Assembly: GCA_021786375.1 (NCBI GenBank)
Contig: JAJYNL010000019.1
Coordinates: 1-40,247, forward strand
From: Actinomycetes bacterium
GTDB taxonomy: Bacteria > Actinomycetota > Acidimicrobiia > Acidimicrobiales > Acidimicrobiaceae
DNA length: 40,247 nucleotides
Direction of reading: 5' to 3'
The first letter of the stretch is position 1, and each line of letters opens with the position of its first letter. The position numbers and the translations under genes were made by a program. This document shows, piece by piece, positions 1 through 40,247 of the stretch. Below the pieces are notes generated by a model. That model was not told the origin of the DNA. It did no database searches and was given only the letters and a program-made list of their open reading frames with translations.

Positions 1-952
1 GTTCCATCAATCCATAGAGTAGATGAACAATACTCTAACCGCGCTTCACTCGAGCTGAACGGCGACAAGGGAATCGCCGTGAGCGATCGATTCCAAGCGC
101 CATCGGCATTGCCGAGCACCCAGCTCGTACGGCGCGGTGGGGCGCCGGTCCATCGCGCCGCCGTTCCACTCTCCCCGCGCGCAGCTGAAGACCCCACAAA
201 TGGCATGCCAGGACAGTAGGGATACCTTTCCCGAAGATGGATGGATAGCGCCCGTTCGCCGGTTGGGTTGCCCTGGATGAGTGGGCGTGAGCAAAGTGCG
301 AGTCATCTTCCTATTGCCGTCAAGCGGCAATCGCTGCGTCTGCTGCGGTGGATGTAATTGATCGTTACTCCCGGCGGCGACGCCACAGGCATGAGCCACC
401 GGCAGGGATGAGAGGGGCGCCAGGCGAGCGACGGCCTATCGGGCCACAAAGTGCTCCGGACGGCGCGTTGTCGACCGATCCGGATTGGCCTCCTGCCTAC
501 CGATGGGATACGCATCCCAGGTGGCGGGATTGCAGGTGAGGCGCACTATCCCTGGATCTAGCGGTATGAGTGGCCTGGTTGTTTGTGGGTCACTTGTGTC
601 ATTGGCGGGCTTCCCCTTCCGAGCAGAAGTTTATCGGGGATGCGCCAAATAGGACCATCGCCGTAGGTCGCTTGGATATTCGTGCCGCGGGGAGTTCGCC
701 GCCCTCGGGCCCGACGCGCTGTTCAACTACTTCCAGACCAGCCATGACGACGACTGCCACAACAACGACGCACTCCGAAGCTTGCGGCAAGCGAGGTCCT
801 TTTGCCCGCGAACCCGAAGCTCCGGCTCGTATCGGGAATGGGCCGAAGACCGAAGGTGCCCCATCTCGACCTCACAAAATAAGTTGCCAAATGCGAGAGC
901 ACGCGGGACTGGCGGACAGTTCCCTAGATGCGCGAATGATCGACGAGCAACA
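1..952. other. No recognisable gene
   Basis: Several short open frames occur on both strands here, but none has a recognisable domain, and none combines a good ribosome-binding site with protein-like composition. The frame at 570-956 on the plus strand is dominated by Thr, Pro and Arg runs typical of out-of-frame GC-rich DNA. No tRNA-like cloverleaf or repeat array was seen by eye. The stretch may be decayed coding sequence, but no family could be named. Confidence 0.5.
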
Positions 953-2425
953 CTAGGGCTTCTCGCGCAGGGGGGCCTTGATTATCTTGCCTACCGAGTT
1001 CTTCGGTAATTCGTCTCTGATGACGATCCGACTCGGTACCTTGTAAGGAGCGAGCATCGATTTGCAGTGGGCCAAAAGCTCGGCCTCATCGATTGCCGAG
1101 CCAGGACTTGGCGCCACATACGCCACCACTACCTCACCGAGACGCGGATCCGGCTCACCAATGACGGCTGCCTCAAGAACCCCATCGTGGGAATAGAGAA
1201 CGTTTTCGATCTCCTTGGGGTATACATTCTCGCCGCCGCGAATGATCATGTCCTTGATGCGGTCGACCAATACTAAGTAACCATCAGCGTCGAAAAAACC
1301 GATATCTCCCGTATGGAGGACTCCGCCCCGAAGGGCGGTCGCGGTCTCCTCGGGGCGATTCCAATAGCCTCGCATGATTGTCGGTCCGTCTATGACGACC
1401 TCGCCGCGTTCGCCACGGGGCAGCTCCCGCCCGCCTTCATCCACCACAGTTACGTGTTGTCCGGGAAGAGCTAGGCCGACTGTTCCCGCCTTGCGAAGCC
1501 CATGGATTGGATTCAAGGTGGAGGCTACGGTGCCCTCGGAGAGGCCGTAACCCTCAGCTATGGGAATCCCGTACCGAGTCTCGAAGGCGCTGATCATGGC
1601 AGCCGGCATTGGTGCTGCACCACAAACCGCGAAACGTAGGGTCGTGGTGCTGGCAGTCACATCTGGTGGTAGAGATGTCAGCATGGCATACATTGTGGGA
1701 ACGGCCGAGAAGTAGGTTGGGCGCTCGCGCTCGACGATCGACCAGAACTGCGTGGCATCGAAACGAGGGGCAATGGCCACTGACCCGCCTGCCCAGAGTG
1801 GCGAAATCGTACCCGCTATCAGTCCGTTGGCGTGGAAGAGCGGAAGGACCAAGAGGCTTCGGTCGTCAGCGGCGAGTTCGAGAGCCTCGATGAGGGCCTC
1901 ACACATCGAGGCGATGTTGGCATGATCAAGCATGACGCCCTTGGGCTTTCCAGTGGTCCCGCTGGTGTAAATTAAAAGTGCCAGATCGGATGGATCCGGA
2001 TCAAAATGCTCAACCGGGAAGTCCCCGTCGCCCTTTGCGAAGTCGTCGCCCGGTATCGCAAGGGCGGGCGAAGCCAAAACACGTTCCGCGGTATTTTGCT
2101 CGACCAGGACCACCTTGGCGCGCGAGTCGGCGATCTGATAGCCGGCTTCTGAGGCGGTAAGAGCCGGGTTTATTGGTGTCGCGGCCGCGCCGAGACGCCA
2201 TATGGCAAACAGGGCCACGATCAGTTCGACCCGATTCCCCAACATCACTGCCACGATGTCGCCCGGCCTTACTCCGCTCTCGGCCAGCTTCGATGCACCG
2301 CGCCCAACCGCGTGCGCGAATTCGGAGTTGCTGATGATCTTTCCGCTCTCGCTCAGGCATATCCCGTCGGGATCTTGCCGGGCACGCGAGACGGGAAGCC
2401 CGACCAATGCGACGTCTGACCTCAT
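953..2425 (-). CDS. AMP-forming acyl-CoA synthetase (candidate beta-keto-acid CoA ligase)
   Basis: This 490-residue protein is a member of the adenylate-forming (ANL) superfamily and would activate a carboxylic acid to its CoA thioester through an acyl-AMP. The P-loop-like motif YTSGTTGKPKGVM lies near residue 155, the GYGLSEGT motif near 295, the hinge region TGDIGFFDADGYLVLVDR near 375, GGENVYPKEIEN near 398, and the C-terminal lysine motif PKNSVGKIIK near 477. All core motifs are present and the length is normal. It starts with ATG and diverges from the carboxylase-like operon, about 160 bp away. In the anaerobic acetophenone pathway a benzoylacetate-CoA ligase (Bal) acts directly after acetophenone carboxylase. 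By context this enzyme could do the same for its product, but the sequence alone does not give the acyl substrate. A generic fatty-acid or aromatic-acid ligase is the alternative. Confidence 0.85.
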   Translation of the reverse strand: MRSDVALVGLPVSRARQDPDGICLSESGKIISNSEFAHAVGRGASKLAESGVRPGDIVAVMLGNRVELIVALFAIWRLGAAATPINPALTASEAGYQIADSRAKVVLVEQNTAERVLASPALAIPGDDFAKGDGDFPVEHFDPDPSDLALLIYTSGTTGKPKGVMLDHANIASMCEALIEALELAADDRSLLVLPLFHANGLIAGTISPLWAGGSVAIAPRFDATQFWSIVERERPTYFSAVPTMYAMLTSLPPDVTASTTTLRFAVCGAAPMPAAMISAFETRYGIPIAEGYGLSEGTVASTLNPIHGLRKAGTVGLALPGQHVTVVDEGGRELPRGERGEVVIDGPTIMRGYWNRPEETATALRGGVLHTGDIGFFDADGYLVLVDRIKDMIIRGGENVYPKEIENVLYSHDGVLEAAVIGEPDPRLGEVVVAYVAPSPGSAIDEAELLAHCKSMLAPYKVPSRIVIRDELPKNSVGKIIKAPLREKP

Positions 2426-2449
2426 GGCTGACGAGATTATGCCCCTGTG

Positions 2450-2477
2450 TGGCGTCGGCGTATGTCTTCACACGCCA
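2450..2477. promoter_or_regulatory. Candidate operator in the divergent promoter region
   Basis: The intergenic stretch between the divergent ligase and carboxylase genes contains the inverted pair TGGCGT (2450-2455) and ACGCCA (2472-2477), separated by 16 bp. It could bind a dimeric regulator, for example the PucR-type protein at the far end of the operon. Six-base arms can arise by chance in GC-rich DNA, so this is only a candidate. Confidence 0.25.
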
Positions 2478-2588
2478 AAACTCCGTCCGACTTTCGTCCC
2501 CTGGAGCCAATGAGGCGAGGGTGTGACCGATGTTACATTCCATACTGCGACCCAACCGAGGTGCGCTCGCTGCGACGATTGGAGAGCC

Positions 2589-4538
2589 ATGGGAAAGCGC
2601 CTGATAAACATAGACAACGGCGGCACGCTGACGGATGTCTGCGTCGTGGACGGCGGAAGTATCACTCACGCCAAGACTCTGACCACTCCGTACGACCTGA
2701 GCCGTTGCCTCTTCGATGGCTTGACCAAAGCCTCGCAGCTCATCTACGGAGAGCCACAACTCGCTGCGCTGCTTCAATCGACCGACTACATCCGCTATTC
2801 GACCACCGAGGGAACCAACGCTTTGATCCAGCGGCAAGGACCCAGGTTGGGGCTCCTTACGAACTCGCCGCAACTCGCCGCTCGTATGAAGAGCGAGGGC
2901 ACCAACGCGGAGCTGTTCGACGCACTCGTCGGCGAAGGGGTCGTCACCTTGGATCTCGAGGTGGATGACGACTCGCTCTCCCAAACCCTCCTTACCGAGG
3001 TCAACAGGCTAGTAAGCAACGGCACCAACCGCCTGGTGGTCGCCTTCGACGGCCCTGAGGCGGGGCGTAGCGAACAGCGGGTGCAGCGGCTCATGCTCGC
3101 GCTGTATCCTCGGCATCTTCTCGGCTCGATACCGCTCTCTTTCTCGGCGGAAATGTTTGGCGCTGATCCCGATGATGCGAGACGCGCCTGGTCTACGGTG
3201 CTCAATGCCTTCTTGCATCCCGCGATGGAGCGCTTCCTTTTCAATGCCGAAGCTCGCCTGCGCGAGCATCGGACTCGCAGGCCACTGCTGATCTTCAGGA
3301 ATGACGGCGGCTCTTCACGAGTGGCCAAGTCCGCTGCAATCAAAAGCTACTCCTCTGGACCGCGCGGCGGCCTCGAGGGCACTAAGGCGCTCGCTCGTCA
3401 CTATGGGTTCGGCCAGGTGCTCATGGTCGACGTTGGGGGAACCACGACCGACATTGGCATTGTGAACGATGGCGAAGTGCGTATTGACCGCTACGGATCG
3501 GTAGAGGGCATAAGAGTCTCACTCCCTCTCGCCGCCATCACCAGCAGTGGTGTCGGAGGCAGCTCGGTATTCCAGGTGCTCGCCGGCGAAATCGAAGTTG
3601 GCCCAAGGAGCGTAGGCTCGGCTCCGGGACCTGCCTGTTTTGCCATGGGTGGTACCGATGCCACCATCACCGATGTGCTTCTGCTTGCCGGGGTCTTGGA
3701 TTCCTCCACCTTTCTCGACGGCACGATGACACTCGATGCGGCGCGGAGCAGAGCGGTGATCACGGAGAGGATCGCCGAGCCCTTGGGCATCGAGCTCCCG
3801 GCAGCCCTCGAGCGGATGGAAAGCGCTTTTACCGGCAGGCTCGCCCAAGCCGTTCTGGCTGCAGGCGAGATATCAGGTGATGCGGTCATCGCCGCTTTTG
3901 GCGGAGCGGGACCCATGCTGGCATGCGATGTCGCCAGGAAGGCGGGGATTCATAGGGTGCTGGTACCACGCTCCGCTGCGATCTTCAGCGCCTATGGCAT
4001 CGGCTTTTCCGACGTCACCCAGCACTACCAGATTTCTGTGGATGGTACCCGGAGGGATCCCGACCTAGCTGTGGATGCGGCATTGGCCGAGCTCGAGGAC
4101 AGAGCGCGCCGGGACATCTTCGCCGAGGGTATCGCCTTGGACGAATGTGCATTGACCTATCGCCTGGTACACGACGACGGCACCTCCTTCGAGGCCAGCG
4201 ATCCGGCGGTTCTCAAAACCCGCGAAATCGGAACGAGAGCGGTTCTTGAGCTATCGGTGGTATTCGAGCTTCCCCATGTCCGATTGGCCGACGCCTCTGA
4301 ATATCTCTCGCGCCAGGCGGTTCCGTCAGGCAATCGATCGGTACTGGACACCACGGCTGAATCCAGCGAGGCCGTCGTCTTGCCGGTTTTCGAAGTCGAG
4401 AACCTGGCCCCGGGGACTACCGGCGTCGGGCCGGCGATCATAGAAGGCCCGTTTTTCACTATGAAAATTCCCGCGGACTGGGACTTTGCCGCTACGGCGT
4501 CAGGGGATCTCTTGCTAACTGATCGAAGGAGCGCCTAA
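2589..4538 (+). CDS. HyuA/oxoprolinase-family subunit, ApcA (Apc1)-like ketone carboxylase
   Basis: This is a hydantoinase A/oxoprolinase-family protein of the ASKHA (actin-like ATPase) fold. The N-terminal hydantoinase motif is INIDNGGTLTDVCVV, where relatives carry IGGTFTD. The second phosphate-binding motif VDVGGTTTDIGIV lies near residue 282. SGVGGSSVFQV and PRSVGSAPGPACFAMGG follow near 320-355. ATG 2589 is chosen because GGAG lies just upstream and the protein then begins at the family motif; a GTG at 2523 would add 22 residues with no family look. The length is 649 residues (~70 kDa). Its stop codon overlaps the next start (TAATG). It is the first gene of a five-gene operon with the order HyuA, small zinc protein, HyuA, HyuB, ~30 kDa protein, as in acetophenone carboxylase. 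The probable role is ATP-dependent activation of substrate or bicarbonate. The changed first loop may mean weaker or different nucleotide binding. The actual ketone is not known. Confidence 0.8.
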   Translation: MGKRLINIDNGGTLTDVCVVDGGSITHAKTLTTPYDLSRCLFDGLTKASQLIYGEPQLAALLQSTDYIRYSTTEGTNALIQRQGPRLGLLTNSPQLAARMKSEGTNAELFDALVGEGVVTLDLEVDDDSLSQTLLTEVNRLVSNGTNRLVVAFDGPEAGRSEQRVQRLMLALYPRHLLGSIPLSFSAEMFGADPDDARRAWSTVLNAFLHPAMERFLFNAEARLREHRTRRPLLIFRNDGGSSRVAKSAAIKSYSSGPRGGLEGTKALARHYGFGQVLMVDVGGTTTDIGIVNDGEVRIDRYGSVEGIRVSLPLAAITSSGVGGSSVFQVLAGEIEVGPRSVGSAPGPACFAMGGTDATITDVLLLAGVLDSSTFLDGTMTLDAARSRAVITERIAEPLGIELPAALERMESAFTGRLAQAVLAAGEISGDAVIAAFGGAGPMLACDVARKAGIHRVLVPRSAAIFSAYGIGFSDVTQHYQISVDGTRRDPDLAVDAALAELEDRARRDIFAEGIALDECALTYRLVHDDGTSFEASDPAVLKTREIGTRAVLELSVVFELPHVRLADASEYLSRQAVPSGNRSVLDTTAESSEAVVLPVFEVENLAPGTTGVGPAIIEGPFFTMKIPADWDFAATASGDLLLTDRRSA

Positions 4539-4963
4539 TGCGTTTTGTTCCAATGACGGAGTATCTTCAGATCGATTTGGAGACCGAGAGGTGGCAGTGC
4601 CGTCGCTGTGGCCGTGAGATTGCCTCGGCGAGGGAGAACTACAAGACCGGGCTTCTTGTCTTCGATCGGGATCCCCGGGAGATACATCGCCCGCTCATTG
4701 ATCCGCAACGCTATGAGTTCACCTTCTCACCCGACCCGCAATGGTGCAGGATCGTCGAGTTCTACTGTCCGGGATGCGGAACCATGGTTGAGGTTGAATA
4801 CCTGCCCCCCGGCCACCCGCCCACCTACGACATGGAGATCGATATAGATGCGCTCCGCGCCCAGAAGGCCGGGCTGGATGACGACGCTGTCATTCCGCTT
4901 GGACGCGATCTCCCGGTGAACTTCAGCACTCAAGCGCATTCGAATTGGACGGGAGAGAGATGA
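4538..4963 (+). CDS. Small zinc-ribbon subunit, ApcB (Apc2)/acetone carboxylase gamma-like
   Basis: This 141-residue soluble protein has two CxxC pairs, Cys21/Cys24 (WQCRRCG) and Cys77/Cys80 (YCPGCG), which make a probable zinc site, plus a further Cys at 70. Size, cysteine layout and position between two large hydantoinase-type subunits match the small subunit of acetophenone carboxylase and the gamma subunit (AcxC) of acetone carboxylase. In that enzyme class the small subunit belongs to the core complex and is not catalytic alone. The start ATG overlaps the upstream stop by one base (TAATG), and the end overlaps the next gene by four bases (ATGA), so translation is probably coupled and subunit stoichiometry controlled. 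This subunit is what separates a ketone carboxylase from an ordinary hydantoinase or oxoprolinase pair. Confidence 0.75.
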   Translation: MRFVPMTEYLQIDLETERWQCRRCGREIASARENYKTGLLVFDRDPREIHRPLIDPQRYEFTFSPDPQWCRIVEFYCPGCGTMVEVEYLPPGHPPTYDMEIDIDALRAQKAGLDDDAVIPLGRDLPVNFSTQAHSNWTGER

Positions 4964-7113
4964 GGCGCATCTCGGTTGATATCGGAGGCACCTTTACCGA
5001 CTGCTTTGTCGCATGGGGCCAGGAATTTTTCCACAGCAAAGCTCTTACCACGCATCACAACCTCTCCATGGGGTTCAACCATGCCCTGGATCAGGCGTGC
5101 CAGAGTATAGGCAAGGACCGCCGGGAGGTGCTTGGCGAAGTCGACTCGGTGAGATACGCGACAACGCTGGGCACCAACGCCCTGATTGAGCGCAGCGGTC
5201 CCACAGTCGGTGTCTTGGTCACGGCCGGATTCGAAAGCGCGATTCCGCTTTCTCGTGGGCGTGGTTACGGTGAGGGCCTTGACGCGCTGGCCAAGAACGA
5301 TCTCTCCAGCGGCACGCGGCCCGATCCCCTTGTCCCGCCCCGCCTGATTCGCTCGCTGCGAGAGAGGGTGAGCTACTCAGGCGAGATCCTCATGGCGCTC
5401 TCGGCCGACGACGTTCGTCGCCAGCTGACGGGCCTCATAGACGCCGGTGCCCAAGCTTTGGTCGTCTCGCTCACCAACGCGACCGAGAACCCCGCTCATG
5501 AGCGTCTCGTCCAGGAGATCTTCCTGAGCGAGTATCCCGCGCATCAACTTGGGGCAATCCCGATGCTGCTGTCCCACCAGCTTTCGGGGCGCAAGGGCGA
5601 GTATGTGCGTACCACCACCACGATCATCGACGCTTATCTCCATTCGACGATGTATCACGCGCTCTCCGACCTTGAGCAGAATCTTCGAGCGAATGGCTAC
5701 GAGAAGCCCATGCTGGTTAACCACAACACGGGAGGGATGGCCCAGCTCAACTCCACAGATGCCCTTCAGACCATCCACAGTGGCCCGGTTGCCGGCATCG
5801 CCGCGAGCGAGCATCTTGCGGGTGAGGCCAAGATCGACAAGATCATCGCGACGGACATGGGCGGCACTAGCTTCGACATCGGATTGGTCACCGTCGGCGG
5901 CGGGAAGCACTACGACTTCATGCCGGTTATCGACCGCTGGCTGGTTTCAATACCCATGATTCGCATGGTGACCCTGGGCGCTGGTGGCGGATCGATCGCA
6001 AGCTACAACAGCTTGCACGATTCGGTGCAGGTGGGGCCGCGCAGCGCGGGTTCGGACCCCGGACCGGCATGCTATGACCGTGGTGGCCTCAGGCCTACCG
6101 TGACTGACGCAGACCTGCTGCTCGGCTATCTCGACCCTGCCCACTACGCGGGTGGGAAGATCCCGCTGAACCCGGGGAGAGCTCGCTTTGCCATAGAGGA
6201 GGCTTTCGGGGATTACCTCGATTTAGACCCTGTCGAGATCGCGCTGCTGATCAAGAGCGAAGTTGACGATCAGATGGCCAATGGTATGGGAATGGAGCTG
6301 CGTATCCGCGGGTATCTTCCCGAAGAGTTCACCATGCTCGCTTATGGGGGGAACGGTCCGTTGCACTGCTGCGGGATCGCCGATCGTCTGGGTATCACGC
6401 GGGTCCTCGCGCCCCCATACAGTTCGGTCTTCTCCGCGCTAGGCGCGGGCAACACCAACCAGATGCATATCCATGAGCGCACCATTGCGATCAACCTCTT
6501 CAGCTCCGCAACTCGCCAGCTGTTTGAGAACTTTGACCTCTTCAACTCCATCGTCGAAGAACTCGAGGCCAAGGGCACCGCTGATATCGTCCGCCAGGGA
6601 ATGGATCCTCTCAAGGTGGAACACCGCCTGGAGCTGGACATGCGGTATGGCAACCAACTGGTGACCCTGGCCGTGGTGCTTGACCGCAGCCGGCTGTACA
6701 CGGTTAGCGACACCCTGGCGATCGCCGATCTTTTCTCGCGAGAGTATGCACGCCGATACGGTGAAGGCAGCCAGTCTCCAGAGGCGGGAATCCGCATCTC
6801 CACTGTGCGGGTGGCATCGTTCATCCAGGGTAGATCCATAGAGTTCGGCGCTTTGGCCCCGACGGGTGAGCTCTCCCGGGCGATACCGGATGCGACCCGG
6901 ATGTGCCGGTTCCCCGGCTTTGCGGACCCGCTGGAGACCCCGATCTTTACGCAGAGCACGCTGGGACCAGACCAACGCATTGACGGTCCAGCCATCGTTA
7001 CAGCCGAGTCGACAACGTATCTGGTTGAGCCGTCCTGGCGCATGGAGACAGCTGACCGGGGAGCGGTCTGGTTCATCAAGAACAAGAATTCAGGAGTAGA
7101 GACCGATGACTAA
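4960..7113 (+). CDS. HyuA/oxoprolinase-family subunit, ApcC (Apc3)/acetone carboxylase beta-like
   Basis: This 717-residue protein is the second HyuA-like subunit of the operon. It keeps the canonical motifs: SVDIGGTFTDCFV at the N-terminus, ATDMGGTSFDIGLV near residue 306, LGAGGGSIASYN near 340, and VGPRSAGSDPGPACYDRGG near 360. ATG 4960 is preferred over the TTG at 4945. It overlaps the upstream stop as ATGA, has a purine-rich GGGAGAG upstream, and puts the family motif at residue 6. In acetone and acetophenone carboxylases the HyuA-type subunits bind ATP and phosphorylate the substrates. With its intact phosphate loops, this one is the better candidate for the active nucleotide site. It overlaps the downstream HyuB-like gene by eight bases. 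Alternatives are an N-methylhydantoinase or 5-oxoprolinase subunit, but the zinc-ribbon neighbour argues against both. Confidence 0.82.
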   Translation: MRRISVDIGGTFTDCFVAWGQEFFHSKALTTHHNLSMGFNHALDQACQSIGKDRREVLGEVDSVRYATTLGTNALIERSGPTVGVLVTAGFESAIPLSRGRGYGEGLDALAKNDLSSGTRPDPLVPPRLIRSLRERVSYSGEILMALSADDVRRQLTGLIDAGAQALVVSLTNATENPAHERLVQEIFLSEYPAHQLGAIPMLLSHQLSGRKGEYVRTTTTIIDAYLHSTMYHALSDLEQNLRANGYEKPMLVNHNTGGMAQLNSTDALQTIHSGPVAGIAASEHLAGEAKIDKIIATDMGGTSFDIGLVTVGGGKHYDFMPVIDRWLVSIPMIRMVTLGAGGGSIASYNSLHDSVQVGPRSAGSDPGPACYDRGGLRPTVTDADLLLGYLDPAHYAGGKIPLNPGRARFAIEEAFGDYLDLDPVEIALLIKSEVDDQMANGMGMELRIRGYLPEEFTMLAYGGNGPLHCCGIADRLGITRVLAPPYSSVFSALGAGNTNQMHIHERTIAINLFSSATRQLFENFDLFNSIVEELEAKGTADIVRQGMDPLKVEHRLELDMRYGNQLVTLAVVLDRSRLYTVSDTLAIADLFSREYARRYGEGSQSPEAGIRISTVRVASFIQGRSIEFGALAPTGELSRAIPDATRMCRFPGFADPLETPIFTQSTLGPDQRIDGPAIVTAESTTYLVEPSWRMETADRGAVWFIKNKNSGVETDD

Positions 7114-9388
7114 TGACCGCACGCCGTACTCGCCCGAAGAGCAGATCAAGGTCGATGAGTTCCTTGCAGGCGCCACGCTCTTTCTTGGACCGGACCCCGA
7201 GATCATGCGCGATCACAAGTCCGCGGCACGCACCCCGTTGGAAGAGGAGTTACTCTCCCGGCCAATCGACAGCGATGCCCTGGACAAAGTGCGCAAGCGG
7301 ATCGTCGCGGGTCTCGATGAGGCATACGAGATGATGGAGCAGACCGGGGCTGCGCCCGGTGCCAAGTGGGGTGATCTTACGAGCGCGGTCTACTCCGCGG
7401 GTGGAGACCTGGTGCACATCAGCTCGGGTGGCGTCTTGGCCTTCGCCTCAGTGCTGCACTACCCAGTTCGGTTCATCAATAAGTACTGGGCCCAAGAGCC
7501 TTCTGTGGGGATCCACGATGGCGACGCATTCATCCATAACGACGCTCGCTACGGCAACATCCACTGCACCGACCAGTCAATCATCATCCCCGTGTTTCAC
7601 GAGGGCGAGCTGATAGCCTGGGTCGCCACTGTGGTGCATGAGGGGGAGAACGGCGCAAAAGAGCCTGGCGGGATGCCCTCGAGCTCCGAGTCCGCCTTTG
7701 ACGACGGCTTGCGGATGCCGCCTTTCAAGATCTTCGAGCGCGGAGTACTCCGGCGAGACCTCCTCACTTTCCTGCAGAATTCGGTGCGGGAGCCCAAACT
7801 GCAGTATCAGGATTTGAAGGTCAAGTATTACGCGGCTCTGCGTATCAAAGAACGCGTATTGGCGGTGATCGACGAGGTAGGTCGCGACGCATTCATTGTC
7901 TCAATGCGTAAATCGCTTGAGGACGTTGAGGCTGAGGCCAGGCGACGCGTGAGCTTGATTCCGGATGGTACCTACCGGGTGAACCTCTGGTCGGACTCGA
8001 CCCTGCGCGAGAACGTCTTACTGAAGTACCCGTGCGCCATCACTATCCGCGGTGATCAGATGATCATTGATTGGCGGGGAGCTGCTCCACAATTTCTGAA
8101 CCGGGCGTTCAACTCGACTCTTGGGACTTCAAAATGCGGCATGAATCAGGGAATCCTCGCCTTTCTCTGGCCCGATCTTCCCCGGGGCATCTCGGTCATG
8201 AACAGTATCGAAGTGCTGACCGACACCGGGAGCTGCCTGGATCCCACTGACGATGCGCCCCTCGGCCAGAGTCTTCAAGGGGCATTCAAGGCATTCGCTA
8301 CGACTCAGGCGCTGTGGTCGAAGCTGACATTTAGCTGCCAGGAGAAATTCGGTGCGATCATCGCCCCGTGGTTCAACCAGATCAACACCTTCCTCTTCGG
8401 CGGCATTACCCAGCACCAGGAGTTTGTCGGAAATGTCTGTGCCGACCTCAACGGCATGGGAGGAGGCGCGAGAGCATATAGGGACGGCGAGCACTCCATG
8501 GCTCCCTTCTTCGCGGCCATGGCCGACATCGGCGAGCAGGAGATCATCGAAGAGGACGTGCCATTCATGCAGCTGATCTCAAAGAAGATCAAGCGCGACA
8601 ATCAAGGATTCGGGAAGTTTCGCGGGGGTATGGGCTACGAGATGGCGCTGGCGGCGAAGGACACACCCTTCTGGGGATTCGCTGCCGTTTCGAGTGGTTC
8701 GAAGTTCCCCGCCACTCCGGGGCTCTTTGGTGGATACGGTTGCCCAACCCTGCCTCTGGCCAAGATCAAGGGCGTCAATGTCTTCGAGCAGATGAAGAAT
8801 TCGCCGGAGAATTGGCAGTTCGACTTCGAGAGGCTTCTCAACGAGCAGCCGTTGCCCGGTGCGAAGTATTCCACCCACCATATGGGCATGGCACTGGAGC
8901 TTGCCAACGAGGGTGACATCTTCATGATGTGCCAAGGCTCGGGAGGTGGCTATGGCGACGTACTCGAGAGAGATCCAGCTGAGGTGATGGCCGATGTCGA
9001 AGCAGGGTACATCTCCAGCACTACCGCCCGGGAGATTTACTTCTGCGTTTTCGACGCCGATACCTTGGCGGTCGACAGCAGGGCAACGGAGGCGGCCCGG
9101 AATGCAGAACGCCGCGCGCGTCTAGAGCGTGGGCGTCCTTATGCGGAGTTCGTCGAAGACTGGGTTACCGAAGCTCCCCCCCAGACGGTTCCCTACTATG
9201 GCTCCTGGGGCGATGACAACTCGACAATTCATGCGACGGCCTGGGCAGCCACCGGTCCGATCAAGCTAGCCCTCCCGATGTCTCAGATGCCACCGATCAT
9301 GTTGCCCGACCCGAAGGACCTGGCGATCGCCGGGCTCCAGGCAGAGAACGAGGCCCTCCGGGCCGCTGCGAGTCGTGGCGATGCTTGA
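7106..9388 (+). CDS. HyuB-family subunit, ApcD (Apc4)/acetone carboxylase alpha-like
   Basis: This 760-residue hydantoinase B-type protein would be the large core subunit where ketone and carboxyphosphate, or another activated C1 species, meet. Visible family regions include GDLTSAVYSAGGDLVHISSGG near residue 90, VGIHDGDAFIHNDARYGNIHC near 135-155 (the typical HyuB GD-x(3)-ND pattern), and GSGGGYGDVLERDPAEV near 612. The length is close to that of the acetone carboxylase alpha subunit, and the HNDARYGNIHCTDQ stretch looks more like ketone carboxylases than oxoprolinases. It starts eight bases before the upstream gene ends and overlaps the next gene by 14 bases. The C-terminal tail (LQAENEALRAAA) looks like a short coiled coil. 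The carboxylase assignment rests on operon composition as well as on this sequence. Confidence 0.8.
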   Translation: MTNDRTPYSPEEQIKVDEFLAGATLFLGPDPEIMRDHKSAARTPLEEELLSRPIDSDALDKVRKRIVAGLDEAYEMMEQTGAAPGAKWGDLTSAVYSAGGDLVHISSGGVLAFASVLHYPVRFINKYWAQEPSVGIHDGDAFIHNDARYGNIHCTDQSIIIPVFHEGELIAWVATVVHEGENGAKEPGGMPSSSESAFDDGLRMPPFKIFERGVLRRDLLTFLQNSVREPKLQYQDLKVKYYAALRIKERVLAVIDEVGRDAFIVSMRKSLEDVEAEARRRVSLIPDGTYRVNLWSDSTLRENVLLKYPCAITIRGDQMIIDWRGAAPQFLNRAFNSTLGTSKCGMNQGILAFLWPDLPRGISVMNSIEVLTDTGSCLDPTDDAPLGQSLQGAFKAFATTQALWSKLTFSCQEKFGAIIAPWFNQINTFLFGGITQHQEFVGNVCADLNGMGGGARAYRDGEHSMAPFFAAMADIGEQEIIEEDVPFMQLISKKIKRDNQGFGKFRGGMGYEMALAAKDTPFWGFAAVSSGSKFPATPGLFGGYGCPTLPLAKIKGVNVFEQMKNSPENWQFDFERLLNEQPLPGAKYSTHHMGMALELANEGDIFMMCQGSGGGYGDVLERDPAEVMADVEAGYISSTTAREIYFCVFDADTLAVDSRATEAARNAERRARLERGRPYAEFVEDWVTEAPPQTVPYYGSWGDDNSTIHATAWAATGPIKLALPMSQMPPIMLPDPKDLAIAGLQAENEALRAAASRGDA

Positions 9389-10238
9389 AGAGCTCCGGAC
9401 GGAGCGCCTGCAGGATTCCCTCTGGGTCGACTCTCTTGGCTACTGTCAGGCAAAGGTCCTGCGCAGCGGGCCCGTACCGTGGGACAACCCAGCAAAGATA
9501 GGAGACTTCTTCGGCAAGATGGACGCCATCTTTGCGTCCGATGCGGTCCTGTTCGACGTGGGACGGGCCTACGCCGATATGACCGCGGCCCTACCTGCGG
9601 TGCGTCAAGCGATGGGAGCTCGCGATCGTCCGGGCTACCCGCTCAAGGTTCTCCTGGGCGAGAGCTCACTTAGAACTTGGGTTGTCGATGCCTTGATCGC
9701 CGTTGCCGCGATGGCCGTCGCGCGTGGTCGCGAGGTCGCAATTTGTGTTCCTTCGCCCCCCCGGTGGTTGCGCGAGGCGCGGATGCTGACCTCGGGCTCC
9801 TCTCCCTGCGATTCCCTCCTGAGCACAGAGGAACTCGAAGCTGCGGCTATCTATGTCGCCGACGGCTTACGCGGCTTTGCCGGATTGCGGATCGACGCCG
9901 TGGTGGTAGACGAAGGAGGGCGAACAGGCGAGACGATCGACTCTCTTGAAGCCTATCGAGCGATCTTTAACATCGCAGAGCATTACGGGTGGTCCGTTCT
10001 CCACAGGGCTGACCTTGATGCCTGCTGGCACCTTGACCCGGTCCACGGTGTCGCGGCATCGCTTGGCCGGTGCGCTCCATCGGCACAGGTGACGCGACCG
10101 TGGGGAATCGTCACCGCACTCGGCGCTTCGGCAGCGCTTTTGTCGAGCGGTGGGGCGCCGGCGGTAACGGTTGTACCTGGCGACGCCGACCCGGTTGACG
10201 TGACCAGGTGGATGTCGGCTCTTCGTTCAATGCGATAG
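9375..10238 (+). CDS. Fifth operon gene, ApcE (Apc5)-like ~30 kDa protein
   Basis: This 287-residue soluble protein starts with GTG 9375 or, two codons later, ATG 9381, inside the end of the HyuB-like gene. No catalytic motif is recognised. It has no signal peptide or membrane segment, and its middle (residues ~95-195) is rich in Ala, Val and Asp. Acetone carboxylase has only three subunits, whereas acetophenone carboxylase has a fifth ~34 kDa subunit that is needed for activity but detaches from the core. Position and size fit that subunit. The assignment is mainly by context and should be treated as provisional. Downstream lie 72 bases without an obvious terminator before the PucR-type gene. 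Confidence 0.55.
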   Translation: MAMLEELRTERLQDSLWVDSLGYCQAKVLRSGPVPWDNPAKIGDFFGKMDAIFASDAVLFDVGRAYADMTAALPAVRQAMGARDRPGYPLKVLLGESSLRTWVVDALIAVAAMAVARGREVAICVPSPPRWLREARMLTSGSSPCDSLLSTEELEAAAIYVADGLRGFAGLRIDAVVVDEGGRTGETIDSLEAYRAIFNIAEHYGWSVLHRADLDACWHLDPVHGVAASLGRCAPSAQVTRPWGIVTALGASAALLSSGGAPAVTVVPGDADPVDVTRWMSALRSMR

Positions 10239-10310
10239 GTTGGGACCACATGTATCGCTAGGCGTTGGTCGTTGATCTAGGGACAAGCGCTTTCGGGGGG
10301 CGATCGAAGC

Positions 10311-11591
10311 GTGGATGAGAACCCAGATGTAGTGAGCGAGGCGACAAAGCTGTTGGCGCGGCGCCTCAACGATGATCTCGGCTCGGTATCGGCGTCGGTC
10401 AGCAAGGCGATCACCGACTCGATTCCCGAGCTGCAACTCGACCAGCGGCTGCAGGAGCTGATGCGCGCCAGCGTGGAGAGCAATGTTGAGAATATCGTGC
10501 ACATGCTTGCCCACGCCATCCCTGCAGAGCACATGGAGGCCCCCTCGGCGGCGATGGAGTATGCGCGGCGCCTTGCCCAGAACGGGATTCCGATTCATGC
10601 TCTCGTCCGGGCCTATCGGGTTGGACAACGCCAACTTCTTAAAGACTCGTTCGAGCAGATCGGCGCGCTCTATGGCGAACTCGACGCGTTGAGGATTTAT
10701 GAGAGCGTCGTCGTGCAGACGTTCTCATACATCGACTGGATATCCGAGACGATTATCATCACCTACCAAGAAGAGCGTGAGCAATGGCTTACTGATCAGC
10801 AAGTACGGCGCAGCAACACTGTGCGTCAGCTTCTAAAGGATCAGGCGACCAACGTTCCTGCGGCGGAGCGGCTTCTCAATTACAGGTTTGAGCAATGGCA
10901 TGTTGGTGCCGCGATTTGGACTGACGGGACCGATGAAGCCGAGCTTGGTGGGATAGAGCGAAGCGCCGCCGCCCTTGCCAGGCAGCTTTGCTGCTGCGGA
11001 GCTCCGCTCGTAATTGCACAGGACCGCTCCAACTCCTGGGCCTGGTTTCCCTTCGGTGCCAAAGAACCCAATCCGGCTTCATTTGCCGCAAGAATCCGAG
11101 GGTTAGGAATACCAATAAGAGTATCGCTGGGTTCCGCCCAATATGGATTCTCCGGATTCCGTGCCACCTTGCGTCAAGCCGAATGTACGCGCGAAGTGGC
11201 TCTGGCACTGGGTGAGTCGGCTTCCAAGGTGTTGACATACCCGGAAATTAGTTCGGTTGCCCTTCTCGTCCGGGATTTATCCTCCACGAAGGAATGGGTG
11301 GAGGCAACACTGGGGACGCTCGCAATCGATGACGAAAATCATGCGCGACTTCGTGAGACACTACGGGTATTTTTGGCGCATGGCTCGAGTTATACGGCGG
11401 CGGCCATTGAGCTGGCGCTCCACAAGAACTCGGTGAAATATCGAGTGGAGCGGGCCACTGCGGAACTTGGCCGCGGTCTCGATCGAGACCGTCTGGATAT
11501 CGAGCTCGCGTTGGCGGCGTGTCGCTGGCTGGGCAAGTCGGTCCTGCGTTCAGTGACACCGACGGCTGGTGTCAGAGTTGGTCCAGCCTGA
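10311..11591 (+). CDS. PucR/CdaR-type transcriptional regulator
   Basis: This 426-residue regulator starts with GTG 10311. The C-terminus carries the PucR helix-turn-helix (residues ~345-405), with the typical stretch FLAHGSSYTAAAIELALHKN followed by SVKYRVERA. The middle resembles the GGDEF-like domain of CdaR/PucR proteins, and the N-terminal ~150 residues resemble the all-helical RsbRD-type sensor domain (ALVRAYRVGQRQL). Such proteins usually activate an adjacent catabolic operon in response to a substrate or pathway intermediate. Here it follows the carboxylase operon on the same strand, so it probably controls that operon and the divergent CoA ligase. It could be co-transcribed with them; no clear promoter or terminator is seen in the 72-base gap. 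The ligand is unknown. Confidence 0.82.
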   Translation: MDENPDVVSEATKLLARRLNDDLGSVSASVSKAITDSIPELQLDQRLQELMRASVESNVENIVHMLAHAIPAEHMEAPSAAMEYARRLAQNGIPIHALVRAYRVGQRQLLKDSFEQIGALYGELDALRIYESVVVQTFSYIDWISETIIITYQEEREQWLTDQQVRRSNTVRQLLKDQATNVPAAERLLNYRFEQWHVGAAIWTDGTDEAELGGIERSAAALARQLCCCGAPLVIAQDRSNSWAWFPFGAKEPNPASFAARIRGLGIPIRVSLGSAQYGFSGFRATLRQAECTREVALALGESASKVLTYPEISSVALLVRDLSSTKEWVEATLGTLAIDDENHARLRETLRVFLAHGSSYTAAAIELALHKNSVKYRVERATAELGRGLDRDRLDIELALAACRWLGKSVLRSVTPTAGVRVGPA

Positions 11592-11862
11592 ACGCGAGGT
11601 AGGGACCGGGATAACGGAACCGGAGGTTTCCGGCGATGAAACCAAGTGCGGCGGGCCCGCGGCCATCCGCATAGTACTTGACCATCCTGACGGCGATCCT
11701 TCGGTCGATATCGACGACACCGTCGCCCGAGGCGGCCATGCACGTCGAAGAAGCGCCGGTGGTCAAAGGCGGAATACTCCAGGCGGCCCCAAACTTGGCC
11801 GGCAGTGGCGGAGCTTGTGCGAGTGCCGACTCGGAGGGAGAGCGAGTGTCCGTTCCTAATTG
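11572..11862 (-). pseudogene. Remnant of an unidentified gene with a frameshift
   Basis: Read on the minus strand, one frame gives LEYSAFDHRRFFDVHGRLG (about 11710-11770). A different frame then gives DIDRRIAVRMVKYYADGRGP, followed by AALGFIAGNLRFRYPGPYLA, to a TGA at 11572. Both segments look like real protein and read as one product across a frame change. There is no start in a consistent frame. It overlaps the 3' end of the PucR gene by about 20 bases in convergent orientation. The family was not recognised. Confidence 0.4.
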
Positions 11863-13059
11863 TCAGGGAGAGACATCTCCCCTCGGAGGCCGAGACGTTT
11901 CTCGTTTGCCGGCGAGAACAACGCCGGTTAACGATGCGCAACGCTCACGGAGCAGCTCCTGGTACATGCCGGGCCGGTGGTCTGCCGCCCGGAACACCTC
12001 GACGGCCAAGTCAGGCCGGTTAGCGACTTGCAGCGCCGATTCGGCCAGGACTTCCACCTCGCGCCAGTGATCGGTTCCGAGACGCGATGCCAGCTCCAGG
12101 TAGCGAGTAAGACGCCTGTTGGCTACGGCCAGCCACGCCAACTGCTCGAGTGCCTGATCGGCAGGGTAGTCGAGCTGGTATGTGCGGCACTCGTTCTCGA
12201 GTGCCTGTAATACGCTCTCGACAAGCTCGTCCTGTCCGGCCGGGAGGCGGCTCCACGGCAGTGTCTCCTCGTTGAACCCGAGGGCGTAGTCCTCGAAGAC
12301 GACCAGGTCGCATAGATCTTCCCAATAGTGTTGTGCCGTCATCCCGGCGGCCTGCCAGTCAATCGCGAGGTAGTTGTGCCAGGCTTCGCGCCGGATCTCG
12401 CCGATATTGCCAAAGGAGTCGTCGGCCCGGTCGGCGAGTTCCAGAGCGGCGGTGTGGAACGCACGGTAAAGGGCCAGCCGCTCGGCCGGCGGGAGTCCTT
12501 CCTTGTCGAGGGACTCGAGCCGATCTGCGATCCTTCGGACAGCGGAGAAGCTGCCACCCTCAGTGATGTGATGCTTCACCTCGACGTTGCGACGGAACGA
12601 GCGGTAATAGCGGTCCGGGTTCACCGGGAAGGCATTCCAGTGCCCGGTGCGTGACCGGCGCACCAGGCGGACCCGCGGCGTCTCGATCATCGCATGGCTC
12701 ATTGCACGGCCATCCAGATATTGCTCTGCCAACTTCTTGCGGGCCTTGGCGAGGAGACTCCGCGCCGCAAGCACCTCGGGGGTGACCAGGTTGCCCGGAA
12801 CCAGGCCGGCGTTTTCGAGTCGGACTCTTAGGTCGGCGAGGTGGCTGAGCTTCGACTCGGCGTCATCGCGACGCCGGGTGTGGTCCCGCATCTCTCCTAA
12901 GAGCCGCTCCTCCAGTTGGTGAAGGTCGGCGTCGTAGTCGGCGACCGCCACCACGCAGAACCAAAGGTCCCAGTGGCTCCAGATAAGTCCGCTGATTTCC
13001 TGCCATGGTTCCGGGCCGAAGATTGGCGGGCGGCGCGGCGGCAAGACCGTTTCGCTCAC
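11863..13059 (-). CDS. Conserved-looking hypothetical helical protein
   Basis: This 398-residue protein is not recognised. GTG 13059 is chosen because it overlaps the upstream stop as GTGA; the frame stays open further upstream, but that part is the shadow of the neighbouring gene. The composition is strongly helical and acidic. A charged, probably coiled-coil segment lies at ~30-70 (DLHQLEERLLGEMRDHTRRR), and the C-terminal third has TPR-like helical pairs (AESALQVANRPDLAVEVFRA). No signal peptide or membrane segment is present. Translational coupling to the pRiA4b ORF-3 domain gene suggests that the two products work together. No catalytic residues could be proposed. Confidence 0.7.
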   Translation of the reverse strand: MSETVLPPRRPPIFGPEPWQEISGLIWSHWDLWFCVVAVADYDADLHQLEERLLGEMRDHTRRRDDAESKLSHLADLRVRLENAGLVPGNLVTPEVLAARSLLAKARKKLAEQYLDGRAMSHAMIETPRVRLVRRSRTGHWNAFPVNPDRYYRSFRRNVEVKHHITEGGSFSAVRRIADRLESLDKEGLPPAERLALYRAFHTAALELADRADDSFGNIGEIRREAWHNYLAIDWQAAGMTAQHYWEDLCDLVVFEDYALGFNEETLPWSRLPAGQDELVESVLQALENECRTYQLDYPADQALEQLAWLAVANRRLTRYLELASRLGTDHWREVEVLAESALQVANRPDLAVEVFRAADHRPGMYQELLRERCASLTGVVLAGKRETSRPPRGDVSP

Positions 13060-13604
13060 GGCCGGTGCCTTGGGCTCTCGGGACCCCAATCGTACCGAAG
13101 CGGCGGCAGGTCTGCGAGCTTGGGATCCTTTGGTGGTGGCGACTCGCCGTTGTAACCGTACCATTGGCGCCGGTACTGGTCGGGAATGTCGCCCCATCCC
13201 CAGTAGGGTACGGGTCGCTTTGGAATAATCCCCAGGGCATCGACAGGATCGATTCGTTGGGGTCCGACGGTGCAAAGATGCGCCCAATCGTCACCGAGGT
13301 CGAATACGTATACGAACTGCTCGCCCGGTCGCAGGCGTGAGAGCCTGACGTGCTGCAAGTCCTCCGCCTTCTCGCCCTCGATCTCCCAATCAGGATTGGG
13401 AATGCACAGGCGGGTACCGTCCGCCAGCGTGAACTCCTGAAGGTGGGACCTGTCCCATCGGGCGAAGGCGCCGTCTATGGCATCAGCGAGCTGCTGGAAA
13501 GTGTGAGTGCGCGCGGCAGCGAAGATCCGGCCTGGGCGGGGCCAGAGGCACTCGCCGTGTCCCTCGACAAGATCGACCCGAACGGACAGCCACGTGCGTG
13601 CCAC
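13056..13604 (-). CDS. Plasmid pRiA4b ORF-3-like domain protein
   Basis: This 182-residue protein contains the pRiA4b ORF-3/IS1096-TnpR-like domain. It is recognised by the N-terminal strand-helix pattern with TFQQLADAIDGAFARWDRSH near residues 34-53, then FTLADGTRLCIPN, and the hallmark FVYVFDLGDDWAHLCTV at ~96-112. Proteins of this family occur on plasmids, beside mobile elements, and as small chromosomal genes. Their biochemical role is not established. No transposase or inverted repeats were seen next to it here, so it is annotated as a chromosomal cargo-type gene. It is first in a two-gene minus-strand operon with the unknown 398-residue gene, joined by a GTGA overlap. Confidence 0.8.
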   Translation of the reverse strand: MARTWLSVRVDLVEGHGECLWPRPGRIFAAARTHTFQQLADAIDGAFARWDRSHLQEFTLADGTRLCIPNPDWEIEGEKAEDLQHVRLSRLRPGEQFVYVFDLGDDWAHLCTVGPQRIDPVDALGIIPKRPVPYWGWGDIPDQYRRQWYGYNGESPPPKDPKLADLPPLRYDWGPESPRHRP

Positions 13605-14195
13605 CTACGTTCCCTCCTCTGGGAGACTTACCCGCTATTGTCCTGCCCCCAATTCATTGCTGGGGAGAGGTGCTCTATCCACCGCTGGGGCGAGCTTATC
13701 GGTCCGACGCCCGGCCGCGGGGGAGCGGGTTCAGCATCTCGCAAGGCTCCGGGGGGTGGACAGCGCTTGAGCGACGAAGTCCAGAAGGTTTCCAGGCCTG
13801 TTCACGGAGATATTCAAAACGGATCTTCGGTATTCGCGCACCGATCGGTTTCAACGTCGTAATTCCAGGGGCGATTGGCGCCAAAGCAAGCGGGGAACTG
13901 AGGCCGACCCGATCCCAGGGATGATCTCGAGGTAGCGTCAGGCGGTTGGCAGACGGAAAGGGCGGGGTGTAGGACTCCTCGGCCGCGTCAACCTTGTTGT
14001 CGCTACCTAAAAGCGGCGCAGTGCGCCGGCCATCCGGTGGCCCAACAAGTGGCACTCATCGAGTTGTGCCTCGAAGCGCTCCTGGTTGCGAACCCCTATC
14101 GGGGCAACCCTCAGGTCGCTGAACCACTCATCTCGCACCCACCGTACTTGGCGACGCGGCACTGGATCGTGGCAACCCAGTACCGGTGTACCTGG
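13605..14195. other. Intergenic stretch without a supported gene
   Basis: This must contain the promoter of the minus-strand pRiA4b operon. Open frames occur on both strands (for example 13696-14055 minus), but their composition is Arg/Pro-rich and no family is recognised. The right part may be the degraded 3' end of the pseudogene that follows; no convincing protein segment was found there. Confidence 0.4.
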
Positions 14196-14900
14196 TCGCA
14201 GCCTTGCGATTGCGACTGTGAAAAAGCCGCGGACACCGGGACCACCGAGGGCCGCGGGTTGAACGAGACGGAGTAAACCGGCCGATACTGTGCTTGGGGC
14301 CGACGGCGCGATCGGAGTTGAGCGAGGGAGGTGTTGTGCCCGGCACCGACGTGCTGGTCAGGATCCGGTCACCGCGGAACGAGATGGCATCCGTGCCCCA
14401 TTACGAGGGAGGGGGCTTAGGTCATAGGTACAGTGCCGCATCGAGCCCGAGCCGGGGTCCAGCGCATAAAGGCTGCAGTTGGCGTCCCCGTTGACCGTGG
14501 CGATCAGGCGCCCGCTCCCCGGGTCGCGGCTGAGCCCGTCGAGGTGATCGGCGATTTCCGGCTGGCCGAGAACCCGCGCACTAGGGCTGAGCCGACAACC
14601 GTGGTGAATGTGGTGCCATTGCCGGCTGGTTGGTCCTGCAGGCCGACACCGTTATGGAATGCCACGAATAGTTCGTATCCCAAGTAGGTGAGATCGTCCG
14701 GTCCGCTCAAAGGTTCCGTGAGCGCCGCACCGGCGGTTGCGAAGGTGTCCCGGCGGTCCCCGGCCAAACAAGCCAGGACGCAGACTTTTAGCCCGATCCC
14801 GGGGAATGGCGTCGGCCCCGGTGGCGCCGAGCGAGACCAGTGTCCAAACAGACCGAAACGGATGCCGCGCCCGGCGGAACAAAACCAATCTGAAGAGGCT
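14196..14900 (-). pseudogene. Frameshifted gene for a secreted-type (propeller-like) protein
   Basis: Protein-like segments follow one another on the minus strand but in changing frames. The order is TFATAGAALTEPLSGPDDLT plus YLGYELFVAFHNGVG (about 14660-14745), then a shift to LGQPEIADHLDGLSRDPGSG plus RLIATVNGDANCSLYAL (about 14465-14570). After that come YDLSPLPRNG, then GTDAISFRGDRILTSTSVPG (about 14340-14400), and VYSVSFNPRPSVVPVSAAF (about 14215-14280). The phrases 'DDLTYLGYELFVAFHNGVG' and 'DGL..DP.SGRLIATVN.DAN.SLY' are typical of a family of actinobacterial secreted proteins with repeated beta-strand units. At least three frame changes make it non-functional. Neighbouring genes are intact, so the shifts are probably real rather than sequencing error. 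Confidence 0.65.
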
Positions 14901-15039
14901 TGCAGCAAGGATTGATGACCGGGTGAACTCGCGATCGTCGTCCCTGCGTCATCACATAATTCGCCATTGCTGGTAGAATGGGCTTTGAGGCCTTCCAAAC
15001 GTCCGACATTCGGTTCGATGGCAGGGAGGCAGATCGGGG

Positions 15040-15381
15040 GTGTCCCCCATGTCTGGTAGATCATCAGCTTCTTCCAGTAAGTCCCGTTTGAACGAGCCGC
15101 CAGCCAGGATATTTACCCAGAAGGACGGTCCCAATGCCGTAACGGTGGGCCTGTTGTCCGTGGGTCTGGTCTTTGGAATAATCGGCTTGGCTGCGCACGC
15201 CTTCTGGGTCATTGCCGTCATCATCATGGCGCTGGGGCTTGGCTTTGCCGCAGTGAGCCGCCGACGGGACCATATCGATACGGCCATCGGGCGTGCAGAT
15301 GACGCCGAGGACAAGTGCGATTCGGCTCAAGTGTTGGCATCATCGGTTGGCATGGAGACGCGCGAATCGAGAAAGTCATGA
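15040..15381 (+). CDS. Small predicted membrane protein
   Basis: This 113-residue protein has a hydrophilic Ser/Lys-rich N-terminus and two membrane segments at ~35-52 (NAVTVGLLSVGLVFGIIGLA) and ~55-70 (FWVIAVIIMALGLGFAAV), followed by a charged tail. GTG 15040 is the likely start, with GGGAGG (15024-15029) 10 bases upstream. The alternative ATG 15049 would leave the ribosome-binding site too far away. A perfect GGGGG-TGT-CCCCC hairpin (15036-15048) sits on the start codon. The stop overlaps the next gene as ATGA. No function is known; it resembles short membrane proteins common in Actinobacteria. Confidence 0.6.
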   Translation: MSPMSGRSSASSSKSRLNEPPARIFTQKDGPNAVTVGLLSVGLVFGIIGLAAHAFWVIAVIIMALGLGFAAVSRRRDHIDTAIGRADDAEDKCDSAQVLASSVGMETRESRKS

Positions 15382-15761
15382 TCGTCATCATCGGCCTTGT
15401 AATCCTGATTATCGCCGTAGTCGTCGCCGTCGTCGGCGTATTGACCAATTCAGGAAGTGGGCACGCGCTTAATCATGGGTTCGCGGTATTCGGGTACCAT
15501 GTGACCGGGTCGACGGGCACCTTGTTCCTTTATGGCGTGGTGGTCGGGGCGGTCGCCCTCCTCGGCCTGTGCCTGCTCTTGGTCGGGGCGCGTCGGACAT
15601 CTCGCCGCGGAAAGTTGGCACGTCGTGGCCTAAGCCAGTCTCGCAGTCAGACCGCCGCTCTCAAGAAGGAACGGGATGATCTGATCGACCGGCACGATTC
15701 CATCAATCGTGACGCCACGGACGGGCCCGCCGCTCCTTCTCGGACGGCACCAGGGTCATAG
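15378..15761 (+). CDS. Small membrane protein with a basic cytoplasmic tail
   Basis: This 127-residue protein starts at ATG 15378, which overlaps the stop of the upstream gene (ATGA), so translation is probably coupled. It has two membrane helices: residues 1-22 (IVIIGLVILIIAVVVAVVGV) and ~49-70 (TLFLYGVVVGAVALLGLCLL). A tail of about 55 residues follows, rich in Arg, Lys and Ser (SRRGKLARRGLSQSRSQTAA), with a short charged helix (LKKERDDLIDRHD). It could serve as a membrane anchor or scaffold. Related actinobacterial proteins are known only as hypothetical membrane proteins. Confidence 0.6.
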   Translation: MIVIIGLVILIIAVVVAVVGVLTNSGSGHALNHGFAVFGYHVTGSTGTLFLYGVVVGAVALLGLCLLLVGARRTSRRGKLARRGLSQSRSQTAALKKERDDLIDRHDSINRDATDGPAAPSRTAPGS

Positions 15762-15925
15762 CGTCGGGTTAGCCCGCGTAGGGGGTTGCACTACCCCAGG
15801 CGAGTTCCAACTCAAGGGGAAGGGCTCGTCACATTGTAAGCAGTCGGGACCGCGCCTACTGGAGCGTGAGCCTTTGGTCCGGACTACTTGGGAGAAAAGT
15901 AAAAAAACGGTTTTGGGAGGCTTTT

Positions 15926-16081
15926 ATGATCATCCTCGGCGTAGTTCTTCTAGTCATCGGGTTCCTCACGGGTCTCGCTTTTGTCTGGTCGATTGGAATG
16001 GTCGTCCTGGTGATTGGCCTGGCCTTGTGGCTCCTCGGGGCACTTGGCCATGCCGTAGGGGGTCGGCGCCACTACTTCTAG
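15926..16081 (+). CDS. DUF6131-like small hydrophobic protein
   Basis: This 51-residue protein is almost entirely hydrophobic: IILGVVLLVIGFLTGLAFVW, a short turn, VVLVIGLALWLLGALGHAVG and the end GGRRHYF. The repeated LGxxLLxIG pattern and the GHAVGGRRHYF ending are typical of the small DUF6131-type proteins of Actinobacteria. ATG 15926 is supported by GGGAGG at 15915-15920, five bases upstream; the longer frame from 15866 has no such site. It would form a hairpin of two membrane helices. The function is unknown; relatives are often found near stress or cell-envelope genes. Confidence 0.65.
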   Translation: MIILGVVLLVIGFLTGLAFVWSIGMVVLVIGLALWLLGALGHAVGGRRHYF

Positions 16082-16290
16082 CGACCGGAAGTACCAACCG
16101 GTGTCGGCTGGGTGCAAATCCGCCGCTACCAGTTCCCTCGGGCCCCGGGGAAAGGCGCCTGGAGAAGGCTTCTGGTGCTCGTTCGTAAGGGCGCCACGCC
16201 AGCCGCTCGTGGAGGGGTTTGCAGTGCCTAGTAAAGAGAAGGTAATGGGAATGGTTCTATACGTGGTGATGACCACATCGGGCGGCGACC

Positions 16291-16458
16291 ATGCGCTTTG
16301 ATTTTGCGGCCCAGGGGCACGGTTTCAGGGTTCGTATTTCCGCCGTCAATCTGGTGATCGTAGGGGCTGTCGGCGCTGCCCTATCGATTGCGTACTGGGC
16401 CCGGTGGAGCGGATCCGGCCGATTCGGATTCCATAAGCATCCAAATGCCGGTGTTTAG
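16291..16458 (+). CDS. Possible 55-residue membrane protein
   Basis: A short frame from ATG 16291 to TAG 16458 encodes one hydrophobic segment, VRISAVNLVIVGAVGAALSI, followed by the basic-aromatic stop AYWARWSG. The 'RISAVxLIxxGAxxA' start resembles short actinobacterial membrane proteins. The ribosome-binding site is weak (GGGCGG), so it may not be expressed. It lies among other small membrane protein genes on the same strand, which slightly supports it. Confidence 0.3.
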   Translation: MRFDFAAQGHGFRVRISAVNLVIVGAVGAALSIAYWARWSGSGRFGFHKHPNAGV

Positions 16459-16616
16459 CCGATGTCGGGGGTGACGGCAAGGGAGAGGATCCAGTCTCGC
16501 CACGATGCTCAGTTGTCCACACAAGGAATTTGTTGGTTTGTGATCGCCGTGGGCCTAGCTGTTTTGGCGCAAGCTGCAACGGACAGGGCTCTCGTTTGCA
16601 TAGGGAGATGTCAGTG

Positions 16617-17633
16617 ATGTCACTAACCGGTGCGCTTGGCAAGGGTTGTCTGCGCCGTAGGTTCATGGCGATAGGGGCCGCCATCACCATGGTGGTCTTT
16701 ACCGTAACGCTGGGGGCGCCGGCGGCGTTGGCGGCCCAACCGCCGGTGCCCCAGCCGCCGGTGGGGTTGGGTAACGCCGCACCGTTTGCGGTCTTGGCGG
16801 GGACGACGGTTACCAATACCGGCCCGTCGGTGATCTCCGGGGACGTGGGTGTCAGTCCCGGTACGGCGGTGACAGGCTTTCCGCCCGGTCAAGTGAACAA
16901 CGGAACCGTGCACGAAGGCGATGCCGTCGCAGCCGGGGCCCAGTCCGATCTGACCACCGCGTTTAATGATGCTGCGGGGCGGACCCCGGCTACGGTGGAA
17001 GCCAACCCCGATCTTGGCGGTACGACCCTTGCCCCGGGCGTGTACAAGGTTGCATCGGCCATGAGTCTGACCGGTACGGTCACCCTGGACGGCCAGAACA
17101 ATCCCAGCGCGGTGTTCGTCTTCCAAGCCGGATCGACTCTGATCACCGCTTCCAACAGCACGGTCAAACTGATCGGCGGAGCCCAGGCGTGCAACGTGTT
17201 CTGGGAGGTTGGTAGCTCGGCGACCCTGGGTACGAACAGTACCTTTGTCGGGACCATCATGGCGTTGACCTCGGCGACGGTGCAGACCGGCACCACCGTG
17301 GCCGGGCGGGTATTGGCGCGCAACGGCCAGGTGAGTTTGGACCAGAACACCATCACCGTCCCGACCTGTACTTCCACCACCACGACCTCCGCCACCACCA
17401 CGACCTCCGCCACCTCTGGTACTTCTGGTACTTCTGGTACCTCGGGTAACTCCGGTACCGGGGTTATCCCCAAGGGTGCGCCCAAGACCGGCGCGGGCGG
17501 AGCCTCGGGCTCGGGTGACAACATTGTGCTGTTGGTCCTGGGCGGAATGGCGTTGGTCGCGGCCGGCGCCGCGAGCGCTCAAGCGTTACGCCGTCGTTGG
17601 TCCTACGGTGGGGCCGGCGGTAGGGGTGCATGA
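16617..17633 (+). CDS. DUF3494 (ice-binding-like) surface protein with a sortase signal
   Basis: ATG 16617 (338 residues) is preferred, with AGGGAG at 16602-16607, nine bases upstream. GTG 16614 and ATG 16608 are also in frame, but ATG 16608 touches that site. A signal peptide ends near residue 39 (TLGAPAALAA). The DUF3494 domain spans ~50-240, with FAVLAGTTVTNTGPSVISGD, DLGGTTLAPGVYKV, AVFVFQAGSTL, CNVFWEVGSSATLGTNSTFV and GRVLARNGQVSLDQNTI. This is the beta-solenoid fold of bacterial ice-binding proteins, also used by adhesins. A Thr/Ser/Gly repeat linker follows, then APKTG, a hydrophobic helix (IVLLVLGGMALVAAGAASA) and a basic tail. That is a sorting signal in which the usual Leu of LPxTG is Ala. 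The downstream sortase gene overlaps by four bases. Ice binding is a family inference only. Confidence 0.85.
   Translation: MSLTGALGKGCLRRRFMAIGAAITMVVFTVTLGAPAALAAQPPVPQPPVGLGNAAPFAVLAGTTVTNTGPSVISGDVGVSPGTAVTGFPPGQVNNGTVHEGDAVAAGAQSDLTTAFNDAAGRTPATVEANPDLGGTTLAPGVYKVASAMSLTGTVTLDGQNNPSAVFVFQAGSTLITASNSTVKLIGGAQACNVFWEVGSSATLGTNSTFVGTIMALTSATVQTGTTVAGRVLARNGQVSLDQNTITVPTCTSTTTTSATTTTSATSGTSGTSGTSGNSGTGVIPKGAPKTGAGGASGSGDNIVLLVLGGMALVAAGAASAQALRRRWSYGGAGGRGA
17374..17460 (+). repeat. Short in-frame tandem repeats in the surface-protein linker
   Basis: Two repeat types adjoin: Thr/Ser codons built on ACCACGACCTCCGCC, then 9-bp TCTGGTACT-like units encoding Gly-Thr-Ser (GTSGTSGTSGNSGTG). Units are multiples of three, so slippage would change linker length without breaking the frame. 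It works as a flexible stalk between the DUF3494 domain and the wall anchor. Confidence 0.7.
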
Positions 17634-18379
17634 CCCGGGCGGCCCCCCCGGCACATATGGCCCCGCCGGCGCATAGGGCCCCGGCGAGGCGTTGGTGGTT
17701 GGTAGCCGCCCTCCTGTTCGTCGTCGGCGTCGCTTGCGTTGCGGGTGGCCTGCGGGGCCACCAAGGCGCCTTGCCTCCACCGGCGCAGCAGATGAACGCG
17801 GCGGCCGCCCATCTCCAAGACAGCCTGCCGGCCCCGATCTCACAAGCGGAGCGGGCGAGGCGGGCCAAACTGGCAGTGGCCAGGTCCGTGCCGGTCTTGT
17901 TGCGAATCCCGGCCATCGGCGTAGCTGTGTCATTGTCCACCCTCGGGCTGAATCCCGACGGCACCGTCCAGGTGCCCACCGACTTCGCTCAGCCCGGGTG
18001 GTTTCGCCTCGGCCCGACTCCTGGCCAGGTCGGCTCCGCCGTCATCCTGGGTCACGTCGACTCCTACCGAGGTCCGGCCGTCTTCTTCCGGCTGCGCGCG
18101 CTGCTCGCCGGTGACACCGTCGAGGTCACATTGGCGGACGGCGTGGTTACCCATTTCCTGGTCACAGCCGTGGTCATGTACCCGAGGGCACAGTTCCCAT
18201 CCCAGCAGGTATACGCACCCCAGGGATACGCAGCTCTGCAACTGGTCACCTGCGGTGGGCAATTTGATCGGGCCACGGGCCACTACCTGTCCAACATCGT
18301 GGTTTACACCACACTGGTGGCAGCCACGCCCGCCGCGGCTTCCACCGCGGCGGCGGCGGAAGCCCCTAGCCGGAACTAG
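17630..18379 (+). CDS. Sortase, class E/F-like
   Basis: This 249-residue protein has an N-terminal membrane anchor (WWLVAALLFVVGVACVAGGL, ~22-41) and an extracellular sortase domain (~85-235). The catalytic His lies in VILGHVDS (~143) and the Cys in LQLVTCGG (~205). The usual catalytic Arg is less clear: the FDRATGHYLSN segment after the Cys has one Arg, but where relatives often read Y-R/x-D-N it has YLSN. RIPAIGVAVSLSTLGLNPDG is a typical actinobacterial sortase N-terminal region. The start ATG 17630 overlaps the stop of the DUF3494 protein gene (ATGA), so enzyme and substrate are co-translated. This is probably a dedicated sortase that cleaves the APKTG signal of its neighbour. Confidence 0.85.
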   Translation: MTRAAPPAHMAPPAHRAPARRWWLVAALLFVVGVACVAGGLRGHQGALPPPAQQMNAAAAHLQDSLPAPISQAERARRAKLAVARSVPVLLRIPAIGVAVSLSTLGLNPDGTVQVPTDFAQPGWFRLGPTPGQVGSAVILGHVDSYRGPAVFFRLRALLAGDTVEVTLADGVVTHFLVTAVVMYPRAQFPSQQVYAPQGYAALQLVTCGGQFDRATGHYLSNIVVYTTLVAATPAAASTAAAAEAPSRN

Positions 18380-18403
18380 CGAGTGCGGTTTGCCAGGGTC
18401 CGC

Positions 18404-18443
18404 GCCCCCGCGCCGTCCTGGCCTGCCCGCTCTCCGCGGGGGC
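18404..18443 (+). terminator. GC-rich hairpin, possible terminator after the sortase gene
   Basis: GCCCCCGCG (18404-18412) pairs perfectly with CGCGGGGGC (18435-18443) across a 22-base loop, 25 bases after the sortase stop. There is no T-tract, so termination would be of the T-less actinobacterial kind, if it terminates at all. Confidence 0.4.
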
Positions 18444-18476
18444 TGGGTGACCGTGGTTTTCGGCCCAAGCCTTGAG

Positions 18477-18512
18477 GGAGCCTGAGCCTCGGGTGCGTGA
18501 GCCTCAGGCTCC
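18477..18512. repeat. Inverted repeat, 13 of 14 bases paired
   Basis: GGAGCCTGAGCCTC (18477-18490) faces GAGCCTCAGGCTCC (18499-18512) over an eight-base loop, with one mismatch. It is a strong hairpin on either strand and lies 34 bases after the previous one, so the two may act together as a transcription end. Confidence 0.5.
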
Positions 18513-18994
18513 GGGCGCGACGCTCCGGCCTTCGAAATCGCTTCAACCATCGTAGGTGGATGTTTGACGCGCTCCTGGAGCACCATCGCCGTTGCCCCGA
18601 CTTTCTTGAAGAAGGGAAAGCGCCCGTCGAGAGTCCAAGGCGGGTTCTCTCCTTTCAAGGCCATCTTGGTTGGGCAGGTTGGCACAAACGTCACCCAGCC
18701 GAAAGTTCCCGCGCGCCAGCTCACTGAGGGTCCGTGGCCGAACGCTGGCCCGAAGCTCAACGACTCGGGCGAATAGGGCCCAGGGCCCGCGACCACGCTG
18801 GCCAATGGCGCGCCTTTGGGAGGCCGCTAATACCGCTGCGCTGGAGCTAACGCCACCACTCGGCCCGACATCCGGGAGTTCGGCCCAACTGCGTTGATCA
18901 ACCAAGGCGCTGGTGTGGCTTTGTCCCGCTTTGGCGCACACCGCTTTTCCGGGTCATGCCTACGTAATTAATCCGTGATCGTCTGGCGGATTGG

Positions 18995-19022
18995 TATACG
19001 CATGTACGGATATGTGTATAAT
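18995..19022 (+). promoter_or_regulatory. Leaderless promoter with overlapping operator
   Basis: A perfect -10 box TATAAT (19017-19022) ends six bases before the GTG start at 19029, so the transcript should begin at or next to the start codon. The inverted repeat TATACGCAT (18995-19003)/ATGTGTATA (19012-19020), with eight of nine bases matching and an eight-base spacer, covers the -10 region. Binding there would repress. The likely binder is the GntR/UTRA protein encoded third in the operon; regulators of that subfamily often use TATA-containing palindromes. Confidence 0.6.
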
Positions 19023-19028
19023 CGAACT

Positions 19029-19868
19029 GTGACACCTTTCGACTTCGTGATCTCCCTTGCACTCGTCTCAGTTGCCGCCGGCGTACTCGGCTCCCTGATT
19101 GGCCTCGGTGGGGGCGTTGTTATCGTTCCGGTGCTGACTCTGCTCTACGGCGTGGACATTCGTCTGGCCATCGGGGCGAGCATCGTATCGGTCATCGCCA
19201 CCTCGAGTGGCGCTGCCGCTGCGTATGTGCGCGAGCGCATGACCAACCTGCGGGTGGGCATGTTTTTGGAGATCGCCACGACCACCGGTGCTGTGAGCGG
19301 CGCCTATCTCACGACGCTTCTGCCCACACGCTTTCTCTTCGCCTTTTTCGGCCTCGTGCTCGCCTACTCCTCCTTCACGACCTTCAAGAGGCGGCATGCG
19401 GCGCAGCCGCTGGCAGTCTCGTCTGACAGGATCGCCAATTACTTCGACCTGCACGGCAGCTACTATGACCAAGCGGAGGAACGGGAGATCGCATACAAGG
19501 TCACCGGCACCAAACTCGGCCTCTTCCTCATGTACGTGGCCGGGCTGGTTAGCGCGCTGCTTGGCATCGGATCCGGCGCACTCAAGGTGCCCGCGATGGA
19601 CGGGGCCATGCACCTGCCGATGAAGGTCTCCTCGGCCACCAGCAACTTCATGATCGGTGTGACCGCCGCGGCGAGTGCTGCCGTCTACTTCGCAAGGGGT
19701 CAGATCGATCCGATCATTGCCGCGCCCGTGGCCATCGGAGTGCTCGCAGGGGCCACGGTTGGTGCCCGGGTACTGGGCCGAGTGACGAGCAAGACCGTCC
19801 GGCTTGTTTTCGTGGTCGTCTTAGTCATCATCTCGCTCGAAATGCTCCAGAAAGGACTTCTTCCGTGA
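19029..19868 (+). CDS. TSUP (TauE/SafE) family permease
   Basis: This 279-residue membrane protein of the 4-toluene sulfonate uptake permease family would export or import small (organo)sulfur anions or organic anions. The first helix and family motif are VAAGVLGSLIGLGGGVVIVP; the second half repeats the motif as VSALLGIGSGALKVPAMDGA. This is the usual duplicated arrangement, with about seven to eight membrane segments. GTG 19029 is chosen because a TATAAT box ends six bases upstream, which fits a leaderless message; the frame is open upstream, but that part overlaps the promoter. Its stop overlaps the next start (GTGA). Pairing with a DUF1634 protein is a known arrangement for this family. 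The substrate is unknown. Confidence 0.85.
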   Translation: MTPFDFVISLALVSVAAGVLGSLIGLGGGVVIVPVLTLLYGVDIRLAIGASIVSVIATSSGAAAAYVRERMTNLRVGMFLEIATTTGAVSGAYLTTLLPTRFLFAFFGLVLAYSSFTTFKRRHAAQPLAVSSDRIANYFDLHGSYYDQAEEREIAYKVTGTKLGLFLMYVAGLVSALLGIGSGALKVPAMDGAMHLPMKVSSATSNFMIGVTAAASAAVYFARGQIDPIIAAPVAIGVLAGATVGARVLGRVTSKTVRLVFVVVLVIISLEMLQKGLLP

Positions 19869-20377
19869 CGTCAACCCCTGGTCAAGAATCTCCCGTGCCC
19901 GTCGGCTTAAGCGCGGCCGAGGGGGGCAATGGCGCCGGCTCGGGGTACGGAAGACGCAAGCTGTCCGCGGCCGAATCGGCGCTGATGGACGAAAAGGTGC
20001 GTAAGGTCGAGCTACTGATCAGCCTGGTCTTACGGATCGGCGTGGTGGTGAGCGGGCTTATCATCCTGGTGGGACTCGGACTCATGTTCGCCCATCACGC
20101 CGCCTACATGGCGCTCCACAGCGGTGTCTCCTACAAGGTGCTCACTTCCGGGGCTACGCGGTTCCCCCACTCACTCGCGGCACTGGGGAACTCGCTCGCC
20201 CGAGCGGACGGCCGTGGCGTCATTGTGCTGGGGGTCATGGTGCTTATTCTCACGCCGGTCCTCAGAGTAGCCGTTGGTGTCCTATCATTCCTGTATGAGC
20301 GGGACATTCCCATGGCGGGCGTAACCTTTTTCGTATTCTTCGTCCTAATCGCCTCGTTCTTCTTGGCCGGAGTGTGA
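19865..20377 (+). CDS. DUF1634 membrane protein
   Basis: This 170-residue protein has a hydrophilic N-terminus (~1-50) and three membrane helices: ~57-78 (RIGVVVSGLIILVGLGLMFA), ~117-138 (VIVLGVMVLILTPVLRVAVG) and ~147-168 (VTFFVFFVLIASFFLAGV). The helix content and the LYERDIPMAG loop are characteristic of DUF1634. GTG 19865 overlaps the stop of the TSUP gene by four bases. DUF1634 genes repeatedly neighbour TSUP permeases, so the protein is probably an accessory subunit or partner of that transporter. Its biochemical role has not been established as far as I know. Confidence 0.8.
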   Translation: MTSTPGQESPVPVGLSAAEGGNGAGSGYGRRKLSAAESALMDEKVRKVELLISLVLRIGVVVSGLIILVGLGLMFAHHAAYMALHSGVSYKVLTSGATRFPHSLAALGNSLARADGRGVIVLGVMVLILTPVLRVAVGVLSFLYERDIPMAGVTFFVFFVLIASFFLAGV

Positions 20378-20381
20378 AGTC

Positions 20382-21137
20382 ATGACTGTGAAGATCGACC
20401 GGCTGAGCCCTGTACCCCTGTGGGCCCAGATCGTTGACGATCTTCGCAGACGCCTGCTGAGCGGGGAATTCGAGAACGGATTCCCAACTGACGAGCAGCT
20501 CACCAAGGAATACGACGTCGGCCGGCAAACGGCCAGGGAGGCTGTTAGGCGCCTCAGTGCCGAGGGCGTCGTGGTTCGCCAGCGGGGCCGGAGAACTTCC
20601 GTTTCCGCCCCCATACTCGAGCAGCCGATCCACTCCTTCTACAGCCTTGCCTCGACGATGCGCGCGCTGGGGATGGAGGAACGGAACGAGGTGCTGGCGG
20701 CGGAGCGGCAGCCCGCCGACATGGAGGTTGCCGAGCAACTCGAGGTGAAGGAAGGCGACGAGGTCGTATACGTCGAGCGACTGCGTTTCGCGGGTGATGA
20801 ACCCATCGCTTGGGATCGATCCTGGTTGCCTGCCGAGAGGGCGGCTGAGCTCCTCGAGGCGGACTTGCGTTCCCAGGGACTCTACGCACTTTTGAGTGTG
20901 CATTGCGGTGTGCGCATCAGCGGTGGGCGCGAGCGCATCGTTCCGGTGGTTCCCGATGCCACCGAGCGCAAGTTACTGCGGCTACCGCCCGGTATAGCGC
21001 TCTTCTCGGTTGAGAGGCTCGTCATGGGAGGAGAGGATCCGATCGAGTGGCGTAAGAGCCTCATCCGGGGCGACCGTTACGCGCTGGTTGCGCACTGGGC
21101 CTCGGGCGTTCAGGCGGGGGCCGAGGAGCTGGGATAA
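20382..21137 (+). CDS. GntR-family regulator (HutC/UTRA type)
   Basis: This 251-residue protein has an N-terminal winged helix (residues 1-72: PLWAQIVDDLRRRLLSGEFE, TDEQLTKEYDVGRQTAREAV and the wing GVVVRQRGRRTSV) and a C-terminal UTRA ligand-binding domain (~85-240: GDEVVYVERLRFAGDEPIAW, then GIALFSVERLVMGGEDPIEW). ATG 20382 follows the DUF1634 stop by four bases, so it is the third gene of the TSUP operon. HutC-type regulators sense a small metabolite and release the operator. It probably represses its own operon through the inverted repeat at 18995-19020. The ligand may be the transported compound, but nothing in the sequence names it. Confidence 0.85.
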   Translation: MTVKIDRLSPVPLWAQIVDDLRRRLLSGEFENGFPTDEQLTKEYDVGRQTAREAVRRLSAEGVVVRQRGRRTSVSAPILEQPIHSFYSLASTMRALGMEERNEVLAAERQPADMEVAEQLEVKEGDEVVYVERLRFAGDEPIAWDRSWLPAERAAELLEADLRSQGLYALLSVHCGVRISGGRERIVPVVPDATERKLLRLPPGIALFSVERLVMGGEDPIEWRKSLIRGDRYALVAHWASGVQAGAEELG

Positions 21138-21246
21138 TCTGAGAACTTCCTACCCTTCCCGGTACCCGCTCACTACGCGGCTTGCCTCCTACCAGTCGCA
21201 TCGCACGAAGGGGAGGCGCTCAACAATTACCACGCCCCTAGCCTGT

Positions 21247-22131
21247 TCAGGCCGACTCCTGGTGGCGGGATGCTCTGGTGACGACGATTCTCGATGCGGT
21301 GATCAGGGCAAGCACCAGCACGATCAGCAGGAACGCGGCATCGAAGGAGAGCTGAATTGCACGCGCCGACGGCTCGTTGTAGAAGGTCCACACCGCATAG
21401 GTGAGATATCCAAGGGGGGAGTGGGTGAGCCCGAGGTGGGGCAGGTTCTGCGAGTAGCCGGCCGTGTAAAGCAGGGGTGCCGTCTCCCCGACCGAGATGG
21501 CCAAGGCGACGATGAGTCCGGTAACGATACCAGGAAGTGCAGAGCGTAGCGATATCGTCCTCAGTATCTGTCCCGGGTTGAGGCCGAGTGCTTCGGCCCC
21601 TTCGACGTAGGAGGTCGGGACCTGCCTGAGGGATACCTCGGTGGTCTTGGCGATGTAAGGCACCACCATCACTGAAAGTGTGATCAGGCCCGCACCGAGC
21701 GAGAAGCCCCAGTGGAAGGCGACCACCATGCTCACATACCCGACGTACCCGACGACGATGGAAGGAATACCGGCAAGCACCTCTGACGCACCGCGCAGGA
21801 CCGAGGCGGTTCGGCCGCGGGCGAACTGGGAGAGGTAGATTCCGGACATCACTCCGATGAAGCCGGCTACAACCGCGACTCCGAAGGTGATGAGGAGCGT
21901 GCCGACTATCTCGTTCTCCAGGCCGCCACCGAGGCCCACCCCGGGAGTGGTGATGACGCTCCAGGACATATGAGGCAGTGCCTTGGACGCCACCTGCGCG
22001 ACGATCCAAACCGATGGGACTATCACCAGCGCCAGAGCGATGACGCCAAGGGATATCGCCGCTCCACTGGCTGCTTTGCGCCGCCGGGTGCGCGCCCCGA
22101 TTCGGGTTAGCGCCTCGTGGTTCCTCGCCAT
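21247..22131 (-). CDS. pstA: Phosphate ABC transporter permease PstA
   Basis: This 294-residue protein has six predicted membrane helices and the ABC permease coupling loop (YVEGAEALGLNPGQILRTIS, ~185-205). Other family signatures are GGLENEIVGTLLITFGVAVV, GIPSIVVGYVGY and VGETAPLLYTAG. It forms the channel with PstC. Its ATG start overlaps the pstC stop by one base (TGATG). It is the last gene of the pst operon here, since pstB comes first. No phoU follows. No clear terminator is visible in the 110 bases to the convergent GntR gene. Confidence 0.92.
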   Translation of the reverse strand: MARNHEALTRIGARTRRRKAASGAAISLGVIALALVIVPSVWIVAQVASKALPHMSWSVITTPGVGLGGGLENEIVGTLLITFGVAVVAGFIGVMSGIYLSQFARGRTASVLRGASEVLAGIPSIVVGYVGYVSMVVAFHWGFSLGAGLITLSVMVVPYIAKTTEVSLRQVPTSYVEGAEALGLNPGQILRTISLRSALPGIVTGLIVALAISVGETAPLLYTAGYSQNLPHLGLTHSPLGYLTYAVWTFYNEPSARAIQLSFDAAFLLIVLVLALITASRIVVTRASRHQESA

Positions 22132-23207
22132 CAGACGCCCCTTCCCACTGGAAGTGCAGTGGTCGAGACCTTTCGGACCAGCAGACGCGCGCCCACGTTG
22201 GCCAGCAGCGTCACCAACATGAGCACCAGTGCCGCTTCCGCGAGGGTCCTGACCGCCAGGCCGGTTCCGTCGATAAGAGCGGAGTCAAGAGTGGTGACGA
22301 TTGTGGCGGCGATGGTGTTGAACGTGGAATAGATGTTGGTGGGCAGGGTGCCCAGAACGCTACCGGAGACCATGGCGACCGCCATGGTCTCGCCGAGTGC
22401 GCGGGCCAGTCCAAGTACGGTGGCGCCGATGATGCCCGCGGAGACCCAGGGTAATGTCACCTTGGTGGTCACCTCCATCCTGGTCATCCCCAGGGCTTCA
22501 GCACCCTCTTCGGTAAGCTTGGGCACCTGGGCAAAGAGGTCGCGGCTGGTGGAGGCGATGATGGGGATGATCATTGCGGCGAGGATTATGCCCGAGGTCA
22601 GCAGGCCTTCGCCGGCTCCGGTCGAGCCGCGAAACCAGCGCAGAATGATCACGTCGGGCATGTGCTTGGCGACGATGGGGTAAATGTCCCGACTGAGCAG
22701 GGGACCGATGGTGAGGGTGCCCCAAAGTCCGAAGACGACGCTCGGAATGCCGGCGAGGAGTTCCAGGAAGATGCCTAGCGTGTTGCGCACGCGCGGCCCA
22801 AGCAGCTTGGAGACCACCAGCGCCGCGCCGAGCGAAGCGGGTAGGGCGATCACCAGCGCTATCAAGGAGGAAAGGACGGTCCCGACGATGATGGCCCAGG
22901 CTCCGTAGTCGGCCTGGGCGGGGTGGAGCACGCCGTTGGTGGTTACAGGCTGGAGGTAGAAGTTTCCCGGATGCCATACGTTGTGGACGAAGAACCCGAT
23001 CCCGTTGTACTTGACTGCCGGTAGCGCCTGATGAACGAGTATCCCGAGGATTGCGAGAAGCGCCAGGAGGGGCGCCACGGACGAGACCGCGCTGGCGATC
23101 TTCACCGGGCCCAACGGAGACTTGGTTGTCGGGCGGAAGATACGCGGGGCCTGGGGCTCCTCGGTTTTTCGTGCCAGATCGCTCGCCAAAGCTGCTGCCT
23201 CTCTCAC
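22131..23207 (-). CDS. pstC: Phosphate ABC transporter permease PstC
   Basis: This 358-residue permease has a cytoplasmic N-terminus of about 30 residues and six core helices. PstC signatures are GIPSVVFGLWGTLTIGPLL (~157), the coupling loop VPKLTEEGAEALGMTRMEV (~235) and LARALGETMAVAMVSGSVLG (~272). It pairs with PstA. GTG 23207 lies only five bases after a strong hairpin (23213-23246), with no separate good ribosome-binding site visible. Initiation may therefore depend on that structure or on coupling, and expression is probably lower than that of pstS. It overlaps pstA by one base. Confidence 0.92.
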   Translation of the reverse strand: MREAAALASDLARKTEEPQAPRIFRPTTKSPLGPVKIASAVSSVAPLLALLAILGILVHQALPAVKYNGIGFFVHNVWHPGNFYLQPVTTNGVLHPAQADYGAWAIIVGTVLSSLIALVIALPASLGAALVVSKLLGPRVRNTLGIFLELLAGIPSVVFGLWGTLTIGPLLSRDIYPIVAKHMPDVIILRWFRGSTGAGEGLLTSGIILAAMIIPIIASTSRDLFAQVPKLTEEGAEALGMTRMEVTTKVTLPWVSAGIIGATVLGLARALGETMAVAMVSGSVLGTLPTNIYSTFNTIAATIVTTLDSALIDGTGLAVRTLAEAALVLMLVTLLANVGARLLVRKVSTTALPVGRGV

Positions 23208-23212
23208 TAGTG

Positions 23213-23246
23213 TGAAGGGCCGCCGCCCGGAGGCGGAGGCCCTTCA
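23213..23246 (-). promoter_or_regulatory. Intercistronic hairpin between pstS and pstC
   Basis: TGAAGGGCC (23213-23221) pairs with GGCCCTTCA (23238-23246), with a further CCGCC/GGCGG inner stem and a four-base loop. No T-tract follows. Such stem-loops downstream of binding-protein genes usually stabilise the upstream message or partly stop transcription, giving more PstS than permease. It also abuts the pstC start. Confidence 0.65.
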
Positions 23247-23267
23247 GGTGCCAATGTGCTTGGTTGA

Positions 23268-24443
23268 TCAGCCGCCGATCTTGGCGATCTGTGCCAGCGA
23301 GAGCGAGGCAACAGAGGTGGGGAGCGGCTGGAAGTTAACCTGGCTCACATACGAAGTGGCGTTCCCGTGTGAAGGATCGATCGCCCAAGTCAGGAAGGCC
23401 TTGATGGCCTGGGCTTTGTTCGGATCCGACTGCTGGGTGTTAACGATCGCGTACTCGAAGTTGATGATCGGGTACGAGGTTGCGCCGGGGCCGTAGATGA
23501 GCGAGATCGCCTCGTTGGCCGGTACCTGGCCGATGAAGTTTTTGGCCTCGGCCTGGATTCCCGAAGCCGTCGGCACGACGAACTTGCCGGCTTGGTTGGA
23601 GATCGCCACCAGCGTCAGGCCGGCCTTGGCCGCTTGGGAGGCATAGCTGACGCCCACGTAGGCGATGCAGCCGGCGGTCTGGGCGCAACCGGTGACCATG
23701 CCGCCGTTGCCCTGCTCGGCTAGAGCGGTGGAGACGGCGGGGAAGGCGACGGTGGTGCCGAACTGCGGTCCGTTCGCGCTGCCCCAGCCGGTCGGGTCGG
23801 CCTTGGAGAGATACTGGGTGAACAGGAAGGTGTCACCTGAGCTGTCAGAACGGTGCAGCGGGGCGATGGCCAGGTGCGGAAGGTTCACGCCCGAGTTCAG
23901 CGCCTTGATGGCCGGATCATCCCAGTACTTGATCTTGCCCTGGTAGATATCCGAGATGACCTTGCCCGTCAGGTTGAGCTGCTGGTTTATACCGGGAATG
24001 TGGACGACGATCTCCTGGGCGGAGATGGCGAGCGGGATGTTGATAACGGTCGGGGTCTTGCTCGTCTGGGTGGGCGAGAGATAGGCGTCAGAGGCGCCGA
24101 TATCGACCGTGCCGCTCGCGGCGTCGGCGATGCCGGTGCCGGAGCCCGTCCCAGCGGTAGTGATGGAGATGTTCGAGTACTGGGTGTGATAGTCGGGAGC
24201 CCAGAGGTTGAACAGGGGGTAAAGTAGGGTCGACCCAGTTTCCTGAAGGGCTACGTTTGCGGTCGGAGGCGTTTCGGTTGCCGCGTAGTTAGGGGCTGCG
24301 TTTGCTTGGGTGGTCGCTGAGGCAGCAGTGGTTGCGGTCGTCGCGTTGGTGGTATTTGCAGACGAAGAGCTCCCGCATGCCGAAGCGGCCAACCCGGCTA
24401 CTCCAATGAGGCCGGCTACAAATAGTGGTCTTTTCGGCGCCAT
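23268..24443 (-). CDS. pstS: Phosphate-binding lipoprotein PstS
   Basis: This 391-residue protein has a lipoprotein signal (VAGLIGVAGLAASAC, lipobox Cys at residue 23) and then a Ser/Asn/Thr/Ala-rich linker of about 45 residues. The binding fold follows, with the phosphate-loop motifs QETGSTLLYPLFNLW (~67), TTAGTGSGTGIADAASGTVD (~95) and IGASDAYLSP, and later HRSDSSGDTFLFTQYLS (~195). It captures phosphate outside the membrane for PstCAB. ATG 24443 gives a complete signal peptide. It sits between pstB and pstC on the minus strand. The order pstB-pstS-pstC-pstA differs from the common pstSCAB. Confidence 0.94.
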   Translation of the reverse strand: MAPKRPLFVAGLIGVAGLAASACGSSSSANTTNATTATTAASATTQANAAPNYAATETPPTANVALQETGSTLLYPLFNLWAPDYHTQYSNISITTAGTGSGTGIADAASGTVDIGASDAYLSPTQTSKTPTVINIPLAISAQEIVVHIPGINQQLNLTGKVISDIYQGKIKYWDDPAIKALNSGVNLPHLAIAPLHRSDSSGDTFLFTQYLSKADPTGWGSANGPQFGTTVAFPAVSTALAEQGNGGMVTGCAQTAGCIAYVGVSYASQAAKAGLTLVAISNQAGKFVVPTASGIQAEAKNFIGQVPANEAISLIYGPGATSYPIINFEYAIVNTQQSDPNKAQAIKAFLTWAIDPSHGNATSYVSQVNFQPLPTSVASLSLAQIAKIGG

Positions 24444-24498
24444 GCCGTTTTTTCCTTTCCTAGGGGTTGAGATTCCATCGTGACGTCCCCCACTTGGG

Positions 24499-25359
24499 CT
24501 AGCCCATGCGTCCCGAGACGTAATACTGGGTCTCGGGTTGCTGGGGATCCTCGAAGATCTGGGCCGTTGGGCCCGATTCCTTGAGGTGCCCGTCGAAGAA
24601 GAACATCGTGTGGTCCGAGATCCGCCTCGCCTGAGCGAGGGAGTGGGTCACCACGATGAAGGTGATCTCCTCTGCCAAGTCGGCCAAGAGCTTCTCGACC
24701 GCTTCGACGGAGATCGGATCCAGTGCCGACGTTGGTTCGTCGAGCAATAGGACCTCTGGTTGCACCGCCAGGCTTCTGGCAAGGCACAAGAGTTGCTGCT
24801 GGCCGCCGGAGAGGCGGAAGGGCGAATCGTGCAGACGTCCCGAAACGGCGTTCCAGAGCCCGACGCGCTCCAGGTTTTCCCTGACGATACGGTCGTGCTC
24901 GGACTTCTTCGCCAGGCCGTGAGCCTTGACGCCGGCAAGAACGTTGTCGCGGATGGACATGGGGAAGGGATTGGGGCGCTGGAAGAGCATGCCGACTCGG
25001 CGGCGCAGCTCGAGCAGGTCGACGTGGTCGGAAAGGACTTCCTGGTCGTCGAGGAGGATGCCTCCGCCTGCAAAGTATCCGCGAACTTTGTCGTTCATGC
25101 GATTCAGGCTGCGTAGGAAAGTAGTCTTTCCCGAGCCGGTGGGACCGATCAGGGCCACGATGGAACCCTGCATCAGCGTGAGGTTGACTCCCGAAATGAT
25201 GGTTGTTCTTCCGAATCCCACCGTCAGGTCAGAGACCTTGATAACGGTCCGGGACGAGCCGGGAGGGTTGGCCGAGAATTCCTCGACCGGGCGCGGTGCC
25301 AAATCCTGCATGTATTCCTCTTTGGGCTTGGCGGCCTGGGAAACGCGTTCGTCGCTCAC
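24499..25359 (-). CDS. pstB: Phosphate ABC transporter ATPase PstB
   Basis: This 286-residue ABC ATPase has Walker A (GPTGSGKTTFLRSLNRMND, ~73), a Q-loop (MLFQRPNPFPMSIRDN), the signature LSGGQQQLLCLARSLA (~164), Walker B (VLLLDEPTSALDP, ~183) and the switch His (IVVTHSLAQARRI). The RSLNRMND after Walker A is diagnostic of PstB. GTG 25359 is annotated; an in-frame ATG at 25311, with AGAGG just upstream, is also credible and would give 270 residues, nearer the usual length. It is the first gene of the pst operon, directly behind PHO-box-like repeats. Confidence 0.92.
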   Translation of the reverse strand: MSDERVSQAAKPKEEYMQDLAPRPVEEFSANPPGSSRTVIKVSDLTVGFGRTTIISGVNLTLMQGSIVALIGPTGSGKTTFLRSLNRMNDKVRGYFAGGGILLDDQEVLSDHVDLLELRRRVGMLFQRPNPFPMSIRDNVLAGVKAHGLAKKSEHDRIVRENLERVGLWNAVSGRLHDSPFRLSGGQQQLLCLARSLAVQPEVLLLDEPTSALDPISVEAVEKLLADLAEEITFIVVTHSLAQARRISDHTMFFFDGHLKESGPTAQIFEDPQQPETQYYVSGRMG

Positions 25360-25369
25360 TTCATGAGAG

Positions 25370-25412
25370 AAGGTATCGAGCCGACGTTAACGGCCGGTAA
25401 ACGATGGGGAAC
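25370..25412 (-). promoter_or_regulatory. Candidate PHO box and promoter of the pst operon
   Basis: On the minus strand three heptamers follow at 10- and 11-base steps: GTTCCCC (25412-25406), GTTTACC (25402-25396) and GTTAACG (25391-25385). They resemble the GTTCACC direct repeats bound by actinobacterial PhoP. A -10-like TACCTT (25375-25370) follows, about 10 bases before the pstB GTG, which fits activation from the -35 position under phosphate limitation. Confidence 0.6.
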
Positions 25413-25524
25413 AATTGCACGTATTCCGTATGGCGATTTGGAGATCCCTAGTCAGAGCCTTGATTCTTGGGAAGAATCGTTGTAGCGGTTTTCCACCGGC
25501 CCCATTGAAGGAGGTGCGTGTCGC

Positions 25525-26709
25525 ATGCTCGTGCAGATCGAGTCGGTCAAGGTGATAGACGTGAACATTCCGTTCGCCCGGCCGCGTAGCTCGGCAGTGG
25601 ATCCCGCGCTTGCCAAGACCGGCTGCCTGGTGCTCATGCATGGAGGCGGCCACCTGGGTTTTGCGGAGGCTCCGGTCTTTTCCGCACCTACTTATGACGA
25701 GCAGTTCGTGGTGCAGACCCATGGGGCGATCGGGCTGTTCGCCTCGGCACTGCTTGCCAAGGGCAGACGGAACGGTTCCAGCGTCGAGGTGGCCGTAGAG
25801 GAGGCGGTGGCGTCCATGGCACGCTACCGGGGGAACTCGGCTGCCAAGGCGGCGATCGAGATCTCCCTGCTCGACCTGTACACGCGCCAGAGGGGCCTCG
25901 GGGCCGCTGGAGCCCTGGCCGAATATGCCCGTCAGCTGGGCCACGTCGGCATGGCCGGCCGCTTTGCCGCCATAGACGAGGGGGAGCCGATCGCCCCCCA
26001 GGGCACCTCGCTCGCCTCGTACGGTGACGGCGCGCAGCGGGCGGCCGAGATGGCCAGACTTAGCGAACTAGGTTATCGCCGCCTCAAGGTGAAGGTGGAT
26101 GCGCCGATCGACGCGGAATCCCTGGCGCGACTGGTGGCGGGTGCGGGCATCGAGCTGAGCGCGGATGCCAACGGCACGCTCTCGGGTCGCGAGGAACTGG
26201 CATCCTTACTCGGCGTGGGCTTCAGCTACGTGGAGCAGCCCTTCGCACCAGGCTCGCTGCACGACTTGGCCCAGCTGCACCGCGTCGGTTTGCCAACCGG
26301 CTCGGCCCGGCTCGCCCTCGACGAGAGTATCTCCGGACCCGGTGCGCTCAGAGACGCCGTCGCCTTCGTGCCCTTCGCCATCGCCGCGCTCAAGGTCTCG
26401 CGCTTGGGAGGAATTGCGGCGCTGCTGCAGGCGGTGCGGATCGCGGAGGCGGCAAAGATCGGGTACTACATCGGCGGGATGTACGACACCCCAGTACTGC
26501 GCCGCCTGAACGCACTGCTGGTCAAAGCTCTGGAACCACCTGAGATCTCGGATCTTGGCCCGGATGGGGACTTCTTCGGGCCGGAGGTCCCGCCTTCGCT
26601 CGTGCGCCGTGGTGACGGGGACCTGATGCTGGTGGGCGACGTGGGGATTTCAGGCCCGTTCATTCCCGCGGAAGAGCACTGCGGCGGGGTGTCGGAGTTT
26701 CTGGTGTGA
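25525..26709 (+). CDS. Enolase-superfamily enzyme, o-succinylbenzoate synthase-like
   Basis: This 394-residue protein has an N-terminal capping domain (IESVKVIDVNIPFARPRSSA) and a barrel with all superfamily catalytic elements. These are the KxK pair in RLKVKVD (~188-192), metal ligands Asp in LSADANG (~213), Glu in YVEQP (~236) and Asp in LALDES (~264), and the opposing Lys in ALKVSRLGG (~289). IGGMYDT (~317) resembles the GGM motif of o-succinylbenzoate synthase and N-acylamino-acid racemase. ATG 25525 has AAGGAGG ten bases upstream. It would make o-succinylbenzoate for menaquinone, but no other men gene is in the window. A racemase, epimerase or cycloisomerase role is possible, so no symbol is given. 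Confidence 0.75.
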   Translation: MLVQIESVKVIDVNIPFARPRSSAVDPALAKTGCLVLMHGGGHLGFAEAPVFSAPTYDEQFVVQTHGAIGLFASALLAKGRRNGSSVEVAVEEAVASMARYRGNSAAKAAIEISLLDLYTRQRGLGAAGALAEYARQLGHVGMAGRFAAIDEGEPIAPQGTSLASYGDGAQRAAEMARLSELGYRRLKVKVDAPIDAESLARLVAGAGIELSADANGTLSGREELASLLGVGFSYVEQPFAPGSLHDLAQLHRVGLPTGSARLALDESISGPGALRDAVAFVPFAIAALKVSRLGGIAALLQAVRIAEAAKIGYYIGGMYDTPVLRRLNALLVKALEPPEISDLGPDGDFFGPEVPPSLVRRGDGDLMLVGDVGISGPFIPAEEHCGGVSEFLV

Positions 26710-26717
26710 GCCCTGTT

Positions 26718-26740
26718 CCCACGCCTCGATCCGTGGGTTT
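26718..26740 (+). terminator. Weak terminator-like hairpin
   Basis: CCCACG (26718-26723) pairs with CGTGGG (26732-26737), followed by TTT, nine bases after the stop of the enolase-superfamily gene. The stem is short, so this is only suggestive. Confidence 0.35.
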
Positions 26741-27101
26741 CCGGCGCGCAGGCCGTCGCGGCACACGAGGCGGCCTTGGCCTTGCTGGCGTCACTGCCCC
26801 TCCGCCGCTGCAAAGCGGGCGGGTCCAGCCTCGTCCACCGATGCCCCCCAATGCGGTAAGGATTTGGGTTCCGCGCTGCATGTCGGTCCCTCCAAAGGAC
26901 CAGACTGCGACTACGGTACCATGACACCTTCGCCGACAACTTGTTGCGGATCTTGGCCTTTCGCCCCTCAACAACTGCATTAGCGCTCCCCAGGGGATGC
27001 GTCCCCTGCCTTTCACCGCCCAGGCCGCGTGCTTACCGCCTCAAACCACGCCCCGGTGCGGCAGTGCGGTTTCTGCCGAGAAGTAATGTCCCCCCGCGGC
27101 C
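26741..27101. other. Intergenic stretch without a supported gene
   Basis: No family is recognised in any frame. The right end may be the degraded N-terminal part of the anti-sigma factor remnant that follows, but the zinc-finger and membrane segments expected of an RskA protein could not be found. Confidence 0.4.
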
Positions 27102-27414
27102 GTGGGTACGGCAGCGGGGGACTTACCTCGCTACCTGCGCCTCGAGCTGCAGGGCTCCAGAGCGGTGGTTGCTGCCAGCAACCCGCCTCGATTAGCCCCA
27201 GGACGCACACATCAGGTGTGGGGGATCCTTCGGGGGAGACCCGAGCGGCATGCCGGTCTCACTCGGTCTGGTCGGCGGCGGCCCGGTTGGAGCCGATTTC
27301 ACTCTTCCGGCGATCGCGCTCTACCAGGCTCTCTTGGTTACCGCCGAGCCCTCGAGCGGTACTTCGGCGCCAACCTCCGCCCCCGTGGTGGCCGGTTCGG
27401 TCAAGCCGGTCTGA
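27102..27414 (+). pseudogene. Frameshifted remnant of an RskA-type anti-sigma factor
   Basis: The first frame (about 27102-27225) reads YLRLELQGSRAVVAASNPPR then LAPGRTHQVWGI. A second frame (27220-27414, TGA) continues PVSLGLVGGG, FTLPAI, ALLVTAEPSSGTSAPTSAPV and VAGSVKPV. The two join into the C-terminal domain of RskA-family anti-sigma factors ('GRTYQVW...PVSLG...V..EP..G...PT..PV..G'). A one-base shift in the G-run at 27215-27220 explains the break. The N-terminal anti-sigma domain, the membrane helix and any partner ECF sigma gene are missing. The stop lies five bases before the convergent MBL gene ends. Confidence 0.65.
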
Positions 27415-27419
27415 ACCTC

Positions 27420-28121
27420 TCAGGGCAGGAGGCCGCGCAGAAACGGGTTGGTGGCGCGTTCCTGGCCGATGGTGGTGGTTTCGCCGTGGCCGGGCAGCAC
27501 CAGCGTCGAGTCGGGAAGCGGGAGTATCTTCTCCTTCATCGAGTTCATCAGTGCCTCCATGGATCCGCCGGGTAGGTCGGTCCTTCCGATGGAGCCGGCA
27601 AAGAGGTGGTCACCGCTGAACAGCATTGCCCCTAGATCTCCGACCTCGGCCATAAAGCAGGTCGAGCCTTGGGTATGACCAGGGGTGTGGATTGCGCGGA
27701 AGCGCAGCCCCGCCCCCTTGACCTCCTGGCCGTCGGCAAGGTCGTGAACCAGCTCGGGCTCGCGCGTGCTGAAGCCCGCCGCGGCAAGCGCCTGGCCAAG
27801 CATCCCCGATGTCCCGATGGGGTCACGCATCATGTGGCGATCCGCTGGATGCAGGTGGACCGCGATAGCTTGGCGACCCGCGGAATCCAGATTCTCCTCC
27901 CGCTCGACCAGGGAGGGGATGCCACCAATGTGGTCGATGTGGCCGTGGGTTGCGATAACCGCGACCACGCGCAGCGAGCGCTCCTTGAGGAAGGCCGCCA
28001 CCTTCTCCGGTTCCGGAGGGACGTCGATGATCACGCACTCGCTCGACGAGGAGGCGGAGCGGAGGATCCAACAGTTGGTGTCCGCCAGCCAGAGCGGCAG
28101 GCCAAAGACCAGATCGGTCAC
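27420..28121 (-). CDS. Metallo-beta-lactamase-fold hydrolase (glyoxalase II-like)
   Basis: This 233-residue soluble protein has the MBL metal motif ATHGHIDHIGG (HxHxDH, ~58-66), a His in HTPGHTQGS (~147), an Asp in LFSGDHLF (~170) and a final His in VLPGHGETT (~212). The full ligand set indicates a dinuclear metal site. The overall form, with a GSIGRTDLPGG loop, is that of hydroxyacylglutathione hydrolase-like proteins. In Actinobacteria these probably act on other thioesters, since glutathione is absent. It diverges from the ANTAR regulator gene with a 95-bp shared promoter region. The physiological substrate is unknown. Confidence 0.85.
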   Translation of the reverse strand: MTDLVFGLPLWLADTNCWILRSASSSSECVIIDVPPEPEKVAAFLKERSLRVVAVIATHGHIDHIGGIPSLVEREENLDSAGRQAIAVHLHPADRHMMRDPIGTSGMLGQALAAAGFSTREPELVHDLADGQEVKGAGLRFRAIHTPGHTQGSTCFMAEVGDLGAMLFSGDHLFAGSIGRTDLPGGSMEALMNSMKEKILPLPDSTLVLPGHGETTTIGQERATNPFLRGLLP

Positions 28122-28216
28122 CCTTACCCCCTAATCGGCTCGGTTGTATGCACTTGGTAAGCTCAAAGGTTACTTTGGGAGTCCGGTTTGTGGCCCCCTG
28201 AGGATGTGGAGGACGA

Positions 28217-28813
28217 GTGACGCGGGTTGTGATTGCTGAGGACGAGGCCATCATCAGGATGGATCTGGAGGAGGCGCTGCGCGAGCTCGGTTACGAAGTG
28301 GCGGGAGCCGCTCATCGAGGTGACCAGGCTCTCGAGATGATCCGCTCGCTGCAGCCCGAGCTTGCGATCCTGGACGTGAAGATGCCCGGCATGGACGGGC
28401 TGGAGGTGGCCGCCGAGGTGTCACGCGAGCGCCTCTGCCCGGTAATCATCCTCACCGCCTTTTCCCAGCGCGCGTTGATCGAGCAGGCCAGGGATGCCGG
28501 CGCGCTCGCCTACCTGGTGAAGCCCTTCCAGCCCAGTGATCTGGTACCCGCCATCGAGCTGGCGATCGCCCGCTTTGCCGAGATGCAGGCCCTCGAGGAC
28601 GAGGTTCGCAACCTGGAGGACAGCGCCGAGCGGCTTAAGGCCCAGCTGGAGACCCGCAAGCTGCTGGATCGGGCCAAGGGCGTTCTGATGGAGAACTACG
28701 CGATGACCGAGCCCGAGGCCTTCTCCTTCATCCAGCGCAAGGCCATGGATTCGCGTACCAGGATGTCGGCGATAGCCGAGGCGGTGATCGCCGAGGAGCT
28801 GCACCCGGAGTAG
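28217..28813 (+). CDS. ANTAR-domain response regulator (PdtaR-like)
   Basis: This 198-residue protein has an N-terminal receiver domain with acidic pocket EDE (8-10), phospho-acceptor Asp in AILDVKMPG (~54), Thr in IILTAFS (~82) and Lys in LVKPF (~104). A coiled linker (~125-145) leads to a C-terminal ANTAR RNA-binding domain (~150-195: RKLLDRAKGVLMENYAMTEP). It would be phosphorylated by a histidine kinase, then bind paired hairpins in target RNAs and prevent termination. GTG 28217 follows GGAGGA nine bases upstream. The kinase (PdtaS-like) is not in the window. Placement just before polA is common in Actinobacteria. Confidence 0.9.
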   Translation: MTRVVIAEDEAIIRMDLEEALRELGYEVAGAAHRGDQALEMIRSLQPELAILDVKMPGMDGLEVAAEVSRERLCPVIILTAFSQRALIEQARDAGALAYLVKPFQPSDLVPAIELAIARFAEMQALEDEVRNLEDSAERLKAQLETRKLLDRAKGVLMENYAMTEPEAFSFIQRKAMDSRTRMSAIAEAVIAEELHPE

Positions 28814-28859
28814 GTGCCATCCGCCTCGCCTCCCGGTGCCGCGGCGGTAGGTTGGATCC

Positions 28860-31538
28860 ATGGACAAGCTGATCCTCGTCGACGGGTACTCGTTGGCATT
28901 CAGGGCGTTTTTCGCCATACCCGTAGAGTCGATGGTCACTTCCAGCGGCCAGCACACCAATGCCTTGTATGGCTTCATGAGCATGCTGGTGGGGCTGATC
29001 GAGGAGCAGAGGCCCACACACATGGCCGTCGCGCTCGACCTTCCCGGCCGAACTTTCCGCGACGAGCTGAACCCGGACTACAAGGCGCACCGTCCCGAGA
29101 CCCATCCGGGCTTGAAGTCCCAGCTGGAGATGCTCGAGCGGGCGATCCGGTCGTTGGGCATCGCCGTGGTCTCGAAGCCCGGCTACGAGGCCGACGACGT
29201 GCTGGCGACCTTGGCCGAAAGGGCTGCGGAGCAAAACGTGGACACCATCGTCGTGACCGGCGACCGCGACAGCTTCCAGCTGGTGCGCGATCCCCACATC
29301 CGCGTGCTTTACAACCGCCGCGGGGTGAGCGACTACCTCATGCTCGACGAAGCGGGCGTCATCGACAAGGTCGGCGCGCCTCCGGAGTTCTATCCCCTGC
29401 TGGCCGCCCTTCGCGGAGACCCCTCCGACAACCTTCCCGGCCTGCCTGGCATCGGAGACAAGACCGCGGCGCGCCTGGCAGAGACCTATCAGAGCATCGA
29501 CGGCCTGCTCGAGCACCTGGATGCGCTGTCGCCCAAGGTTGCCTCGACCATCTCGGGGAACCTTGAACGGCTGCAGCTCAACATGGCTCTCACCCCCCTC
29601 AAGCGGGATTTGGAGATCGGGGCCCGGCTGGAGGATCTTCGCCTTGGCCCGCTCGACGACGACGCCGCCAAGGGATTCTTCGAGCTGATCGAGTCCAAGC
29701 GCCTGGCCGGCCGGGCACTGAAGGCCTACGACTACATAGGGCACAAGGGATCCGAACGTGGTGAGCGGCCGCAGCGTTCGGCCGTCGCCATTCACCGGCT
29801 TGATTCGCTCGATGCCTTTGCCGCAGGGTTGGACGCCGGCTCAAAGGTCGCGCTTTCCATCAGTTGGAGTGGGCAATCGGGGCGCAGCCCTGTTGCGGCC
29901 TTGGCACTGGCGGCGTGCCCGGCCAGTGGTGATGCCGGGGTGGTCTGCTATGGCGCAGAGGTGGATCGGTCCAAGGAGGTGGAGAGCCTCGGAGCGCTTG
30001 TCGCCGCGCTGGGGTCGTCGAGGCTGGTCGGCTTCGGTTGCAAGGAGGTCTTCCGGCGCCTGGTCACCGTCGGCATCGAGCCGCCGGCTCTGGCCGCCGA
30101 TCTAGGTCTTGGTATGTACCTGCTGGACGCGTCGCTCGGCGACTACGACCTGGATGGGGCCAAGGTGCGCTGGGCGGGGGAGCTTCCGCGGCTCGAGGGC
30201 GGGCCCGAGGCGCCCGAGGAAGGGGGAGGCCTGTTCGATTCCGATCAGCTGCCGACCCTCATACGCGAGGCGGCAACCTGCGCGTTGCTGGAGGCGCCAC
30301 TGCGCCAGGAGATCGACGATGCCGGGATGGCCTGGCTTTTCGACGAACTCGAGCTACCACTTCTCCTGGCGCTGGCGCGTATGGAGGCGGCAGGCATCGC
30401 CGTCGATGCCGAGCACCTGCGTTCTCTGGCAAGGGAGTTCTCGCAGGAGGTGGTCCGCCTGGCGGAGTCGATCTGCCAGCTGGCGGGCCGGTCATTCAAT
30501 GTCAACTCCACGAAGCAACTGGGCGAGGTGCTCTTCGATGATCTTGGTCTTGTCCCCCCCAAGAAGACCAAGACCGGCTACTCGACCGATGCCCAGAGCC
30601 TCGAGAAGCTGCGCGGGGTTCATCCGATTGTGGAGGAGGTGATCCGCTACCGGGAGGTGGAGAAGTTGCGCAGCACCTATGGCGACAGCCTCATCTCCGA
30701 GGTGGCGCCCGACGGCCGTATCCACGCGACCTTCAACCAGATGGTCGCGCGTACCGGGCGGCTCTCATCCGATCATCCCAACCTCCACAACATCCCCATC
30801 CGTACCGAGATCGGGAAGCGTTTTCGCTACGCGTTTGTTGCCCCGCCCGGCTCCAAGCTGGTTGTGGCGGACTACTCCCAGGTCGAGCTGCGGGTCATCG
30901 CGCACCTAAGCGGAGACCCCGGGCTGATCGAGGCTTTTACGACCGGCGTTGACATCCATACCGCCACTGCTTCGAGGGTCTTCGGCGTTCCTCCGTCCAA
31001 GGTCACCTCCCAGCAGCGCGCCAAGGCCAAGATGGTTGCCTACGGCCTGGCCTACGGCATGGAGGCCTACGGCCTGGCTGCGCGCCTGAACGTGGATGTT
31101 CCCGAGGCGGAGGAGATCCTGAACAGTTTCTTCGCGGCCTTCCCCAGCGTGCGCAGCTATATGGATGAGGTTGTCGCCAAGGCGAAGCAACTGGGATACA
31201 CCGAGACCGAGTTCGGTCGTCGTAGGCGCATTCCCGAGCTCAGAGATGACAACTACCGGGTGCGACAAGCCGCCGAGCGCCAGGCGATGAACTCCGGAAT
31301 CCAGGGACTGGCGGCCGACATTTTCAAGATCGCCCTGGTCAATCTCGACCGGACGCTGCAACGCGACCAGGCCGTCCTGGTACTGCAAGTGCACGACGAG
31401 GTACTGGTCGAAGCAAAGGACGAGCATGCCGCGGCGGTGCGCGAGATCGTGGTCAAGGCAATGGAGTCCGCCGCCAAGCTGCGTGTGCCGCTACCCGTGA
31501 ACTCCTATGTCGTCTCGAGTTGGGGAGATGCGAAATAG
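28860..31538 (+). CDS. polA: DNA polymerase I
   Basis: This 892-residue family A polymerase has an N-terminal 5' nuclease (1-~290: LVDGYSLAFRAFFA, YEADDVLATLA, VVTGDRDSFQL, LPGLPGIGDKTAARL). The middle 3'-5' exonuclease-like domain (~300-480) lacks the catalytic carboxylate motifs, as is usual for actinobacterial PolA, so no proofreading is expected. In the polymerase domain motif A is VADYSQVELRVIAHLSGD, motif B is RAKAKMVAYGLAYGMEAYGL and motif C is LQVHDEVLVE. It fills gaps in repair and removes RNA primers. The length is normal. It starts 46 bases after the ANTAR gene, possibly in the same transcript. Confidence 0.96.
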   Translation: MDKLILVDGYSLAFRAFFAIPVESMVTSSGQHTNALYGFMSMLVGLIEEQRPTHMAVALDLPGRTFRDELNPDYKAHRPETHPGLKSQLEMLERAIRSLGIAVVSKPGYEADDVLATLAERAAEQNVDTIVVTGDRDSFQLVRDPHIRVLYNRRGVSDYLMLDEAGVIDKVGAPPEFYPLLAALRGDPSDNLPGLPGIGDKTAARLAETYQSIDGLLEHLDALSPKVASTISGNLERLQLNMALTPLKRDLEIGARLEDLRLGPLDDDAAKGFFELIESKRLAGRALKAYDYIGHKGSERGERPQRSAVAIHRLDSLDAFAAGLDAGSKVALSISWSGQSGRSPVAALALAACPASGDAGVVCYGAEVDRSKEVESLGALVAALGSSRLVGFGCKEVFRRLVTVGIEPPALAADLGLGMYLLDASLGDYDLDGAKVRWAGELPRLEGGPEAPEEGGGLFDSDQLPTLIREAATCALLEAPLRQEIDDAGMAWLFDELELPLLLALARMEAAGIAVDAEHLRSLAREFSQEVVRLAESICQLAGRSFNVNSTKQLGEVLFDDLGLVPPKKTKTGYSTDAQSLEKLRGVHPIVEEVIRYREVEKLRSTYGDSLISEVAPDGRIHATFNQMVARTGRLSSDHPNLHNIPIRTEIGKRFRYAFVAPPGSKLVVADYSQVELRVIAHLSGDPGLIEAFTTGVDIHTATASRVFGVPPSKVTSQQRAKAKMVAYGLAYGMEAYGLAARLNVDVPEAEEILNSFFAAFPSVRSYMDEVVAKAKQLGYTETEFGRRRRIPELRDDNYRVRQAAERQAMNSGIQGLAADIFKIALVNLDRTLQRDQAVLVLQVHDEVLVEAKDEHAAAVREIVVKAMESAAKLRVPLPVNSYVVSSWGDAK

Positions 31539-31665
31539 GGGATGATGCTGGGCCTTAGGCGCGGCATTGACCGGGATGCGCCTCGTTATGCTCGAAGGTG
31601 AGCTATCCTAGGCTTTTTCCGGTCAGAGCTCAATTCCGGTAATGTAGAGAAGGCGTTCTATTCAT

Positions 31666-32985
31666 ATGTCCGATTCGGTAGGCAATTCCGAGATCGTCCC
31701 TGAGCAGCAGGACGAGACGGAAGGTTTTTCACCGCGAGCAATCATTGAAGACGATCTCGGCGATGTCTCCTTCGACGAGGCTATCGCGCAGACCATCGTT
31801 CGTTTCGACGACGGTGACATTGTCCAAGGCAAGGTCGTCCGAGTAGACAAGGATGAAGTTCTACTCGATATCGGATTCAAGTCCGAGGGAGTCATCCCCG
31901 CCCGCGAACTCTCCATCCGTCACGACGTCAACCCCTTCGAGGTGGTCAAAGTCGGCGACGAGATTGAGGCGCTTGTCATCCAGAAGGAGGACAAGGAGGG
32001 CAGGCTGATCCTCTCCAAGAAGCGCGCGCAATACGAGCGGGCGTGGGGGACCATCGAAGAGGTCAAGGAGAAGAACGGGTCGGTCAAGGGACCGGTCATT
32101 GAAGTGGTGAAGGGCGGCCTCATCGTCGACATCGGGCTTCGCGGCTTCCTGCCGGCCTCCCTGGTCGAGCTACGCCGCGTCCGGGATCTCACGCCCTACA
32201 TCGGCAAGGTTCTCGAGGCCAAGATCATCGAGCTCGACAAGAACCGCAACAACGTGGTTCTCTCGCGCCGGGCGTGGCTGGAGGAGACCCAGAAGGAGCA
32301 GCGCGAGGAGTTCCTCGAGCACCTGGTGCCGGGCGAGGTGCGCAAGGGCATCGTCTCCTCGGTGGTGGCTTTCGGTGTATTCGTCGACCTTGGTGGGATG
32401 GACGGTCTTGTCCACGTCTCCGAGCTCTCCTGGAAGCACGTGGACCATCCATCCTCCGTCGTCCAGGTGGGGGATGAGATCGAGGTTCTCGTCCTCGAAG
32501 TGGATCGGGCCAAGGAGCGCATATCCCTCTCGCTCAAGGCGACCCAGCGTGATCCCTGGCAGGAGTTTGCCGCCGCGCACAAGCCTGGTGAACTCGTCTA
32601 CGGCCGCGTGACCAAGCTGGTGCCCTTCGGAGCTTTCGTGCAGGTTGCCGAAGGCATCGAGGGCCTGGTGCACATTTCGGAGATGTCCTTCCAGCACGTC
32701 GACAGCCCCGAGCAGGTCGTCGAGGCCGGCGAGGAGTTGTGGGTCAAGATCATCGACATCGATCTCGCCCGTCGGCGCATCAGCATCTCCATCAAGCAGG
32801 CTGCCGAAGGTGGCGAGGTTGCCGCCGAGTACCAAGATGCTTTCGGTGAGCATGCCTACGACGAGGAAGGCAACTACATCGGCGCGGATTACGCCGCGGG
32901 CGAGTTCGAGCCGGAGAACGAGAGCCAGGCGGCTTGGTTCGGGTACGGCGAAGACGGGACTCCGTTGGAGGGACCGGCCGAGTAA
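31666..32985 (+). CDS. rpsA: 30S ribosomal protein S1
   Basis: This 439-residue protein has four S1 (OB-fold) repeats at about 46-116, 132-200, 217-286 and 303-372, for example GDIVQGKVVRVDKDEVLLDI, VVAFGVFVDLGGMDGLVHVS and LVPFGAFVQVAEGIEGLVHI. Acidic tails flank them on both sides. Four domains rather than six is typical of Actinobacteria. It binds mRNA on the small subunit and may also act on ribosome quality control. ATG 31666 begins a plausible acidic leader. A 127-bp leader region separates it from polA and an excellent terminator follows, so it is probably its own transcription unit. Its position between polA and coaE is conserved in the phylum. Confidence 0.96.
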   Translation: MSDSVGNSEIVPEQQDETEGFSPRAIIEDDLGDVSFDEAIAQTIVRFDDGDIVQGKVVRVDKDEVLLDIGFKSEGVIPARELSIRHDVNPFEVVKVGDEIEALVIQKEDKEGRLILSKKRAQYERAWGTIEEVKEKNGSVKGPVIEVVKGGLIVDIGLRGFLPASLVELRRVRDLTPYIGKVLEAKIIELDKNRNNVVLSRRAWLEETQKEQREEFLEHLVPGEVRKGIVSSVVAFGVFVDLGGMDGLVHVSELSWKHVDHPSSVVQVGDEIEVLVLEVDRAKERISLSLKATQRDPWQEFAAAHKPGELVYGRVTKLVPFGAFVQVAEGIEGLVHISEMSFQHVDSPEQVVEAGEELWVKIIDIDLARRRISISIKQAAEGGEVAAEYQDAFGEHAYDEEGNYIGADYAAGEFEPENESQAAWFGYGEDGTPLEGPAE

Positions 32986-33007
32986 CTCCTGTACGGCCCA
33001 GATGTGG

Positions 33008-33034
33008 CAAGGGGGCGCCGTAGGCGCCCCCTTG
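33008..33034 (+). terminator. Strong terminator after rpsA
   Basis: CAAGGGGGCGCC (33008-33019) and GGCGCCCCCTTG (33023-33034) pair perfectly over 12 bases with a GTA loop, 22 bases after the rpsA stop. It is GC-rich with a short pyrimidine tail. Confidence 0.85.
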
Positions 33035-33302
33035 CTCGTCGTCGGGCGGTTGTTGTTTTCTCGGCCCCCGCGCGTTTCAGTCCGGGGCTCGATCGCGGCC
33101 CGGCGAAGCCACCTGAGGCGGACGTCGCCCGTGGCCGGGAGGGGAGTGTTTCCAGTCAATGGGCGCGGCTGCTGCAGATCGGCCACCTGTGGCCCGGATG
33201 GATCTTCGGCCGTCTCCAGGCGCGGCGAGCAGCGATCCGGCGAGACGCTCGCGGTCCCGCTCGGCGGGAATGGCGCGTAACCTCGTCTTCGGAGGTGGCC
33301 AG

Positions 33303-33908
33303 GTGCGGATTATCGGACTTACGGGCGGAATCGGCTCGGGCAAGTCGACCGTGGAGGCGATGCTGGCGAGGCGGGGTGCGGTGGTGATCGATGCCGATCA
33401 GGTCGCGCGTGAGGTGGTCCAGCCCGGCGGGGAGGCATACCTGCGAATCGTCGAGCACTTCGGTCCGAAGGTGGTCGGAGCCGACGGCGCACTCGACCGC
33501 GCGGCCATCGCCAAGATCGTCTTTGCCGACGCTGATGAGCTGGGTTTCTTGAACTCGGTTACCCATCCGGCGGTTGGCCAGGCGATCCTGGAGCGGCTGG
33601 AGGAGCTTTCCCGCACTCGGCCCGATTCCCTGGTCTTTCTCTCGGTTCCGCTGCTGGTTGAGACCGGCGGTGCCGGGCGCTATGGCACCGAGGCGGTTGT
33701 GGTGGTGGACGTGCCGTCCGAGGTTGCGGTCGAACGTCTTGTGCAGGGGAGAGGGATGGCCCGCGAAGACGCCATGGCGCGTGTCGCCGCCCAGGCGCCG
33801 CGGTCGGAGCGGCTTCGTGCAGCCGACCACGTAATCGACAACTCCGGCGATGCCGCTGCGCTCGAACGGGAGGTCGAGCGCGTTCTGGCCGCACTGGGGG
33901 CCGTCTAA
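33303..33908 (+). CDS. coaE: Dephospho-CoA kinase
   Basis: This 201-residue P-loop kinase catalyses the last step of coenzyme A synthesis, phosphorylating the 3'-hydroxyl of dephospho-CoA. Walker A is IGLTGGIGSGKSTVEAML at the very N-terminus, followed by VVIDADQVAREVVQPGG (substrate-binding DAD, ~29) and FLSVPLLVETGG (~118). GTG 33303 is chosen because GGAGG (33291-33295) lies seven bases upstream and the P-loop then falls at residue 7. The frame is open to 33159, but the extra residues look like non-coding Arg/Ser-rich sequence. It lies between rpsA and uvrB on the same strand. Confidence 0.94.
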   Translation: MRIIGLTGGIGSGKSTVEAMLARRGAVVIDADQVAREVVQPGGEAYLRIVEHFGPKVVGADGALDRAAIAKIVFADADELGFLNSVTHPAVGQAILERLEELSRTRPDSLVFLSVPLLVETGGAGRYGTEAVVVVDVPSEVAVERLVQGRGMAREDAMARVAAQAPRSERLRAADHVIDNSGDAAALEREVERVLAALGAV

Positions 33909-33933
33909 TCCCAAAGAATGCCCGCGGCGCCCT

Positions 33934-33945
33934 TAAACTGGAAGT
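33934..33945 (+). promoter_or_regulatory. Candidate leaderless promoter of uvrB
   Basis: TAAACT (33934-33939) fits the actinobacterial -10 pattern TANNNT and ends six bases before the GTG start at 33946. There is no Shine-Dalgarno sequence, so the transcript probably starts at the initiation codon. Confidence 0.5.
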
Positions 33946-35955
33946 GTGCCTCCCTTTAAAGTCGTCTCCGCCTACGATCCCGCCGGCGATCAGCCCAAGG
34001 CCATAGCTTCGCTCACTGAGGGTGTCAGGCGCGGGGATCGCTATCAGACCCTGCTGGGGATCACCGGTTCGGGGAAGAGTGCGACGATCGCCTGGACTAT
34101 CGAGCAGGTGCAAAAGCCAACCCTGGTCATTGCGCCCAACAAGTCGCTCGCGGCCCAGCTGGCGGCGGAGTTTCGCGACTTCTTCCCCGACAACCGGGTC
34201 GAGTACTTCGTTTCCTATTACGACTATTACCAGCCCGAGGCCTACATTCCTTCGTCGGATACCTACATCGAGAAGGACTCCTCGATCAACGACGAGATCG
34301 ACAGACTGCGCCACTCGGCAACATCGGCGTTGCTCTCGCGCCGGGACGTGATCGTGGTCGCGTCGGTCTCCTGTATCTACGGCTTGGGCTCGCCGGAGGA
34401 ATATGCCAAGCGGATGGTGATGATACGCCGGGGCGAGCCACAGGACGTACGTGAGCTGCTGCGGCGGCTGGTGGACGTGCACTACGAGCGCAATGACGCG
34501 AACCTGGTGCGCGGGAAGTTCCGGGTGCGTGGCGACACGCTGGAGATCCACCCCGCCTACGAGGAGAGCGCCTTCCGTATCGAGTTCTTCGGCGACGAGC
34601 CGGAGCGGATCACCGAATACGACACGCTGACCGGCGAGGTGCTGCGGGAGATGGACGAGCTGGTCGTATATCCGGCCACCCACTACATCGCCGGCGACGA
34701 GACGCTGCGCGGGGCGATCGCCAACATCGAGAAGGAGCTGGGAGAGCGGCTTCGCGAGCTGGAGGGCGCAAATCGCCTGTTGGAGGCTCAGCGGCTGCGC
34801 ATGCGAACCCAATTCGACTTGGAGATGCTGGAAGAGGTCGGATACTGCAACGGTATCGAGAACTACTCCCGCCACCTCGACGGCCGGGCGCCTGGCGAGC
34901 CGCCGTACACCCTTCTCGACTTTTTCCCCAAGGACTTCCTGGTGGTGATTGACGAGTCCCACGTCACCGTGCCGCAGCTGCACGGCCAGTACGCGGGTGA
35001 CCGCAGCCGCAAGGAGACTTTGGTCGACTTCGGTTTCAGGCTCCCATCGGCCCTCGACAACCGGCCCCTGCGCTTCGAGGAGTTCACCGAGCGCATCAAC
35101 CAGTGCATCTTTCTCTCGGCCACGCCGTCCGCCTACGAGTTGAGCCACTCCGGCAACTTGGTGGAGCAGATCATCCGGCCGACCGGGCTGCTCGATCCGA
35201 AAGTGGTGGTCAGGCCGACCCGCGGCCAGATCGACGACTTGCTCGAGGAGGTCCGCGCACGCATCGAGCAGGGGGAGCGGACCCTTGTAACCACCCTGAC
35301 CAAGAAGATGGCCGAAGATCTGACCGATTACCTCCTCGAGCAGGGGCTCAAAGTCCGCTACCTGCACTCCAACGTGGAGACTCTGGAGAGGGTGCAGATC
35401 ATTCGTGACCTGCGCCTGGGTGAGTTCGACGTGCTGGTGGGCATAAATCTGCTCCGGGAAGGCCTCGACCTTCCCGAGGTGTCCCTGGTTGCGATACTCG
35501 ATGCGGACAAGGAAGGTTTCCTGCGTTCGGAGACCTCTCTCGTCCAGACCATCGGAAGGGCGGCGCGCAACTCCCAGGGGACGGTCATCCTCTATGCCGA
35601 TCAGACCACGGACTCGATGCGGCGGGCCATGGCCGAGACCGAGCGCCGCCGCAGCTTGCAGGAGGTCTACAATCGCGAGCACGGGATCAATCCGACCACG
35701 GTTCGCAAGGCGGTCGCCGACATACTCGAGCAGCTTCGGCCCTCCGCCGCTGTGCCGGTACCATCACTGGGCAAAGGAAGAGGTAGGAAGGCGGTTTCGG
35801 ACTACGCCAAGATGAACCTGCCTGAAATCGTTGCCATGATCCAAACCCTGGAGGAGGAGATGGCTGAAGCGGCGGCCGACCTGCGTTTCGAATATGCGGC
35901 AAAACTGCGTGACGAGCTGAAGCAGCTACGCAACTACTTGAGGGATGCCGGATGA
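33946..35955 (+). CDS. uvrB: UvrABC system protein B
   Basis: This 669-residue DNA damage recognition helicase of nucleotide excision repair has helicase motif [13 protein letters not shown] (~36), the beta-hairpin region [20 protein letters not shown] (~85-105), motif [11 protein letters not shown] (~337), motif [21 protein letters not shown] (~500), motif [11 protein letters not shown] (~535) and the C-terminal UVR motif [20 protein letters not shown] (~640). It is complete and of normal length. GTG 33946 lacks a ribosome-binding site, but a -10-like box sits just upstream, so the message may be leaderless. It overlaps the next gene by four bases (ATGA). Confidence 0.97.
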
Positions 35956-36608
35956 GCCCGCGCTTGACCAAATGGGGGCGCATTCTGCCCCAACGTCCCG
36001 ACCGTCCGGAGGGGGTGGGCAGCTCCCATCCGATGCGCGCGGTGGTCGAGCAGATTGCCGCCTCGCCGCATGGCTGGACGTCCGATCGCTCCGCCAAGGT
36101 GCGCGAACTCTTCGACTCCATGGCCGAGGACTGGGCGGAGCGCAACGGGCCCGATCGGACCGAGGCGCTGGCAGAGGCCCTGGAACGCCTCGCCTTGCCC
36201 GGACGGCGTTGCTTGGAGGTTGGCTGTGGCACCGGGTCAGTGCTGGGGCTGCTCTCCAGGCGCTTTGAGGCCGTGGTGGGCGTGGATCTCGCCATGGGGA
36301 TGTTGCGCCGAGCGGATTGTGAGGATGCCTCCCTGATTCAAGGCGATGCCGGCAGGCTCCCCTTTGCGGATTCCAGCTTTGACCTGATCGTGGCGGTGAA
36401 CGCCTTCCTGTTCCCGGCTGAGTACAAGCGCGTTCTCGCGCAGCGGGGCAATCTGATCTTCGTCTCCACCAACGGTGACCGCACCCCTATCTACCTGAGC
36501 CCGGAGCGTGTCGCGGAGGCTTTGGGCGAGGAGTTCGCCGGAGTGAGTGCCGAGAGCGGCAACGGCGTCTGGTCCTGCTTCTCCCGCCACGCCTTCTGGG
36601 AGGAGTAG
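35952..36608 (+). CDS. Class I SAM-dependent methyltransferase
   Basis: This 218-residue protein has the Rossmann methyltransferase motifs: motif [16 protein letters not shown] (~80), [15 protein letters not shown] (motif II acidic residue, ~102), [20 protein letters not shown] (motifs III-IV, ~124) and a post-motif near LIFVSTNGD (~162). It resembles the ubiquinone/menaquinone methyltransferase-like (UbiE/Methyltransf_11) group, but the substrate cannot be read from sequence. ATG 35952 overlaps the uvrB stop, so it is translationally coupled to uvrB. The N-terminal ~45 residues, rich in Arg and Pro, have no clear counterpart in the fold. Confidence 0.82.
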
Positions 36609-36632
36609 GGCGGCGGCTGAGGCCTGGTGCAT

Positions 36633-36670
36633 GCGAAGGGCCCCCGTCGCCGGAGGCGGGGACCCTTCGC
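36633..36670. terminator. Bidirectional terminator between convergent genes
   Basis: GCGAAGGGCCCCCG (36633-36646) pairs with CGGGGACCCTTCGC (36657-36670), with one mismatch and a ten-base loop. It lies between the 3' ends of the methyltransferase (plus) and MBL-rhodanese (minus) genes and can serve both. Confidence 0.75.
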
Positions 36671-36693
36671 CTTGGGAGCCGGGAGGGAGCCGG

Positions 36694-38040
36694 CTATCCG
36701 TGGGAGGAGAAGTATGCGGCGTAGTCGTCGTTCACGCAGACCACGGCGTGGCCCGTGTTGGCGAGGATGGACGAGGCCAGCGTTGCCCGGTATCCACCGG
36801 CACAGTGGACCCAGATCTCCTTGTCGCGCATGCCGTCGAGTTCGGCCAGCCGCTCCGTGAGCTCGTGAATCGGGATGTGCACGCTCCCCTGGATGAAGGA
36901 GTTGCGCCGCTCGTCGTTGCGCCGCACGTCCAGGATGACCACGCCGTCCTTGTGGCGGACCTGATCCAGGTCGGCGAACTTGGCCACTGAGAGGGTGCGC
37001 GGCTCATCCACCGCGGCGCCGTCCGGCATGCGGTGGAAGCCCACCACCGAGTCGTAGCTGATACGAGCCAACTGCCGGGATGCTTCCAGCGCCTCCGCGT
37101 CGTTGCGGGTCAACAGCACTACGTCGCGCTCACGGTCGACGATCCAGCCCAGGTAGGTCGAGAAGCTGTTCCCCAGGGGTATGGCATGGCTGCCCGGGAT
37201 GTGCCCGGCTGCGTACTCCTCGGCGCTTCGGGTGTCAACCACGAAAGAGCCCTTGGCAAGGTGCGCCTCGACGTCGGATAGCTCGAGTTCCCGGGGGACC
37301 TCGTCAAAGTAGGCGCTCGGGCCGGCCAGGTTGGCGGGACCCATGTAGCGGTAATAGGCCGGCCATGCGTCCAAGCCGGCCAGGAGGACCTTTTTGAATT
37401 CGTCCTCGTCGTCGAGGAGGAGAGCGAAGTTGGAGCGCTTTTCGTTTCCGATGGTGGAAGTTGAGCCGGCTTCGCAGCTGGAGGAGGAGCAGAAGCTCCC
37501 AAAGCCGTGAGTCGGCTGGACCTCGACCTCGTCAGCCAGAGTGTCGGCGAGCCTGCGAACACTGCGGAATTGGCTGCGAGCCAGGAAGTCGGTCATTTCG
37601 GGTCCGAGCAGGTCCGGGCGGCCGACGCTTCCGTAGAGCAGCGAGCCGCCGGTGAAGACCGCCGCCTTGCCGTCGTCGGAAACCGCCAGGTAGGAGATGT
37701 GGGTCGGCGTGTGCCCGGGGGTGGAGACAACCGTGATGGTGAAGGTCCCTGCCCGGAAGGTGAAGCCATCGCTCACCGGTGTCCGCTCGTAGGAGACCTC
37801 GTCGGCCTCATTGACGAAGTATGGCACGCCGAGGCGCTTGGCGAGCTCGAGGCCGCCGGTCACATAGTCGTTGTGAATGTGGGTCTCGCCTACGGCACGA
37901 ATCGTGAGGCCGTTGTCGCGCACCGCCTCAAGGACGCGGGCGATGTCCCGCTGGGGGTCGATGACGACGGCGTCGACGCCGTCGTGAATGATGTAGCTAC
38001 GGTCGCCCAGCTCGGGCGTATTCAGGATGGTGACGTCCAA
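36694..38040 (-). CDS. MBL-fold/double-rhodanese fusion (persulfide dioxygenase-like)
   Basis: This 448-residue protein has an N-terminal MBL domain of the ETHE1/persulfide dioxygenase type (1-~250), with THIHNDYVTGG (~53), STPGHTPTHISYL (~106) and FTGGSLLYGSVGRPDLLG (~130). Two rhodanese domains follow. The first (~258-345, FVVDTRSAEEYAAGHIPGSH) has no Cys at the active-site position (LLTRNDAE). The second (~355-448, VVILDVRRNDERR, then WVHCAGGYRA) keeps the catalytic Cys. The second aspartate-histidine ligand of the MBL motif reads Asp-Tyr, as seen in related actinobacterial fusions. It probably oxidises or transfers persulfide sulfur. The start is TTG 38040, supported by GAGGGAGG nine bases upstream. 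It diverges from a TSUP permease gene. Confidence 0.85.
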   Translation of the reverse strand: MDVTILNTPELGDRSYIIHDGVDAVVIDPQRDIARVLEAVRDNGLTIRAVGETHIHNDYVTGGLELAKRLGVPYFVNEADEVSYERTPVSDGFTFRAGTFTITVVSTPGHTPTHISYLAVSDDGKAAVFTGGSLLYGSVGRPDLLGPEMTDFLARSQFRSVRRLADTLADEVEVQPTHGFGSFCSSSSCEAGSTSTIGNEKRSNFALLLDDEDEFKKVLLAGLDAWPAYYRYMGPANLAGPSAYFDEVPRELELSDVEAHLAKGSFVVDTRSAEEYAAGHIPGSHAIPLGNSFSTYLGWIVDRERDVVLLTRNDAEALEASRQLARISYDSVVGFHRMPDGAAVDEPRTLSVAKFADLDQVRHKDGVVILDVRRNDERRNSFIQGSVHIPIHELTERLAELDGMRDKEIWVHCAGGYRATLASSILANTGHAVVCVNDDYAAYFSSHG

Positions 38041-38108
38041 GTCTGTGGTCCTCCCTCGTCTATTTCGATTATTGCCGAGAAGTGACTGTTAGTGCGTTGG
38101 CGGGATTG

Positions 38109-38148
38109 GGTCCCACCGCTACGCCGGAGGCGTAGGTGGTGTGGGACC
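38109..38148 (-). promoter_or_regulatory. Hairpin in the leader of the MBL-rhodanese gene
   Basis: GGTCCCAC (38109-38116) pairs with GTGGGACC (38141-38148), and inside it CTACGCC (38119-38125) pairs with GGCGTAG (38129-38135) around a three-base loop, with an asymmetric internal bulge. It lies between the shared promoter and the TTG start, so it would be in the untranslated leader and may control elongation or message stability. Confidence 0.5.
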
Positions 38149-38167
38149 TTGTGCTCTGTCGGTTTAT

Positions 38168-38188
38168 TTGTACGTACATTAGTACAAT
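38168..38188. promoter_or_regulatory. Shared divergent promoter with inverted-repeat operator
   Basis: TTGTAC (38168-38173) and GTACAA (38182-38187) form a perfect inverted repeat with an eight-base spacer. TACAAT (38183-38188) is a good rightward -10 box for the TSUP gene, and TACTAAT-like bases on the minus strand could serve the MBL-rhodanese gene. A repressor bound here would control both. A persulfide- or sulfide-sensing regulator is plausible but none is encoded next to it. Confidence 0.5.
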
Positions 38189-38284
38189 AGATAGCATACA
38201 ACGGTTGAGCGGAAGCGGATTTATGGCGGGTATAACCAACTTCAAATCATTCATAGGCTCGAGCTTGTACGGGCGATCGGCCCG

Positions 38285-39094
38285 ATGATGGATCTGGTTC
38301 TGGTGGTCCTCGGCCTGCTGATGGGCGGTGCACTAGGCGCTCTTGGGGGCGGCGGCTCCATCCTGGCTGTGCCGATGCTCGTCTATATCGCCGGAGAGTC
38401 CGTGAAGGTTGGCACAACGGCTTCCTTGGTGGCTGTGGGCGCCGCAGCCCTGGCTGGTGCCATCGGGCACTTCTTCGCCGGTCGGGTCAAGGTGGGCAAA
38501 GGCGTTCTCTTCGGTGTTGTCGGCGTCGGCGGTTCGCTTCTCGGCTCGGCTTTGAACCGCGTCGCCAACCCCAACTTGCTGCTGCTGCTCTTTGCCCTTT
38601 TCATGATTTTCGTCGGCGCGCGCATGGTCGTTGCCGGGTCGGGCGGGCCGCGCCGGGCTCAGGCGCTTTCCGTCGGGGGCACCGATGTGGCCCTGGCGGC
38701 CGAGGGCCGCTCCACAAGCGCAAAGGCGCTGCGGGTGGTCATCGCTGGCACGGTGGTCGGATTCCTGACCGGATTCTTCGGTGTCGGCGGCGGCTTTGTC
38801 ATCGTGCCGGCCCTGGTTCTCGCGCTCGACTTCTCCATGCCGGATGCCATAGGCACCAGCCTTCTCGTCATCTCGGTCAATTCGGTGATATCCCTCGGCG
38901 CGCGCATGGGGCACGTGCATGTGCCCTGGAGCGTGGTGATGGTCTTTTCGGCCGGCGCGCTGGTTGGATCCCTGGTCGGCTCACGCGCGGCCTCCCATTT
39001 CCAGGCAACCGCCCTGAAGCGGGCCTTCGTGGTGCTCATCTTCGCCCTGGCGGTTTACATGGGCACCGACGCGATCATTCGCATGCTGCACTGA
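38285..39094 (+). CDS. TSUP (TauE/SafE) family permease
   Basis: This 269-residue membrane protein is the second TSUP member of the window. The duplicated family motif is LLMGGALGALGGGGSILAVP (~11) and TVVGFLTGFFGVGGGFVIVP (~157), with seven to eight helices. ATG 38285 and the next codon, ATG 38288, are both possible; neither has a clear ribosome-binding site. It is divergent from the MBL-rhodanese gene, and this pairing is widespread in bacteria that detoxify sulfide. It probably exports sulfite, thiosulfate or another sulfur anion made by the oxidation enzyme. Its stop codon abuts that of the convergent DUF167 gene with no gap. Confidence 0.87.
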   Translation: MMDLVLVVLGLLMGGALGALGGGGSILAVPMLVYIAGESVKVGTTASLVAVGAAALAGAIGHFFAGRVKVGKGVLFGVVGVGGSLLGSALNRVANPNLLLLLFALFMIFVGARMVVAGSGGPRRAQALSVGGTDVALAAEGRSTSAKALRVVIAGTVVGFLTGFFGVGGGFVIVPALVLALDFSMPDAIGTSLLVISVNSVISLGARMGHVHVPWSVVMVFSAGALVGSLVGSRAASHFQATALKRAFVVLIFALAVYMGTDAIIRMLH

Positions 39095-39412
39095 TCAGTC
39101 GGGGCCGCCCAATGCCGCAGCGAGTGCCGCCACCAGCTCGGAGGCGGTTGTTCCTTTCACCATGACCGCCTTGGAGCGCGCCTTGGCGCCTGCAGACACC
39201 TGGACGTGGGAGGGGGGCAACCCGGCCAGGTCGGCGATCAGCCGCTCCAGCTCGCGGTTGGCTCGGTTCTCCTGAGCGGGGGAGTGGAGCCACACCTCGA
39301 CTCTTTGCTCCCGGATGCCGGCCAGCCCGGCGCGCGGCTTTCTCGTCGAGACCCGTACCTCGACCACGGCTCCCCCCGGCACGGCCCTGACCGCTTCGGC
39401 GATCTCAGTCAC
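39095..39412 (-). CDS. DUF167 (YggU) family protein
   Basis: This 105-residue protein of the small DUF167/YggU fold has VVEVRVSTRKPRAGLAGIRE (~18-37, the strand with conserved basic residues), VEVWLHSPAQENRANRELER (with the family's P-A-x-x-x-x-A-N-x-x-L core, ~40-60) and the end PPSHVQVSAGAKARSKAVMV. GTG 39412 is preferred because it gives the usual length and overlaps the end of the upstream MFS gene by eight bases; the frame is open further upstream inside that gene. The function of the family is not established. Confidence 0.78.
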   Translation of the reverse strand: MTEIAEAVRAVPGGAVVEVRVSTRKPRAGLAGIREQRVEVWLHSPAQENRANRELERLIADLAGLPPSHVQVSAGAKARSKAVMVKGTTASELVAALAAALGGPD

Positions 39413-40109
39413 CGCCGGCACCACCAGCTGCGCGTAACTGGATGTTGGGAGCGAAGCGGTAGCAGATCGCGAGCAGCAAGAGCGACCAGGCGGCGTCGAC
39501 GGCCAAGCCCATGGCCACGCCGTGCGCCGAGCCGGCGGCAAGGGCCGCGGCTATCATGCCCCCGGCAATGCCGGTGCCCAACGCAATGCCCAGAGTGTCA
39601 GCCAGCGAGTTGGAGGCCGAGGACTCCTCCAGTCGATCACGCGGGGCGACGTCCAGCAGTGACACCGACAGAACCACGTAGGCAATTCCCATTCCCAGTG
39701 CCGCAATGCTCCAGGCTCCCACCGCAAGCCAGCCAGAGGCGCGCGGGAGGCCGAGCGCCACCCCGTTTGCCGCCGCACCGAGCGCGGTGACCGCAATACC
39801 CAGCCTGAAGAGCTTCGACCGACTCTTCGGGGTGGAGACCCGGGAGTGCCAATACGAGCCGGCGGTCCAGGTGAAAGTACCGACGGTCAGGGTTATGCCG
39901 GCCAGAGCCAAGGAGAAGCCGCGGTCACGGAAGAGGGCGAGGGGCATGTAGCCATCGATGCCGAAAAAGGCCATCGAGGAGAGCATACGCAGCGGGACCA
40001 CCGAGGCGACGCCCGGGGCGAAGGAGAAGCTCCGGGGTGGAAGGAGATGCCATAGCGACCAGGCGCCGAGAGCACCCGCCGGGAGCGCCAGCACGAGTAG
40101 GCCGTAGTC
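39405..40109 (-). pseudogene. C-terminal half of an MFS transporter, apparently IS-disrupted
   Basis: About 234 residues with roughly six membrane helices are visible, starting with YGLLVLALPAGALGAWSLW. Then come PLRMLSSMAFFGIDGYMPLA (a typical start of helix 7 in drug-type MFS proteins), GITLTVGTFTWTAGSYWHSR and SLLDVAPRDRLEESSASNSL. The first six helices are missing. The frame stays open to the right edge, but there it is the antisense of a transposase gene and no longer looks like membrane protein. A GTG at 40094 could start a truncated product. The insertion point appears to lie near 40110. The 3' end overlaps the DUF167 gene. Confidence 0.65.
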
Positions 40110-40157
40110 AGGTATTGCCGAAAAGGCCTCTCCATCTGAGTGCAGTAGGATAGGTAT

Positions 40158-40247
40158 GTGCCGTACACGGCTCCGAGGGTTGGGATCGACTACCCAGGGT
40201 CGTACGCTGGCGTGCTGGCCTGGTTCCCCGATGACGCAGCATGCCTG
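40158..40247 (+). mobile_element. Start of an IS1595-family (ISXO2-like) transposase
   Basis: GTG 40158 opens a frame running off the window edge. It encodes PRVGIDYPGSYAGVLAWFPD followed by DAACL. This matches the N-terminal lead-in of ISXO2-like transposases ('YP.....AWFPDDAACLDYL..LRW'), before their zinc ribbon. Only 30 residues are visible. The left end of the element must lie between about 40105 and 40157; its terminal inverted repeat could not be confirmed without the other end. Confidence 0.7.

What the first reader, a model, noticed from the sequence alone, without database searches (positions are those of the whole stretch)
2589..10238. Five-gene acetophenone-carboxylase-like operon in an actinobacterium
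Five overlapping genes have the composition and order of apc1-5: HyuA-like, CxxC/CxxC small protein, HyuA-like, HyuB-like, ~30 kDa protein. Acetone carboxylase has only three subunits, and hydantoinases/oxoprolinases have no zinc-ribbon subunit. Acetophenone carboxylase was characterised in the denitrifying proteobacterium Aromatoleum; a complete set with its own PucR regulator in an apparently different phylum could be a new ketone carboxylase with a different substrate. Seen directly: motifs, overlaps, order. Inferred: the carboxylase activity and the ketone.
Basis: partly seen in the sequence, partly recalled or inferred. Interest (0 to 1): 0.75.

Follow-up and report, generated by a model that had tools for sequence, protein, structure and literature searches.

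The report
Five-subunit ATP-driven ketone carboxylase operon
This bacterium carries a complete five-gene set for an enzyme that very probably uses ATP to add CO2 to a still unidentified ketone; such sets turn out to occur in several bacterial phyla, and their puzzling fifth subunit is built like a haem-pathway decarboxylase.

Summary
Observation confirmed: five overlapping genes (2589-10238, +) encode HyuA-like, Zn-ribbon, HyuA-like, HyuB-like and ~30 kDa proteins. Nearest solved relatives of the first four are the acetophenone carboxylase (Apc) subunits. Trees put the large subunits with Apc, apart from the few acetone-carboxylase and hydantoinase-type references used. It is not acetophenone carboxylase itself: 30-36% identity in the large subunits, far below equivalog cut-offs, in a separate clade with a different ketone-pocket signature. 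The clade spans at least five phyla, and actinobacterial apc sets were already in print. Neighbours in part of the clade (alcohol dehydrogenase, CoA ligase or 3-oxoacid CoA-transferase, thiolase) point to ketone -> 3-oxoacid -> CoA ester -> thiolysis; here a CoA ligase is divergent. New here, as far as found: epsilon of this clade has a uroporphyrinogen-decarboxylase fold and, where missing locally, was found elsewhere in 16 of 18 genomes. Substrate and activity are untested. New member of a known kind; moderate interest.

The parts
2589..4538 (+). alpha-prime (ApcA-like) ASKHA kinase subunit, proposed bicarbonate kinase, 649 aa
   Evidence: Best PDB chain 5l9w ApcA, 3.5e-80; in a 28-row clade, 100 SH-aLRT; ATP motifs DNGGTLTD at 9 and DVGGTTTD at 281
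4538..4963 (+). gamma (ApcB-like) Zn-ribbon subunit, 141 aa, C21/C24/C77/C80
   Evidence: Pfam Acetone_carb_G 2.8e-39; 5l9w 6.9e-39; cysteines invariant in the 9 aligned sequences
4960..7113 (+). alpha (ApcC-like) ASKHA kinase subunit, proposed ketone kinase, 717 aa
   Evidence: 5l9w 2.2e-143; 27-row clade, 100; RERVSYSG at 134, pocket T72/I272/H273/R335
7106..9388 (+). beta (ApcD-like) HyuB-type subunit with conserved metal-site residues D90/H153/D156/H178, 760 aa
   Evidence: 5l9w 1.4e-84; 23-row clade, 100; the four residues invariant in 75 of 75 clade members
9375..10238 (+). epsilon (ApcE-like) UroD-fold subunit, 287 aa, GTG start (ATG at 9381 possible)
   Evidence: AF2 pLDDT 84.6, pTM 0.86; Foldseek best hit 9fou ApcE, E 6.6e-7; Z 17.3 over 252 residues
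953..2425 (-). divergent acyl-CoA ligase (FadD/PRK06187-like), proposed 3-oxoacid-CoA ligase, 490 aa
   Evidence: AMP-binding 5.8e-91; best NCBIfam PRK06187, 455.6 bits against a cut-off of 476; 72% identical neighbour of the operon in a same-genus genome (L015)
10311..11591 (+). PucR-type regulator, 426 aa; link to the operon by position only
   Evidence: HTH_30 and GGDEF_2; no match in the 80 related loci

Best explanation
The five genes encode an ATP-dependent, biotin-free ketone carboxylase of the Apc branch (alpha alpha' beta gamma core plus epsilon), in a clade distinct from acetophenone carboxylase. Shown by sequence or predicted fold: all five subunit types in Apc order, both ATP-site motif sets, the metal-site residues in beta, the Zn-ribbon cysteines in gamma, and an ApcE/UroD fold for epsilon. 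Inferred: alpha (4960-7113) phosphorylates the ketone enolate; alpha' (2589-4538) makes carboxyphosphate; epsilon docks to bring or channel the activated CO2; C-C bond formation takes place near the metal site of beta; the 3-oxoacid product is activated to its CoA ester by the divergent ligase (953-2425) and split by a thiolase encoded elsewhere. The ketone is unknown and probably not acetophenone.
For: 5l9w is the best solved relative of four subunits. Epsilon fold matches 9fou, and a second family member 14% identical to it gives the same kind of result. Two trees, one holding alpha and alpha' and one beta. Alpha keeps DIGGTFTD and DMGGTSFD and an RERxxxxG stretch like the fingerprint that marks alpha. 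Beta D90/H153/D156/H178 align with E86/H147/D150/H172 of an acetone-carboxylase-type protein, which I equate, by a constant offset of 3, with the Mn ligands Glu89, His150, Asp153, His175 (passages of PMC5543143). In 80 clade loci: activating enzyme (ligase or CoA-transferase) 32, thiolase 32, alcohol dehydrogenase/SDR 29; the three CoA-transferase proteins tested, from two loci, are of 3-oxoacid type above NCBIfam cut-off. Own genome has 7 thiolase matches over cut-off.
Against: No activity data for any member of this clade are known to me. The beta metal-site residues also occur in the own hydantoinase-type HyuB, so they do not prove carboxylation. NCBIfam scores are far under the Apc equivalog cut-offs. 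Alpha' differs from Apc at two of three named substrate-site residues (E248 to S, K281 to D). Neighbour counts have no background control; 17 of 80 loci show none of the searched partners. In this window the thiolase is not adjacent, and the ligase is of a broad FadD-like type.
Confidence: 0.73

Rival explanations
1. It is a genuine acetophenone (or hydroxyacetophenone) carboxylase that has diverged in sequence but kept the substrate.
For: Same five-subunit composition and order; nearest solved structure is Apc. A Nevskiales and a Solimonas locus of the clade carry DUF1329 and YCF48-type genes; ORFs that I take by eye, not by a search, for YCF48- and MMPL-like also lie beside the A. aromaticum operon.
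Against: 31/36/30% identity of A/C/D to A. aromaticum versus up to 53/64/57% to clade members outside the genus; pocket residues L81 and N282 replaced by T and H in 79 of 79, F281 by I or V in 77 of 79. Hydroxyacetophenones have a different, biotin-dependent route in Rhodococcus (PMC9618137, abstract). A. aromaticum Apc is described as highly specific (PMC4729919, passages).
Confidence: 0.1
2. Nested within the best explanation: the ketone is short and aliphatic (acetone, butanone or a similar methyl ketone), giving acetoacetate or a homologue.
For: Nine actinobacterial or Bacillota loci of the clade place CoA-transferase A/B right after epsilon on the same strand (9 of 11 transferase loci), some with a thiolase of acetyl-CoA acetyltransferase type (L051) or a Zn-alcohol dehydrogenase (L046).
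Against: The window has a FadD-like ligase instead of the transferase, and its genus carries Arg at a pocket position that is His or Tyr in 78 of 79 relatives, so its substrate may differ from theirs. The matched models (pcaI_scoA, pcaJ_scoB) by their names also cover 3-oxoadipate transferases.
Confidence: 0.35
3. It is an ATP-dependent cyclic amidohydrolase (hydantoinase, oxoprolinase or lactamase) that acquired extra subunits.
For: HyuA/HyuB families; NCBIfam caprolactamase models also match; the metal-site residues are shared with the own HyuB.
Against: Hyd enzymes have only alpha and beta (PMC5214803); here alpha' and epsilon are kept beside the core in 75 and 61 of 80 loci found through gamma. 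Beta groups with Apc beta at 99 SH-aLRT, apart from the two-gene sets. Partner genes tested are 3-oxoacid/thiolase type.
Confidence: 0.07

Closest known systems
Acetophenone carboxylase ApcABCDE of Aromatoleum aromaticum EbN1 (PDB 5l9w core, 9fou epsilon)
   Same: Five subunit types, gene order, ATP-site motifs, gamma cysteines, beta metal-site residues, epsilon fold; a CoA ligase gene close by
   Different: 30-36% identity in large subunits, below equivalog cut-offs, separate clade, different ketone-pocket residues; epsilon alike only by fold and a marginal profile score; the ligase is divergent instead of downstream; PucR instead of the two-component systems described in PMC4729919
Five-gene apc-like sets such as Rhodococcus jostii RHA1 pRHL2 RHA1_RS41495-41475 (annotated as hydantoinase family, acetone carboxylase gamma and hypothetical protein)
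   Same: Same clade in the alpha, alpha' and beta parts of the trees; A/C/D identity 52/63/57%; fifth gene is homologous
   Different: Regulator type and neighbours; Arg335 in the window genus against His
Acetone carboxylase Acx (PDB 5svb, 5m45)
   Same: alpha-, beta- and gamma-type homologues; beta metal ligands
   Different: Acx has three subunits and no alpha' or epsilon; more distant in sequence
Hydantoinase / 5-oxoprolinase / caprolactamase (PDB 6yra, 7hk5)
   Same: HyuA/HyuB families and ATP site
   Different: Two subunit types, no gamma; the two-gene sets used as references fall outside the Apc branch
Uroporphyrinogen decarboxylase (fold of epsilon only)
   Same: Epsilon model aligns at Z 17.6 over 266 residues
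   Different: 8-15% identity over the listed UroD chains; no Pfam URO-D match for any of 58 clade members at E<=1; decarboxylase activity not implied

Membership tests
Apc-branch five-subunit ketone carboxylase | gene order apcA-B-C-D(-E) | tested here: met
   criterion from PMC5214803
Apc-branch five-subunit ketone carboxylase | Large subunits on the Apc branch, not with Acx or Hyd | tested here: met
   Beta: 32-row Apc branch at 99. Alpha: Apc-type grouping at 81, under the 95 mark; alpha' with ApcA at 88. Only one Acx-type and three Hyd-type references, quick trees
Apc-branch five-subunit ketone carboxylase | Two ATP sites (PHOSPHATE1, PHOSPHATE2, ADENOSINE motifs) in alpha and alpha' | tested here: met
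   DIGGTFTD/DMGGTSFD/GSDPGP in alpha, DNGGTLTD/DVGGTTTD/GSAPGP in alpha' (GxxPGP read by eye)
Apc-branch five-subunit ketone carboxylase | Alpha fingerprint R/KERiDsxG, absent from alpha' | tested here: met
   RERVSYSG at 134 of alpha, none found in alpha'; the i, D and s positions vary
Apc-branch five-subunit ketone carboxylase | Four gamma cysteines | tested here: met
   C21, C24, C77, C80 invariant in 9 of 9 aligned sequences
Apc-branch five-subunit ketone carboxylase | Epsilon with the fold of ApcE | tested here: met
   Foldseek 9fou E 6.6e-7; Z 17.3, rmsd 3.9 over 252
Apc-branch five-subunit ketone carboxylase | Subunit lengths (beta about 670 in Apc, about 720 in Acx) | tested here: inconclusive
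   Beta is 760 aa, closer to Acx (776 in 5svb, 5m45); gamma 141 is closer to Apc (129) than Acx (168)
Apc-branch five-subunit ketone carboxylase | ATP- and bicarbonate-dependent, biotin-free ketone carboxylation | not testable with these tools
   Needs an enzyme assay
Acetophenone carboxylase (strict) | NCBIfam equivalog scores over cut-off | tested here: not met
   ApcA 328/1250, ApcB 146/250, ApcC 498/1500, ApcD 321/1500
Acetophenone carboxylase (strict) | Pocket residues L81, F281, N282, Q344, T345 of Apc alpha | tested here: not met
   T72, I272, H273, R335, M336; P285 and I333 are kept; rests on a sequence alignment, and the paper calls the pocket assignment tentative
Acetone carboxylase Acx | Three subunits, order acxABC, gamma last | tested here: not met
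   Five genes, gamma second
Hydantoinase/oxoprolinase | Two subunits only | tested here: not met
Uroporphyrinogen decarboxylase (epsilon) | Pfam URO-D profile match | tested here: not met
   0 of 58 clade epsilons at E<=1; of three A. aromaticum-type epsilons tested, two match weakly (8e-5, 0.0068), below cut-off

The most novel reading that the evidence does not exclude
The clade is a phylum-spanning class of ketone carboxylases for a substrate other than acetophenone, and its obligatory epsilon subunit is a repurposed uroporphyrinogen-decarboxylase barrel that takes part in chemistry (holding or delivering CO2 or carboxyphosphate to the beta metal site), in effect a decarboxylase scaffold used in the carboxylating direction; one epsilon may serve several core sets in trans in Nevskiales.
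Probability: 0.17. Interest if true: 0.75.

Novelty: new member of a known kind. Interest (0 to 1): 0.4.

Why it matters
As of 2017 only one Apc-type carboxylase was characterised (PMC5214803), and the role of its epsilon subunit was left open there. The window belongs to a large clade, uncharacterised as far as I found, with a conserved pocket of its own, so a second substrate could be sought in ordinary laboratory strains such as R. jostii RHA1. That epsilon is kept across the clade, shares the 9fou/UroD fold and is sometimes encoded far from the core makes its role directly testable. It also bears on annotation: these sets are filed as 'hydantoinase/oxoprolinase family protein' and 'acetone carboxylase subunit gamma' with a 'hypothetical protein' in the three plasmid records looked at.

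Tried and rejected
Sequence searches for the fifth protein gave nothing: no credible Pfam or NCBIfam family, no credible PDB sequence match for it alone or as a 58-row profile; hhalign of its family against four A. aromaticum-type epsilons was weak (probability 7.8, E 0.0044). Fold comparison settled it.

The first profile search for epsilon was iterated and could have drawn in its own hits; I repeated it with a profile of the 58 members of A3 only, with reversed decoys. That is the result quoted.

I first read the 19 of 80 loci without a local epsilon as loss; whole-genome searches showed epsilon elsewhere in 16 of 18 genomes, so loss is rejected for those. The two misses (genomes of L038 and L045) are 2.3-2.5 Mb MAGs whose contigs here end before the fifth gene's place. 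Likewise the four full-flank loci without alpha' lie in genomes that have it elsewhere.

Substrate from the literature: searches for acetone carboxylase with Rhodococcus, hydantoinase/methyl ketone terms and acetophenone with uroporphyrinogen decarboxylase listed no paper that by title or abstract describes this clade or the UroD fold of ApcE. The library lacks most subscription papers, the supplement of PMC5214803 with its trees was not seen, and 9fou may be described in a paper not held. Composition: operon GC 0.606 against 0.629 for the window, GC3 of the five genes 0.68-0.74 against 0.80-0.83 for polA, rpsA and uvrB, but 0.74 in an ice-binding-like gene nearby: suggestive of an accessory origin, not proof. 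Fold matches to other TIM barrels are background.
Full report
OBSERVATION. Five + strand genes lie at 2589-4538, 4538-4963, 4960-7113, 7106-9388 and 9375-10238, each overlapping the next. Pfam names genes 1 and 3 Hydantoinase_A, gene 2 Acetone carboxylase gamma (2.8e-39), gene 4 Hydantoinase_B, and finds nothing credible in gene 5. The best solved relatives of genes 1-4 are in each case subunits of acetophenone carboxylase, PDB 5l9w (3.5e-80, 6.9e-39, 2.2e-143, 1.4e-84), ahead of acetone carboxylase and hydantoinase/oxoprolinase chains where these were listed. The order is that of apcABCDE (PMC5214803, parts 1-3 of 5 of the text read).

THE FIFTH GENE. No sequence search placed it. Homologues stand at the fifth place of many related loci; 57 of them from named records plus the window protein made alignment A3. 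AlphaFold2 on A3 gave pLDDT 84.6, pTM 0.86. Among 350,542 PDB chains Foldseek's best hit is 9fou, the Apc epsilon subunit (E 6.6e-7, 12% identity); VIA-align gives Z 17.3, rmsd 3.9 A over 252 residues, tied with uroporphyrinogen decarboxylases (up to Z 17.6). A replicate with the divergent homologue of a deltaproteobacterial MAG (14% identical to the window protein; pLDDT 95.5) again puts UroD and 9fou on top (9fou E 7.8e-5 behind two UroD chains at 7.4e-5; Z 17.4 over 241 against up to 18.2 for UroD). A profile of A3 alone was searched against the ORFs of the loci held and their reversals. Next after clade members come L019 5e-6, L119 7e-6, L103 5.4e-4, L116 and L117 0.003-0.004, L113 0.016, L020 0.021, L114 (A. 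aromaticum) 0.053 and L018 0.075; eight of these nine lie inside or directly beside another apc-type cluster, and L020's about 4 kb upstream of one. Then come an ORF without such a link that I know of (L066, 0.16) and the first reversed decoy (0.18); another A. aromaticum-type epsilon (L115) falls below that at 1.5. Pfam URO-D matches two of three A. aromaticum-type epsilons weakly (8e-5, 0.0068) and an archaeal one over cut-off (3e-13), but none of the 58 members of A3 at E<=1. So the protein is Apc epsilon by fold, and epsilon as a whole looks like a diverged UroD-like barrel. I found no paper saying so (listings of an open-access library); 9fou itself was released in December 2025, so its authors will know the fold.

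PLACE IN THE FAMILY. NCBIfam's Apc equivalog models are the best hits but far under cut-off (328/1250, 146/250, 498/1500, 321/1500). Identity to A. aromaticum is 31/55/36/30% for A/B/C/D. One scan of GTDB genomes found 303 relatives of the small subunit; the best 80 were kept, so the set leans to close relatives of the window. For the comparison I dropped three same-genus contigs (L024-L026; a fourth, L038, stayed in), L035 (no C subunit on its contig) and L103 (C only 41% identical), and added five loci (L110-L112, L118, L120), which gives 80: A in 75, B 80 (the search query), C 80 (a condition of entry), D 77, E 61, many contigs being cut. Quick trees (SH-aLRT only) put the window in one clade for alpha' (28 rows, 100), alpha (27 rows, 100) and beta (23 rows, 100), each holding Actinomycetota, Pseudomonadota, Bacillota, Verrucomicrobiota and Myxococcota. 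A. aromaticum Apc is a separate clade. Apc-type rows and this clade stand together apart from an acetone-carboxylase-type set and three two-gene hydantoinase-type sets: 99 for beta, 81 for alpha (under the 95 mark), 88 for alpha' with ApcA. Deep branches are long, some alpha'-type rows of other sets fall elsewhere with weak support, and references are few, so the deep order is open. In an even sample of the phylum 21 of 396 genomes match the small subunit, 9 of them (own included) above 120 bits; among 60 relatives 8 match, own included and one (G016) only weakly. Within the genus, 4 of 12 genomes have B and 3 of 12 have E: accessory, as far as incomplete MAGs can tell.

RESIDUES. Both kinase subunits keep the ATP motifs; alpha has an RERxxxxG stretch where Apc alpha has its fingerprint and alpha' lacks it (criteria). 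Of the residues that PMC5214803 names around the ketone pocket, L81 is T in 79 of 79 clade members, N282 is H in 79 of 79, F281 is I or V in 77 of 79, Q344 is H or Y in 78 of 79, T345 is L in 79 of 79, while P285 (79 of 79) and I333 (78 of 79) are kept. The window and two same-genus copies have R at the Q344 position (R335 in the window), and the window has M336 where all 79 have L. At the proposed bicarbonate site D274 is kept, E248 is S or G and K281 is D (73 of 73). Beta D90/H153/D156/H178 are invariant (75 of 75) and align with the Apc mercury/zinc site and with E/H/D/H of an acetone-carboxylase-type protein, which I equate by a constant offset of 3 with the Mn ligands named in PMC5543143 (passages); they are also present in the own hydantoinase-type HyuB, so they mark the beta fold, not carboxylation. 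These mappings rest on sequence alignment.

PATHWAY. Near the clade's operons I find an acid-activating enzyme in 32 of 80 loci, thiolase in 32, alcohol dehydrogenase or SDR in 29, both activation and thiolase in 17, a Fis-type, sigma-54-activator-like regulator in 33, CobW in 7, and none of these in 17. Genes were counted by similarity to a few representatives, there was no background control, and contig ends lower the counts. In 9 of 11 loci with a CoA-transferase it follows E on the same strand (computed overlaps of up to 1,041 nt I put down to longest-ORF calling); the three proteins tested, from two loci, are 3-oxoacid CoA-transferase subunits above cut-off. Ligases beside E in Sulfobacillus and a Bacillales MAG have the same best NCBIfam model, PRK06187, as the window's divergent ligase, all three just under its cut-off; that ligase also stands beside the operon in a same-genus genome at 72% identity. 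This is the gene set expected for secondary alcohol -> ketone -> 3-oxoacid -> CoA ester -> thiolysis. The own genome has seven thiolase matches over cut-off and a CoA-transferase pair beside one of them on another contig.

EPSILON IS KEPT. 19 of 80 loci lack a local epsilon. Their 18 genomes were searched (two Panacagrimonas loci share a genome by title): epsilon is found elsewhere in 16; the two misses are 2.3-2.5 Mb MAGs with the contig ending before that place. Of 62 loci with full flanks, 52 have A and E, 6 A without E, 4 neither, none E without A; all 10 without E have it elsewhere in the genome, and the genomes of the four without A have A elsewhere. In Hydrocarboniphaga effusa the only epsilon found is about 240 kb from the core operon, and in H. 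daqingensis about 425 kb. PMC5214803 noted that some operons lack the fifth gene; in this clade that need not mean the genome lacks it.

MECHANISM. Best reading: alpha makes the enol phosphate of the ketone, alpha' makes carboxyphosphate, epsilon closes or channels the 50 A gap, and carboxylation takes place near the beta metal; the ligase then activates the 3-oxoacid. The kinase assignment and the epsilon role follow the proposal of PMC5214803, the metal role that for acetone carboxylase; both are inference here. The conserved epsilon positions are largely hydrophobic, aromatic, Pro or Trp, with P268 the only invariant one, though some polar ones (such as N199, H203, R166, D19) are kept in 48-50 of 58; this favours docking over catalysis without excluding the latter. 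The substrate is open: the transferase/thiolase neighbours favour a short methyl ketone for some relatives, but the window's ligase and Arg335 leave room for another ketone. Acetophenone is unlikely.

NOVELTY. Actinobacterial apc-like sets are in print (Rubrobacter, PMC5214803; Rhodococcus ruber, PMC6498646, passages; Paraconexibacter, PMC11737030, passage). This is a new member of a known kind, in a clade that no paper I found describes as such. A demonstrated new substrate would make the clade a new variant.

Noticed in passing
L022:2721-4928 (G027:C33): A HyuB-type protein of 735 aa with a weak gamma-like (Zn-ribbon) match in the same frame near its C-terminus, next to a HyuA: possibly a two-gene set with the gamma domain fused.
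   Followed up: no
L113:6928-14519: A haloarchaeal plasmid (Haloterrigena) carries an Apc-branch set with a protein annotated as UroD family between the ApcA-like and ApcB-like genes; its alpha and beta group with A. aromaticum Apc at 99.
   Followed up: partly
window:16530-18379: Ice-binding-like protein (PF11999) followed directly by a sortase (PF04203).
   Followed up: no
window:1-950 and 11592-16500: Both flanks of the ligase-operon-regulator block have no Pfam match in the ORFs tested there; operon GC3 is lower than in three housekeeping genes of the window. Possibly an inserted accessory block.
   Followed up: partly
G494:C1:3399565-3399912: A gamma-like gene with two in-frame TGA codons in another genome of the phylum: decayed gene or recoding, not examined.
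   Followed up: no
L040, L041, L053, L060, L082, L112, L118: A CobW-type GTPase (a metal-chaperone family, by recall) lies near the clade's operon in 7 of 80 loci, which would fit a metal site in beta.
   Followed up: no
window:18975-19868, 38285-39094: Two TauE/SafE-type transporters in the same window, one beside a DUF1634 protein.
   Followed up: no
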